Shown: positions 1 through 64,000 of the stretch, one piece after another
Layout of the letters: each line of letters starts with the position of its first letter
Position numbering within the stretch: the first letter of the stretch is position 1
Assembly: GCF_000004195.4 (NCBI RefSeq)
Contig: NC_030681.2
Coordinates: 138,263,506 to 138,327,505, forward strand
Length of the DNA: 64,000 nt
Origin: Xenopus tropicalis
Taxonomy: Eukaryota; Chordata; Amphibia; Anura; Pipidae
Reading direction: 5' to 3'
The notes under the pieces: generated by a model
The model's input: the letters and a program-made list of their open reading frames with translations, nothing else
Told to the model about the DNA's origin: nothing
The model's database searches: none
Program-made: the position numbers and the translations under genes

Positions 1-3000
1 AATCTGAGGCTACAACAACTTTTCCCTTTTCCAAGGCTTTTGGTACAGTAGTCAATTATGTGAGCTTTGTTTGGAAAGTTACCTGATTTGTTTACATAAG
101 AACATGTCAATAAGGGGGAAATAAAAAAAAAATCCTTATAGAAAATTAGGTTCCAAATAGAAATAGGGCTACCCTGGCCTCTCAACCTGCCTTTGCAATA
201 TATAACATCAGTCCCATGAACCTGAAGGGATAATTGATAGTGCTTGAATTTCACAAATTCCCTGCTAATTTAGCCATAGTCACGTCCTACAAACACGTTA
301 TCACTGCTCACAGAGGTCACTGTGTAGATGACAACATGGAAGTATTAAGTATAGGTAAGGTAAGCTTTGCTAGAACCATCAGAGATATCCAATATAGAGA
401 CAGATTCAAATGAATTAGAAAACTTTATCGCCCGGTACAATTTCAAAATTCCCCCATAGCTTTCTATTAAGATTTCATGAGATAAACAATGAGAATTTTT
501 GGATATTATCTGGGCAATACTTTGAAAAGAATTTTAGGGTACACTTGTAGAAACATAGCTAAAATGCTTGGTCTACATATATAGAAACCTAAAATTACTG
601 ATTTAAGGGGCCATCAAACCACAATGTATCTGTCTTCCTGGGGGGTTCTATCACCTCACCCAAATTTGGTCAAACATTTTAACATCTTTGTACAACTAAT
701 ATTGAATAATTACAACTTACCAAAATGGATTAACCTTACACAGCTGGTAAGCTTTAATACTCTATGCCAGGGATTTCCATTGTGGTGAATTGTGATTCTG
801 CACCAACCCGCATCAGTTGGGGATCCAGCCAAAAGCCAGTTAGCTTGTGATATGGAGAATGCCTAGTTGTTCATAGAGGGGCCAAGAAGCACCCAAGGCA
901 AGGATGGCTATCTTCACCTCCACCCCCATAGTCCCACCACCTCATTACTGATAGGAAGGTTTGGTGCTGGACACAGACTAGGTTATACTGAAAGAGTGAA
1001 AACAGACAAGGAGATGAGCTGCACACAGAGCTGCTGTGTGTGTATTGAAACAAACTTGTTTGCACCCCCTTAAAAAAAAAAAAAAACTGCACCCTAGGCA
1101 GGTGCCTCTGCTGCCTACCCAAGTTCTGAACCTGGGTGTTTTCTTTAATATTGCAGTTAGCTAAGAGATGATTTGTGCACATTATTCAGATATCCTTCAC
1201 TATTGTAACCATGGCGGACCTGTTAGTTAGCTTGAATAAAAAATGGTTTTTGGAAATAGCTCTTAGCAGGGCAGATTTCTGATTGGGGCGCACCTTTGGC
1301 CGCCCACCAACCTCGACCAAGAATGCACCCCCCCCCCCGCGCGCATGCGCGTCACTTTACTTTAGATGGAGCATTGGGGAGAGGACCTGCTAAAGTTTCT
1401 GTGCGTCCTCTGCCCATTGCTCGGTATACAGGCAAAATTTCATGCGTGGCAGGGTGGCATGCCAGCCCTAAATTTCTGCCGCCCTAGGCCTAGGCCTTTG
1501 TAGCCTCGCCACAAATCCGGGCCTGGCTCTTAGTACAAGTTGATCCAGGGACTGGTTGGGAGTAAATTGCCATCTTGAAGACAGGAAGGAATTCTTTACC
1601 TCTCTTAGGCAAATTAGAGAGGCTTTCACCTTCCTCTGGATTAACTAGCAGTTAGGCAGGTTTATATAGACAAAAAGGGTGAACTCAGTGGGTGTGTATA
1701 GTGCATACCCACTTAATAAAACAGCAGTTCATGGTGTAAAAAAAAAAAACCAAGAACTGTAATAAACTGTTTCTCTTATAAGGCAGATGCGGGGTGCAAA
1801 TTTCCTTACAGTCAGTTGTGCTAAAAATCCCATTGATTAAAGTTACTTGCATCAATATATACTACTTATACTTCCATATAGATGCTCTCGGCACTACTGC
1901 CTCCTGTTCTAAATTGCGCCGCTGTGGGAACTCTGTAGCTACCGCCAACCTCTAAAGCAATCGCAGCAGCGCAGTGGCGCCATAAGATTCAGTTGCACAC
2001 GTGACTCGTTGGAGCACATCTTGTAAATAATGCCAACTAGAAAATGTTCATCGCAATAGTGTCTGATTTTCTCCATTTCTCCAATTGCATCAATTTTGAC
2101 ACATCAGTGACATTTAGGGTTGCCACCTTTTTCCTGGCCTTTTACCAGTCGATAATGTGAGGCGGGACTGAATGCTATGGGGGCTATACCACGAAGAGGG
2201 CGGAGCTCTGACACGAGGGGGGGGCAAAGCTTTTAAAGAATCGATAAAAATGGAGGGAGCTGCAGGGTGGAAGTGGTAATGGGCTGGATGGAGGGAGAGT
2301 GGGGGACATTATGGAGGCAGAGTGCCAGCTGAATTGGGGAGGCTGGAGGCAGAACATTAGGGATTACAGCATGCTTTAACCATCACTATAAATGGCAAAT
2401 ATTACATTATCTATATATATTACAGCACATTAAATAATAAATAGGTACAATCTCATTTCATAGTACATTAAATGTCATAAATGTTTAAGAATAATTGAAT
2501 TTAGTTCCATAACATCATTCCATGAGGTACTCAGAGAGACAAATAATAGCCCCCGGGCCTTGGGTTGCTACCAGATGAAGAAGCATTTGACTCTATAAAG
2601 AATAGTATATCCTGCTCATTAGGAGCCACTTGTAGCTTCAGAGCCTCAGACATCACCACAGACCCGGCAATTCTACTATTTCCCTGTCTGTACAAAAAGA
2701 CTTCTGTTATGTAGCTAATAAATGACTGGGTATTACACCATATATATTATATATTAATACATGTATTGGAAATATTAACTGTACCACTGCTTGGTTGCAC
2801 AATAATGCACAATAACACTCATTTTGCCTCTTTGCCAGAACTGTGGTTAATGCAACTTGGTGTCTGACCACAAAGGCACATGCATTCTGGGAAAAACATG
2901 ATTCATTGTGAGAAATACATGATTTGTATCTAAAAACTGCACTTTTCATGTCTACAGGGAACGTTTGATACAATTAAGTTAGTACTAATTCACTTGCCTC

Positions 3001-4527
3001 AACTCAGGGGTGTATTTTGGTCTGGTGCCACCTAGAGGGCATATTTTTTCAATAACAAAGGGCAATGCTGCCTTTGTGCGGTAATCCCTAGTGACCAATC
3101 AGTAATTAGAGTTGCTCAGTTTATAGAAGAAGAATAAAGAACACAGAACTTTTATTGGAATACTGCACTGCACAGGTTCCTGGTGTTATCTGAAGGCTTT
3201 TATACCAGGTACCAATGATATATCTAATACCTGGCAGAGAAAAAGGATGCAGGCATAAAAACAAACAGACTAATTAAGGAATCAGTGGACATTCAGGGAC
3301 TTTCAGGTCCATTATGGGTTCTTTATCAGGCCCCTCTGCTTATGAGGTGACTTTACAATTTATCACTGGCACTAACACTGACCATGCCTGCCTGGCAAGG
3401 AGCTTATCCACCTCTCCTCATCCATCTCTGTTCTCCCAGATCAGTGGCCTTCAAACATGAACCACTGCCTGCTCAGCTGGGGATCCCTGCACTCACTTAC
3501 CCCATTGTGGCTGTTCTTGAGGGTCTTGCTCCTCTTCTGCTCCTTTCTTTTACCCCTCTTATTAGTTCCCCACTGGTATAAATTGCATGGCTACAGAAGC
3601 TGGTAAAGTACAATTCAAATGCTCCATGAAGCTCATCAATGGAAGGATTTTGGGACCCAAATGATAGTTCTCCAAAGCAGATTGTTACTTTCTATTTGCA
3701 GAAATCAGTCTTTTGGAGTGTGACAGTGCTATCAGTCGTGATATTTTGGGGCTCGAACCCTTAAGTCTAGGAAATGTTTCTGACAGAACCAAACAGTAGC
3801 AGAGAGACTCATATTGGGCCACACAACACTATTTAATAGACCATGAAGCTGCGGCTCTAATTGGAAATGTTAGAATCCGGCACAGGTAGAATTTGTTTCT
3901 GGACAGGATTCAATATTGTGACAGACAGCAGACCTGCTGCTCTCGCTTTGATTTGTTTGCTAAGTTTAAGTGGATAAATGTGTCAATTACAGTGACGGAA
4001 TTAAAGGAGCCCTCCTGAGAGGCCGTAGCCATACCAACCTTATTAATTACACCTAAGAACTGAGCTTATGTGACATGTTCAGCCGACTGTATGATTGATA
4101 CTCTCATTACTTTCCGCCTGCAGAAGCCAATGGGTTCCTTCTCATGAGTTTATTGGATACAAAATATTGGACTTACTGAGAAGGCAGACAGATTTTTGGC
4201 AAAAGTCTTCAGGTAGGGTTGGTTTTAGGGCAGGGCAATGAGGCCATTTAACCTGGACTCCCATCTGGGGTACAGAAGGTGTCACTGTAAGGAGTCCCAC
4301 CATTGCCAGGACCATAAAAAATCAATATTTTGTTCTGTTCAGTATAGCATTGGGGAATGGGAGCTTATATTCCCCTTGGTCATAGAAGAAAAGTAGTTTT
4401 TGTGATTGGGCTTCTAGCTATTTAGCTTGGATTATCTAAGGGGTCTGTCTTGTGTATAAAAAGGGATGTGGCCTTTGAGCCCATTGACTGCAAATTGTCA
4501 TTAAATTAGGGTGGTGCAGGGTGCTTT
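1..4527. repeat. Tandem duplication, copy 1 (noncoding)
   Basis: This block recurs at 11172-15702 with no base substitution noticed on reading the two side by side. The differences I found are one-base changes in homopolymer runs: C5/C4 near 451, A15/A16 near 1072, T3/T4 near 1437, C2/C3 near 3031, T6/T7 near 3045 and T3/T4 near 3325. Identity starts at base 1, so the copy probably extends left of the window. It ends at 4527, where the next bases are retroelement leader. Inside is a GC-rich stretch with an 11-C run and a CCTAGGCCTAGGCC core (about 1265-1525) that looks like an interspersed repeat, and a GC-rich patch at 2120-2340. The short open frames here have no recognisable domain. I see no host exon. 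Confidence 0.93.
4455..4463 (+). promoter_or_regulatory. TATA-like box about 100 bp before the gag start
   Basis: TATAAAAAG lies 103 bases upstream of the retroelement ATG. It belongs to the duplicated flank, since the same bases occur near 15630, and not to the retroelement. With the 5' LTR absent it is a conceivable substitute promoter. No initiator or other element was identified, and TATA-like strings are common in AT-rich DNA. Confidence 0.2.
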
Positions 4528-4557
4528 GCATTGTAAAGTGTTTTGCTGCAGGGCATA

Positions 4558-7500
4558 ATGGACGACGTTATCAAGGCCTTGATACAGGCTACGGCTGCTC
4601 AGCAAGAGGCCACCAGAGTCCAGCAGCAACAGCTGATCGCATCCCGAGAGGAACAGCGACAAGACCGAGAGCTCCTCAAAGAGGTAGTGCAGCAGCTAGC
4701 TGCAAGGAGTGTCGCAGCACCTCCTACAGAAACCGCTAAACCAACTGCTATACGGGCTAGCTACTATCTGCAAAAGCTGACAACAAGTGATGATGTTGAA
4801 GCGTACCTTTCCACATTTGAGAGGATAGCAGAGCGAGAGGACTGGCCTAAAGAGCAGTGGGCAGGCCTGGTGGCGCCCTTTCTCTCTGGCGAACCACAAA
4901 AAGCCTATTTTGATCTGGATCACATTGCCGCTAAAGATTATGACAAACTAAAAGCTGAGATTTTGGCCCGGCTGGGGGTCACCCTCTCGGTCCGTGCCCA
5001 GCGTGTTCATCAGTGGATGTTTATGGCAGAAAAGCCTCCACGCTCTCAGATGCATGACCTAATTCATCTAACTAAAAAGTGGCTGCAGCCGGAGACCCTA
5101 ACAGGGCCACAGATCGTGGAGCGGATAGTGATGGACCGGTTCCTTAGGTCTCTGCCTTCACCTTTGCGCAAATGGGTAAGCCATGCAGACCCAACCACTG
5201 CAGACCAGCTTGTGGAAATGGTAGAGCGGTACATTTCTGCTGAGGAGCTACTCAGTTTTCAACAAGTGGAGCGCACCTTGGCTCCCAAGGGAAAACTTCA
5301 TGCATGGAAAAAGGAACCTGCGACTGATAAGAGCATGCTCCAACGTGGACAATCTACAGGCGCTAGGCCCAGAGACTACCAAAATGTGTCAGGAGGGACC
5401 CCTCCTCGCAGAGGACCAAATAAAGAATTGGTGCGGTGTTTCCGGTGCCATATGCTGGGACACTTTGCTGCAGACTGCAGCCTAACGGATGAACCTATGC
5501 AGTGTGATACTGCCTTAACAAAGAGACGTACGTCGATGTATGCTCAGATTGTGTGTACTGCCCTTCCAAAGACAGGGAATGATAAATACCTGTGTGATGT
5601 TATTGTGGAAGGAAAGCCAGTGAATGCATTATTAGATTCTGGTAGCCAGGTTACCCTGATGAAATCTGTGTTGGTTGAAACCCCTCAATTTGGGCCTGAT
5701 ACTGTAGGGGTTACATGTATACATGGGGATACTCGCGAGTATTCTATGGCTGAAGTGGAAATCAAAACTGCCTACGGGACATTAAGGTACCCTGTAGGGT
5801 TGGTTCCCACTTTACCACATGATGTAATTTTGGGGAGAAACTTCCCACATTTTTGGAAATTGTGGGAAACTGACAAGGTTATGGACCAGTCCTACTTAAA
5901 GGGAAGCCGCCCTGATTCCGGTAGTAAAGTGTCTGAGGTTGTACCGGAAGGTGGGGCTACTATAGATTTTCCCTTTTCTGTATTAGCAGGGGAATCTGAT
6001 GAGGTAGACATGGAACCCCAGGTTGACCAGACTATACCAGGTGGGGAAGTCCATGTAGACCCAGTTGAGGAAGACAATGACATGCCTGACTTGGAGATTA
6101 GGAGGGATAATTTTGCTTCAGAGCAGTTAAAGGATCCCACACTGTCTAGAGCAAGGGCCAATGTAAAAATGATAGATGGGAAACCTGTAGACTCTGACTC
6201 TAGACCCTCTTGTCCCTACTTAGCCCTCCAAAATGACCTGCTATATCAGGTAGTAGAAAAGGGAAATGACCGGGTGGAACAGCTGGTTGTCCCAAAACCA
6301 TACCGGCGTATGGTACTTGACCTCGCACATAAACATGTGATGGGCAGACATTTAGGGGTAGAGAAGACAAAGGAGCGAATTTTGCAACGGTTTTTCTGGC
6401 CAGGGCTACATGGTGAAGTTGAGCAATACTGTAGTTCCTGTCCAGACTGCCAGTATTCGGTTCCTAGGCCACATTTTCGTAGCCCTTTGGTCCCTCTCCC
6501 GGTGATAGAGACACCATTTGAGAGGATAGCCATGGATTTGGTGGGCCCAATAGTAAAATCTGCACGGGGACACCAACATATATTGGTAATCATGGATTAT
6601 GCTACCAGATACCCCGAGGCCATTCCTCTACGTAATACCTCCTCTAAATCCATTGCTAGAGAATTGGTACATGTCTTTAGCAGGGTAGGAATCCCAAAGG
6701 AGATACTCACTGACCAAGGCACCCCGTTTATGTCCCGGGTCATGAAGGAGCTGTGCAGGTTGTTTAAAGTGGTCCAACTTCGCACTTCTGTATACCACCC
6801 CCAGACTGATGGGTTAGTGGAAAGGTTTAATAAAACGCTCAAAAGTATGCTTAAGAAGGTGGTAGACAAGGATGGGAAAAATTGGGATTACTTGTTACCC
6901 TATTTAATGTTTGCCATAAGGGAGGTCCCTCAATCATCTACGGGGTACTCACCGTTTGAGTTGCTATATGGTAGGCACCCAAGGGGCTTGTTGGACATAG
7001 CAAAGGAGACTTGGGAGGGACAACCCACCCCCTTTAAAAGTGTCATTGAGCATATAGACCAAATGCAGGACAGAATAATCGCAGTGATGCCCATAGTAAG
7101 AGAGCACATGGAGCAGGCACAAGAAGCCCAACAGAGGGTGTATAATAGGGGTGCCAGAGTACGCAATTTTTCCCCTGGGGATCGTGTATTAGTGCTAATA
7201 CCCACCGTAGAAAGCAAATTTTTGGCAAAGTGGCAAGGGCCCTTTGAGATTCTTGAAAAGATTGGTGAAGTAAATTATAAGGTTCGCCAACCAGGTAAAA
7301 GGAAACCTGAGCAGGTTTACCACGTCAATCTTATAAAACCCTGGAAAGAAAGGATGTCATTGTTCACCAAGCCTACTTTATCTCTAAGGGCAGAACCCCT
7401 AGTGCCAGAGGTTAAGGTGGCAGACTCCTTGTCAGACACTCAGAGGAAAGAAGTACAGACCTTTGTAATCAAAAATAGGGATGTTTTTTCTGAGAAACCT

Positions 7501-8928
7501 GGACGAACCTCTTTGGTAAAGCATGACATCATAAATGAACCTGGGGTAAGGGTTAACATAAAACCTTATAGGGTGCCTGAAGCTAGACGAGAAGCCATAT
7601 CTCAGGAAGTTAAAAAGATGTTAGAGTTGGGAGTCATTGAGGAGTCACATAGCGATTGGTCCAGTCCCATTGTCTTAATACCAAAACCGGATGGGAGCTG
7701 GCGCTTCTGCAATGACTTTAGAAAATTAAATACTGTCTCCAAATTTGATGCCTACCCTATGCCTCGTGTGGACGAATTAATTGAGAGACTAGGGACGGCT
7801 AGATACCTGACAACCTTAGATTTGACCAAGGGCTATTGGCAGATTCCCCTGACGGACCGAGCCAAAGAGAAAACTGCTTTTAGCACTCCCGAAGGTCTGT
7901 TCCAGTATTTAGTGTTGCCATTTGGGTTACATGGAGCCCCAGCAACCTTCCAACGTACCATGGACCAAATCTTAAGGCCCCATAGGCAGTACGCAGCAGC
8001 GTACCTTGATGACGTAGTTATCCATAGCTCGGATTGGCAATCCCATCTACCCAGGGTACAGGCCGTGCTTGATTCCATACGAATGGCCGGTTTGACAGCT
8101 AACCCAAAAAAATGTAGCATAGGCCTGGAAGAAGCCAAGTATTTGGGGTACAACATTGGTAGAGGGCTAGTTAAGCCTCAGCTTAACAAGGTGCAGGCAA
8201 TTCAAGACTGGCCTAGACCAGTCACAAAAAAACAGGTTAGAGCTTTTTTGGGGATCACTGGTTACTACAGAAGGTTCATAGCTAACTTTGCCACTATAGC
8301 TGTCCCTCTGACTGACCTTACAAAAGGGACCAAGTCCATAATGATCAAGTGGAACTCTGAGGCAGAACAGGCCTTTCAGACCCTAAAAAAAGCCTTATGC
8401 AGCCAACCAGTACTGATAACCCCAAACTTTACACAGAAATTTATTGTGCAGACTGACGCATCCGATGTGGGAGTCGGAGCAGTACTGTCCCAAATCAGAG
8501 AGGGTGCAGAGCATCCTATAGTTTTCCTGAGTAAAAAGCTGAACATCCATGAGAGAAACTATGCTACAGTAGAGAAGGAATGCTTAGCAGTGAAATGGGC
8601 GCTGGAGGAGCTTAGATACTATCTGTTAGGCCGCCAGTTTACATTAGTTACTGACCACGCTCCCCTTAAATGGATGTGTGAAAATCGTGAAAAGAATAGA
8701 AGGGTGACAAGATGGTTCCTGGCCCTTCAGAACTACAAGTTCACAGTGGAGCATAGACCGGGGTCCCAGCTGGGGAATGCAGATGCCTTATCCCGGGTAC
8801 ACTGTCTTGAGGCTAGTTGTGTTCCGACCCCTACGTCGAAACAGAGGGGGAGGGTGTGTGAGAGAAATGCTGGATTAGAGGTGGAAGGTGTTTATATTTC
8901 TCCCAGATTTCTCTCTTATATATACTAA
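4558..8928 (+). CDS. Gag-Pol polyprotein, Gmr1-type (Ty3/gypsy)
   Basis: The frame is 1456 codons from the first ATG (4558); the open frame upstream lacks another ATG. Seen in order (numbering from that Met): coiled-coil-like N-terminus, a capsid part resembling the SCAN domain (about 165-233), a zinc knuckle CX2CX4HX4C (294-307), a protease with DSG (D360), and an integrase with an H593/H598/C628/C631 zinc site and a DDE core D660, D719, E755 (exact DX35E). A GPF-type module follows near 890, then reverse transcriptase (D1088 in a TLDLTKGYW motif; YLDD at 1149-1152), then RNase H (D1300, E1339 or E1341, D1366). All catalytic residues I looked for are present and there is no internal stop. 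The family makes virus-like particles, copies its RNA to cDNA and integrates it. The last 24 or so codons lie inside the 3' LTR. Expression is uncertain without a 5' LTR. Confidence 0.92.
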   Translation: MDDVIKALIQATAAQQEATRVQQQQLIASREEQRQDRELLKEVVQQLAARSVAAPPTETAKPTAIRASYYLQKLTTSDDVEAYLSTFERIAEREDWPKEQWAGLVAPFLSGEPQKAYFDLDHIAAKDYDKLKAEILARLGVTLSVRAQRVHQWMFMAEKPPRSQMHDLIHLTKKWLQPETLTGPQIVERIVMDRFLRSLPSPLRKWVSHADPTTADQLVEMVERYISAEELLSFQQVERTLAPKGKLHAWKKEPATDKSMLQRGQSTGARPRDYQNVSGGTPPRRGPNKELVRCFRCHMLGHFAADCSLTDEPMQCDTALTKRRTSMYAQIVCTALPKTGNDKYLCDVIVEGKPVNALLDSGSQVTLMKSVLVETPQFGPDTVGVTCIHGDTREYSMAEVEIKTAYGTLRYPVGLVPTLPHDVILGRNFPHFWKLWETDKVMDQSYLKGSRPDSGSKVSEVVPEGGATIDFPFSVLAGESDEVDMEPQVDQTIPGGEVHVDPVEEDNDMPDLEIRRDNFASEQLKDPTLSRARANVKMIDGKPVDSDSRPSCPYLALQNDLLYQVVEKGNDRVEQLVVPKPYRRMVLDLAHKHVMGRHLGVEKTKERILQRFFWPGLHGEVEQYCSSCPDCQYSVPRPHFRSPLVPLPVIETPFERIAMDLVGPIVKSARGHQHILVIMDYATRYPEAIPLRNTSSKSIARELVHVFSRVGIPKEILTDQGTPFMSRVMKELCRLFKVVQLRTSVYHPQTDGLVERFNKTLKSMLKKVVDKDGKNWDYLLPYLMFAIREVPQSSTGYSPFELLYGRHPRGLLDIAKETWEGQPTPFKSVIEHIDQMQDRIIAVMPIVREHMEQAQEAQQRVYNRGARVRNFSPGDRVLVLIPTVESKFLAKWQGPFEILEKIGEVNYKVRQPGKRKPEQVYHVNLIKPWKERMSLFTKPTLSLRAEPLVPEVKVADSLSDTQRKEVQTFVIKNRDVFSEKPGRTSLVKHDIINEPGVRVNIKPYRVPEARREAISQEVKKMLELGVIEESHSDWSSPIVLIPKPDGSWRFCNDFRKLNTVSKFDAYPMPRVDELIERLGTARYLTTLDLTKGYWQIPLTDRAKEKTAFSTPEGLFQYLVLPFGLHGAPATFQRTMDQILRPHRQYAAAYLDDVVIHSSDWQSHLPRVQAVLDSIRMAGLTANPKKCSIGLEEAKYLGYNIGRGLVKPQLNKVQAIQDWPRPVTKKQVRAFLGITGYYRRFIANFATIAVPLTDLTKGTKSIMIKWNSEAEQAFQTLKKALCSQPVLITPNFTQKFIVQTDASDVGVGAVLSQIREGAEHPIVFLSKKLNIHERNYATVEKECLAVKWALEELRYYLLGRQFTLVTDHAPLKWMCENREKNRRVTRWFLALQNYKFTVEHRPGSQLGNADALSRVHCLEASCVPTPTSKQRGRVCERNAGLEVEGVYISPRFLSYIY
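8841..8854 (+). promoter_or_regulatory. Polypurine tract before the 3' LTR
   Basis: A 14-base run, ACAGAGGGGGAGGG, all purine except one C, sits directly before the TGTGTG that starts the LTR. This is where plus-strand primers form in LTR retroelements. It lies within the 3' end of the coding frame. Confidence 0.7.
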
Positions 8929-9481
8929 GCTCCAGGGAAAGTATGTCAGCAGTGAAAGAGTGTTCTTTCACTGCATTAGGCTTCTGGAAAAGCCGGTAAA
9001 AAGGGCCCTGGAGTGAATGGAAGTGAGCGGGTGGGACTTCCATTCAACAGGCTAACCAGGTTTTGGTGAAGCCTGGCTAATTAGTGGCCTTGTTAGGCTT
9101 CAGGGGAAACCCCTTTAAACATGGTGTGTGCAGAGTGACTCACTCTCTCCTTTCCTGGGGAACTGCCTGCATGCAGTATGGAGAGAGCCGGACACAGTGA
9201 GTAACCAAACTACTTTTGTTTTTGTAGAGTTGGATGCTAGATCCTCTCTATTGCATAGAGAGGGAGTTGCTGTATGTTAGTTAGAGCCGGATAGGCTAGG
9301 ATTTATTTTTATGTTTTGTTTTCCAAAATACTCCTGTGTGCCGGTTATTTGTGAATAAAGCTGATTGAGGTCAGCTTAAAACTAAATGCTGGGTGTGAAC
9401 TGTTGTTTTCTGAGACCAATCTGATCCCTGCAATCTACCTAAACCCCCAGAGACTGCACTGTTTGGACGAGTTGCCTTACA
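8855..9481 (+). repeat. 3' LTR of the Gmr1-type element
   Basis: It starts TGTGTGAGAG after the polypurine tract and ends in TTACA, giving the usual TG...CA boundaries and a length of about 627 bases. It contains a poly(A) signal at 9354-9359 and the last 24 or so codons of gag-pol. I found no second copy in the window. The ends are inferred from the motifs alone, because no 5' LTR is available for comparison. Confidence 0.75.
9354..9359 (+). promoter_or_regulatory. AATAAA polyadenylation signal in the 3' LTR
   Basis: AATAAA follows a T-rich stretch, 122 bases before the LTR end. This is the expected place for the R-region poly(A) signal. Confidence 0.55.
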
Positions 9482-11171
9482 GTATGTATATCTTTATTTA
9501 TAAAGCGCTACTTATGTACGCAGCGCTGTACAGTAGAATACATTAATACAGACAGGGGGTTAAAGATAATGGATAAATACAAAGTACAACAATATCTATC
9601 CATCTATCTATCAGTCTATCTATCAGTCTATCTATCTATCAATCATCTATCTATCTATCTATCTATCATCTATCTATCTATCATCTATCTAAAATAATCC
9701 ATTTGTTCTTTTATCTGTGTTTTAACCCCCCTTGCCTTGCTCCGCAGCAGTTAGTAGAGTTATGTCAGGCAATCATACATCCCACTTTGTATGCCTCCTA
9801 ACACATATCGGTTTGTACATTAATATTATGTAATTCATATCTCAACAGGCAAAAACAGGTGCAAGAATTTGCTCAGACTACTTATATTTTGTTTCCCAAT
9901 ACTGTAGTGTTTTCTCAAAGTTTGAGTCCATAAATGTTAGATGGGCATATTATCCCCCAGCCTGCCAAAAAAATCATTGATTTCTCAAATTATTTCTTTA
10001 TAAAGAAGTTATCCTAAAGGTAGGAAGGGAACAGAATGAGCAAAGCAGGAACCATGCCAGACCTTGCTAATAACATATAGCAATTAGCATAGTAGCAATG
10101 AGCTCATGGAAGCAATCTGTGTTCTGTCTGGCACAGAACTCTCTCCTGGGGACTTGCTCCCATTAGTAATATAAAGGACTGGCAATGAAACCAGAATAGC
10201 AGCCAACCCACATTACGAGTCCCACAGGAACCGTACTGCAGCACGCGCTGTCTGGTCCTACGTGTAATGCAAACTAAGAAAATTGTGAACAAAAATAGTC
10301 ATCACACATGGGCTCCTATGTTACCATCTGGCCTGATCAGTCTGAGTCCAATCTGGCCATCTACATGGATGGTCATACAGTATTTATCCATTTGTCTGGC
10401 CATTGCTCCAAATCAAGGGATGTGAACAAAGTGATAGAGAGCTGGGGCCTCCTTCACTTCCGATACCTGCTGGTGCTCTAACTACATACTAAGATTGGCC
10501 AGTGTGGGACATCTACTGACTGGAGAGACCAACTGGGATCTAATGAGCTAACAATGAGATGATATAGAATTTTGTGCCACATGTTCAATGTGTTATTGAG
10601 CCAAACAAATATCAACAAGAGGAGCTAAAGCCAAATGAGTAAAGAATGCTCCAGTCAATGTCTGTCTGAATATGGGCACCTGTGGTTTGGTGTTGTGGGT
10701 GTCCCATAGCTTAAGAATAAATAAATTAAAAGACCAGTCTCTTTCTGCAGAAAACAATAATAACCTCCAGGTTGAATTTATCTGAGCCATATTACACTAT
10801 TCAGGCAGCTTCAGGCATGAAGCATCCATTCCCAAGCTGACTGGAGATCAAGAGGCAACAAGAGACCTGAAAACAAGAGGAAAGTCCCCTAAGAAATGAT
10901 CATTATGATACAGCGGATGTCTGTGCAGGACTAGATGATGGAGAAGGTGATTATTAACTGCGCTGGTCTCTACTCAAGGCTCTTGTCAGAAACATTCTTT
11001 GTTTGACATCCCCTACTTTAAAGCTTCTGGCACCCAACATTTTATATCTGTCCTCCCATCATCTGACATGATACTGAGCCGTCATCCAATATATTTGGTC
11101 CCTTGCGATATATGTCAGTTTTGAAAAGGTTCAGCAGGTCTGCAAAGCTTGAAAATTGTGCTCAGAGCAGA
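9482..11171. other. Retroelement downstream flank, no gene seen
   Basis: The first 100 bases after the LTR contain a palindromic AGCGCT...AGCGCT segment (9502-9530) that looks like part of a dispersed frog repeat, followed by a tetranucleotide array. The rest (9700-11171) has only short open frames without recognisable domains. If the tandem-duplication model is right, this DNA originally lay immediately upstream of the segment at 11172. Confidence 0.6.
9594..9690 (+). repeat. (TCTA)n microsatellite
   Basis: About 97 bases of imperfect TCTA/ATCT repeats, interrupted by CAGT and CATC variants. Confidence 0.95.
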
Positions 11172-14100
11172 AATCTGAGGCTACAACAACTTTTCCCTTT
11201 TCCAAGGCTTTTGGTACAGTAGTCAATTATGTGAGCTTTGTTTGGAAAGTTACCTGATTTGTTTACATAAGAACATGTCAATAAGGGGGAAATAAAAAAA
11301 AAATCCTTATAGAAAATTAGGTTCCAAATAGAAATAGGGCTACCCTGGCCTCTCAACCTGCCTTTGCAATATATAACATCAGTCCCATGAACCTGAAGGG
11401 ATAATTGATAGTGCTTGAATTTCACAAATTCCCTGCTAATTTAGCCATAGTCACGTCCTACAAACACGTTATCACTGCTCACAGAGGTCACTGTGTAGAT
11501 GACAACATGGAAGTATTAAGTATAGGTAAGGTAAGCTTTGCTAGAACCATCAGAGATATCCAATATAGAGACAGATTCAAATGAATTAGAAAACTTTATC
11601 GCCCGGTACAATTTCAAAATTCCCCATAGCTTTCTATTAAGATTTCATGAGATAAACAATGAGAATTTTTGGATATTATCTGGGCAATACTTTGAAAAGA
11701 ATTTTAGGGTACACTTGTAGAAACATAGCTAAAATGCTTGGTCTACATATATAGAAACCTAAAATTACTGATTTAAGGGGCCATCAAACCACAATGTATC
11801 TGTCTTCCTGGGGGGTTCTATCACCTCACCCAAATTTGGTCAAACATTTTAACATCTTTGTACAACTAATATTGAATAATTACAACTTACCAAAATGGAT
11901 TAACCTTACACAGCTGGTAAGCTTTAATACTCTATGCCAGGGATTTCCATTGTGGTGAATTGTGATTCTGCACCAACCCGCATCAGTTGGGGATCCAGCC
12001 AAAAGCCAGTTAGCTTGTGATATGGAGAATGCCTAGTTGTTCATAGAGGGGCCAAGAAGCACCCAAGGCAAGGATGGCTATCTTCACCTCCACCCCCATA
12101 GTCCCACCACCTCATTACTGATAGGAAGGTTTGGTGCTGGACACAGACTAGGTTATACTGAAAGAGTGAAAACAGACAAGGAGATGAGCTGCACACAGAG
12201 CTGCTGTGTGTGTATTGAAACAAACTTGTTTGCACCCCCTTAAAAAAAAAAAAAAAACTGCACCCTAGGCAGGTGCCTCTGCTGCCTACCCAAGTTCTGA
12301 ACCTGGGTGTTTTCTTTAATATTGCAGTTAGCTAAGAGATGATTTGTGCACATTATTCAGATATCCTTCACTATTGTAACCATGGCGGACCTGTTAGTTA
12401 GCTTGAATAAAAAATGGTTTTTGGAAATAGCTCTTAGCAGGGCAGATTTCTGATTGGGGCGCACCTTTGGCCGCCCACCAACCTCGACCAAGAATGCACC
12501 CCCCCCCCCGCGCGCATGCGCGTCACTTTACTTTAGATGGAGCATTGGGGAGAGGACCTGCTAAAGTTTCTGTGCGTCCTCTGCCCATTGCTCGGTATAC
12601 AGGCAAAATTTTCATGCGTGGCAGGGTGGCATGCCAGCCCTAAATTTCTGCCGCCCTAGGCCTAGGCCTTTGTAGCCTCGCCACAAATCCGGGCCTGGCT
12701 CTTAGTACAAGTTGATCCAGGGACTGGTTGGGAGTAAATTGCCATCTTGAAGACAGGAAGGAATTCTTTACCTCTCTTAGGCAAATTAGAGAGGCTTTCA
12801 CCTTCCTCTGGATTAACTAGCAGTTAGGCAGGTTTATATAGACAAAAAGGGTGAACTCAGTGGGTGTGTATAGTGCATACCCACTTAATAAAACAGCAGT
12901 TCATGGTGTAAAAAAAAAAAACCAAGAACTGTAATAAACTGTTTCTCTTATAAGGCAGATGCGGGGTGCAAATTTCCTTACAGTCAGTTGTGCTAAAAAT
13001 CCCATTGATTAAAGTTACTTGCATCAATATATACTACTTATACTTCCATATAGATGCTCTCGGCACTACTGCCTCCTGTTCTAAATTGCGCCGCTGTGGG
13101 AACTCTGTAGCTACCGCCAACCTCTAAAGCAATCGCAGCAGCGCAGTGGCGCCATAAGATTCAGTTGCACACGTGACTCGTTGGAGCACATCTTGTAAAT
13201 AATGCCAACTAGAAAATGTTCATCGCAATAGTGTCTGATTTTCTCCATTTCTCCAATTGCATCAATTTTGACACATCAGTGACATTTAGGGTTGCCACCT
13301 TTTTCCTGGCCTTTTACCAGTCGATAATGTGAGGCGGGACTGAATGCTATGGGGGCTATACCACGAAGAGGGCGGAGCTCTGACACGAGGGGGGGGCAAA
13401 GCTTTTAAAGAATCGATAAAAATGGAGGGAGCTGCAGGGTGGAAGTGGTAATGGGCTGGATGGAGGGAGAGTGGGGGACATTATGGAGGCAGAGTGCCAG
13501 CTGAATTGGGGAGGCTGGAGGCAGAACATTAGGGATTACAGCATGCTTTAACCATCACTATAAATGGCAAATATTACATTATCTATATATATTACAGCAC
13601 ATTAAATAATAAATAGGTACAATCTCATTTCATAGTACATTAAATGTCATAAATGTTTAAGAATAATTGAATTTAGTTCCATAACATCATTCCATGAGGT
13701 ACTCAGAGAGACAAATAATAGCCCCCGGGCCTTGGGTTGCTACCAGATGAAGAAGCATTTGACTCTATAAAGAATAGTATATCCTGCTCATTAGGAGCCA
13801 CTTGTAGCTTCAGAGCCTCAGACATCACCACAGACCCGGCAATTCTACTATTTCCCTGTCTGTACAAAAAGACTTCTGTTATGTAGCTAATAAATGACTG
13901 GGTATTACACCATATATATTATATATTAATACATGTATTGGAAATATTAACTGTACCACTGCTTGGTTGCACAATAATGCACAATAACACTCATTTTGCC
14001 TCTTTGCCAGAACTGTGGTTAATGCAACTTGGTGTCTGACCACAAAGGCACATGCATTCTGGGAAAAACATGATTCATTGTGAGAAATACATGATTTGTA

Positions 14101-15702
14101 TCTAAAAACTGCACTTTTCATGTCTACAGGGAACGTTTGATACAATTAAGTTAGTACTAATTCACTTGCCTCAACTCAGGGGTGTATTTTGGTCTGGTGC
14201 CACCCTAGAGGGCATATTTTTTTCAATAACAAAGGGCAATGCTGCCTTTGTGCGGTAATCCCTAGTGACCAATCAGTAATTAGAGTTGCTCAGTTTATAG
14301 AAGAAGAATAAAGAACACAGAACTTTTATTGGAATACTGCACTGCACAGGTTCCTGGTGTTATCTGAAGGCTTTTATACCAGGTACCAATGATATATCTA
14401 ATACCTGGCAGAGAAAAAGGATGCAGGCATAAAAACAAACAGACTAATTAAGGAATCAGTGGACATTCAGGGACTTTCAGGTCCATTATGGGTTCTTTTA
14501 TCAGGCCCCTCTGCTTATGAGGTGACTTTACAATTTATCACTGGCACTAACACTGACCATGCCTGCCTGGCAAGGAGCTTATCCACCTCTCCTCATCCAT
14601 CTCTGTTCTCCCAGATCAGTGGCCTTCAAACATGAACCACTGCCTGCTCAGCTGGGGATCCCTGCACTCACTTACCCCATTGTGGCTGTTCTTGAGGGTC
14701 TTGCTCCTCTTCTGCTCCTTTCTTTTACCCCTCTTATTAGTTCCCCACTGGTATAAATTGCATGGCTACAGAAGCTGGTAAAGTACAATTCAAATGCTCC
14801 ATGAAGCTCATCAATGGAAGGATTTTGGGACCCAAATGATAGTTCTCCAAAGCAGATTGTTACTTTCTATTTGCAGAAATCAGTCTTTTGGAGTGTGACA
14901 GTGCTATCAGTCGTGATATTTTGGGGCTCGAACCCTTAAGTCTAGGAAATGTTTCTGACAGAACCAAACAGTAGCAGAGAGACTCATATTGGGCCACACA
15001 ACACTATTTAATAGACCATGAAGCTGCGGCTCTAATTGGAAATGTTAGAATCCGGCACAGGTAGAATTTGTTTCTGGACAGGATTCAATATTGTGACAGA
15101 CAGCAGACCTGCTGCTCTCGCTTTGATTTGTTTGCTAAGTTTAAGTGGATAAATGTGTCAATTACAGTGACGGAATTAAAGGAGCCCTCCTGAGAGGCCG
15201 TAGCCATACCAACCTTATTAATTACACCTAAGAACTGAGCTTATGTGACATGTTCAGCCGACTGTATGATTGATACTCTCATTACTTTCCGCCTGCAGAA
15301 GCCAATGGGTTCCTTCTCATGAGTTTATTGGATACAAAATATTGGACTTACTGAGAAGGCAGACAGATTTTTGGCAAAAGTCTTCAGGTAGGGTTGGTTT
15401 TAGGGCAGGGCAATGAGGCCATTTAACCTGGACTCCCATCTGGGGTACAGAAGGTGTCACTGTAAGGAGTCCCACCATTGCCAGGACCATAAAAAATCAA
15501 TATTTTGTTCTGTTCAGTATAGCATTGGGGAATGGGAGCTTATATTCCCCTTGGTCATAGAAGAAAAGTAGTTTTTGTGATTGGGCTTCTAGCTATTTAG
15601 CTTGGATTATCTAAGGGGTCTGTCTTGTGTATAAAAAGGGATGTGGCCTTTGAGCCCATTGACTGCAAATTGTCATTAAATTAGGGTGGTGCAGGGTGCT
15701 TT
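11172..15702. repeat. Tandem duplication, copy 2 (noncoding)
   Basis: Near-identical to 1-4527; the coordinate offset drifts from 11171 to 11175 through single-base homopolymer changes. The copies part after GTGCTTT: copy 1 continues into retroelement leader at 4528, copy 2 into unrelated DNA at 15703. It carries the same GC-rich patches as copy 1 and no recognisable exon. Confidence 0.93.
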
Positions 15703-17206
15703 TGTGAGTTAGCGGGTGCCATCAGGGCAGGATGCTGCTGTGCCATGTACTCTGGGCCTGCGGTATGGCACGTGGTACATACAAGGCTGTGTTGTCTTTA
15801 CTGCTGTGTCTGGATCTTACAAATATTATGTCAGCGCCCCTAGAATTTGAGCCTTAAGAATGACTGTGCAGGTTTTACTTATGGGGTGGGCACCTTGGGT
15901 TCCTTGCAGGTAGCAACTGGCCAAATAAAAGGCAGCTTTGCATCAGGATCCATCAGGGTAACTTTAGCCTAGAAATACACAAAAATGAAGAAGGTGGGCG
16001 CACTCCAAGGCTTAGTAAAATATGCAAGTACAATGGAAGTGCAACTAATCTGGCCAAATTAGCTGAGAATATAAAAGAGAGACGAAGGATTAAAGGAGAA
16101 GGAAAGTCATTTTGCCATTTTACAGCCAATAGATTAGCCATATTAGAGCCACCTAGAACATTATATTTATTCTGCAGAAAGCTTTAACCATAGCTTAGAT
16201 CACACATTCTGATGGGAGTGGAGTGAATACTTATGGGAGGGGAGAGCAGGAGAAGGGAGAGAGGAGAGAGCTGTGCAGACTCGGGCCCCGGGAATGAATG
16301 AGAGGAAGTCAGATACCCAAAGAACATGTTTACAAAAAAGGAGACAAGAAATCCTGTGTTTCTTTTGATAGAGGACTCTATGGCTATGTGCCTGTGGCTG
16401 TATTTCCAAAGCAGCCAATAAAATATTTGCGTTTAAACTGGTGACCAGTAAATGCTGCCTCCTGATTGGTTGCTGTGGGTTACTGCTCCTGGGCAAACTT
16501 TGTGCCTTTTATTACATATGGATGTTATTATCGGAAGTGCATGTATTTTCGTTATGCTTATGAAACTGACAAGCCACCATACCACGTCAAGGTAAAACCC
16601 ACATGGTGGCCCTAACTATTTACCTCCAGTCGTATTTTTCATAGGTTGGCACCTCCCTAAATGGTTGCATTTCTTGGCATAAGTGACTCCTAGCCTATCT
16701 TCTTACCTCAATATAATGATAAGTAATGATGTAATGATGTGTCATTTTTTTCTGAAATAACTGTTTTTTAAAAGGCTTTTATCTTTAGACATTACTTTCA
16801 GAATCTCAGTTTTTGAAATCGCCTGGAAATGTCACAACCGCCGCTGTATGGGGGCCTCAGAAAAAGGCAGATATTCGGCGGGCGATGGCGTTATCTAATG
16901 AGGTTTCCATTTTCTGCTGTAGCGGTGAGTCACAGCAGTTGGCTTGCAAGTTATCAGATCTGCGCGTCCATCTGCTCGATACGAAGGCTACATATTGCTG
17001 CAAAGCTGGTGTGAAGTGCTCAGCTAACGTGAATATTAGATTTTGCCTTCATGCAGAAAATGAATGACACCAAACTACCAAATAAGTCTTTCTTGTGCAG
17101 CGTAGAGGGCAATAATGGGGCTTATCGGCCTTATATCTTTCTCTATTGATCTAAACAACGTTGAATTGTGATCTCAGAGACTGTATAATGTAGGGAAGAA
17201 GCAGGG
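15703..17206. other. Unique DNA after the duplication, no gene seen
   Basis: No convincing exon on either strand. A segment at 16440-16510 (TTGGTTGCTGTGGGTTACTG with CTCCTGGGC) matches one end of the inverted-repeat element at 50075-50203, so it is probably a fragment of that family. The remainder is AT-rich sequence without recognised structure. Confidence 0.5.
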
Positions 17207-17291
17207 CAGTGACCTAACTGCTGGTCCAGGGACCTCTCACATTCGGGCCTCAGTGGGCGCAATTCGTGCTCCCCTGGTAGTTACGTCACTG
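17207..17291. mobile_element. Very short hAT-like MITE
   Basis: The 85-base segment begins CAGTGACCTAACT and ends with the complement of CAGTGACGTAACT. Such ends are typical of nonautonomous hAT elements in vertebrates, and a longer relative with similar ends lies at 40164-40364. No clean 8-bp target duplication is visible, so the call rests on the termini. Confidence 0.5.
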
Positions 17292-17392
17292 CAGAGAACA
17301 GTTGCAGTCAATATGCCTCTTACATCTGTTATGGTTCCAAATATTATTCAATGGAAAGTGCCCTACTGGCCACACACAGAGCAGTGACAGGT

Positions 17393-17756
17393 AGAAGGGG
17401 CAGACAAAAAGGATCAGATTTATAAAATGCTGCATATATAGATTTATTTCAATAATTCACGAACATATAAGCAAAATTATCCTTGATTTTGCTCTCTAGG
17501 AAACTTTTCTTTCCTTTTTATAGTTTATCCACTGGGCATAGTTAGTTAATTTGTTTTTGTTTTTCTCTATTTAAATTACTTATTTTGTTTCTCTGTAAGC
17601 ATTCTATTTTCTTCATTTCTTATCTTTTTGAAGGACAAACTATCGAATGTGACTATTGTTGTACAACCTATGTTTAAATAATTTGTCATTATTCATCCTA
17701 CATGTTTATTGCAAAATTTCAATAAAATGTAAAAAAAAAAAAAGAAGGGGCAGACA
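17393..17756 (+). mobile_element. Poly(A) retrocopy with 14-bp target duplication
   Basis: The 14-mer AGAAGGGGCAGACA occurs at 17393-17406 and again at 17743-17756. Between them lie about 336 bases ending in AATAAA (about 17720), 11 bases and a run of 13 A. The combination of poly(A) signal, A-tail and long direct repeats is the signature of target-primed insertion by L1-type machinery. The body is AT-rich without a coding frame and looks like a 3' UTR, either of a 5'-truncated LINE or of an mRNA. I could not identify the parent. Confidence 0.8.
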
Positions 17757-18518
17757 CCACTCCTAATACTATTATATGTAAAGCATCCTATTTAGTGCAC
17801 ACAATGCATCCTCGCTCAGGAGGAAGCCGGAAGTGGCGAAACGCGTCAGCGGTGAGAGAGAGGAGGAGCACTGTACAGGGCAGGACTGCTGAACCCAGGA
17901 ACGACACTGCAGGTCGTGAACAGGGAAAGAAAAAGAGCAGCCGCCTGATCCATACCAGTGACTCCTGCGCATCCTATACTCTGTTTTAAATTCACAGAAG
18001 GGGAAGGGAAACGGAAAGGTCGTGGAATTAACCTAAAATTGCTAAAGTTGGAAATTTACCTATGTGAAGTGGTTCCTAACACTGCCTGAAATTAAGAGGT
18101 GGAAAGCAGAAAGTCGGGAGCTACAAGCGAACCAATCGGATGCCATATAAACCCAAGGGGGTCTGTAAGTAGATTGGCAATCGGAAAGGGATATCACAAC
18201 TGGGCACAAAAGGTGATATAAGTGATATAAGTAAAAGTCATCAGTGGTGTTAAAAAGCACATGAGAGTGCACATTGTGAAGTAATAACAGTATTACGCTA
18301 TATATATTTTTTTTTTCTTCTTTTTCTTTTCCTCATAAGACCTCATCGCTAAGTATAAAGCAGAAGAGGGCACTTTGGAGTAATTTATTGAACAATGCTG
18401 TGAATGGCAGACCTCAGCACTAAAAGGGAGCAACTTGACACCTGTTTCCAGTCCCTGGGCATCAGTTGGGTGCCTTACTGTATTTAAACTGGTGACAAAG
18501 GAACAAAGGAACTCCCAC
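17757..18518. other. Noncoding, with a GAAACGCGT-type repeat motif
   Basis: At 17815-17850 the sequence CTCAGGAGGAAGCC...GGCGAAACGCGTCAG resembles an abundant amphibian interspersed motif, and a related form in the other orientation is at 60180-60215. A T/C-rich run is at 18305-18325. No gene is visible. Confidence 0.45.
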
Positions 18519-19310
18519 ATTGATGATCCCTCGCAACCCTGGCCCTCACGTTTTCTATGTCTAACCTCCTCTTTTGAGCTCCAGCAGTGGACTAATGTTC
18601 CGACTCATAAGGATGGCCACTTTCTGGACTTAGTCTTTACCAAAAATCTGTCCCTTTCTGATTTTAACAGTGTCCCCTTTCCCTTCTCTGACCATCACCT
18701 CGTTACATTTTCTGTCTCTCACTCTCCTTCCCAACCTGCTCCTTCCCCCGCTGTATTAATTAGAAACACACGTGACGTAGATCTCCCGGCCTTAGCTCGC
18801 TCTTTCAGGTCCAGTCTCTCCTCCTTTAATGAGTTGTCTGACCCTGATACCCTGCTTTGCGAGTACAACAGAATACTATCCTCCACCATTGATTCATTTG
18901 CACCCCTTCAGCCTAAGCGCACTCGGGTGCAAAACCCCCGCCCCTGGCTGAATGTGCAGACCAAATTCCTACGCTCCTGTGCGAGGTCTGCGGAACGTAT
19001 GTGGAGGAAATCCCGTACGCAAGCAGACTTTATCCACTATAAATTCCTATTAGCCTGCCTCAATTCTGCCCTGTCGAAGGCTAAACAGGAATACTACAAC
19101 ACCCTCATAAACAGTAATAAATCCAACCCAAAACGCCTATTTTCCATATTCAATACCCTTCTGCATCCCTCGCAGACTCCATCACCTGACTTTATGCACT
19201 CTCCCCAGGACTTTGCTGATTTCTTCCTGAACAAAGTGGAGTCCATCCGCAACCAAATCCCCCCTCTAATAATACTAACCAGCTCCTCCTTCCTCAGCCC
19301 CCCTCTGCAT
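18519..19310 (+). pseudogene. LINE endonuclease C-terminus and linker (fragment)
   Basis: The frame shows PTHKDGHFLDLVFT and then SDHHLVTF (about 18686). The second is the final conserved SDH motif of apurinic-type endonucleases of LINEs. A basic linker with NPRPWLN and a row of arginines follows, usual ahead of the reverse transcriptase in L2/CR1-type proteins. The frame runs on to a stop near 19334, but the homologous reading changes phase between about 19285 and 19310, probably in the C-run near 19300. There is no plausible start; the open frame upstream of 18519 is not LINE-like. Confidence 0.8.
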
Positions 19311-20453
19311 GTCTTAGCTCATTTGGTCCCGTAACTGGCTCTGAAGTCTCCCGACTTCTTTTGTCCGCTCCCCTCACCACTTGCTCTTTAGACCCTATGC
19401 CTTCTTCTCTTCTCAAACACTGTGCTGCTGAGCTTACTCCGGCTCTTACTCACATCTTCAACTCTTCTCTGTCTTCTGGAAGTTTCCCCTCTTCTTTCAA
19501 ACAGGCCTGTGTCAAGCCCATCCTTAAAAAGGCCACGCTGGACCCGTCCTGTCTCTCTAACTACCGTCCTGTCTCGCTCCTACTGCTTGCCTCCAAAATC
19601 TTAGAGTGCATTGTCTTCTCCCGTATAACTAACTTCCTTAATGCACATAATTTACTGGACCCGCTGCAATCTGGCTTTCGGCCTGCGCACTCTACTGAGA
19701 CAGCGTTGTGCAGAGTTATGAATGATCTTCAGGTTGCCAAAGCCAGTGGTCACTTTTCTGTACTAATCCTCCTAGATCTATCGGCTGCGTTTGATACAGT
19801 TGACCACTCCCTCCTAATGCAAATTATGCATTCGATTGGTCTCCGTAGTCAGGCTGCATCCTGGATCTCTTCCTACCTCTCTAACCGTTCATTCACTGTC
19901 TCCTATGCTAACAAAATCTCATCTCCAGTTCCTCTTAATGTGGGGGTACCCCAAGGCTCTGTACTTGGGCCGTTGTTGTTCTCCCTTTACACGCTGTCTT
20001 TGGGAGATCTTATCCGTTCATTTGGCTTCAAATACCATCTGTATGCTGATGATATCCAAATTTACTTTTCGACCCCTTCATTAACAGTTGAAACTGAGAC
20101 TCAAATCTCTAACTGCCTCCTGGCTATCTCCAATTGGATGAACCAACGCCACCTCAAACTGAACCTAACAAAAACCGAACTAATGATCTTTCCGCCTAAG
20201 CCTGGTCCTACTCCCCCCTTTTCTATCTCTATTGAAGGCACCCTCATCAACCCTGTCAATTCCATGCGTTGTTTGGGGGTGATCTTTGACTCCAGTCTCT
20301 CCTTCTCTGACCATACTAACACCACTGTCAAAACCTGTCACTTTTTCTTACGCAATATTGCCAAAATCCGGCCCTTTCTTTCTACTGTAACAGCTAGGCT
20401 GCTCATGCACGCGCTCATCCTATCCCGACTTGACTACTGTAACCTGCTCTCTA
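19300..20453 (+). pseudogene. LINE reverse transcriptase (fragment)
   Basis: This continues the linker in another frame and gives a reverse transcriptase with [22 protein letters not shown], a [11 protein letters not shown] motif (first catalytic Asp), [13 protein letters not shown] and the catalytic YADD at 20042-20053. After the thumb-like RLDYCNLL the sequence becomes unrelated and stops at 20545, so the C-terminal part of the protein and the element's 3' tail are missing. The retained motifs are intact, but the frameshift and both truncations make it nonfunctional as it stands. Confidence 0.85.
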
Positions 20454-21533
20454 AGTCTGGGGGGCCACATCTCCCCATGTGCTATTGTCTCGCTGTGGGG
20501 AGAACTCAGTACCCAAGTTGTGGGGGGAGAGGGCGTTGGAATTGAGCCTGAGCCAAGGTGTCACATGTAGGTGGGGTTGGCCAATGGGGGTGATTGGGGG
20601 AAAGGCATGCCTTGGGCACCCTCATGTGTAATCCCAGCACTGATTTGCAATGGTGGAATCCTTTACTTGCAGCATTGGCTTGGGGTTTGATGTGCCATCA
20701 CTGCACAAGTTTTAACTTTTAATAACCAATGAACAGTTAAGAAAGAGGGTCCAAATTACTTTGATTAATTTGGTTTGAAGCAGATATTGTAAACAATCCC
20801 CTTAGTCTCTGTGTTTATAAAAGTGAGTAATTGTCTCTTTTTCCACCCAATAACCCATATTTATGCAATTATTTTACACTACATTAGACATTGGACAAAC
20901 TATTCTAGTTAATGGACTAGAGCAGGAGCAGCTAGCTCCCACTTCTGCTCGTACTAAACACAAGGAGAATGTAAAAAATATGTAGGGCTTAATTTATTAT
21001 TAGTGGGTACAGAAATGGGCACAAAATTGGGGAGGGAACATATCTTGCCATTTGCACATTGTCTCCTTCGTAATGATAACAAAGTAAGGGCTGCAGGATG
21101 GATTTTCCCCTAATGTGCATATGAATGAATATAATATATTTCCAACACTTTCTCCCTTCACACATATTTCTGTAATTTTACAGCTCATTATGTAAAGCAC
21201 CCTGTTCTTGGCTGAATATGAATTCCCATGAAATCTAATCTTAGCCCTGTAACCAAGATACAGTAAAATATATATATACCTACTATACAGCAGTATTTTG
21301 GCCATCTACTTACTGATATATACCATATACTTATTTAGCCAATCATGTGCTTCTGTTGGCTTCCTGGGTAAAAGCTTGGGTCCCAATACAGGGCTAAGAA
21401 GGAGCACTGGGTGAGGGCTACATCAATGGGTCCTTTGTAACTAGAACTAAGTCAGGCCCATGTATGATAATTGCCATCCCTGAGGGTCAATTACTAAAAC
21501 AAACACAATTGTTGTGCATATTAGCACTATTCA
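20454..21533. other. Noncoding DNA, nothing recognised
   Basis: Starts at the abrupt end of LINE similarity. The first 250 bases are G-rich; the remainder is AT-rich with only short frames. No tail or target duplication for the LINE was found. Confidence 0.4.
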
Positions 21534-21880
21534 TTAAAGGGGAGGTTTTCATACTTTTTGAATTATTTGCCTTCTTCTACTGATTCTTTCCAGCTTTCAA
21601 ATGGGGGTCACTGACCCCAGCAGCCAAAAACTATTGCTCTGTGAGGCTACAATTTTATTGTCAATGCTGTCTTTTATTACTTGTATTCCTGTGTATGGCC
21701 TCATTTATTCATATTCTAGTTTCTTTTTCAAATCACTACCTGGTTGCTAGGTTAAATTGGACCCTAACAACCAAATGGTTGCTAAAATTCCAAACTGGAG
21801 AGCTGCTAAACAAAAAGCTAAATAATTCAAGAATCACTAATAAAAACCAATAAAGACCAATAGTTAGAGAACGGGTTCTT
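21534..21880 (-). mobile_element. T2-type MITE, partial copy
   Basis: Begins TTAAAGGGGAGG and shares the block AATTATTTGCCTTC...CAGCTTTCAAATGGGGGTCACTGA with the complement of the complete element at 38815-39282. One terminus is clear; the other could not be found, and the copy has an internal deletion near the TTAAAGG end. Confidence 0.65.
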
Positions 21881-22670
21881 AGAGTCACCTCATTCTTCCC
21901 TTTGCCAACCCCCAATTCAAACTTGCATTGCTGCAGGACCCTCACTTCTTATCGATCCTTTCTTTATTACACACCCAAGCTGCGCTGCGTCTGGGGATCA
22001 TGTTCATTATCAGTTCCTGGTCCTCTAGGAAAATATAGTAGGTGATTCCTATTATTGGCTAACTCAGTAGATTATAAATGCAAGCTTTCGGGACAAGTCA
22101 GGTCCATGCTCCAGGCCTGGTATAATACAGAAACTTGAAAATCATAACATTTATACTCAGCATCTGCAGGGGAGTATGGGATACAGGGGGAAAGCTGTAA
22201 TACAGAAAGGGCTTCCAGATTTCCATGCTGAGATCAGTAACACAGTGGAAGATAGTGATGACTGATGAGCGAGCCGCCCTTATAAGATAAGAATGCTATG
22301 GGCATTATCGATTAGGAGTAACTCTGGAAGGCTTGTCAGATGCTGTAGTGAAATGGATAAATCAATGATGTAATGGAGAGGGGTTTATTTGCGCAGGGAA
22401 GGGAAGGGCAATGAAGAATTTCTCAGAAATATGTTCAATAATGTTGTTGTGGTTTGTGTGGAAGCGTTCATTCTTCTCTTACTTAAAAGGAAATGAGATT
22501 ATTGAGCTCAGCATAAACACACCCGAACTTCCAAAAATATATATATTTTTTTTCTACATAGACATACCGGATTCCGAAATTGAAAAGGAACCATGATAGT
22601 CTGTGCGCTGCCCAGTGTCAGTTCCCCACCCCCCTTAGGCTCATAGTGTAATGCATCACCCTCAAGGAAA
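21881..22670. other. Noncoding, possible repeat fragment at 22075-22170
   Basis: The segment with TGCAAGCTTTCGGGAC and TCCAGGCCTGG has the look of an interspersed frog repeat end. Nothing else was recognised. Confidence 0.35.
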
Positions 22671-23173
22671 ACTATACCCCCAAACAATGTAGGTCTCTAT
22701 AAAAATATATTGTATAAATAGCTCATATGTAAAGCTCTGCTTCATCTAAATAAACCATTTTCATAAAATATACACTTTTTTTAGTAGTATGTGCTATTGG
22801 GTAATCCTAAATAGAAAATTGCCATTTTGAGAATTAAGGGCCGCCCCCTGGGATCATAGGATTCACAGTGCACACAAACAAGCCAAGGCACACATACATG
22901 CTAGGCCCCATCAGCCAATGAATGGGCAGAGTTCTGCCTTTTACTCTCACACTACTTCCTGTTACAGTTAGAGCTGCATTATTTCCTGTCAGCTGATCTC
23001 TGAGGGCGCACACAGCCCATCACTAAATGGCGGCTCAAGGGAAAGGAGGCAAAAGGGCAATATTTACTGATATATATATTCCAGTTTGATTAGATTCTTT
23101 AATAGGGCACTTAACATAATATAAACTATCTGTTGGTTAAGTATTCATTCTGGGGGTATAGTTTTCCCTTTAA
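22671..23173. mobile_element. T2-type MITE (about 500 bp)
   Basis: The left end CAAGGAAAACTATACCCCCA pairs with the right end TGGGGGTATAGTTTTCCCTT followed by TAA, an inverted repeat of about 20 bases. The right terminus has the TTAAAGGRA form of the T2/Kolobok-related family, while the left TTAA has decayed. The interior has no coding capacity. Confidence 0.75.
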
Positions 23174-23406
23174 ATTGTTTCATTGTAAAGTGATGAATTT
23201 TCCTCTGCTTTCCATTGAATCCAGGGTTGGACTGGAATGTCCATGGCCCACTTACAAGGGCCAGGGCCTACTGTTTTTCTTCCTGATGCCCCACTGGCCA
23301 AGTCCAATGCTGATTAAATCTGTTCAACACTCACTATAGACAGCAGAGAACCTTCAAGCCCCAAAATCCATTATTTCACAATAACACAACTCAAACACAC
23401 TATCAT
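23174..23406. other. Noncoding, weak repeat similarity
   Basis: The segment 23222-23290 (GGGTTGGACTGGAATG...) vaguely resembles the hAT MITE seen at 29864, 50385 and 57981, but lacks both termini. Confidence 0.3.
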
Positions 23407-23663
23407 GGTTTCCTTTCAGGCCTCTGGCACACGGGGAGATTAGTCGCTCGCAACAAATCTCCCTGTTCGTAGGCGACTAATCTACCCGAAATGCCATCCC
23501 ACCGGCGAAAATGTAAATCGCCGGTGGGATGGCATACGCGGTGGTGCGATTTCAGTGAAATTGCGGAAGTTGCCTTGAGATGAAACTTACATTTTCGCTG
23601 GTGGGATGCCATTTCAGGGAGATTAGTTGCCTGCGAACAGGGAGATTTGTCGCGGGCGAGCCC
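23407..23663. mobile_element. GC-rich palindromic MITE with strong hairpin
   Basis: Outer sequence GGCCTCTGGCACACGGGGAG and GGCGACTAATCT motifs are shared with the element at 49620-49812. Inside, 23491-23508 and 23518-23535 are perfect 18-base complements around a 9-base loop. The right end is degraded compared with the other copy. Superfamily not assigned. Confidence 0.7.
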
Positions 23664-24193
23664 TCAATCTGTAGAATCAGATAAGTCTGTATATGTCTGT
23701 ATTTGTTTTCGGAAGTTTTTATGAGTTTTTGTAACTCTTTTCTACACAAGCCCAACTGAATAAGCTCATGTCATGCCAAAAAAGTGTAAACTAAATCCTA
23801 AAAAGTACTTTTTATATTTAATTTACTTCTACAAAGAACCACTGGAGGCCATTTTTTTAAATATATGGATAAAACGGAACCTGTTGCTAGGGGGGTGTGG
23901 CAGTTCCCACTCACATGAAGGATAAGCAAATAAGTCAGACTTTCTGGACAGAATAAGCTAAAGGTCTCCACTTTCCAAATACTGATTTTTGTGCTTAGTG
24001 AAAAAATGTCACTCTCAGCAACTGTCCAATTCAAATATTCCAATGGTTTTCTGTAAATTAAACAATGTAACAGGAGGCAGGTCTGTCCCATTTCTGTTAA
24101 GCAGCTTTTATCCGCTGGCTTGCAACATGGTTTCAGGAGTGAGAGCCTGGAGTGCAGAAAAATGTAAAAAGCCAGATACTGTAGATGCTTCTC

Positions 24194-24671
24194 TTAAAGG
24201 GGACCTGTCACCCAGACATAAAAAGTTGTATAATAAAAGTCCTTTTCAAGTTAAACATGAAACCCAAATCCTTTTTTTTAATAACACATCCATACCCATT
24301 ATAAAGGCATTTAAAAATCCCAGCTGTCAATCATAGAGGCGGGGCAGACAATACCTTTAGCTTTCCTTTCAGCTCTACCTAGATGTCACTGCACATCTCA
24401 CTTTTCCCCTCCCTCCCCATCACCTAATTATGAAGCCAGTGCATGGGTATGGGCACCTGGCCCTCCAACAAGATTTTGGGGTGATACAAAGCTTGCCTTA
24501 ATAATAGTGTCCACAAAATGGTAGCTGCCTGCTTGCTGTGATTGAGTAATTCCAAGACTGAAGGAAACAAGATTTATACTATCTATATAGTGTAAATGAA
24601 GTCTATTTTGCCCGACTAACATGATAGAAAAGAATTTGGAGTTATTCCTTAGTGTGACAGGTCCCCTTTAA
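24194..24671. mobile_element. T2-type MITE with perfect 18-bp ends
   Basis: TTAAAGGGGACCTGTCAC at 24194-24211 is exactly complementary to 24654-24671. TTAA at each outer edge fits the TTAA target site of this family. The 478-bp interior has no coding frame. The perfect ends suggest a recent insertion or a conserved terminus. Confidence 0.88.
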
Positions 24672-25120
24672 TAGCTATTACAGTTATGCTTTTAATGAGA
24701 AGGAAAGGTTCAATCCCTGGGGGTGCCAAATGTTAGTGTAATAAACTGCTGGCTAGCAGTGAGTTAATGCTTCTGCTGTGTTAGTTCAGGTGAAGTAGTC
24801 AGATACACACTGGAACTTTTGGTATATTTATTAGAACATGGCAGGTAGATCTGGCCTGCTCCATGCGTGCTCTCAGCTTAACAGGAAGCACAAAACAGGA
24901 ACAGGAATATCATCATCAAGCAATGGCAAAACAACAAGAATGCCATTAACCAAACTGTCTACACAAGCAGGTTATTACAGTTAGAACCCCCTCAGTCATT
25001 ATAATCACTTACCTGATACCCTGGACCGCTGCTCCTGTTAGCAGGAGAAAATATAGAAGTTCCCACAGCTAAATCTTTGTAACCCCCAGGACCAAGTGGA
25101 AAATGATTTGTTTCACAAAA
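24672..25120. other. Noncoding DNA, nothing recognised
   Basis: AT-rich, short frames only; no clear repeat boundary. Confidence 0.35.
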
Positions 25121-25360
25121 CATACAATATATGGCCAAAGTATGTGACACCTGCCAAAACGGATTTGGTCCTCTCTTTGCTGCCATAACTGCCTTTATCC
25201 TCTACTGTTCTGGGAAGGCTTTGCACTAGGTGTTGGAACGTTGCTGGTGGGATTTGCTTTCATTCATACATAATTTGGGTATTGATATTGGGGATCAGGC
25301 CTGGTTTAAATTGGAGTTCCAGTTTTTACCCCACAGATGTTTAGCTGGGTATGGATGTTG
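25121..25360. mobile_element. Tc1/mariner-like remnant
   Basis: It begins ACAATATATGGCCAAAGTATGTG and continues with CTGCCATAACTGCC...CTGGGAAGGCTTTGCACTAG...GTTGGAACGTTGCTGGTGGG, close to a nonautonomous Tc1-type repeat common in fish and amphibians. The far end is degraded and no TA-flanked second terminus was found. Confidence 0.6.
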
Positions 25361-28300
25361 ACAGAATTATAGCAACAAGACTGTACCTGCAACAAGACGC
25401 TTCTGAATATATAATGTATGTTCAGTGCAGCTATGTATTTTAGCCAATGCATGAAGCAACTAAAGGAGAAGAAAATATTGAAAGCATGGAAGTCAGGGCC
25501 CGACGGCTTACCAGGGTTGATGTCAGGACCCAGGTGAAAGCTCAGTAAGCAGTGATTAAGGGGTTAAGCAAGTCTCTCAAATTCAGGCAAAAGATTGTGG
25601 CAGGCACCAGTCAACATAAGCAGGGAGTCTGAAACCAGTAGATCAGATCAGGAAAGTAATTTAGGATGCACCCAAGCACTTACAGAATAATTCTATTTTA
25701 TTTAGAATTTTCATGCCAAAATGTATCGTGATGATGCCACATGGTGCCATTCGATGTGCCAACATAGTGTTGTAGCCATGGGTGCCGCTATATTGGGAGA
25801 AAAGCTGAGCGCCCCTAACTGTTAGGATTGCTCCTGGCAATGGATAGAAAAGATGATGCTTTTGAGACACATATGATGTAAACATGACAGTTGGTGCCTT
25901 TAGAAGATTAGAAGGATGAAGACATTTGAGATGACCCAAGCAGAAATAGTTCATATAGGTGTAGGCCGGATGAGCCGAAAGCTTTATGTCTTCTATTTGC
26001 AGAGCTGCCCCTGAGGTCCTTGACTCTTATCATGGAACCAGAGAAACGAAAGGGAATGCTGGAAATACTAACAGCCAAATGGGAAAGCTTCGATTAATCT
26101 CCAGCTCAGTCAAAACACCACTTTAGTCTGTCTGACATTGTGCCTGAACCAGAAGGGGAGATACAGATCCCTGCTCAACTGAATCAAGCCCTGCCGGCGT
26201 TCTCATCAATCATAAGACTTAGTTAAGGCGAGTTTATGGGAAGCAGTCCCTTTTCCTGAGCTGGAATCATTATCACAGTATAAAAAACATGTGCTGTTAA
26301 GTGACACGCTGCTGATATTTTTCTACATCACCAGAAGCCACGTAGGTAACACGGCTACTGAAATGTGATTGCAGGGTTCATTCTGAACTTGATACTTATC
26401 TGCTATAGAAATCATTCTCAGCATTTATTTACTGCAAAAAGTTACGCTACAATCATTTTATAGAAAACAGGGGGGTCTTACAATAAACACACGAGGGTTA
26501 CAGAATATAACCGTAGGAGTCACTGGATACCGGGCCCCTCTGAAGGGAGGCCTGGCACCGACTAGTTATGTCACTGTATAAATCTATAGGACTTAATAGA
26601 TTAAATAAGAAAGGTTATCTCATGGCAACCTTGAGATAGGTGTCAGAGAAGAGATGGGTAATTGTGCAGCCAACATCTATACTCATATCTTCAAATGACT
26701 ATTTTGGTGAGGTAAGGTCCTATCTTGGTCTCATTTACAAAGCAAATGTAAAGTGCAACAATTTTTTTCCCACAATGCAGTGTTATTTCCTGTTTTTCCA
26801 GCCAACTTGCAGCTATATATAAAGTAGCATCAGCAACAATGCTACATCCTGGAGTGGAAAGACCTGCGCCCACAGGCAGAGGTCAAATACAAAGTGAGAA
26901 GAACAAGGCCACCATAATGCTTAGCTTACTTGCATGTCTGTGGTTCTTTGAGATGTACTTATTTTTCCAGGGAACCCAGGAATATGTGACAGTGAGGTGA
27001 GCCAGGGGAATGGGCTAATGGGTGAAGGACATGAAATGAAGAATAAACAAACACAAATAAAGTGAATGGGGACTAAACATGCTCACAGTGTAGGACCAGA
27101 AATGACCTGAACATGTATAACTGTCTTCCATCTTTGTGCATGATATTAAATGAAGATGTTGAATGGCTTGCTTACTATGGGGATCTCCTAACCTCCTCTT
27201 ACTGGGAAAGGAAGTCACTTTAGAAACAACAAAAATACCTTTTTTGGGGGCACCCGAACAGTTGCCAAGTATGGACACTATCCTATTTGGGATCTTAAGG
27301 TAAGAATTGGTACAAACAACTTGGGAGGAGCACTAGTTGAAGAATAGCATTGGCTCAAATCAGCTTTCTGGCAAACAGTGCTTGGAAACAGACTAAATAG
27401 TGAACAATGAATGTAGAACAGACAGAAGCCCAGCAGATAGAATGGTTTGAGAACAAAATGAACTTGTTCCAAGAAAAAGAGCAACTGTTAAAGATGAGGC
27501 AGAGTTTGTCAACATGTCAGTGACCTGGATCTTTCAAAAGAGCTGTGACGGGTTTCATTTTATTAAGAGTAGTATCAGAGAAGAAAAAAATAAAGGCACC
27601 AGAGGAAATAATCACCTGCGGAACAGGACAGATGCTCAAACAAGGAGTAGGGGCTTCTTCTGAAGGGAGATCAAGGTCCTGAAGGTTGACTGGCTGGGTG
27701 GGAAAGCCCTCTGAGTAATGGGTACTTACAAAACATGGGCTGAGAGTGCTTAACAATACCAATGGCACAAGATATTTTACTATCACAGACCCATGAGGAA
27801 TCAAGTTATCACATTTGGAAAAGCAAGTTACTGAAAGCATCTACCTTTAAAAGGGCAGTCAGCAAGCCCTTCTGGGTAAGAAAACACTCGGAACGCAGGT
27901 TCTTCTATGGAGCTTAGCAATGGGACAGTATGGGGAAAGCTTACAATCAGTCTGCAGAGACCCAGAGCTAGCGATGGTGCAATGTAATGTAATGACTTGG
28001 CAAGGAGGTAAGGAGTGTGCCCCTCTACTGCTTTGGCAGAGGGCCCACTTTAATAATGCAAAATTAGAGGTTGTTTTAAAAAGGAAAGCACAAAAATACT
28101 GTTTTATACCACTAACAAGTATAATCAAGGCGAGTATTTACTAGCTTTGTTTACAAATTATAAAGCAGAAACCTTGCAAGCTGCATTTTAATTAGTAATT
28201 TGTACAGAGCCTACACAGGATAATTAACCATTGTTTTGGTTAATTGAATAGCCTTGCTCTAAATAGCGCTAAATACCCCAAACATATGGCATTGTGAGCC

Positions 28301-29011
28301 ATAATACGGCTTCTTAAGTTTTAAATATATAATCTGTGTTTGGGCCAGGGCATCTGCAAAACCAAGGGAGAAATGATCCATCTACCAAAACAGACTTTAT
28401 ATAGCACTCCAACCATCGCAGTAATCCACACACCATATAAACACAGCTGCAAATTGGTGTAACTTCCCCCGTTCCAACCACTTTGTGACAAAGAAAAAGT
28501 AGGAAAAACGAGAAAAAGAAAGATGGCAACACAAGGGCAAAAGGGTGACAGTAACCCATATTAATATCATTGCTGCCCAACCGCCTTCCATTTGGCAACT
28601 GGGGCTAGGGTATTTATGAAAGTGTAAAGAGACAATTCACCATGAAATTCACCAAGTAATTCTCCACAGTCCTATTTACTTGCATTGGCTATTTAGGACA
28701 AGATCATTTTGTGACCCCAGCATTGCATGTTTGAAACAGTCTGATCGAATAACTGTGCCAAAATTGATTTTTTGTGATGACACAATTTGACTTTTTGGAA
28801 CACAAAGAACGCAGATTGGTCTACAGTTTTTGGGCATTCTCATTTCTGGAGAATTCTGGAAAAAACTGAACCTTGATACTAAACACAGCACTCAGCGCAG
28901 TATTGTGGGTTGAGTGAGTATTTATTTAGCCCTTTCTAGAACATCTACTGCTACAACCATCCAACTCTCTGTCTAGTAAAGTATCCATTGCTGCTATGAA
29001 AAGAAATAGGA
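25361..29011. other. Long noncoding stretch, no gene recognised
   Basis: Many short open frames, none with a recognisable motif or codon pattern. A sequence near 26525-26575 (ACTAGTTATGTCACTG) resembles one end of the hAT MITEs at 17207 and 40164, without a partner. I see no exon that I would defend. Confidence 0.4.
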
Positions 29012-29240
29012 ATAAAGGTGGTCATACATGGGCAGATTTAAGCCATGTATCAGACCAATTTGGCAGCTTATCTGCTTGTGTATGGGGCCCTCTAACAGGC
29101 CTCCCTGACCTCGATCAGACAGGATTTGATTTTTTGTCGGATCGAGGATTGCATCGGCTCATTAATGTGGTCCTCACTCTGACTTTATGTATCCCCTTCA
29201 TTGGAATGCAATCATTTGGCCCTAGCCCACTATAGCAATA
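29012..29240 (+). repeat. Interspersed repeat beginning AAAGGTGGTCATACATGGGC
   Basis: Shares its start and the blocks GGATCGAGGATTGCATCGGCTC / GATCAGACAGG with 32346-32610, where the start is AAAGGTGGCCATACACAGGC. Probably a DNA-transposon-derived MITE; no complementary right terminus was identified. Confidence 0.6.
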
Positions 29241-29855
29241 TATTGCCCACCCAAGGGGGATGATACATCCTTAAAGGATCACTGCCCTTATCCTACAGAG
29301 TTCTGTTAACTAGAGGGGTATAGCTATGCCACACACATTAGAAAACAAGAGAGCTGACTAAAATGCCTGTGCCAGTTGCTCTGTAAACTGCAATTTGCAA
29401 AATTGGGCGCAATATTTAGTGTGCTATTCCCTTTTTGAATAAGGTGCAAAGTAAGGATACAAGGGAGCCCTGGAATTATCCAGCACCTTGAGGAGATGTC
29501 ACTTCTACAGTTTGCTTTGCGTATTGCTCCTAAGCACATAACTAACAAATCACACCCTAACTCCATTCTTCCCCTTAACCTGTATGTCTGGTCCCAAATA
29601 TTGCTCTTCATATTGTATAGGATGGGTATTAATGAGAATTTTTATGCTACAATAAGAAACATGTATTTAACAAATTCTACCATTATTGGGTAGTAAAACC
29701 CATTTTTCCTCAACTTCTCTCAACTTCATTTGGGTCCCTTGAGAAAAACATGAAGGAATTCTCCTCTGGAAGAGCTGGAGCCCAGGAAACAATTTCCCTA
29801 TAGTAACCAATTGCAATAAATCAACATTCATCTGCACGCATGATCATAATAACTG
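29241..29855. other. Noncoding DNA, nothing recognised
   Basis: AT-rich; short frames on both strands without domains. Confidence 0.35.
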
Positions 29856-29863
29856 CTCCAGAC

Positions 29864-30014
29864 CAGGTCTGGACTGGGATTCAGAATAGGCCCTGATATT
29901 CCAGCTACACAGAGGCCCAAACAGCCCCCCCAGCCCAATAAATAGTGAGTGTCTGTGGCATCTTACAGCCCCTCTGGCATTTGCCAGAACCCACAGATTG
30001 CCAGTCTGGGCCTG
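29864..30014 (-). mobile_element. hAT-type MITE, 151 bp, perfect 8-bp target duplication
   Basis: Starts CAGGTCTGGACTGG and ends with the complement of CAGGCCCAGACTGG. CTCCAGAC flanks both sides (29856-29863 and 30015-30022). The same family in the opposite orientation is at 50385-50521 and 57981-58136. The 8-bp duplication supports the hAT superfamily. Confidence 0.88.
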
Positions 30015-30055
30015 CTCCAGACTAGTGAAGTAAGCTTGATAAAAGCACCTGTTAG

Positions 30056-30341
30056 TGCAGGTATAGGATCTATTACATGGCAACCTGGTATCCAGAAGCT
30101 CCAAATTACATAAAGGCAATCTCCCATAGACTCCTTTTAAATAAGATAATTCAGATTTTAAAAAATTATTTTCTTTTTTTCTGTAATAATAAAACAGTAC
30201 CTTGTACTTGATCCTAAATTAGATATAGTTATTCCATATTTGAGGCAAAACAGTTTAATTAATAGTTAATTGATTTTTTAGTAGACTTATCTGGAAACCC
30301 TCAGATCGCAAGCATTCTGGATAACAGGTCCCTTACCTGTA
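30056..30341 (+). mobile_element. 113-bp-repeat MITE, single-monomer form
   Basis: The ends (TGCAGGTATAGGATC... and ...GGTCCCTTACCTGTA) and the order of internal blocks match the array-bearing copies at 33027, 36485 and 50606, but only one copy of the central CAGTACC...GTACTTGATCC unit is present. At 286 bases it looks like the unexpanded form of the family. Sequence divergence from the arrays is noticeable, so this copy is older or from another subfamily. Confidence 0.82.
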
Positions 30342-31462
30342 CATAATATCCTATAGCGTATTTCAAACCTCCTCACAATGATAATCCATTTATGCAGGAT
30401 ATAGTCAGAACCCTGCCCCACTGCAAAAATAAATTTCCCATAGTATCCTTTCACATATCTACACAATAAACTTCCATAAGACAATTTACTTAGAAACCAC
30501 CATGATGAGAGTAAACAACATTGTATGAATGCACTCCAAAAGTGTCCTCTTATAACCCAGTGACTGCAGTGCTATTCCAAATACAAATTCTGTGCAACAC
30601 GCTGATTGGAGTACTGATAGCGCATATTATTCAGTGTCTTTATCGAAAATTGCATCTTGTTCCAATCCAACTTTTATCCCTGCCCGGTTGCCTATCCAAA
30701 TTAGAGCATGTTACAGAATAAATTGTCATTTCCCTGCTCTCTAAAATCCTCTGTGTGGATGACTTTCTGCCGGGGACATTAGCAGGATTCATCCACTTCC
30801 CATGTGCTGCAGGGGATTTGATGTAATACTATGCAATAGAGCTGAAAGCCAAGCCTGCCTAATCTCTGAATATGTGCCGGGACATTTACTGATATGCAGG
30901 AACAGCAACCGGTGTGCGGATTTATTTCACAGACTGCCGCTAAGCTGAGAAACATCTAATGGAGGGAAGATGTTCCCTGTAACAATTATAGACATATGAA
31001 CAGAGTGGTTTTTCTCCTTCAGGACAATAAAGGAGGCACAAAGGGGTTTCAGAATAAAGTCCATTATTAACAAACTGCTGAAGCAGAAAAGTTGGTGGCA
31101 GTTTTTTTCCTATTTTTCCTACCTTTTTCCTATTTTTGTCAGTCTTTCATTTTGCAAGGCATTCCAGTCTTTTTTCATCCTATTAATGAGGAATATCAAT
31201 AGACTTTTTTAATACTTCAATGAATGTCTTACCTCATTCTTCAATGTATGTAGGAAACCTACAGCTACTGACATATACTTACTTGGTGGTATTTCCAATG
31301 ATTTGTTGAACAGGCAGTTCTATTAGGCCAAAAGAAATACCTTTATAATTGGAGACAACATTAAACAAAACCCTACAAAGGAAAATGGCTACAAATAAAA
31401 TATTTAATATACCAAACTGCAGCAGCCTAAAGGTTCAGCATTCCCATAGTAGTAATGATCCC
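30342..31462. other. Noncoding DNA, nothing recognised
   Basis: AT-rich, short frames only. Confidence 0.35.
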
Positions 31463-31660
31463 GGCCTTCAAAGTTGTCACAGGAGCTCCACGTCTTGGAT
31501 TTCGTTAGGAGTCAGTGACTCTGTACATGCTCAGTGTGCTCTGTGCAGCTGTTGAGAAATTAAGCTTAGGGGTCACTGCAAATGATGAAGCAGAAAAGCA
31601 GATGTTTGTCTTTTATAGAAGCTGATGCTACAGGGCTGATACACTTTGCTGCCAGTGGAA
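31463..31660 (+). repeat. Interspersed repeat shared with 40024-40410
   Basis: GGCCTTCAAAGTTGTCACAG through CATGCTCAGTGTGCTCTG and then ATAGAAGCTGATGCTACAGG recur in the same order at 40024-40395, where a hAT MITE has been inserted into them. Confidence 0.7.
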
Positions 31661-31740
31661 AGGCATTTTGGAGAGATTAGTTGCCCACAGTGACAGAGAT
31701 TTATCGCAGGCGACTAATCTCTCCATGAGGCGTTAGCCTT
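31661..31740. repeat. Fragment of the GC-rich palindromic MITE
   Basis: GAGATTAGTTGCCC...GGCGACTAATCTC is shared with the elements at 23407 and 49620; the central hairpin is missing. Confidence 0.55.
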
Positions 31741-32345
31741 AGATTCCTGGTTCCCTGGGAATAACTCGCATTGCTGTCTCTAAGGAATATAAACAACATT
31801 TGTGTTTTTTCACTCTTTACTGCTGAGTAATAAGATTATGAGATCACTTATTGTGTTGGTTTAATCTGAGGGCAGAAAAACACTTGTAGTAAACACTCTC
31901 ATTAGAAAAGAAGGTGGCTGCATCCGGGAATAAGAGGCAAGGGTACTCTGGGACCAATAGAGAGGGTACAGGGTGTCTTCTATTCAGAAAGCTTGGGAAA
32001 GAGGTCGAAGCAATTACTAGCACCAAACCTTTGGCGAAGCCTTAAAAAAATTCTATAAATAAATTGAATCTCCAACGAATTGGGCTTCACAGAATCAGCC
32101 GGCCACATTTGTTAGAGATTATAGCAATCAAGCGAGACAAACACTTGAGGACGAGTGATGTGCTTAGAAGGAACCCTATTGAATGTCAGCTTAAGCAAAT
32201 TACACGCTCTTTGTCTTCTGCAGGGATAATGCCATCGCTACACTCTTGTGCTTGGCTCTGTGTGTTCCAGAAAATGTTTAACAAATTTAAAGGTTCAATG
32301 TCAGCGGCTGCGGAATGGGGAAAAACATGGCTCAGAAAATGCAGC
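31741..32345. other. Noncoding DNA, no gene recognised
   Basis: An open frame of about 190 codons crosses 32064-32624. It has no recognised domain and its second half lies in the interspersed repeat at 32346, so I do not call it a gene. Confidence 0.4.
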
Positions 32346-32610
32346 CTAAAGGTGGCCATACACAGGCTGAATGTAGCTGCCGACATGGGTCCCTTAGACC
32401 GGTTCGACAGCTTATTGGCCCGTGTAGGGGCACAAACGACAGGCTGCCCGACTGACATCTGGCCTGAAATCGGGCAGATATCGATCAGGCAGGTTCAAAG
32501 ATTTGGTTGGATCAGGGACTGCATTGGCTCGTTGATGTGGTCCCCGGAACTGATTGCGCCTATTAGCGGCGTTCAAATTCGATGGTTTGGCCCCAGTGTT
32601 GTGGGTAAGA
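32346..32610 (+). repeat. Interspersed repeat, second copy
   Basis: Begins AAAGGTGGCCATACACAGGC and contains GCAGCTTATTGGCCCGTG-like and GATCAGGCAGG blocks, collinear with 29012-29240. Family unnamed; likely MITE. Confidence 0.6.
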
Positions 32611-33026
32611 AACATGGTGAATAATTCCTTTTTTTTTTTTAGCATTCCTTTAGTAAACAAGCCCTATATTCTTGGAAGATACCTAAAGGAGTGTGCTCCT
32701 GGCCAAAAGTAAAAAACAATTACACTCATAATCAATATGCAGACATATAATAAAACTACAAACACGTGAATGGCAAAACAAGAGAGTATCCAAGTTACAA
32801 ACTCACCAAGTAAAAAAGGGGGTCCTGGTGCCCCACCAGCCATCAGCTAGGGCAGCAACAAAGAGGTGAGCACCTATTTATTAAAGAGAACATCCCTGAC
32901 AAAGCCATATCTGCTTTGCATTAAGGCACTTAATTATAGACAAGAGCAACATCCCAAGGGTTTTCTCTTCTTACTAAATTAATTTTCTTCCAGTTGTGTC
33001 TGGTCGGCTGATGGCATCTGAATGGC

Positions 33027-35636
33027 TACAAATATGAGTAAGACCTGTTATTTGGAAAGCTCCTAATTATGGGAAGGCCACCTCAATAGACTCCATTTTA
33101 ATCAAATAATTCAAATTTTTAAACATGTCCTTTATCTTTGTAATAATAAAACAGTACCTGTACTTGATCCCAACTAAGATATAATTACCCCTTATTGGGG
33201 GCAGAACAGCCCTATTGGGTTTATTTCATGGTTAAATGATTCCCTTTTCTCTGTAATAATAAAACAGTACCTGTACTTGATCCCAACTAAGATATAATTA
33301 CCCCTTATTGGGGGCAGAACAGTCATATTGGGTTTATTTCATGGTTAAATGATTCCCTTTTCTCTGTAATAATAAAACAGTACCTGTACTTGATCCCAAC
33401 TAAGATATAATTACCCCTTATTGGGGGCAGAACAGCCCCTATTGGGTTTATTTAACGGTTAAATGATTCCCTTTTCTCTGTAATAATAAAACAGTACCTG
33501 TACTTGATCCCAACTAAGATATAATTACCCCTTATTGGGGCAGAACAGCCCTATTGGGATTATTTAATGGTTAAATGATTCCCTTTTCTCTGTAATAATA
33601 AAACAGTACCTGTACTTGATCCCAACTAAGATATAATTACCCCTTATTGGGGCAGAACAGCCCTATTGGGATTATTTAATGGTTAAATGATTCCCTTTTC
33701 TCTGTAATAATAAAACAGTACCTGTACTTGATCCCAACTAAGATATAATTACCCCTTATTGGGGGCAGAACAGTCCTATTGGGTTTATTTAATGGTTAAA
33801 TGATTCCCTTTTCTCTGTAATAATAAAACAGTACCTGTACTTGATCCCAACTAAGATATAATTACCCCTTATTGGGGGCAGAACAGCCCTATTGGGTTTA
33901 TTTCATGGTTAAATGATTCCCTTTTCTCTGTAATAATAAAACAGTACCTGTACTTGATCCCAACTAAGATATAATTACCCCTTATTGGGGGCAGAACAGT
34001 CATATTGGGTTTATTTCATGGTTAAATGATTCCCTTTTCTCTGTAATAATAAAACAGTACCTGTACTTGATCCCAACTAAGATATAATTACCCCTTATTG
34101 GGGGCAGAACAGCCCTATTGGGTTTATTTAATGGTTAAATGATTCCCTTTTCTCTGTAATAATAAAACAGTACCTGTACTTGATCCCAACTAAGATATAA
34201 TTACCCCTTATTGGGGCAGAACAGCCCTATTGGGATTATTTAATGGTTAAATGATTCCCTTTTCTCTGTAATAATAAAACAGTACCTGTACTTGATCCCA
34301 ACTAAGATATAATTACCCCTTATTGGGGCAGAACAGCCCTATTGGGATTATTTAATGGTTAAATGATTCCCTTTTCTCTGTAATAATAAAACAGTACCTG
34401 TACTTGATCCCAACTAAGATATAATTACCCCTTATTGGGGGCAGAACAGCCCTATTGGGATTATTTAATGGTTAAATGATTCCCTTTTCTCTGTAATAAT
34501 AAAACAGTACCTGTATTTGATCCCAACTAAGATATAATTACCCCTTATTGGGGGCAGAACAGCCCTATTGGGTTTATTTCATGGTTAAATGATTCCCTTT
34601 TCTCTGTAATAATAAAACAGTACCTGTACTTGATCCCAACTAAGATATAATTACCCCTTATTGGGGGCAGAACAGTCATATTGGGTTTATTTCATGGTTA
34701 AATGATTCCCTTTTCTCTGTAATAATAAAACAGTACCTGTACTTGATCCCAACTAAGATATAATTACCCCTTATTGGGGGCAGAACAGCCCCTATTGGGT
34801 TTATTTAACGGTTAAATGATTCCCTTTTCTCTGTAATAATAAAACAGTACCTGTACTTGATCCCAACTAAGATATAATTACCCCTTATTGGGGCAGAACA
34901 GCCCTATTGGGATTATTTAATGGTTAAATGATTCCCTTTTCTCTGTAATAATAAAACAGTACCTGTACTTGATCCCAACTAAGATATAATTACCCCTTAT
35001 TGGGGGCAGAACAGCCCTATTGGGATTATTTAATGGTTAAATGATTCCCTTTTCTCTGTAATAATAAAACAGTACCTGTACTTGATCCCAACTAAGATAT
35101 AATTACCCCTTATTGGGGCAGAACAGTCCTATTGGGTTTATTTAATGGTTAAATGATTCCCTTTTCTCTGTAATAATAAAACAGTACGTTGTACTTGATC
35201 CCAACTAAGATATAATTACCCCTTATTGGGGCAGAACAGTCCTATTGGGTTTATTTAATGGTTAAATGATTCCCTTTTCTCTGTAATAATAAAACAGTAC
35301 CTGTACTTGATCCCAACTAAGATATAATTACCCCTTATTGGGGGCAGAACAGCCCTATTGGGATTATTTAATGGTTAAATGATTCCCTTTTCTCTGTAAT
35401 AATAAAACAGTACCTGTACTTGATCCCAACTAAGATATAATTACCCCTTATTGGGGCAGAACAGTCCTATTGGGTTTATTTAATGGTTAAATGATTCCCT
35501 TTTCTCTGTAATAATAAAACAGTACGTTGTACTTGATCCCAACTAAGATATAGTTAATCCTTATTGGAGACAGAACTATCCCTTATCCGGAACACCCAAG
35601 CTCCCAAGCATTCTGGATAATAGGTCCCATACCTAG
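33027..35636 (+). mobile_element. MITE with about 22 tandem 113-bp units
   Basis: The outer parts match the single-monomer copy at 30056-30341. Between them the block running from CAGTACCTGTACTTGATCCC to GGGTTTATTTCATGGTTAAA repeats about every 113 bases, with about 22 occurrences of the core by my count. Monomers are almost identical, differing in G4/G5, CCCTA/TCATA/TCCTA and TTCATGG/TTAATGG/TTAACGG variants. The last units near 35190 and 35530 carry GTACGTTGTACTTG, as in the ancestral edge. Tandem growth inside MITEs has been reported in Xenopus. No coding capacity. Confidence 0.93.
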
Positions 35637-36484
35637 TTTTAAAACTAGAAATAATGTAAACTATACATGTAAACTCGGACTAACCTCTAAATCAGAAGTT
35701 CATTAAACAGATTTCTAATCCGCAATTGCATATCACATTATAGGCAATTAACAGAGACAGCCATTTGGGAGACGAGGGATATCCATGGCAGCCAAACAAA
35801 AGATTTACACAAATATCTCAACTTATGAAGAGTTGAAACACCTGATTCCATATAATAAGAAACAGCTGCTCTTTGTGTGCTTTATTGTGATTGCCCGTGT
35901 CAGTCTTCTGATTCTCTGCCTATTTCAGTAATAATGAGCCAGAAATATATTACATTTTTTTTAGAGCCAAAAAGTCATCTGTACCCAAGGTGTGTACTGA
36001 ACAATATTAATTTGCTCTCTCAAATCAAAGGGCAGAGAATGAAATTATGTTTGAAATTGTGACTTATTAAAGAAGATATAACAAAGATATATACCTTAAT
36101 AATATATGTACCTGATTAACTATTTCTTTACACAATGCCTACATGTATTGCAGGACTCACACCAGACTTTATTGGCAAAACTAGAATTAAAAAAACAAAA
36201 ACAAAAAAAAAAACAGTTAAGGTAAAAAGGGCTTTAATAATATCAAATATTTCTGTGTAATTGTGCTCGTTAAAAATTAAATTTTAGCCAGCCGTATGGC
36301 TAGTTCATTTCTCAACCCTTTGGGGGTACCAAGCTTGCACAAGTTGGGGGCAATGTTTGAGTGGCTCAAACAGAATGCCAGGATAAGATTTGGGGAGAAT
36401 GACTATTGGCTCTTATGGGAACACCGGAAAGCCCAACTTGAAGGTCATGTAGGATAAGATCTGAAGCAAAAAAATTTTACTAGA
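35637..36484. other. Spacer between two inverted MITE arrays
   Basis: AT-rich sequence with A-rich runs at 36180-36215; no gene recognised. Confidence 0.4.
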
Positions 36485-37364
36485 TACAGTTTTAGGACCT
36501 GTTATCCAGAATGCTCGAGACCTGGGGTTTTCCAGATAAGGGATCTTTCCGTAATTTGGATCTCCATTACTTAAGTCTGCTAAAAATCATTTAACTACTG
36601 AATAAACCCAATAGGACTGTTTTGCCCCCAATAAGGGGTAATTATATCTTAGTTGGGATCAAGTACAGGTACTGTTTTATTATTACAGAGAAAAGGGAAT
36701 CATTTAACCATGAAATAAACCCAATAGGGCTGTTCTGCCCCCAATAAGGGGTAATTATATCTTAGTTGGGATCAAGTACAGGTACTGTTTTATTATTACA
36801 GAGAAAAGGGAATCATTTAACCATGAAATAAACCCAATAGGGCTGTTCTGCCCCCAATAAGGGGTAATTATATCTTAGTTGGGATCAAGTACAGGTACTG
36901 TTTTATTATTACAGAGAAAAGGGAATCATTTAACCATGAAATAAACCCAATAGGGCTGTTCTGCCCCCAATAAGGGGTAATTATATCTTAGTTGGGATCA
37001 AGTACAGGTACTGTTTTATTATTACAGAGAAAAGGGAATCATTTAACCATGAAATAAACCCAATAGGGCTGTTCTGCCCCCAATAAGGGGTAATTATATC
37101 TTAGTTGGGATCAAGTACAGGTACTGTTTTATTATTACAGAGAAAAGGGAATCATTTAACCATGAAATAAACCCAATAGGACTGTTCTGCCCCAATAAGG
37201 GGTAATTATATCTTAGTTGGGATCAAGTACAGGTACTGTTTTATCATTACAGAGAAAAGGGAATCATTTTTAAAAATTAGAATTATTTGCTATGGGAGAT
37301 GGCCTTTCCATAATTCTGAACTTTCTGGATAAGGGGTTTCCGGATAAGGGATCCCATACCTGTA
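36485..37364 (-). mobile_element. MITE with about 6 tandem 113-bp units, inverted
   Basis: Complement of the family: starts TACAGTTTTAGGACCTG and ends GATCCCATACCTGTA, with six GGATCAAGTACAGGTACTG cores at 113-base spacing (36656 to 37221). A TA at each outer edge is compatible with a TA target site, but this is weak evidence. Confidence 0.92.
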
Positions 37365-38320
37365 CTTGGCTACACTGTGGCTAAATGACTCATATGCTTA
37401 TTTTTTATATCTGTAACCTTGTTATGTTGTAAGTTGGCCCTGGCCAAAGGGTGGGCCTTCCATATGGGCTTGACCTTACTTCTATAAGTGAATTAAAACA
37501 CTATAGGAAGAGTATGGGATGATATATATATAGCTACATAAACCACTGGGAAGACCAATCATAAAGTTATATTCTGCCACTCCCAGGAATCATACACATT
37601 TGAATAGTTCCCCTTAAAAATGAATTGTTACTAATGTGCTGCTCTTTAGACTTTAGATCCCCTATCTGTTTCATGGGCAGCCAAACAAAATGTATGTAAT
37701 GGCACCACTTAGATTGAAACTGATGTCCTATTGATTATTCCTGTGCTGTTTGCTGAGTAGCACTTTCCTGCTCCCTTCATCATGAATCTCTCAGCGGGCT
37801 GCGCAATCAGAATCGGGGGGAGCATTAAAAAATATATTTGGGTCTGTAGGAGGTTGAGTTTACCAAATACTCATCTGGAGCCTTATTGTGGTCAGATAAG
37901 ATTCTGGACATGGTCCCTGCAGAGCAATGCCTACTGGTGTGTGTGTAAGAACAGAGTTTTAACAAGAAATGGGGCCATGCTGTTTGACTGTGGGGCTCAT
38001 TCACAAACAGACTATAATCACAGTGCCACATGGAAAACTTGTTCTAGCTGAACCATTATGCTAAACAAAGATATATGTTTGCTGCCTGCCTATAACATGT
38101 AAGACACAGGACACAGAAGACAACAGAACCCACATTATTCAACATGTCCTTAGACACCATGAGACGGTGCTGCTTATATATTGTTAGGACCCTGCCCAAA
38201 CCCTGGCAGACTTTGTTTTGCCATTGGAAGCAGCTTCATATTTATCCAGGTACACAGTCAGTGATATAACTATGAAGGAAGCAGACCCCCTGGGGTGCAC
38301 GGGGCCCAGGCCACTTCTTT
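37365..38320. other. Noncoding DNA, nothing recognised
   Basis: Short open frames only; no repeat boundary I could define. Confidence 0.35.
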
Positions 38321-38328
38321 CTCTATAT

Positions 38329-38613
38329 CAGGGATCCCCAACCTTTCTTACTTGTGAATCACAGTCAAATGTAAAAAGACTTGGGGAGCAACACAAGCAC
38401 CATATTCATGAAGGGCTGTGATTGGCTATTAGGCAGCCTCTATGCACACTATCAGCTTACAGGGGCTTTATTTGGTAGGAAATTTTATTCAACCAAAACT
38501 TGCCCCCAAGTTAGGAATTCAAACATAACTCCCTGGTTTGGGGGAACTGAGAGCAACATCCAAGGGGTTGGGGAGCAACATGTTACACCCGAGCCACTGG
38601 TTGGGGATCACTG
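38329..38613 (+). mobile_element. hAT-type MITE (CAGGGATCCCCAACC ends)
   Basis: Starts CAGGGATCCCCAACC and ends GGTTGGGGATCACTG, a 15-base inverted repeat with one mismatch. Flanks CTCTATAT and CCCTATAG agree at 6 of 8 positions, a decayed target duplication. The same family lies in the other orientation at 61364-61643. Confidence 0.85.
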
Positions 38614-38814
38614 CCCTATAGCTATAGAGAAATCCTCCCTCCCCAGCCACTCTCCTACCTGAGAGCAAGTTGGCAGCGAGTTGTGTTTTTGCCTTATAGT
38701 TAAGCATAGTTAGTAACTGTAGGGAAGCTGAAAGAAAGTAGATAGGCTCACAAGTATAATGAAACAAACTGACTCTTTAGTGCTATTAAAAAAGGTGCTA
38801 CATATTTTTTCAAG

Positions 38815-39282
38815 TTAAAGGGTTTGTTTGCCTTTAAATTAATTTTTAGTATGACATAGACATTGATATTCTGAGACTATTTGCGATTTTAGTTCATTTA
38901 GTATTTTTTGTGGTTTTTCAGTTATTCTTTGCTCAGCAGTTCTGAAGCAGTTTTGAATATCAGCAGCTTTTTGGTTGCTAGGGTCTTGTTTACCTTAGCA
39001 ACCAGGCAGTGGTTTGAATGAGAGACAGGAATATGAATTGGAGAAAAAATGAATAGAAAGATAAGGAATGGCAAGTAACAATAACCATAAAATTGTAAGC
39101 TCACGGAGCAACATTTTTTTAGCGGCTGGGGATCAGTGACCCCCATTTGAAAGCTGGAAAGATGTAAAATACGAAGGCAAATAATTCAAAAACTGTACAA
39201 AATAAATAATGAAGACCAATAGTAAAGTTGCAAGGAATAGAACATTCTACAAGGTTAACTTAAAGGTGAACCACCCCTTTAA
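38815..39282 (+). mobile_element. T2-type MITE (about 470 bp)
   Basis: Left end TTAAAGGGTTTGTTTGCC, right end complementary to TTAAAGGGGTGGTTCACC, and both continue into CTTTAARTTAA. A partial relative is at 21534-21880. No coding frame. Confidence 0.82.
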
Positions 39283-40023
39283 TAAATAATAACAGAAATA
39301 AAGGGACTAATACAGTTCCATACAAGGCAGGGACAGGTTATATGGAGGTCACACTGTGCTATATACTTAATGAATGAAGCCCTGTATGCATGTGAGGGTA
39401 TGCGCAGCTGTACAAACAGCCATATATATATATATCCTACAGGCAACCTTATTCCATTCTTAGCAAAATATTCTGCAGAGGACAAAATAAAAATGGAAGA
39501 AAATCACCAGAGATTAAAAAGAAAGAGAGCGCTCAGTATTTGCCCTTCAAAGCAGTTGCTGACATCACAAGGGGTCTGACGAGTCCCAGTTTATAAAGTA
39601 TCAAGGTCACAATCTAAATGTGTTAATGAAGCGAATTCCCTGTGAAGTATCTGGGATACGGCTCCGAATGATGGATGGAAAGTTCAGGATTTTTTCAGCG
39701 AGAGCTTAGAGATCTATTTATATTTCGGTACGTTCCCCTTGCGCTGTCACTGCCCTGACAATGGCCCTGGTAATAGCAGAGAGCGTCTTTGTGCCAGAAC
39801 CGTTCCATGATCTCCTCGACCCGCTGCGTGAAATCTTCTGTCAGCAGGTTTTATGTCCACGAAAAACTAGAAGGCTCTGCAAACCTTAAAGGGACTTTAT
39901 TGCTAAAATAAAGGGTGTTTGGTTTCTGCCCGATTATTTGTCCATGGTGGTCCGACCCTATTTACTAAAGAGTTATGAAAATGTTAGAAATGCTATATAT
40001 TGTATTTTGGGGTTCTGTACCAG
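39283..40023. other. Noncoding DNA, nothing recognised
   Basis: Contains a short TA run at 39422-39436. No gene visible. Confidence 0.35.
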
Positions 40024-40410
40024 GCCTTCAAACTTGTCACAGGAGCTCTTCATCTTGGATTTTGTTAGAAGTGTCAGTGACATTGCACATGCTCAGTGTG
40101 CTCTGGGAGAAGCTGTTGAGAAGCTGAGCTTAGGGTTAAGCTATGAGGATGGCCTGCCATAGACAGTGGTGTAACTTGGTCGTACCAGGCCCCCCTGCAA
40201 AAAAAATTTCTGAGGGGGCCCAGTGTGACCAGTCCTTCTTCCTTCACCCCCGGCCCGCACCATGCCAAACCTCCTGACCCACACTGCACCGCTATTTAAA
40301 GAGTAGAAGGGCCAGGGAGGGGAGACTACAATACAGCAGACCTGTTTAGGTAGTTATGTCACTGGTCATAGAAGCTGATACTACAGGGCTGATTATTGAA
40401 TTCTGATGAA
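40024..40410 (+). repeat. Interspersed repeat interrupted by a hAT MITE
   Basis: Collinear with 31463-31660 up to 40163 and again from 40365 (CATAGAAGCTGATACTACAGG). Confidence 0.7.
40164..40364. mobile_element. hAT-type MITE, 201 bp, nested
   Basis: Starts CAGTGGTGTAACTTGG and ends with the complement of CAGTGACATAACTACC. Flanks GCCATAGA (40156-40163) and GTCATAGA (40365-40372) match at 7 of 8 bases. It sits inside the repeat that is uninterrupted at 31463. Confidence 0.85.
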
Positions 40411-40489
40411 AACTGCACTGGTTTCTGAGCTGCTATGTAATGATAATCTGAATTACTAATCTGCCTTATATTATGACATGTATAATCTA

Positions 40490-42268
40490 TATATACAGCA
40501 TAGTGTGATATTTATATTCTATATATACAGGATAGTGTGACATTTATACTCTATATATACAGTATAGTGTGACATTTATATTCTATATATACAGGATAGT
40601 GTGACATTTATATTCTATATATACAGTATAGTGTGACATTTATATTCTATATATACAGGATAGTGTGACATGTATATTCTATATATACAGTATAGTGTGA
40701 CATTTATATTCTATATATACAGGATAGTGTGATATTTATATTCTATATATACAGGATAGTGTGACATTTATACTCTATATATACAGTATAGTGTGACATT
40801 TATATTCTATATATACAGGATAGTGAGACATTTATATTCTATATATACAGTATAGTGTGACATTTATATTCTATATATACAGGATAGTGTGACATTTATA
40901 TTCTATATATACAGGATAGTGTGACATTTATATTCTATATATACAGGATAGTGTGACATTTATATTCTATATATACAGGATAGTGTGACATTTATATTCT
41001 ATATATACAGTATAGTGTGACATTTATATTCTATATATACAGGATAGTGTGACATGTATATTCTATATATACAGTATAGTGTGACATTTATATTCTATAT
41101 ATACAGGATAGTGTGATATTTATATTCTATATATACAGGATAGTGTGACATTTATACTCTATATATACAGTATAGTGTGACATTTATATTCTATATATAC
41201 AGGATAGTGAGACATTTATATTCTATATATACAGTATAGTGTGACATTTATATTCTATATATACAGGATAGTGTGACATTTATATTCTATATATACAGTA
41301 TAGTGTGACATTTATATTCTATATATACAGGATAGTGTGACATTTATATTCTATATATACAGGATAGTGTGACATTTATATGCTATATATACAGGATAGT
41401 GTGACATTTATATTCTATATATACAGTATAGTGTGACATTTATATTCTATATATACAGGATAGAGGGACATTTATATTCTGTATATACAGGATAGTGGGA
41501 CATTTATATTCTATATATACAGGATAGTGGGACATTTATATTCTATATATACAGGATAGTGTGACATTTATATTCTATATATACAGGATAGTGAGACATT
41601 TATATTCTATATATACAGGATAGTGGGACATTTATATTCTATATATACAGGATAGTGGGACATTTATATTCTATATATACAGGATAGTGAGCCATTTATA
41701 TTCTATATATACAGTATAGTGTGACATTTATATTCTATATATACAGGATAGAGGGACATTTATATTCTGTATATACAGGATAGTGTGACATTTATATTCT
41801 GTATATACAGGATAGTGAGCCATTTATATTCTATATATACAGGATAGTGTGACATTTATATTCTATATATACAGGATAGTGTGACATTTATATTCTATAT
41901 ATACAGGATAGTGTGACATTTATATTCTATATATACAGGATAGTGTGATATTTATATTCTATATATACAGGATAGTGTGACATTTATATTCTATATATAC
42001 AGTATAGTGTGACATTTATATTCTATATATACAGGATAGTGTGACATTTATATTCTATATATACAGTATAGTGTGACATTTATATTCTATATATACAGTA
42101 TAGTGTGACATTTATATTCTATATATACAGTATAGTGTGACATTTATATTCTATATATACAGTATAGTGTGACATTTATATTCTATATATACAGTATAGT
42201 GTGACATTTATATTCTATATATACAGTATAGTGTGACATTTATATTCTATATATACAGGATAGTGTGA
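40490..42268 (+). repeat. 32-bp minisatellite, about 55 units
   Basis: The unit is ATAGTGTGACATTTATATTC followed by TATATATACAGG, 32 bases, repeated with little divergence. Variants include CAGTA/CAGGA, GACATG, GATATT, GAGGGAC and GAGCCA. Several variants recur at exact multiples of 32, showing block duplications inside the array. No reading frame of interest. Confidence 0.97.
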
Positions 42269-42296
42269 GTGGGTACCTAAGCTCAGGTAAGTGACA

Positions 42297-42426
42297 GCAG
42301 CACAGAGTATGGGCAGTGAATCAGCAGAAAAGAAGATGGGGGGCTACTGGGGCATCTTTGGGGGCACAGATCTTCCCTGCTAAAGGGCTGGGGTTGCCTT
42401 GGGCTGGTACAGAAGCCTAAAACATA
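42297..42426 (+). repeat. Local duplicate, copy 1
   Basis: About 128 bases beginning CAGCACAGAGTATGGGCAG and ending CTTGGGCTGGTACAGAA recur at 43794-43921 with only a few differences. Immediately downstream of the 32-bp minisatellite. Nature unknown. Confidence 0.85.
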
Positions 42427-43498
42427 AAAGCATTTCTAATTCACTTGTTCATTAAGCTTTAGTTCTCCTTTAATATGTGATTTTAATGTTATAGATTTTC
42501 ATTTAGTGATCACAGGTATCTTAAGGGTCTTGGGTCACACAACTGTATATCTATTGTTCAGCCCATAGGTCAGTAGGAAGTTGGCCAATGTATGGCCACC
42601 ATAATGCTTTAGTCTTCCATATGTGTTCAAGTTGGCTGTAGTGTAGGGATGCATTTTAGGGGCAGCCATTGGTTGCTTGTATATTACAAAAATATTTCTT
42701 TCAAAGCCCTCAGCTCTCTGACTTACTCTGATACTTGCTTTCAAATTTTGTTGGTGGCGTTTAGGGGGAGGGTTGCCCCTGTGGGGAGCGCTAGGGCAGC
42801 GATGTCTATGAGTGTGGTGTTGCTAGCACCAATATAGCACATAGACATTCTGTTTACTGGGAGCTTTATGAGCCACAAAGAATTGCAGTAAACTTGTGGT
42901 AATTTGCAGTAAAACTGAGAACAATATCATTTGGCCAAAGAATGAAACAGAGGAGAGTCCTGTGGAAGGAAAGGAACCCACATTTATCAAACGCCATACC
43001 TTTTCTAGTTCAAGTAGAACCTCGCTATACAGATGTCGGGCTTTTCCAATGGCATGAATCATTCATAGAGGTTAAATACAAGTACACAATAGAGAAATGT
43101 GAGAAGAAAGGATTATACTCAACGGATGGGGGGGGGGTGAAATTTAAGAAAAGAGTGAGAGGTTGGCAAAGAGGCCAAGTGAACTGAAATAAAATATTCT
43201 TGATGAAGCCCAGGAGGGCAAGAAGTACGGCGTTTACAGACCTGTGCCGGAGCCTCCTTACCTATTGGTCTGTATTCTCTCTACTAAGGCGATTTTGTCC
43301 TTTTAAATAAACATGGGACTTAATGACCCCAGAGGTAATAGACACATTAAAGGTCACACACAATAAGATAACTATCTTTACTCGCCCATACAGCCAGCAT
43401 ATGTTAAAAACCCTGACTCGTAAAACAATTAACAGACGCCATTCATGGAGGGGACCCTCCCTCCCACCTAAGCACGCCTATAAGTAGAATTGTTATGA
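42427..43498. other. Noncoding DNA, nothing firmly recognised
   Basis: A 9-G run is at 43129-43137. A degenerate TGATGAAGCC...GGGC motif at 43202-43235 may be related to the GAAACGCGT repeats at 17815 and 60180. Confidence 0.35.
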
Positions 43499-43575
43499 AC
43501 ACCAATATGTAATAACTCACCAATATGTAATAACTCACCAATATGTAATAACTCACCAATATGTAATAACTCACA
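43499..43575 (+). repeat. 18-bp tandem repeat, about 4 units
   Basis: ACCAATATGTAATAACTC repeats four times in a row with no visible divergence. Confidence 0.95.
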
Positions 43576-43793
43576 ACCTCGGCCATTGATTGTATTGGAG
43601 TTATAGAGAAAATCCACAAAAAATCATAATACCGAAGTATATTGAGATATCAACTCTGTGCTTCACAGATGCCACTTGGACATCCTCATCATATTTATTT
43701 TACCCCTCAGATGATGGCGCTAATCTTTCTGCCCCGCTAGATGCCCCTCTCTTCTCTCTCTTTCCTGCCCTGACTGCTCACACAAAGCCCTGC

Positions 43794-43921
43794 CAGCACA
43801 GAGTATGGGCAGGGAATCAGCAGAAAAGAAGATGGGGGGCTACTGGGGCATCTTTGGGGGCACAGATCTTCCCTGCTAAAGGCCTGTGGTTGCCTTGGGC
43901 TGGTACAGAACCCGAAACACA
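43794..43921 (+). repeat. Local duplicate, copy 2
   Basis: Matches 42297-42426 with a handful of changes (GGGAATC for GTGAATC, AGGCCTGTGG for AGGGCTGGGG). Surrounding sequence differs. Confidence 0.85.
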
Positions 43922-45561
43922 ATGGGGCACATTTACGACCACAAGTGTAGTTTGGAAATTGTAATTTTGAGGGCAGTCTTCATGTTTTTTCCCATAATGC
44001 AGCATCTTTTCCCAGAATTCTAGTGTTGTTGTGCTCGCCAAGAGGGAGTTGCACCTCACGCCACTGCAGCCCACCCATCCAAATTAGCACAACTGCGAGC
44101 ACACTTCACTGTGGATCAGACACAATTATGCTGAAGATTTTCCAGGTCCTGCTGGGGTCATTTCTGCTGTACGGGATAAGAATGATGCTGTGACTATGCC
44201 CCAGGCAGTTACCACTTTGATCTTCCCCTAGTGCCAGCCCTTGTATTACTGCCCCGTTTGGAGCGCAGAGGCCTGTGGCAATGCATCAGTTGTGCAAGCT
44301 TGCCCTGTACATGATAAATCACCCCTCATGTCTACGGCATTAGGTAAGAATGGCCCAATTATTAGCATTGGGCTGGAGTAAAATAAATGACACCCCTATA
44401 AATGCCATTTGGAACAGCCATCTTTATTATTTCACAATAATTGAGCAGTGCAGGAGTGAGATGCAGGCAGATTTTTTCCCAGTAGCCCAATGGGCCAGTC
44501 TGACCCTGATTATTTAATTATTTAAGTTTGACATAAATATTCTCCATAAATTGAACGCAATTCTCTATTTAGCCTGATATAATTTCCCTTATGTTGGACT
44601 GACAGACCATAGCACCAAACCATGATACATTGAGGCAGCTCTGCAAAGCTTTTGGCTTGAGAAGTGGATACCCCTGCTTTTAAAGCCACTATAAGCTAAT
44701 GGTTACATAGCCCTCATTTCTCTTTGTGTTTAACATCCATTATTTGTATGTAATTGTAAATACGTCTATGCCTTGGCTTTCATTTCCTCCCAGCTCCTGT
44801 AGGCCTGCATGGGATTGTTGTGTAAGCCACTGGATATTCTCCCTGGGTATCAAGTTAATGGGATGGAGCAAAAATAATTTGGGGTCTGAATAAAGTCTTA
44901 TGTATCATTCTTTCCATTTTATTCACTTGTGAGCCATCTCAATTAACCGACACAATGAAGAATCGCCCAGCCGCTCGATCACCCAGTCTCTGCTCTGAAT
45001 GGAGTTTCATTATAGGGTATCCTACACTGTCACCTACACAGGCAAGGGGCCTTTGCTTTTCTTGCATTGTACAATCAAATTAAGGATATACAATAACACA
45101 ATTGTTTATTTTGTGTTACACAAGCTGAGTGCTCGAACACTGGGTTCCAGGAGTTTCCCTCATACACTGGCTGTTTCTGTTCTACAACTTCTAATTGTGA
45201 ATGTCCCAAGGCTCGACTGTGCTGGGTCCCCACCGGTTTATCCTAATCAGCTACAGGCCAGTGGTAATAGTGCTTCCTACCGAGTTAGTTACACTCTGTC
45301 ACATAATAGGAACCCTAATAGGAATTATAACAAAATGAAGACACTTTACTTTGCCAAAATCAACCAGGCCAGGCCTTGCTAGTACAGCACAGACCACATG
45401 TTTCCTAAAACATTTATTTCTAATACACAAGAGCTATGAATAACCTGTAGTTATATCCTTATAAACGGTGCTTAGTGATGTCATCAGTTATAATCAGTTC
45501 TTAGTGATGTAATTTCTGTGACTCGCTGAAACTTGCTATTATAATTAATAAAGTACCCATG
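43922..45561. other. Noncoding DNA, no gene recognised
   Basis: An open frame of 127 codons (44999-45382) lacks recognisable motifs and starts on no convincing ATG context. A duplicated phrase CTTAGTGATGT occurs at 45471 and 45500. Confidence 0.4.
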
Positions 45562-46539
45562 TTGTAAAATATGAGGATATTAGAAATCACCTCAGAGATC
45601 CACGAACTGTGTAAATATATGATTTTTATATGGTACATTAACATTAATTATATCTTAGTTGGGATCAAGTACAGGTACTGTTTTATTATTACAGAGAAAA
45701 GGGAATCATTTAACCATGAAATAAACCCAATAGGGCTGTTCTGCCCCCAATAAGGGGTAATTATATCTTAGTTGGGATCAAGTACAGGTACTGTTTTATT
45801 ATTACAGAGAAAAGGGAATCATTTAACCATGAAATAAACCCAATAGGGCTGTTCTGCCCCCAATAAGGGGTAATTATGTCTTAGTTGGGATCAAGTACAG
45901 GTACTGTTTTATTATTACAGAGAAAAGGGAATCATTTAACCATGAAATAAACCCAACAGGGCTGTTCTGCCCCAATAAGGGGTAATTATATCTTAGTTGG
46001 GATCAAGTACAGGTACTGTTTTATTATTACAGAGAAAAGGGAATCATTTAACCATGAAATAAACCCAATAGGGCTGTTCTGCCCCCAATAAGGGGTAATT
46101 ATATCTTAGTTGGGATCAAGTACAGGTACTGTTTTATTATTATAGAGAAAAGGGAATCATTTAACCATGAAATAAACCCAATAGGGCTGTTCTGCCCCCA
46201 ATAAGGGGTAATTATATCTTAGTTGGGATCAAGTACAGGTACTGTTTTATTATTACAGAGAAAAGGGAATCATTTAACCATGAAATAAACCCAATAGGGC
46301 TGTTCTGCCCCCAATAAGGGGTAATTATATCTTAGTTGGGATCAAGTACAAGGTACTGTTTTATTATTACAGAGAAAAAGAAAACATTTTAAAAATTTGA
46401 ATTATTTGCTTTTAATGGAGTCTATGGGAGATGGCCATTCCGTAATTCAGAACTTTCTGGATAACAGGTTTCTGGATAACGAATCCCATACCTGTACCTG
46501 GAGCTCCTTTGTGACTTTTGATATCCTTATATTTTACAA
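45562..46539. mobile_element. Inverted-repeat element hosting a MITE array
   Basis: Left arm 45562-45602 and right arm 46499-46539 are imperfect complements: TTGTAAAATATGAGGATATT versus, on the complement, TTGTAAAATATAAGGATATC, both leading to GAGNTCCA. The 113-bp-repeat MITE fills most of the interval. This suggests an older palindromic element into which the MITE inserted. Confidence 0.65.
45640..46498 (-). mobile_element. MITE with about 7 tandem 113-bp units, left end missing
   Basis: Same unit as at 36485, complement orientation, cores at 45661 to 46338. The right terminus (GAATCCCATACCTGTA) is present, but the array starts abruptly inside a unit at about 45645 without the outer terminal segment. 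A deletion removed that end. Confidence 0.9.
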
Positions 46540-47476
46540 AAGTAGGTACATTATTCAGTATATTTTCCATGTGGCCAATGAGTTGGAAAAAGTATTAGTT
46601 TAAAAGAAGAAGCATGTTACAATGTGATTACTTGAGGGGGCACTTACTGTTGCTCAATTATTCTGGTTCAGCTTTTTCGTCGGCAAAAACCCAATTTTGA
46701 AACGCAATTTCTTTGCAATTTATTACACGACAAATCTGAATAAAAAAATACGTCAGCTAAAACCTGTTGAGAAGTCAGTGGCAGATGTCCCTTTTGCGAT
46801 TGGAAGATCTTTCTTTGCTTCGTGGTTTTAGAGGTTTTTGGGGGTTTTTTATATTGGCTTTTGCGCAACAATACAAAAAAAGTTGCGGTTTTCGCATTTT
46901 TTTTGCAACTTTTTTCATTAATGTTTTTTTCACTTATATTTTTTGATAAATGACAATTTGTGTAAAATAACTTTAGTCATGGTTTTAAAAAAAATATAAA
47001 ACACAACAGTTTGAATGTTAATAAAACCTCCTCTTGATATCATTTGGGGAAATGTAGATGTTGTCTGTGATTAAATGGGATAGGTCAGCCAGATAAAACC
47101 CAGCAGGGCTGCCACCTTCCCTAATAAACAAACAAGAGACTCCATTGTTTGCCCCTCACTCATTTCTAAATGTCAGACTTGCTAAAAATATCATCTACCT
47201 TTCCAAATATTAATAAGAGCAAACATTGCCCAAGGCAAAGAATCTCAGCCGGGCGGTACTGCGTGAGTGTCTGGACTGGGCCGAAGCACAAACGGAATTT
47301 TACTTGTTATGAGGCATTTGTCTGGTTAGGAAGTCACCTTCTTGCAAGTCCACGTCAGCACAGTTGTCTTCATCGCTTAGGGGAATAAGTGGCTTTGTCT
47401 GCTTTGGGCACATGAACAGTGGAATACGTTAAATGCTGACACAAGTAATAGTAATCAGAATCTCACCGCTGTGTCA
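46540..47476. other. Noncoding DNA, nothing recognised
   Basis: T-rich runs at 46900-46940; no gene visible. Confidence 0.35.
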
Positions 47477-47695
47477 TTGAAAGGACAAGTAAAGAAAAGA
47501 CTACTGGGGGTTATACCCCCTAGTGACCAGTATTGGAAATGTTTTACCCTGGGCCGGTGCAAAGGCGCTAGGTGCCCAGGAAAGATGGTGTCACTTTACA
47601 CTATAGCATAGTACCCCAACAGGTTTCTGTAATTAAAAAGAAGTATACCAGCTCATATTGCCATTCTAAGTATTTTACTTTACTTGCCCTTTTAA
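47477..47695. mobile_element. Short T2-like MITE
   Basis: Left TTGAAAGGACAAGTAAAG pairs with right CTTTACTTGCCCTTTTAA, an imperfect inverted repeat of about 18 bases with TTAA-type edges. 219 bases, no coding frame. Confidence 0.65.
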
Positions 47696-48714
47696 CTTAC
47701 AAATGGTGCTCGTGATGTGTGGTATTATGTGCCCAGTCTCTTTAGGTCATTATTATAAGTCAGAAGCATAAGATATTAGGCCTCCAGTAACACCAGCTGT
47801 GCATTTTGTGTCCAGAACCTCTAGGCCATCATTGTGGGCCAAAAGCATGATATATTAGGCCTCCAGAAATAGCAGCTAAGCATTCCCTACCAACTTTAAT
47901 AAAGTTAACTCTACAAGTCAAAATAGGATAGCTATTAAAGCAAGAAAATACAAAGAGTGGTGTTTCTTGTTTCTTAGTTCAGTCTAATGCCAGCTCTGCC
48001 CATGTCGACTCTGTGCCAAGCCTGCAGTCTCTTCCATAAGTGTAGCTTGAAGTTAAACCACATGTAAGATTAAGTTATACTTTGGGCCCCCAGCAGACCC
48101 TGGGTATGAAGTCTCTATTGTTATCTCTCGGTCTCTCTTCCATGTCTTCTCTCCCTTATTCCTGCTCCCATCTGTGTCACTTTATGGGTAGACGTGCAGG
48201 ATTTCATATGATTCATAAAGGTCATTGTCGCTATGTAGAGGCTGGGAGCCAAAGAATACACTGGGAAGCCTGCATCCTGACACGGGCTGCGCTTGGGCAG
48301 CTATGCCTTATTTATGTAACAAGAAAAATGACCTAAAATAATTTCCTTGGTCTTTCATTCCCGGCCAGCTGTACCAATATTACTCTGTAAAATGCTAAAA
48401 ATTGCTGTCCCCTATGCCCTCTAAATGTTCCGAGTGCAGTGTACATGATATATGTTCCTGATCAATAAAACAAGTTCCTTTTATTTCATTTTTCTATTTT
48501 TTAAAAAAAATTCAAACAACAATCTCTGTCCTCTGTATCTCCTTTCTTTTCCAAGTTGCCCTCATTTTTCCCTCTGAAAACATTGCCTTCTAAAATACTT
48601 TCTTATTTCTTATTGTAAGCTAGTGCTCCCCAGGGCTACACACACACACACATACAGTATACAGTATATATTATATACAGGGCACACTATGAAGAACAAA
48701 ATTGTGCTCCTTAC
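47696..48714. other. Noncoding DNA with short simple repeats
   Basis: A CA run at 48639-48651 is followed by TA-rich sequence. A 50-base phrase ending in TTAGGCCTCCAG occurs at 47750-47795 and again at 47810-47865, a small local duplication. Confidence 0.45.
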
Positions 48715-49215
48715 TTAAAGTGGAACTCCGAACATCTAAACCAAAATTTGTTAAAGAGCCCCACACAACACAGAAACCCCTAATATCCCTATCACTGTAA
48801 TCTGATTCTTCAAAAAGTATGAAAAATACCATTTTATATGCTGAAATCCAGCTGCAAAACAGCTCTTCTCTTTCTGCACCATTTGAAATCCTGGCAGGGG
48901 AGGAGGGACTAAAACATTGATGTTACAAATTGTAACAACTTCTCCACAGCTTACAGACAGTCTGCAGGAACTACATAACTCACAATGCATTGCACTGTGG
49001 TGTTCCTTTCCTTATTGACATCACGTGTGCAGGGAATTTTGGGATTTGGAGGAGCCAGATCAGCAGGGGAACAGGGGGCGGGGCTTAGGGAACTGTTCCA
49101 AATCACATTATTACATTAAAATCATGAAAAGTCTGAACATTTTTTTTAACTGATGTATATTGCACAGTTACTTTTCATAAAGCTTAAGTTGAGCTTGGGT
49201 GGAATTCCCCTTTAA
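48715..49215. mobile_element. T2-type MITE (about 500 bp)
   Basis: Left TTAAAGTGGAACTCC pairs with right GGAATTCCCCTTTAA (complement TTAAAGGGGAATTCC). TTAA edges, no coding frame. Confidence 0.72.
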
Positions 49216-49619
49216 TACTTGCACGTAACCCATCTGCAGTGCAAAGTGCGCTATGTAACTTGCAATGTTTGTACCTTTTTTTTTTAAACTTAGAAAGAAA
49301 TGTTGGTCTCACAAGAGCTGAGATATTTCCTTTGTTTTGTGCAGAGTGTGTATTATCTGTGCAGCCGCATGTGATGCACCTAATGGGGCCACTGGGGATG
49401 CACAACTGGCAAACATACTACTTTCTTCAGAAAATCAAACTTTTGTAGTCAGCTCTATAAGCCGCTAATTGATATATATATATATTTATATCTTCTCTCT
49501 TACCCTTCCCCACAGTGATTCTCAAATCTTTTTTACCCTCACTTGGCTGACTTACCATAATTAACACCTGAGCCTGACCCATGTAAAAGATTTCAAATAG
49601 CTGCCCTTGTTCACCTTCA
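49216..49619. other. Noncoding DNA, nothing recognised
   Basis: A TA run is at 49472-49486; no gene visible. Confidence 0.35.
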
Positions 49620-49812
49620 GGGCTCTGGCACACGGGGAGATTAGTTGCCTCGCGAGGCATTTTCGGCGATTTGCCGAAATCGCCTGCGCAGCGTGTACCA
49701 TGCCACCGGCGACTTACATTTTCGCCGGTGGGATGGTAGTTTGGGGAGATTAGTCGCCCGTGACAAGGGAGATTTGTCGCGGGCGACTAATCTCCCCCTG
49801 TGCCAGAGGCCT
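49620..49812. mobile_element. GC-rich palindromic MITE, complete copy
   Basis: GGCTCTGGCACACGGGGAGA on the left pairs with TCTCCCCCTGTGCCAGAGGCC on the right. The interior has CCACCGGCGA and its complement TTCGCCGGTGGGATGG. Same family as 23407-23663 and the fragment at 31661. 193 bases. Confidence 0.8.
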
Positions 49813-50074
49813 TAAAGTAACTGTTAGTATGATGAAGAGTGCTATTCTGAGCCAGTTTGCAGTTGGTCTTCATTTTTTAATATTTGCGAGTATGTTTTCA
49901 TTATTTAGCTTTATGTTCAGCAGCTCTGCAGTTTGGAACTGAACACATGGCATCATAAATACACAGTCAATTCCATGTATAATACCCCCAGACCTGTATA
50001 ATGTAAAACACCCCAGGGTCTTGGCATTGGCTTGACTGTGGCTTCACTATTCCTTTGGGCTGGAGGCTGGACTG
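49813..50074. other. Noncoding DNA, nothing recognised
   Basis: Short AT-rich spacer between MITEs. Confidence 0.3.
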
Positions 50075-50203
50075 CCCAGGTGTTTGCCCGGGAGCAATAA
50101 CCCATAGCAGCCAATCAGCAGGTAGCATTAACTGCCTACTTGTTCAAAAGCAAACATCTTATTGGCTTTATGAGTTACTGCTCCTGGGCATACTTAGTGC
50201 CTT
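50075..50203. mobile_element. Short inverted-repeat MITE
   Basis: TTTGCCCGGGAGCAATAACC and CATAGCAGCCAAT on the left pair imperfectly with ATTGGCTTTATGAGTTACTG and CTCCTGGGCATA on the right. A single end of the same family is at 16440-16510. Confidence 0.6.
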
Positions 50204-50384
50204 TTTTTACATAACCTTCTATAAAACTAAAGATGGTAAAGAAAGCCAATGAGGCAATGTTTGAGCCTTGTTATGATAGTATAAGAAGCATTTCATTACA
50301 CTTTCAGCCTGTGGGAGACCATGGTGGAACAGAGGCAGGATATTTGCTAGGGGGCAAGCGAAGAATCCTAAAAAGAACTGCTGT

Positions 50385-50521
50385 CAGGCCTGGACTGACA
50401 AATGCCAGAGGGGCTGCTGTAAGATGCCATAGACAGTCACTGCTTAGTGGGCTAGTGGGCGGCTAGTGTTTGGGCCTCTGTGTACTGGAAACTCCAGGGC
50501 CCGTTCTGAATCCCAGACCTG
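50385..50521 (+). mobile_element. hAT-type MITE, 137 bp, perfect 8-bp target duplication
   Basis: Starts CAGGCCTGGACTGA, ends TCCCAGACCTG; ACTGCTGT flanks both sides (50377-50384 and 50522-50529). Same family as 29864 and 57981. Confidence 0.9.
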
Positions 50522-50605
50522 ACTGCTGTCACCCTGACAGGCTCATTGTGCAATTAATTGTGGGAGGCTAATTATTCATGAGATCATTTTTGGGGTTAAA
50601 AGCTA

Positions 50606-51274
50606 TAGAGGTGTGGGATCCCTTATCCAGAAACCCGTTATCCAGAAAGTTCAGAATTACGCAAAGGTTATCTCCCATAGACTACATTTTAATCAAATAA
50701 TTCACATTTTCAAAAATGGTTTCCTTTTTCTCTGTAATAATAAAACAGTACCTGTACTTGATCCCAACTAAGATATAATTACCCCTTATTGGGGGCAGAA
50801 CAGCCCTATTGGGTTTATTTAATGGTTAAATTATTCCCTTTTCTCTGTAATAATAAAACAGTACCTGTACTTGATCCCAACTAAGATATAATTACCCCTT
50901 ATTGGGGGCAGAACAGCCCTATTGGGTTTATTTAATGGTTAAATGATTCCCTTTTCTCTGTAATAATAAAACAGTACCTGTACTTGATCCCAACTAAGAT
51001 ATAATTACCCCTTATTGGGGGCAGAACAGTCCTATTGGGTTTATTTCATGGTTAAATGATTCCCTTTTCTCTGTAATAATAAAACAGTACCTGTACTTGA
51101 TCCCAACTAAGATATAATTACCCCTTATGGGAGGCAAAACAATCCTATTGGGTTTATTCAATATTGAAATGATTTTTAGCAGACTTAAGTTATGGAGATC
51201 CAAATTACGGAAAGATCGCTTATCCAGAAAACCCCAGGTCCCGAGCATTCTGGATAACAGGTCCCATACCTGTA
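50606..51274 (+). mobile_element. MITE with about 4 tandem 113-bp units
   Basis: Left end TAGAGGTGTGGGATCCC and right end GGTCCCATACCTGTA match the family, with four CAGTACCTGTACTTGATCCC cores at 113-base spacing. Both terminal segments are complete. Confidence 0.92.
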
Positions 51275-52789
51275 CTTGCTAGTTAGTAACTAAAGCCCAA
51301 CATGGTTTTCAGTGTCTGCCTTTACCTGCTGTATGTATTTTCTAGCTTTTAGCCAAAGGCCTCACCCCCATGTCCCAGTGTGTGAGTTCTTTGCATTTTG
51401 TCCTGTCCTTTCCCAGATTAGGGCACATACTCATGTGGGAAGTGCCAATGGATAGTGTAGGTGCCCAGTGCACATATATGAGCCAGGGTCGGAGGGACAT
51501 ATGATATTATAGGCAGCTATTTGCTGTAGCTACAGCTCAGCCAGACAGAGAGGAAAGTTGGAGAAAGGTATTGGACCCCCAAATACATATGGGGGTTTGT
51601 GAAGTTGATAGTGCTATGGAATTCACACATTAAAGAATATAGGTCTGTACCAATCAAAATACAGGGTCAATTGAAGAACATTAGAGGTCACTACTAGAGT
51701 GTGCATGTACTTGCAGCTACCCAATGCTCCTAACATATCACTAATGCAATGCAATCTACTTGTGTTTTACATTTCCATGGCAATTATTGTATGGAAATTA
51801 AGAACAAGTTCTTTCTATAATTAGAACAGAGAGAGAGAACAGATATCAGGAGCTCAGGCAGTCTGGAGGTTTAGCTGCCGACCCAGGGATGGGAATTACG
51901 TTACAGACCCGGGGTAAGTGTGTTTGCACTGCTTCCAGCAAACAATGGCAGCAACCCAGATAAACCCTTCAGGATTCTCGTGCAATCTGTTTATCTTTCC
52001 CAAGCTATGTGATATGAAACCATAATCACTTGCACTCTCTATATTGATTTCTTTTCAATCTCTTTCTCTCAACCTTTACAAACTGAGGATGAGGAGGATA
52101 ATTATGTTTTTTATAGAGCAACCAAGTCAGTTTTTCGTTTGCAGTACTGATGTTATATTGTACATTTGTGGTTAGGGAAGACTAAGCCCCTATGCTCCAA
52201 AAACCTTATTGCAACTGGAGCTATTGCCTTGTCTTGGGGGCAGGTACATGGGGTATATTTCGGCACAAACCTGCTCAATTATACAGTTTTCCCCTGAAAT
52301 CCACTCCGTGTGCCTGCACCCATGCCAACACAATAGCAAAGGGTGCACATCAGTAAGATTTTTAGAGCAGTTTCTCAACCTGCAGATAAACAACTGCCCA
52401 ATGTGTGTTCTAAGTGTAAAATAGTAAGGGTGCATTTAGCCATTAAAAGGAATGTGATCATCATTTTTAATCTCATTTTGAAGTTAGTATCACAGTTAAG
52501 GTTAGTTAGGACAAAAGAAAGGTAGAAGACCTGGGGGTATAATGTTGTTATGCACCCCCCAGGCATCCTCTGTGCTTGGGTATACACAGTATAGAAATTG
52601 CCAAATACACTGGGAGTGCCTGACAACTTGCCCCTACTAATGAGTCTGTCCCTTCTTTATACCTGAAGTTTTCTGGTAACACTCGCACTCGATTCACAAC
52701 AGGAGGAGGGACAGAAGCTCCAGCACTGAACACAACTATATATAGGTGCAGGAAGTGTGTTTGTGGTCAGTTATCATAAAGACTGTAGC
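51275..52789. other. Noncoding DNA, nothing recognised
   Basis: Short frames on both strands; no domain, splice pair or repeat boundary that I can support. Confidence 0.35.
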
Positions 52790-53000
52790 CAGGGCTGGAA
52801 CCTGGGGTAGGCAGAAATGCACCTGTCTATGGCACAATGATGGGGGGCACTAGGAAGGTACCTCTCCTGCCTACATCTAGTCCAAGCAAAAGGTGGGGGC
52901 AATGACCCCCATGCGACGCCATTGCGCACACCCGGGGGGTGGGGGGGGGTTGCAAGGTTGAGGTCGCCCTAGGCAACCCGGTCAGCTTGGCCCACCCCTG
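52790..53000. mobile_element. hAT-like MITE, 211 bp
   Basis: Starts CAGGGCTGGAACC and ends CCCACCCCTG. Flanks ACTGTAGC and ACTGCTGC agree at 6 of 8 positions. A G-rich run lies inside (52935-52950). Related GCAGGTGCC/CTGCCTACC wording occurs at 1095-1135 in the duplicated block. Confidence 0.6.
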
Positions 53001-53888
53001 ACTGCTGCCATTTGTGTGTGACCACAACTTCAGCTGTAGCCCTTACTTCTTTACAGAAGGGAAACATTTATTATTTTTCTAAGTCCCGTTAGCTCTGAAT
53101 TGTCGCATCAGCTGAATTGGTTAATATTATGCTTTTAATAATGCAAGTTCTCTCCCATAACTGTTTCCCCAGCAAATAATGATGTGCAAATATAACAGTA
53201 ACGCAGGCGCTCGCTTCCCCAAGTCTCAAAAAACATTCGGCAACTAATTCTAAAACTTGCCTTCCCGGAACCCATTATAAATGTCTCTCTCAAATGTCAA
53301 ATGGGTCAGAGCTAATAATGCAACCTTACAGAGGACTAAATAACGCTGCGCTGCTTTCATGCCATCATTTCGCCTGTTTATATACTGTATAAATAGCTCT
53401 GGGGAATGAGAGTATTGATATCACCTTGGTGATGGGAGTTGTTATGGCCTTATGTCTCAGGGCTAATCTCCAGCTCGGAGGGACTGGCACAGAACTACTG
53501 CCAATATTATGGGTTCAGTGCAGGGAACATCAACTTGTCACTTTTTATCAAATCCATTTTAAATAACGGAACTTTATCTGCACATTAACACTTAATATCT
53601 ATCAAATCTTTAGTTATGACTTTCGCTGCTACTCTTTATCTGCATAAAGCATTTATGGCCAGAGGAGGTAAATCTGTAGAAGTTTGCTTATTTCATCCAT
53701 ATTTAAAACTTTGCCTATTAATAAAACATCAGCTCTGATTACATCTACAACTGAAACCGCTGTGTGCACATCCACATAGTAGCACTTAGCACTGCAGCAT
53801 TCATTGTGCCTCCTATGGACTGTGCCCAAACAGCGCTGTTAACTAGTGTTACGCAGAAGAGGCCTCGGGTAGAGTCCCGCAGTGGGTC
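53001..53888. other. Noncoding DNA, nothing recognised
   Basis: AT-rich with no gene or repeat boundary visible. Confidence 0.35.
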
Positions 53889-54417
53889 AGGTACCTGGTA
53901 AGCGGGTGCGGGTTGGGCTTGGGGTAAGCGGTTGCGGGTTGGGCTTGGGGTAAGCGGGTTGGGCTTGGGGTAAGCGGGTGCGGGTTGGGCTTGGGGTAAG
54001 CGGGTTGGGCTTGGGGTAAGCGGGTATGGGTTGGGCTTGGGGTAAGTGAGTATGGGTTGGGCTTGGGGTAAGCGGTTGCGGGTTGGGCTTGGGGTAAGCG
54101 GTTGCGGGTTGGGCTTGGGGTAAGCGGGTGCGGGTTGGGCTTGGGGTAAGCGGTTGCGGGTTGGGGTAAGCGGGTATGGGTTGGGCTTGGGGTAAGCGGA
54201 TGCAGGTTGGGCTTGGGGCAAGCGGGTGCGGGTTGGGTTTGGGGTAAGCGGGTGCGGGTTGGGTTTGTGGTAAGTGGGTATGGGTTGGGTTTAGGGTAAG
54301 TGGATGGGGGTTGGGCTAAGGGTAAGTGGGTATGGGTTGGGCTTAGGGTAAGTGAGTACAGGTTGGGCTTGGGGTAAGCGGGTATGGGTTGGGCTTGGGG
54401 TAAGCGGGTACCCATGC
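53889..54417 (+). repeat. 26-bp G-rich minisatellite, about 21 units
   Basis: The unit is GGGTTGGGCTTGGGGTAAGC plus GGGTGC or GGTTGC, mostly 26 bases with shorter 18-base variants. Each unit carries three or four G-runs on the plus strand. The minus strand shows long Pro/Gln/Asn-rich frames made solely of the repeat, which I do not treat as genes. Confidence 0.95.
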
Positions 54418-55150
54418 AGGTGAAATGGTAGGGGACAATAGTCACGTGACTCTTTTGTCTCCCAACACCTAGTCTGGGCCCTCGAGTCCTGTGCATGCTG
54501 CCCTCTGCTGTCCGCTCCCCTCTTTTGCTTGTCAATCCTGCCCCCTCCCAGATGCTCCCGCACTCATGGAAGGGGAGGACGAGGTGGACATATGGGTTGC
54601 CCAGGGCACCTGGCTGGCTTGGCCTGGCACTGCGTGCCTATTGACGCAGGGAAACCTGGGAGTTACTGCCTCAGAGTTGGTGGCAGCTTCAGTTTTCCAT
54701 TTGGAGTCGAAAGCTGCAGCAGATACTGCACCCACAATGACTATTTCAGCACCACAGACAGCGCCTGTAATGGCCCAATGCAAACACATTGGCTACTCTA
54801 TAGCTACAAACCAGAGCCCATACAGACAGAATGATGATGGTTTTTTGTTTTGCTTTTATTATTTATGTGTTGCATTTTACCTGCCCAATACTCTTTCCCC
54901 TTAGTCAGTCTGTGCTAGCAAGAAGCATTCACCCTCACACATCTGCCCCACACCATCCACCCACAATTATTGATTATTTGAGCACCAGAGACAGCTCCTA
55001 TAAAGTCCCTGCACCAATAAATCTACATTTTTTAATATCTAAAAAAGTGGCTTCTATATAAATAACCATGAATATTTTTGTCCTGTTGCCCTTTCATGAA
55101 TAAGTTGAGAAAAAGTGAAAAAATGGTGAAAATGTCATGCGTCAAAAAAA
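54418..55150. other. Noncoding DNA between two minisatellites
   Basis: An open frame of 137 codons (54491-54904, plus) has no recognised domain. Other strands and frames are equally open here, so it is unlikely to be coding. Confidence 0.4.
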
Positions 55151-55612
55151 TTGTCGCCCGGGGCTATTCTTTTGTCGCCCAGCTATTCTTTTGTCGCCCG
55201 TGGCTATTCTTTTGTTGCCCGGCTATTCTTTTGTTGCCCGGCTATTCTTTTGTCGCCCGTGGCTATTCTTTTGTTGCCCGGCTATTCTTTTGTTGCCCGG
55301 CTATTCTTTTGTCGCCCGTGGCTATTCTTTTGTTGCCCGGCTATTCTTTTGTTGCCCGGCTATTCTTTTGTCACCCGTGGCTATTCTTTTGCCGCCCGCG
55401 GCTATTCTTTTGTTGCCCGGCTATTCTTTTGTCACCTGCGGCTATTCTTTTGTTGCCCACGGCTATTCTTTTGTTGCCCGGCTATTCTTTTGTCGCCCGC
55501 GGCTATTCTTTTGTTGCCCGCCGCTATTGTTTTGTCGCCTGCCGCTATTGTTTTGTCACCCGCGGCTATTCTTTTGTTGCGCGGCTATTGTTTTCTTGCC
55601 CCTGGACAATTT
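55151..55612 (+). repeat. 20/21-bp minisatellite, about 22 units
   Basis: The unit is GGCTATTCTTTTGTCGCCCG, sometimes with an extra T (21 bases) and with GTTGCCCG, GTCACCCG or GCCGCCCG variants. Because 20- and 21-base units mix, all three plus-strand frames stay open and give Phe/Cys/Leu-rich strings. These are repeat artefacts. Confidence 0.95.
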
Positions 55613-55989
55613 TTGGATGCGCGGCTAATTTTTCCGAGGCGAGTTTGTATCATAGTAGCTGTGGTTAATAAAATACACCCAACAAGTTTAACCTTTGGTC
55701 TCAGAAAAACCTACCTAACTGCTAGCTGATCATTTGTGTAGCGCATACAAGAAATGTTTCTGTTGCATGTTTATTTTAATGGGGGGCCCCATATAAATAA
55801 CTTGTACAGGGCCCCAAAGTTGCAAATGGCAGCGCTGCCTGGACAGCTCCTTAGATGGACAAGGGGAGGGCTCAGGAGCACTCCGATTTAATTGGCTGAT
55901 GTGCAAGACAAGGGGCACACATTAATAATGTCAGCATTTTTTCTGGCACAAAAGAGTGTGTTTTATTCCCTGGCAAAGCAAACACATAG
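55613..55989. other. Noncoding DNA, nothing recognised
   Basis: Spacer between the minisatellite and the next MITE. Confidence 0.3.
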
Positions 55990-56170
55990 GGGTATATTTA
56001 TCATGCTGTGTAAAAAGTGAAGTGAAGCATTACCACTAATGTTGCCCAGGGCAACCAATCACCTATTTCAACAGTTAGAAAACCAAAGCAAAGCATCTGA
56101 TTGGCTGCTATGAGCAACATCACCGGTAATGTTTTACTCCACTTTTTACAGAGCATGATAAATATACTCC
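55990..56170. mobile_element. MITE with GGGTATATTTATCATGC ends
   Basis: Left GGGTATATTTATCATGCTGT...AAAAAGTG pairs with right CACTTTTTAC...GCATGATAAATATAC. About 180 bases. The flanks show ATA on both sides, possibly a 3-bp target duplication as in Harbinger-type elements, but this is weak. Confidence 0.75.
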
Positions 56171-57972
56171 ATAGTATAATTCTAGCACAGATTTGCAAAA
56201 TTATCACCTGTTAAACTGTGAATTTTGCTGCAAAACTGTTCAGTACATGAGTTCTGCTCCTTTGTTATTTGGGGTAACTACTATTCTTTCACCTGTCTCC
56301 AGTCTTTGTGATACTTTATATATTCCCACCTATTCAAGTGAGTGCCATGGGGCTCCTTTGTTCATTCATGGGAGATATTTCTAGCTTCCATATTGATCTC
56401 TATAGGTTTCATTTGCCTAGAACCCTATATAGCATATATCAAGTATTGCAATTTTCCTGCAAGAAAAGGGCACACACAACCTGAAATGTAGCTCTACAAC
56501 TTATTGTTGTTATTTCTAGCTTTTATCCAACATGTGGTGCACAGCTCTGCTTCCTTCTAGTCATGTGCTTCCAGTCTCTCTTTATAAAATCCCCAAATCC
56601 CTTTGAGATAAAAATCTAAAATGAATATATTCCTGATACTGAGACAGTAGTGAGCAGTAAAGGCAAAGCCCCAAGTGAGTATGGTGCCGCCACACATTTC
56701 AAGCTCCTTAAACCCTATATAAGATAAAAGGTAAAGATAAAAAGACAGTTGCTTATGATAGATAAGTAATGCACCTCAACCTCAAATGTGGATTTATCCC
56801 GTAATCAGTACAGCTAAGAGAATTAAAAGACATTACTTATCTATCATAGACAGTGGCATCACTGCAGAACAGGGGGTTTTCTTTCTGCCATTGTGCTGTG
56901 TCTACCGCAGTGGCTTATGTTTTGCCAAAATGGATGCAGCTGCACATGAGATTAGTCGCAAAGTGTTTGCAATTGTGCCAAATATTGCCTGGTGTAATTT
57001 CCAGTGTTCGCTGGTGTCACTTCCGGTGTAAGGTTTGTGAGAGACATGTGCACCCTATGTTTTCAGCGCAAGTGTGTTGCAACTATTCATGCAGCGCACT
57101 TAGGGAACCCTAGAGCTACTGCCTGGTCTGGAGGTTTCTCTGCATCAGTTGGCACAGGAGCACCCAGTTCAGAAGGGAAGGCAAGAAGGACTGAGCAATG
57201 CCAAGTGCACCTGTAGGGAGAAACTCACCTCAAGCTGCTTCTGGTAACATTAAGAACCGAAATTCTGATTTATTTAAATCAAAAATTCAGCTCTTCCAGG
57301 GCAGAAAGCGAGGGCACTGGGCAGCTTGGAGGGGAGAGGGGGTGACTTCCATAGGCCTCCTCAGGGCAGTACTAGGAGCTATGGGGGAAAAGCACGGACC
57401 CCTAAAGTATTTTATTCCCAGTGCAGCATTAAAGCCACGCACTGTTAGGATAAGCCCTACAGGTAATACTACATAGCTGCAGTATAAAACTTTTAGCTTT
57501 ATTATCAGCACAACTCTCTCAGTTCATTCACAATAAGCAGCCACCAGGCTACAGAGCAACAGAATTTCTGGTTATGGAGAAAATATATTTCCAAGTCAGT
57601 TCTGGACTGAGGGCAGTTGCACCAATTGACTCAGGCAGCTGTGGGAACCCTGCACCATGCAGTTCGATGAGTAAATGACCCCTATTATGACTTTATTAAA
57701 ACTATTTTATATCCATCATTTACAAACAGTGATATCCAGATATCCCCTGTGGTTCTGATGGTGATGAATTGAGAGGTGGTGTCTCCCTGCAGGTTTGTTC
57801 CATATATGGGGATCCCCTTTCACAGGAAACAGGTCATTATCAAGATGCCATATAGAAAGTGGTACCAGAGCATAGGAGAATGCTCAGGGCTGGGCTTTTG
57901 CATCATCCCCTTTGGCATAACACCCTGCCTACTCTACATGCTCCAGTGTTGTTCTTCCTACAGTGGGGACAA
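56171..57972. other. Noncoding DNA with one small inverted repeat
   Basis: TATGATAGATAAGTAATG near 56754 is complementary to CATTACTTATCTATCATA near 56830. No gene recognised; several 60-90 codon frames lack domains. Confidence 0.4.
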
Positions 57973-57980
57973 CATGCAAG

Positions 57981-58136
57981 CAGGTCCGGACTGGCAATCT
58001 GTGGGTTCTGGCAAATGCCAGAGGGGCTGCTGTAAGATGCCATAGACAGTCACTATTTATTGGGCTGGTGGGGGGCTGTTTGGGCCTCTGTGTACTTGGA
58101 ATGCCGGGGCCTATTTTGAATCCCAGCCCAGGCCTG
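57981..58136 (+). mobile_element. hAT-type MITE, 156 bp, perfect 8-bp target duplication
   Basis: Starts CAGGTCCGGACTGG, ends CCCAGCCCAGGCCTG; CATGCAAG flanks both sides (57973-57980 and 58137-58144). Same family as 29864 and 50385. Confidence 0.9.
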
Positions 58137-58144
58137 CATGCAAG

Positions 58145-58987
58145 ATAAAGCCCAAGTACAGAATATATACTGTAGTTCACTGAACATATTACAGTGACAT
58201 ATTATTGGTTGTATGCATATTTTATTCTTGAATCTGCTGGAGCACCAGTGACCAATTTTGTATATTGGTTCAACCCTAGATCTTACTCATGGGTGGATAG
58301 TTTGCCCAGCACAGTGTTAATCACAAATGGAACGATATTATAAATATAATGTACTCTGCTTATTATATCTTTTTTATAATCTACTGCGCCCGTTGCCTCA
58401 TCGTCATCATCATTATCATGCATGATTAGACTCCATGGGAAGTCAGGGGGAGAACTGAGCTCTAACAAGATTCATGTCTGTTACTAAGAATCCACTGATA
58501 CACGTAGAGCAAACGCTTCCACACTGGGAATTATCCCAATCCATCTGACTGCTTTTGTCAAGGTTTGAGTTTAAAGAAAACAAAATATTTACTGAATATA
58601 TATAGTGCAATAGGTCCAGTTTTGCACCCATTATTGCATTTGCAAGTACAGGGGCCCTATAGGCTACAATGAAGGAAAGGGGAACACCCTTTGTCATGAT
58701 TTTTATGGTAAAATGTTATTACTATATTATACTGTTCACATTGCAAATAATTCACTCTACCATTTAAAATGTTATTTCTAAACCAATAAATGTATTTGTA
58801 GCTGTAATATTGGGGTGTAGGGGCCATCTCAGTGCATTGTGCCTGAGTCTGAGCTTTCAGCCAGCGCTACACATTAGAACTGCTTTCAGGTAATCTATTA
58901 TTTTTCCTACTCCCATGTAACTGGAGGAGTCCCAAGCTGGACTTGGATTTCTTACTATTGAGTGCTATTCTGATACCTACTGGGAGC
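58145..58987. other. Noncoding DNA, nothing recognised
   Basis: AT-rich with short frames only. Confidence 0.35.
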
Positions 58988-59179
58988 TATCTAGTAGAAT
59001 TAAGTCTAAAACAACTGGACTTTTCTGAGTTTTTTCTTGAAAACATTTCACCACTCATCCGAGTGGCTTCTTCAGTTCAAAACTGAAGAACTGAAGAAGC
59101 CACTCGGATGTGTGGTGAAAACGTTTTCAAGAAAAAACTCAGAAAAGTCCAGTTGTTTTAGACTTAATTCTACTAGATA
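58988..59179. mobile_element. Near-perfect palindromic MITE (192 bp)
   Basis: Two arms of about 85-90 bases are complementary almost throughout (outer TCTAGTAGAATTAAGTC, inner AAGCCACTCGGATG / CATCCGAGTGGCTT), with a centre near 59083. A TA next to each outer end would fit a Tc1/mariner-type target site. Confidence 0.85.
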
Positions 59180-60129
59180 CTGTATATCATGACCTGTATG
59201 AATGAGAATCTTCATAGACACTACTGGGAGCTGCTATCTTGCTCCCTTCCCATTGTTCTGCTGATTGGCTGCTGGGAGGGGGGGGATATCACTCCAGTTT
59301 GAAGTACAGCAGTAAAGTTTGAATGGAGTTTATTGTAGCACGAATCACATGACTGACGGCACCTGGGAAACAAAGAATAAGTCTGCACTCGTCAATTTTC
59401 AAAATTAAATAAAAAAATCTGTTTGTTTTGAAAATGGATTTCAATGCAGGATTCTGCAGGAGAAGCTCTATTAACTGATGGGTTTTGTAAAAAGAAGAAA
59501 ATACATATATTAACTTAGGCGCAGTTTAACCTGCCGCAGGCTCCATAAGAACTTGGCAGGTTTATTACTCAGAGGACACACTGGGATATATTCCCTGCCA
59601 AGATTACATACATTTTTATGTACATAATCAGTATATAAATAGCATTCTAGCTGTGATTTATACCAAGGGGGCAGAGGAAGCTTTTGCCTTTCAGAACTGG
59701 CTTTATAATAAATGCCAATGTGATCTCTAAGCTCCTCCTGATTCTCTTACTATTTTACATATGAATTTATAGAATATCCGTTTAGTTCTGTAGCCACCAT
59801 AATGTGGATGACATGGGCATTTTTTTTTAAATTTTTTGACATGGGTGACAATTTTTTGCTGCCAATGGCAAAATGCAGGAATTCGCTGTGAAACCATGCC
59901 TGGCGAATAATTTTGCCCATCATATGGTAAGCATGCCTACCAACCAGACACACAGAGGTAAATGCCAAATAATGTCCAAAGCGGGAACGCAGAGGCTTCT
60001 CGATGAACACAAGTCCTCATTCAGTATGTTACATAGAAAAAAAGATTCACCAATAGTGTGATACAGTTTTATTAAAATAAAATAAAATCCCCTGCTAAAT
60101 GCAGGCTACTCACAAGCTTCTGACGAATC
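59180..60129. other. Noncoding DNA, nothing recognised
   Basis: G-run at 59278-59285 and T-run at 59820; no gene visible. Confidence 0.35.
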
Positions 60130-60485
60130 ACAAAGCATAAAATAATTCAAGTTGGTAACTCAGTCCAGATCTGCAGCTCTACGTGTTTCGTGAGATGTGC
60201 GTCACACTTCCTCAGGAACAAAAATTAGTACATAAAAAGTAAAGTGATCCCTTCATTTGAACCTAAAGTTTATATGGACCTCCTGTTAGGGGGCGGAGCT
60301 AATGTGTTTAAGGCCTCATGTGAGGGAGGAAGTAACACATGTAAGGACCTGTATTAGGGCGGAAGTGACACGTATAGGGTAAGTGAGGGTCAATGTGGAG
60401 GGCGTAAATTATATGTATAGGAGTCTGAGTAAGGTTAGAAGTGAAACATAAAAGGGCCTCTTTTGTGGGTCTATAAATTAAGGGG
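60130..60485 (-). repeat. Interspersed repeat with GAAACACGT motif and degenerate 45-bp units
   Basis: On the minus strand, CCTGAGGAAGTGTGACGCAC is followed by TCTCACGAAACACGTAGAG, like the motif at 17815. Downstream on the plus strand, phrases of the form GGAAGTRACACATRTA...GGGC recur about four times between 60290 and 60450. Confidence 0.5.
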
Positions 60486-60496
60486 AGAAGCTGGGT

Positions 60497-61285
60497 CAGG
60501 TAGGGTTAGGGTTGGGAGAGGGTGGGTTAGGGTTGGGAGAGGGTGAGTTAGGGTTGGGTGAGGGTGGGTTAGAGTTGGGAGAGGGTGAGTTAGGGTTGGG
60601 AGAGGGTGAGTTAGGGTTGGGAGAGGGTGGGTTAGGTTGGGAGAGGGTGAGTTAGGGTTGGGAGAGGGTGAGTTAGGGTTGGGTGAGGGTGGGTTAGGGT
60701 TGGGTGAGGGTGGGTTAGGGTTGGGTTCAGGGTGGGTTAGGTTGGGAGAGGGTGGGTTAGGGTTGGGAGAGGGTGAGTTAGGGTTGGGAGAGGGTGAGTT
60801 GGGGTTGGGAGAGGGTGAGTTAGGGTTGGGAGAGGGTGGGTTAGGGTTGGGAGGGGGTGAGTTAGGGTTGGGAGAGGGTGAGTTAGGGTTGGGAGAGGGT
60901 GAGTTAGGGTTGGGAGAGGGTGAGTTAGGGTTGGGAGAGGGTGGGTTAGGGTTGGGAGGGGGTGAGTTAGGGTTGGGAGAGGGTGAGTTAGGGTTGGGAG
61001 AGGGTGGGTTAGGGTGGGGAGAGGGTGAGTTAGGGTTGGGAGAGGGTGAGTTAGGGTTGGGAGAGGGTGAGTTAGGGTTGGGAGAGGGTGGGTTAGGGTT
61101 GGGAGAGGGTGGGTTAGGGTTGGGAGAGGGTGAGTTAGGGTTGGGAGAGGGTGGGTTAGGGTTGGGAGAGGGTGAGTTAGGGTTGGGTGCAGGGTGGGTT
61201 AGGGTTGGGTGCAGGGTGGGTTAGGGTTGGGTGCAGGGTGGGTTAGGGTTGGGTGCAGGGTGGGTTAGGGTTGGGTTCAGGGTGG
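60497..61285 (+). repeat. 21-bp telomere-like G-rich minisatellite, about 37 units
   Basis: The unit is GGGTTGGGAGAGGGTGAGTT plus A, with GGTGGGTTA variants that create TTAGGGTTGGG strings. The last five units before 61285 are 22 bases (GGGTTGGGTGCAGGGTGGGTTA). Because 21 is a multiple of 3, one frame stays open for 195 codons as a Gly-Glu-Gly-Leu heptad, an artefact of the repeat. Confidence 0.96.
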
Positions 61286-61363
61286 GGTTTTCTCGAACTG
61301 CACATCACTAATAACTGGATTTATTTAAGCACCTTTTATCCTAAAACTCAGCATTTCTTAGGG

Positions 61364-61643
61364 CAGTGATCCCCAACCAGTGACTCAGGGGCAACATGTC
61401 CCAGTGGCCTCAAAGCAGGGAGTTATTTTTGAATTCCTGACTTGGGGGCACATTCTGGTTGCACAAAACCAGGTGTCCTGCCAAACAGAACCTCCTGTAG
61501 GCTGCCAGTTCACATAGGGGCTACCAAATAGCCAATCTTAGCCCTTATTTGGCACACCCAGAACTTTTTTATGCTTGTGTTGCTCCCCAAGTCTTTGTAC
61601 ATTAAAATGTTGCTCACGGTTAAAAAAGGGTTGGAGATCTCTG
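61364..61643 (-). mobile_element. hAT-type MITE, 280 bp, perfect 8-bp target duplication
   Basis: Starts CAGTGATCCCCAACC, ends GGTTGGAGATCTCTG; TCTTAGGG flanks both sides (61356-61363 and 61644-61651). Same family as 38329-38613 in the opposite orientation. Confidence 0.92.
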
Positions 61644-61651
61644 TCTTAGGG

Positions 61652-62221
61652 GATGTGAGCTCTGCTCCCTTGCACCAATGATGAACTCTTTTATTCCTCT
61701 CTTGGCCTTCCAGTTCTTTCTAATTGCACAGGTGATTCTTACAAAGAAAGATTTCTTAGAAGGTCTAAATCCCAGCAAATAATGGTAGGACTTCGGCGGT
61801 TGTGAAAAATAAACCCTAATTAAAATGCAAAGAGATGAATTTCTTTAATTAAAGTGCAGCAGATGGCGGTGGGAAGGCACAATGCACAAGCTCATAAAAA
61901 GCTATCCCTGTTCAAAGAAAAAGGATGGCAAAGGAGTGAAGATGTAGCAAAAATAAATAAATGATTGTTGGGAAATAAACAGAGGAAAATGTCGTTGGAC
62001 TGTTGGAAAATAAACTCCTACTGGGAAATTTGTTAACCCTTTAGGTGCAATTTTGGCTTCTGATGGATGAAGCTGGAAGCTGCAGCTTAAACTGATGATT
62101 TTTAGTGGTATTGATAGGAACTCACCTCCCTGGCAACCAGTTGTACTTTCCCCTAATACTTTCTTGTCTTACTATAAACATTAAGCCACAGATGCAGTCT
62201 CTTTCCCCAACACCATCTTGT
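61652..62221. other. Noncoding DNA, nothing recognised
   Basis: AT-rich; no gene visible. Confidence 0.35.
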
Positions 62222-63111
62222 CTTGCTCTAGTGATCCTTTTTATTGTTTTTTTTAAGTTTATTTAACAGTATTTCAATTTAACATACATACATTGATACA
62301 ATGATAAGAAAGGAGGAAGGAAGAAGGGGAAAAAAAAGTAGACAATGAGCCCAACTGTTCCTGTTAGGCCCAGAAGTCAAAAGTTAGTTTAAGGACCTTC
62401 TGATCCCAGGGCCTTATGTTCCAGGGACCCCAGATCTCTTCACATTTATTTGCTTGGGCAAAGAATCATTTATTAATTTTTTCCAAAAGCCTAGTGAAGG
62501 GGGAGTTATTGACTTCCACTAACATAGTTGTAGGGACTCATAGGGTTAAATGTCTCCTATGGCTTTAAATCCCTACAGGTTCAGTTCCATTAGTTGCTGG
62601 GCGGAAAGGCATGGATCTAAGTAAGTTAGCAAACATGTGTGCTATTGGCTGGCAGGTAAGGTGACCACTTCCTGCCTCACTTTGATATAGTGCTGGTGAA
62701 GGACTGGCAATTCCTCTTTGCTTCCACATGAGGAACAGGGTAGGTGTTGCTGTGAGCCCAGGGCAAGGGCCCAGTTAATGTGGGGGAACAAGACCCCGTG
62801 AATGAGGGATTAGATAGGGCAGGTGTCGCTCCCATGCTAGTACACTCTAGGAGTGTAAGGCAGTTAGGGTTGACCTAAAAAGAGCAGTTCTGAGCTCCTA
62901 CATAGGAGTGGCAGATTGAAGGTATCTCCCTCAAGCCATATTGCCTGTAGTGTAGAGATCCCAGTGGATAGGGAATCAGGATAGAGAATTCCCTGAGGTG
63001 ATTCAGGCCACTACAGGAAAACAGGTTGATAATGAGGAGACTTAAGGGCAATGGTGATATCACTGCCCCTTGGCTGCTGCCCTGATATATAACATATATA
63101 ACAAGATGCAT
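62222..63111 (-). mobile_element. Possible L1/Tx1-type LINE 3' end
   Basis: On the minus strand the region ends in a pyrimidine-rich stretch, then AAATAAAC and an A-run (62245-62260), as in LINE 3' UTRs. Upstream, in one minus-strand frame near 62640-62740, LPCSSCGSKEE...LHQHY recalls the C-terminal cysteine/histidine motif of L1-like proteins. The rest of the frame is broken. The match is by eye and weak. Confidence 0.35.
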
Positions 63112-64000
63112 GTTACACTGTGTTTCCTACATTTACAAAACATGTCACCATGACAACCGGTTCATTTTTATGCCACTTTTTTTTTTCTTGTATTATTTAT
63201 AGTGGCATTTAAAGGTGAGTTCATAAATAGGAAACGTTACAATTTAATGACTTTCATATTAGTGCAATAAGGAAATTTTTGAGTATAATTAACATATAAC
63301 GTAGTGCTCTTTCTAGCTACACCAAACAGAAAAGGGATGGGGAGTGCTTGGTGGGACCCACCCTGTAGTGCTGACCAGCTACTATTTTTCCAGCGCTTGG
63401 ACTTACCTACACTCTGCAGTTAACCAGCTTCTACAATCAATCTCCAGTTATTATTTGTACAGACAAAAGAGACAAAGGATATATAGTGTGTATATAACCT
63501 GTGTGAATCTCTTTAAATGAGTTTTGCAAAAATTGAGGTGTTAGTACCACTCATTGGTCAAAATATGTACGTGCCGCGTCAAAGCCCCTGATTTTACATC
63601 AGTCCTATGCTGCCTAATGTGTATGTAACATTGAAGTGCATATAAAAACATGAAACCCATAGCAACAAGGTGCATTATATGTGCCTGAGAGGTAGAACTA
63701 CGCTCACTTACCCTTTATACTAAGAAGCCAGAGGAGCATCACAGTCACTAAGCACCCAGCAACCAAGGGCATTATGTGCAACTGAGCGGTGCTTTATCTA
63801 CCTACCCATCTCACCTCTCCCAGGAGGGGGCTATAATAGGATCTGCTCTCTGCTATCTATACCTTGTTCCCTTGGTCTCCTTCTCTCAGGGCCCTCCATC
63901 ACTTTGAACACAGATCTTCTTACTGGCACTATAGGCTCCAGGCTCCCCAGCAGCATCTACCCAGGGTGAGAATTAGGGTACAAAGGGTTAGAACAACATG
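63112..64000. other. Noncoding DNA to the window edge
   Basis: Nothing recognised on either strand. Confidence 0.3.

What the first reader, a model, noticed from the sequence alone, without database searches (positions are those of the whole stretch)
4528..15702. An 11.17-kb tandem duplication whose junction replaces a retroelement's 5' LTR
Bases 1-4527 and 11172-15702 are the same DNA. Copy 1 ends exactly where the 5'-less Gmr1 element begins, 30 bases before its ATG. A unit running from 4528 to 15702 and duplicated head to tail explains the repeat, the missing 5' LTR and the unrelated continuation at 15703 with one event. It predicts that DNA left of the window repeats 4528-11171 and contains the intact element with its 5' LTR.
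Basis: partly seen in the sequence, partly recalled or inferred. Interest (0 to 1): 0.75.

Follow-up and report, generated by a model that had tools for sequence, protein, structure and literature searches.

The report
Young tandem duplication carrying a retrotransposon
An 11.2-kb piece of frog chromosome appears twice head to tail, and the second copy starts inside a retrotransposon; this is an ordinary kind of duplication, unless it is an error of the genome assembly, which the sequence alone cannot rule out.

Summary
Window 1-4527 and 11172-15702 match with no substitution and six one-base indels. The window lies at G000:C5:138263506-138327505 of an assembly whose size and proteins fit Xenopus tropicalis v10 (inferred). 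The 10 kb to its left repeats 4524-11171, with no substitution and three one-base indels, and carries the element's 5' LTR. The assembly holds a head-to-tail duplication: copy 1 of 11,172 bp, copy 2 of 11,175 bp.

One detail was wrong. The junction 4527/4528 is not where the element begins. It lies 106 bp inside the 5' leader, so copy 2 lacks the 5' LTR and the first 106 bp of leader. The join has a 4-bp microhomology, CTTT. Over 11,178 columns there are 0 substitutions and 9 one-base homopolymer indels.

Still open is whether the duplication is in the frog or only in the assembly. The gap-free join and microhomology favour a real, very recent event; a unit of about one long read and error-like differences fit an unmerged contig overlap. 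I put real at about 0.57. Either way the kind is known.

The parts
1..4527 (+). right part of unit copy 1; the left part lies outside the window (C5:138256861-138263505, locus L020 3356-10000)
   Evidence: identical to 11172-15702 except six one-base homopolymer indels; continuation to the left matches 4528-11171
4527..4528 (.). duplication junction joining unit end (as at 15702) to unit start (inside the Gmr1 5' leader); 4-bp microhomology CTTT at 4524-4527
   Evidence: comparison of L020 3310-3400, window 4478-4570 and window 15653-15745; chance of 4 bp or more about 0.017
4528..15702 (+). unit copy 2, 11,175 bp
   Evidence: matches L020 3356-10000 plus window 1-4527 with 0 substitutions and 9 one-base indels
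4528..9481 (+). 5'-truncated Gmr1-type LTR retrotransposon: leader remnant, gag-pol, 3' LTR; lacks the 5' LTR and the first 106 bp of leader, where a primer-binding site would lie
   Evidence: comparison with the element in L020
4558..8928 (+). single open gag-pol frame, 1456 aa; order SCAN-type gag, protease, integrase, reverse transcriptase, RNase H; its last 72 bp lie inside the 3' LTR
   Evidence: open frame 4543-8928; Pfam; ATG at 4558 in frame; X. tropicalis protein P0241 of 1457 aa, 17 differences in 1456
8857..9481 (+). 3' LTR, 625 bp; AATAAA at 9354
   Evidence: aligns to 5' LTR at L020 2627-3249 with 2 substitutions and one 2-bp indel
9482..9485 (+). GTAT, likely 4-bp target site duplication; also present just before the 5' LTR in L020, but in GTAT-rich DNA, so weak
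11172..15702 (+). right part of unit copy 2 (the repeat first seen)
15702..15703 (.). right end of the unit and start of the continuation that is not repeated at 4528

Best explanation
An 11.17-kb unit was duplicated head to tail. It runs from 106 bp inside the 5' leader of a Gmr1-type Ty3/gypsy retrotransposon, through its gag-pol and 3' LTR, to 6.2 kb of flanking DNA. The unit's right end (15702) was joined to its left end inside the element through a 4-bp CTTT match, as in microhomology-mediated end joining or replication template switching. Copy 1 keeps the complete element with both LTRs. Copy 2 keeps gag-pol and the 3' LTR but lost the 5' LTR and the leader stretch where a primer-binding site would lie, so it should not make the normal genomic RNA. 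Shown: the layout in the assembly, the junction and the missing parts. Inferred: that the event happened in the frog's DNA, the repair route, the young age, and the loss of normal transcription.
For: The left flank repeats 4524-11171 with 0 substitutions and carries the 5' LTR. A single junction explains the layout. CTTT microhomology at the join, chance about 0.017 (tested after seeing the join). No N in the 294 kb around it, so the join is not at a marked gap. No third full-length copy among the 43 listed matches. No other non-satellite repeat of this kind turned up in the 294-kb scan, though the place was picked because of this one and the scan had the limits told in the observation check. 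The element's LTRs differ by 2 substitutions in 623 bp while the two units differ by none, so the element is older than the duplication.
Against: All nine differences are one-base homopolymer indels and none is a substitution. Satellite comparisons in the window, used as controls, gave 72 substitutions to 8 gap openings over four pairs that share arrays (Fisher p 4e-8); a control less favourable to this point, the 113-bp array against itself, gave 44 to 18 (p 6e-5). So the differences look like consensus errors. In the two that could be polarised, copy 1 carries the deletion. Zero substitutions in 11.2 kb needs a very young event (divergence under 2.7e-4). The unit is about the length of one long read (read length recalled).
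Confidence: 0.57

Rival explanations
1. Assembly artefact (homotype false duplication): one contig ended at the equivalent of 15702 and the next began at 4528; their overlap of about 11.2 kb, roughly one long read, was laid end to end instead of being merged. The frog has one copy.
For: 0 substitutions with 9 homopolymer indels is what two consensus calls of the same DNA would give. The X. tropicalis v10 paper describes PacBio CLR data, Canu and DBG2OLC assemblies merged with quickmerge (passages); that such a merge can leave joins without N is recalled. The line is inbred, with 11.7% of the genome still heterozygous (passages), so allelic copies would mostly be identical. Homotype false duplications are documented in other vertebrate assemblies (passages).
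Against: The paper on false duplications names gaps between copies on one scaffold among their primary marks (passages); there is no N here. The 4-bp microhomology is expected by chance in about 1.7% of random joins, although the test was chosen after seeing the junction. A false duplication of two founder haplotypes is very unlikely: at 3.0 SNVs per kb about 33.5 would be expected and 0 are seen.
Confidence: 0.4
2. A cDNA lacking its 5' LTR was inserted with a 6.2-kb target duplication (9482-15702), without any duplicated element.
For: From the window alone it would explain the 4.5-kb repeat and the missing 5' LTR.
Against: It predicts that only 9482-11171 recurs left of the window. In fact 4524-9481 recurs too, preceded by a 5' LTR.
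Confidence: 0.01
3. The 4.5-kb repeat is itself the giant LTR of the element.
For: A long direct repeat flanks a retroelement reading frame and one copy ends 30 bp before its ATG.
Against: The real LTRs are 623 and 625 bp, found at L020 2627-3249 and window 8857-9481.
Confidence: 0

Closest known systems
Recent tandem (segmental) duplication with a microhomology junction
   Same: Two head-to-tail copies, one junction, 4-bp microhomology, near-perfect identity.
   Different: Nothing in kind. Only the place of the breakpoint, inside a retroelement leader, gives it its odd look.
Homotype false duplication in genome assemblies (PMC9516828, passages read)
   Same: Copies differ only by error-like indels; no haplotype SNVs.
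   Different: No gap between the copies; read depth and linked reads not testable here.
Gmr1-like Ty3/gypsy LTR retrotransposons
   Same: Integrase lies before reverse transcriptase and gag has a SCAN-type domain; that this order marks the group is recalled. One gag-pol frame, as tabulated for four fish Gmr elements (PMC11117352, passages). About 200 Gmr1-like copies are reported from the Silurana (X. tropicalis) genome (PMC4131045, passages).
   Different: The window copy lacks the 5' LTR and the first 106 bp of leader.

Membership tests
Tandem duplication | two adjacent head-to-tail copies | tested here: met
   copy 1 C5:138256861-138268032, copy 2 C5:138268033-138279207
Tandem duplication | one junction joining unit end to unit start | tested here: met
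   4527/4528 joins DNA seen in other contexts at 15702 and at L020 3356; in L020 the element runs unbroken from LTR through leader to gag
Tandem duplication | outer boundary at 15702/15703 ancestral | not tested
   no orthologous locus of another species or assembly was available
Tandem duplication | double copy number in the organism's DNA | not testable with these tools
   no reads available
Homotype false duplication | no heterozygous variants between the copies | tested here: met
   0 substitutions in 11,178 columns; the k-mer test of the paper was not possible
Homotype false duplication | gap between the copies | tested here: not met
   no N in 294 kb around the unit
Homotype false duplication | low read depth or a read-depth gap at the join | not testable with these tools
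   no reads available
Gmr1-like LTR retrotransposon | integrase upstream of reverse transcriptase | tested here: met
   rve 658-753 before RVT_1 1046-1205 in the 1461-aa frame
Gmr1-like LTR retrotransposon | two LTRs | tested here: met
   met for the copy left of the window, 623 and 625 bp (the 3' LTR measured in copy 2); the window's own copy has only the 3' LTR
Gmr1-like LTR retrotransposon | clade placement by a reverse transcriptase tree | not tested
   no tree built; named close relatives are from X. tropicalis, X. laevis, other frogs, fishes and turtles
Gmr1-like LTR retrotransposon | tRNA-type primer-binding site after the 5' LTR | tested here: inconclusive
   TGG-starting stretch 2 bp after the LTR in L020; not matched to any tRNA

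The most novel reading that the evidence does not exclude
The duplication is real, younger than some tens of thousands of years (rate assumed) and perhaps still polymorphic among X. tropicalis lines. By chance it has freed an intact SCAN-gag-pol frame from its own LTR promoter and placed it behind at least 4.5 kb of unrelated DNA: a snapshot of the first step by which a host could take over such a gene.
Probability: 0.06. Interest if true: 0.4.

Novelty: new member of a known kind. Interest (0 to 1): 0.18.

Why it matters
If real, it is a single-event example, with an upper bound on its age, of how a duplication breakpoint inside a retroelement makes an LTR-less copy with an intact gag-pol frame. 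If it is an artefact, it is a false 11-kb duplication in what appears to be the X. tropicalis reference genome, and should be flagged so that copy-number and transposon-age studies do not count it.

Tried and rejected
Giant-LTR and one-LTR-insertion models were set up from the window alone and fell when the left flank could be read. My guess that the junction sits at a glycine-tRNA primer-binding site was wrong: the leader continues 106 bp further, and the script's search for words of 8 or more letters of that site in window 4401-4700 found nothing. Allelic (heterotype) false duplication was rejected on the SNV count. DNA relatives of the element: in viral contigs no match with the single sequence and none confirmed of 11 pattern matches with the alignment; in genome contigs 11 confirmed of 39 pattern matches, at 36-42% identity in prokaryote records, not followed up. 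Rfam: 0 matches at gathering threshold in the window. Pfam on 10 further open frames gave nothing at E 0.01; these were 10 of the 129 stop-to-stop frames of 70 aa or more listed, which already left out the element and the arrays. Paper searches for one-LTR insertions (0 papers) and large target duplications (1 paper, on L1; listing only) did not help. The planned genome-wide count of the LTR family did not complete. One control pair of five gave no alignment and is not in the 72:8 count; the four counted pairs overlap in the arrays they use and are not independent.

Full report
Check of the observation. The top row of the window's self-comparison is 1-4527 against 11172-15702: 4,532 columns, 0 mismatches, 6 gap openings; the other rows shown (150 of 268 were printed) fall in satellite arrays. 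All six gaps are single bases in homopolymer runs. The window's first base is inside the repeat, so the left boundary cannot be seen from the window.

Where it is. The whole-genome search answered. The window is G000:C5:138263506-138327505 in an assembly of 1,451,301,209 bases in 167 contigs. Proteins from the window match X. tropicalis records: one reverse transcriptase at 98% over 92% of the query, and a 909-aa piece of the gag-pol at 99% over its whole length. The published v10 assembly is described as 1448.4 Mb (PMC10794172, passages), close to but not equal to the size here. I infer X. tropicalis v10; the genome itself is unnamed.

The left flank. Ten kilobases to the left (L020) contain, at 3352-10000, window 4524-11171 with 0 mismatches and 3 gaps, and at 2627-3253 a match to the 3' LTR. 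Copy 1 of the unit is L020 3356-10000 plus window 1-4527, 11,172 bp; copy 2 is window 4528-15702, 11,175 bp. Together the two comparisons cover 11,178 columns with 0 substitutions and 9 one-base homopolymer indels; copy 1 is the shorter at 6 of the 9.

The element. The frame at 4558-8928 carries, in order, a SCAN-type gag domain, protease, integrase, reverse transcriptase and RNase H, the integrase-first order of Gmr1-like elements (recalled). An X. tropicalis protein of 1457 aa starts one residue earlier and differs at 17 of 1456 positions. The LTRs are L020 2627-3249 (623 bp) and window 8857-9481 (625 bp), with 2 substitutions and one 2-bp indel between them; GTAT lies on both outer sides, in GTAT-rich DNA. 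Four fish Gmr elements are tabulated with LTRs of 337-518 bp and one gag-pol frame of 1506-1634 aa (PMC11117352, passages).

The junction. The base matching window 4528 is L020 3356. Between the LTR end (3249) and that point lie 106 bp of leader, with a TGG stretch two bases after the LTR that could be a primer-binding site (no tRNA match made). So the second copy lacks the 5' LTR and those 106 bp; the join is inside the element and not at its boundary. The four bases before the join, CTTT, are shared by both parents of the join. With the window's base composition, a chance match of four or more has probability about 0.017.

Order of events. On the assembly, the element came first (LTR difference 2 in 623) and the duplication later (0 in 11,178). 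With an assumed rate of 3e-9 per site per year, these would be about 0.5 million years and under about 45,000 years. The rate is an assumption and the first figure rests on two substitutions.

Real or artefact. For an artefact: the differences are all of the homopolymer type, unlike satellite comparisons in the window, which show 72 substitutions to 8 gap openings over the four pairs that aligned of five tried (Fisher p 4e-8) and, in a control less favourable to this point, 44 to 18 (p 6e-5). In the two indels that could be polarised, copy 1 has the deletion: six of six dispersed-repeat copies show no gap against copy 2 at one site (two of them with the run broken by substitutions), and the 5' LTR agrees with copy 2 at the other. 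The published assembly used noisy long reads and a merge of two assemblies (passages). These points are not decisive, because short-read polishing also fails in true duplications, where reads map to both copies (inference). For a real event: there is no N in 294 kb, the join shows microhomology, and no third full-length copy is among the 43 matches listed. Two founder haplotypes assembled as paralogues are very unlikely, since about 33.5 SNVs would be expected. I give 0.57 to a real duplication and 0.40 to an unmerged overlap.

Verdict. The finding is correct as an observation and its explanation is confirmed at the level of the assembly, with the junction moved 106 bp inside the element. Tandem duplications of this kind are well known (established knowledge). 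The only lasting interest is its youth, if real, or the assembly error, if not.

Noticed in passing
window 33129-35576, 36585-37269, 45645-46389, 50721-51174; also L036 and L022: Four arrays of one 113-bp satellite unit in both orientations within 18 kb, with further related stretches up to about 100 kb away.
   Followed up: no
window 40474-42268: 56 copies of a 32-bp unit with about 95% matches and 0% indels.
   Followed up: no
L039, C5:138228608-138233505, to the end of the stretch: A tandem array with a period of about 41 bp over at least 4.9 kb, starting 28 kb left of the duplicated unit.
   Followed up: no
L020 2474-2574 and window 9482-9579: DNA near the element's two outer ends forms an inverted repeat (92% identical), so the element may have inserted near the centre of a palindromic repeat rich in GTAT.
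   Followed up: partly
window 18435-20545: Two neighbouring open frames; the second has a reverse transcriptase domain and is 98% identical to an X. tropicalis protein, the first has no Pfam match.
   Followed up: partly
window 4990-5260: The gag part matches solved SCAN domains of proteins named PEG3, ZNF24 and ZNF174 among 5 matches (best E 1e-10).
   Followed up: partly
window 8857-8928: The gag-pol frame runs 72 bp into the 3' LTR up to and including its stop.
   Followed up: no
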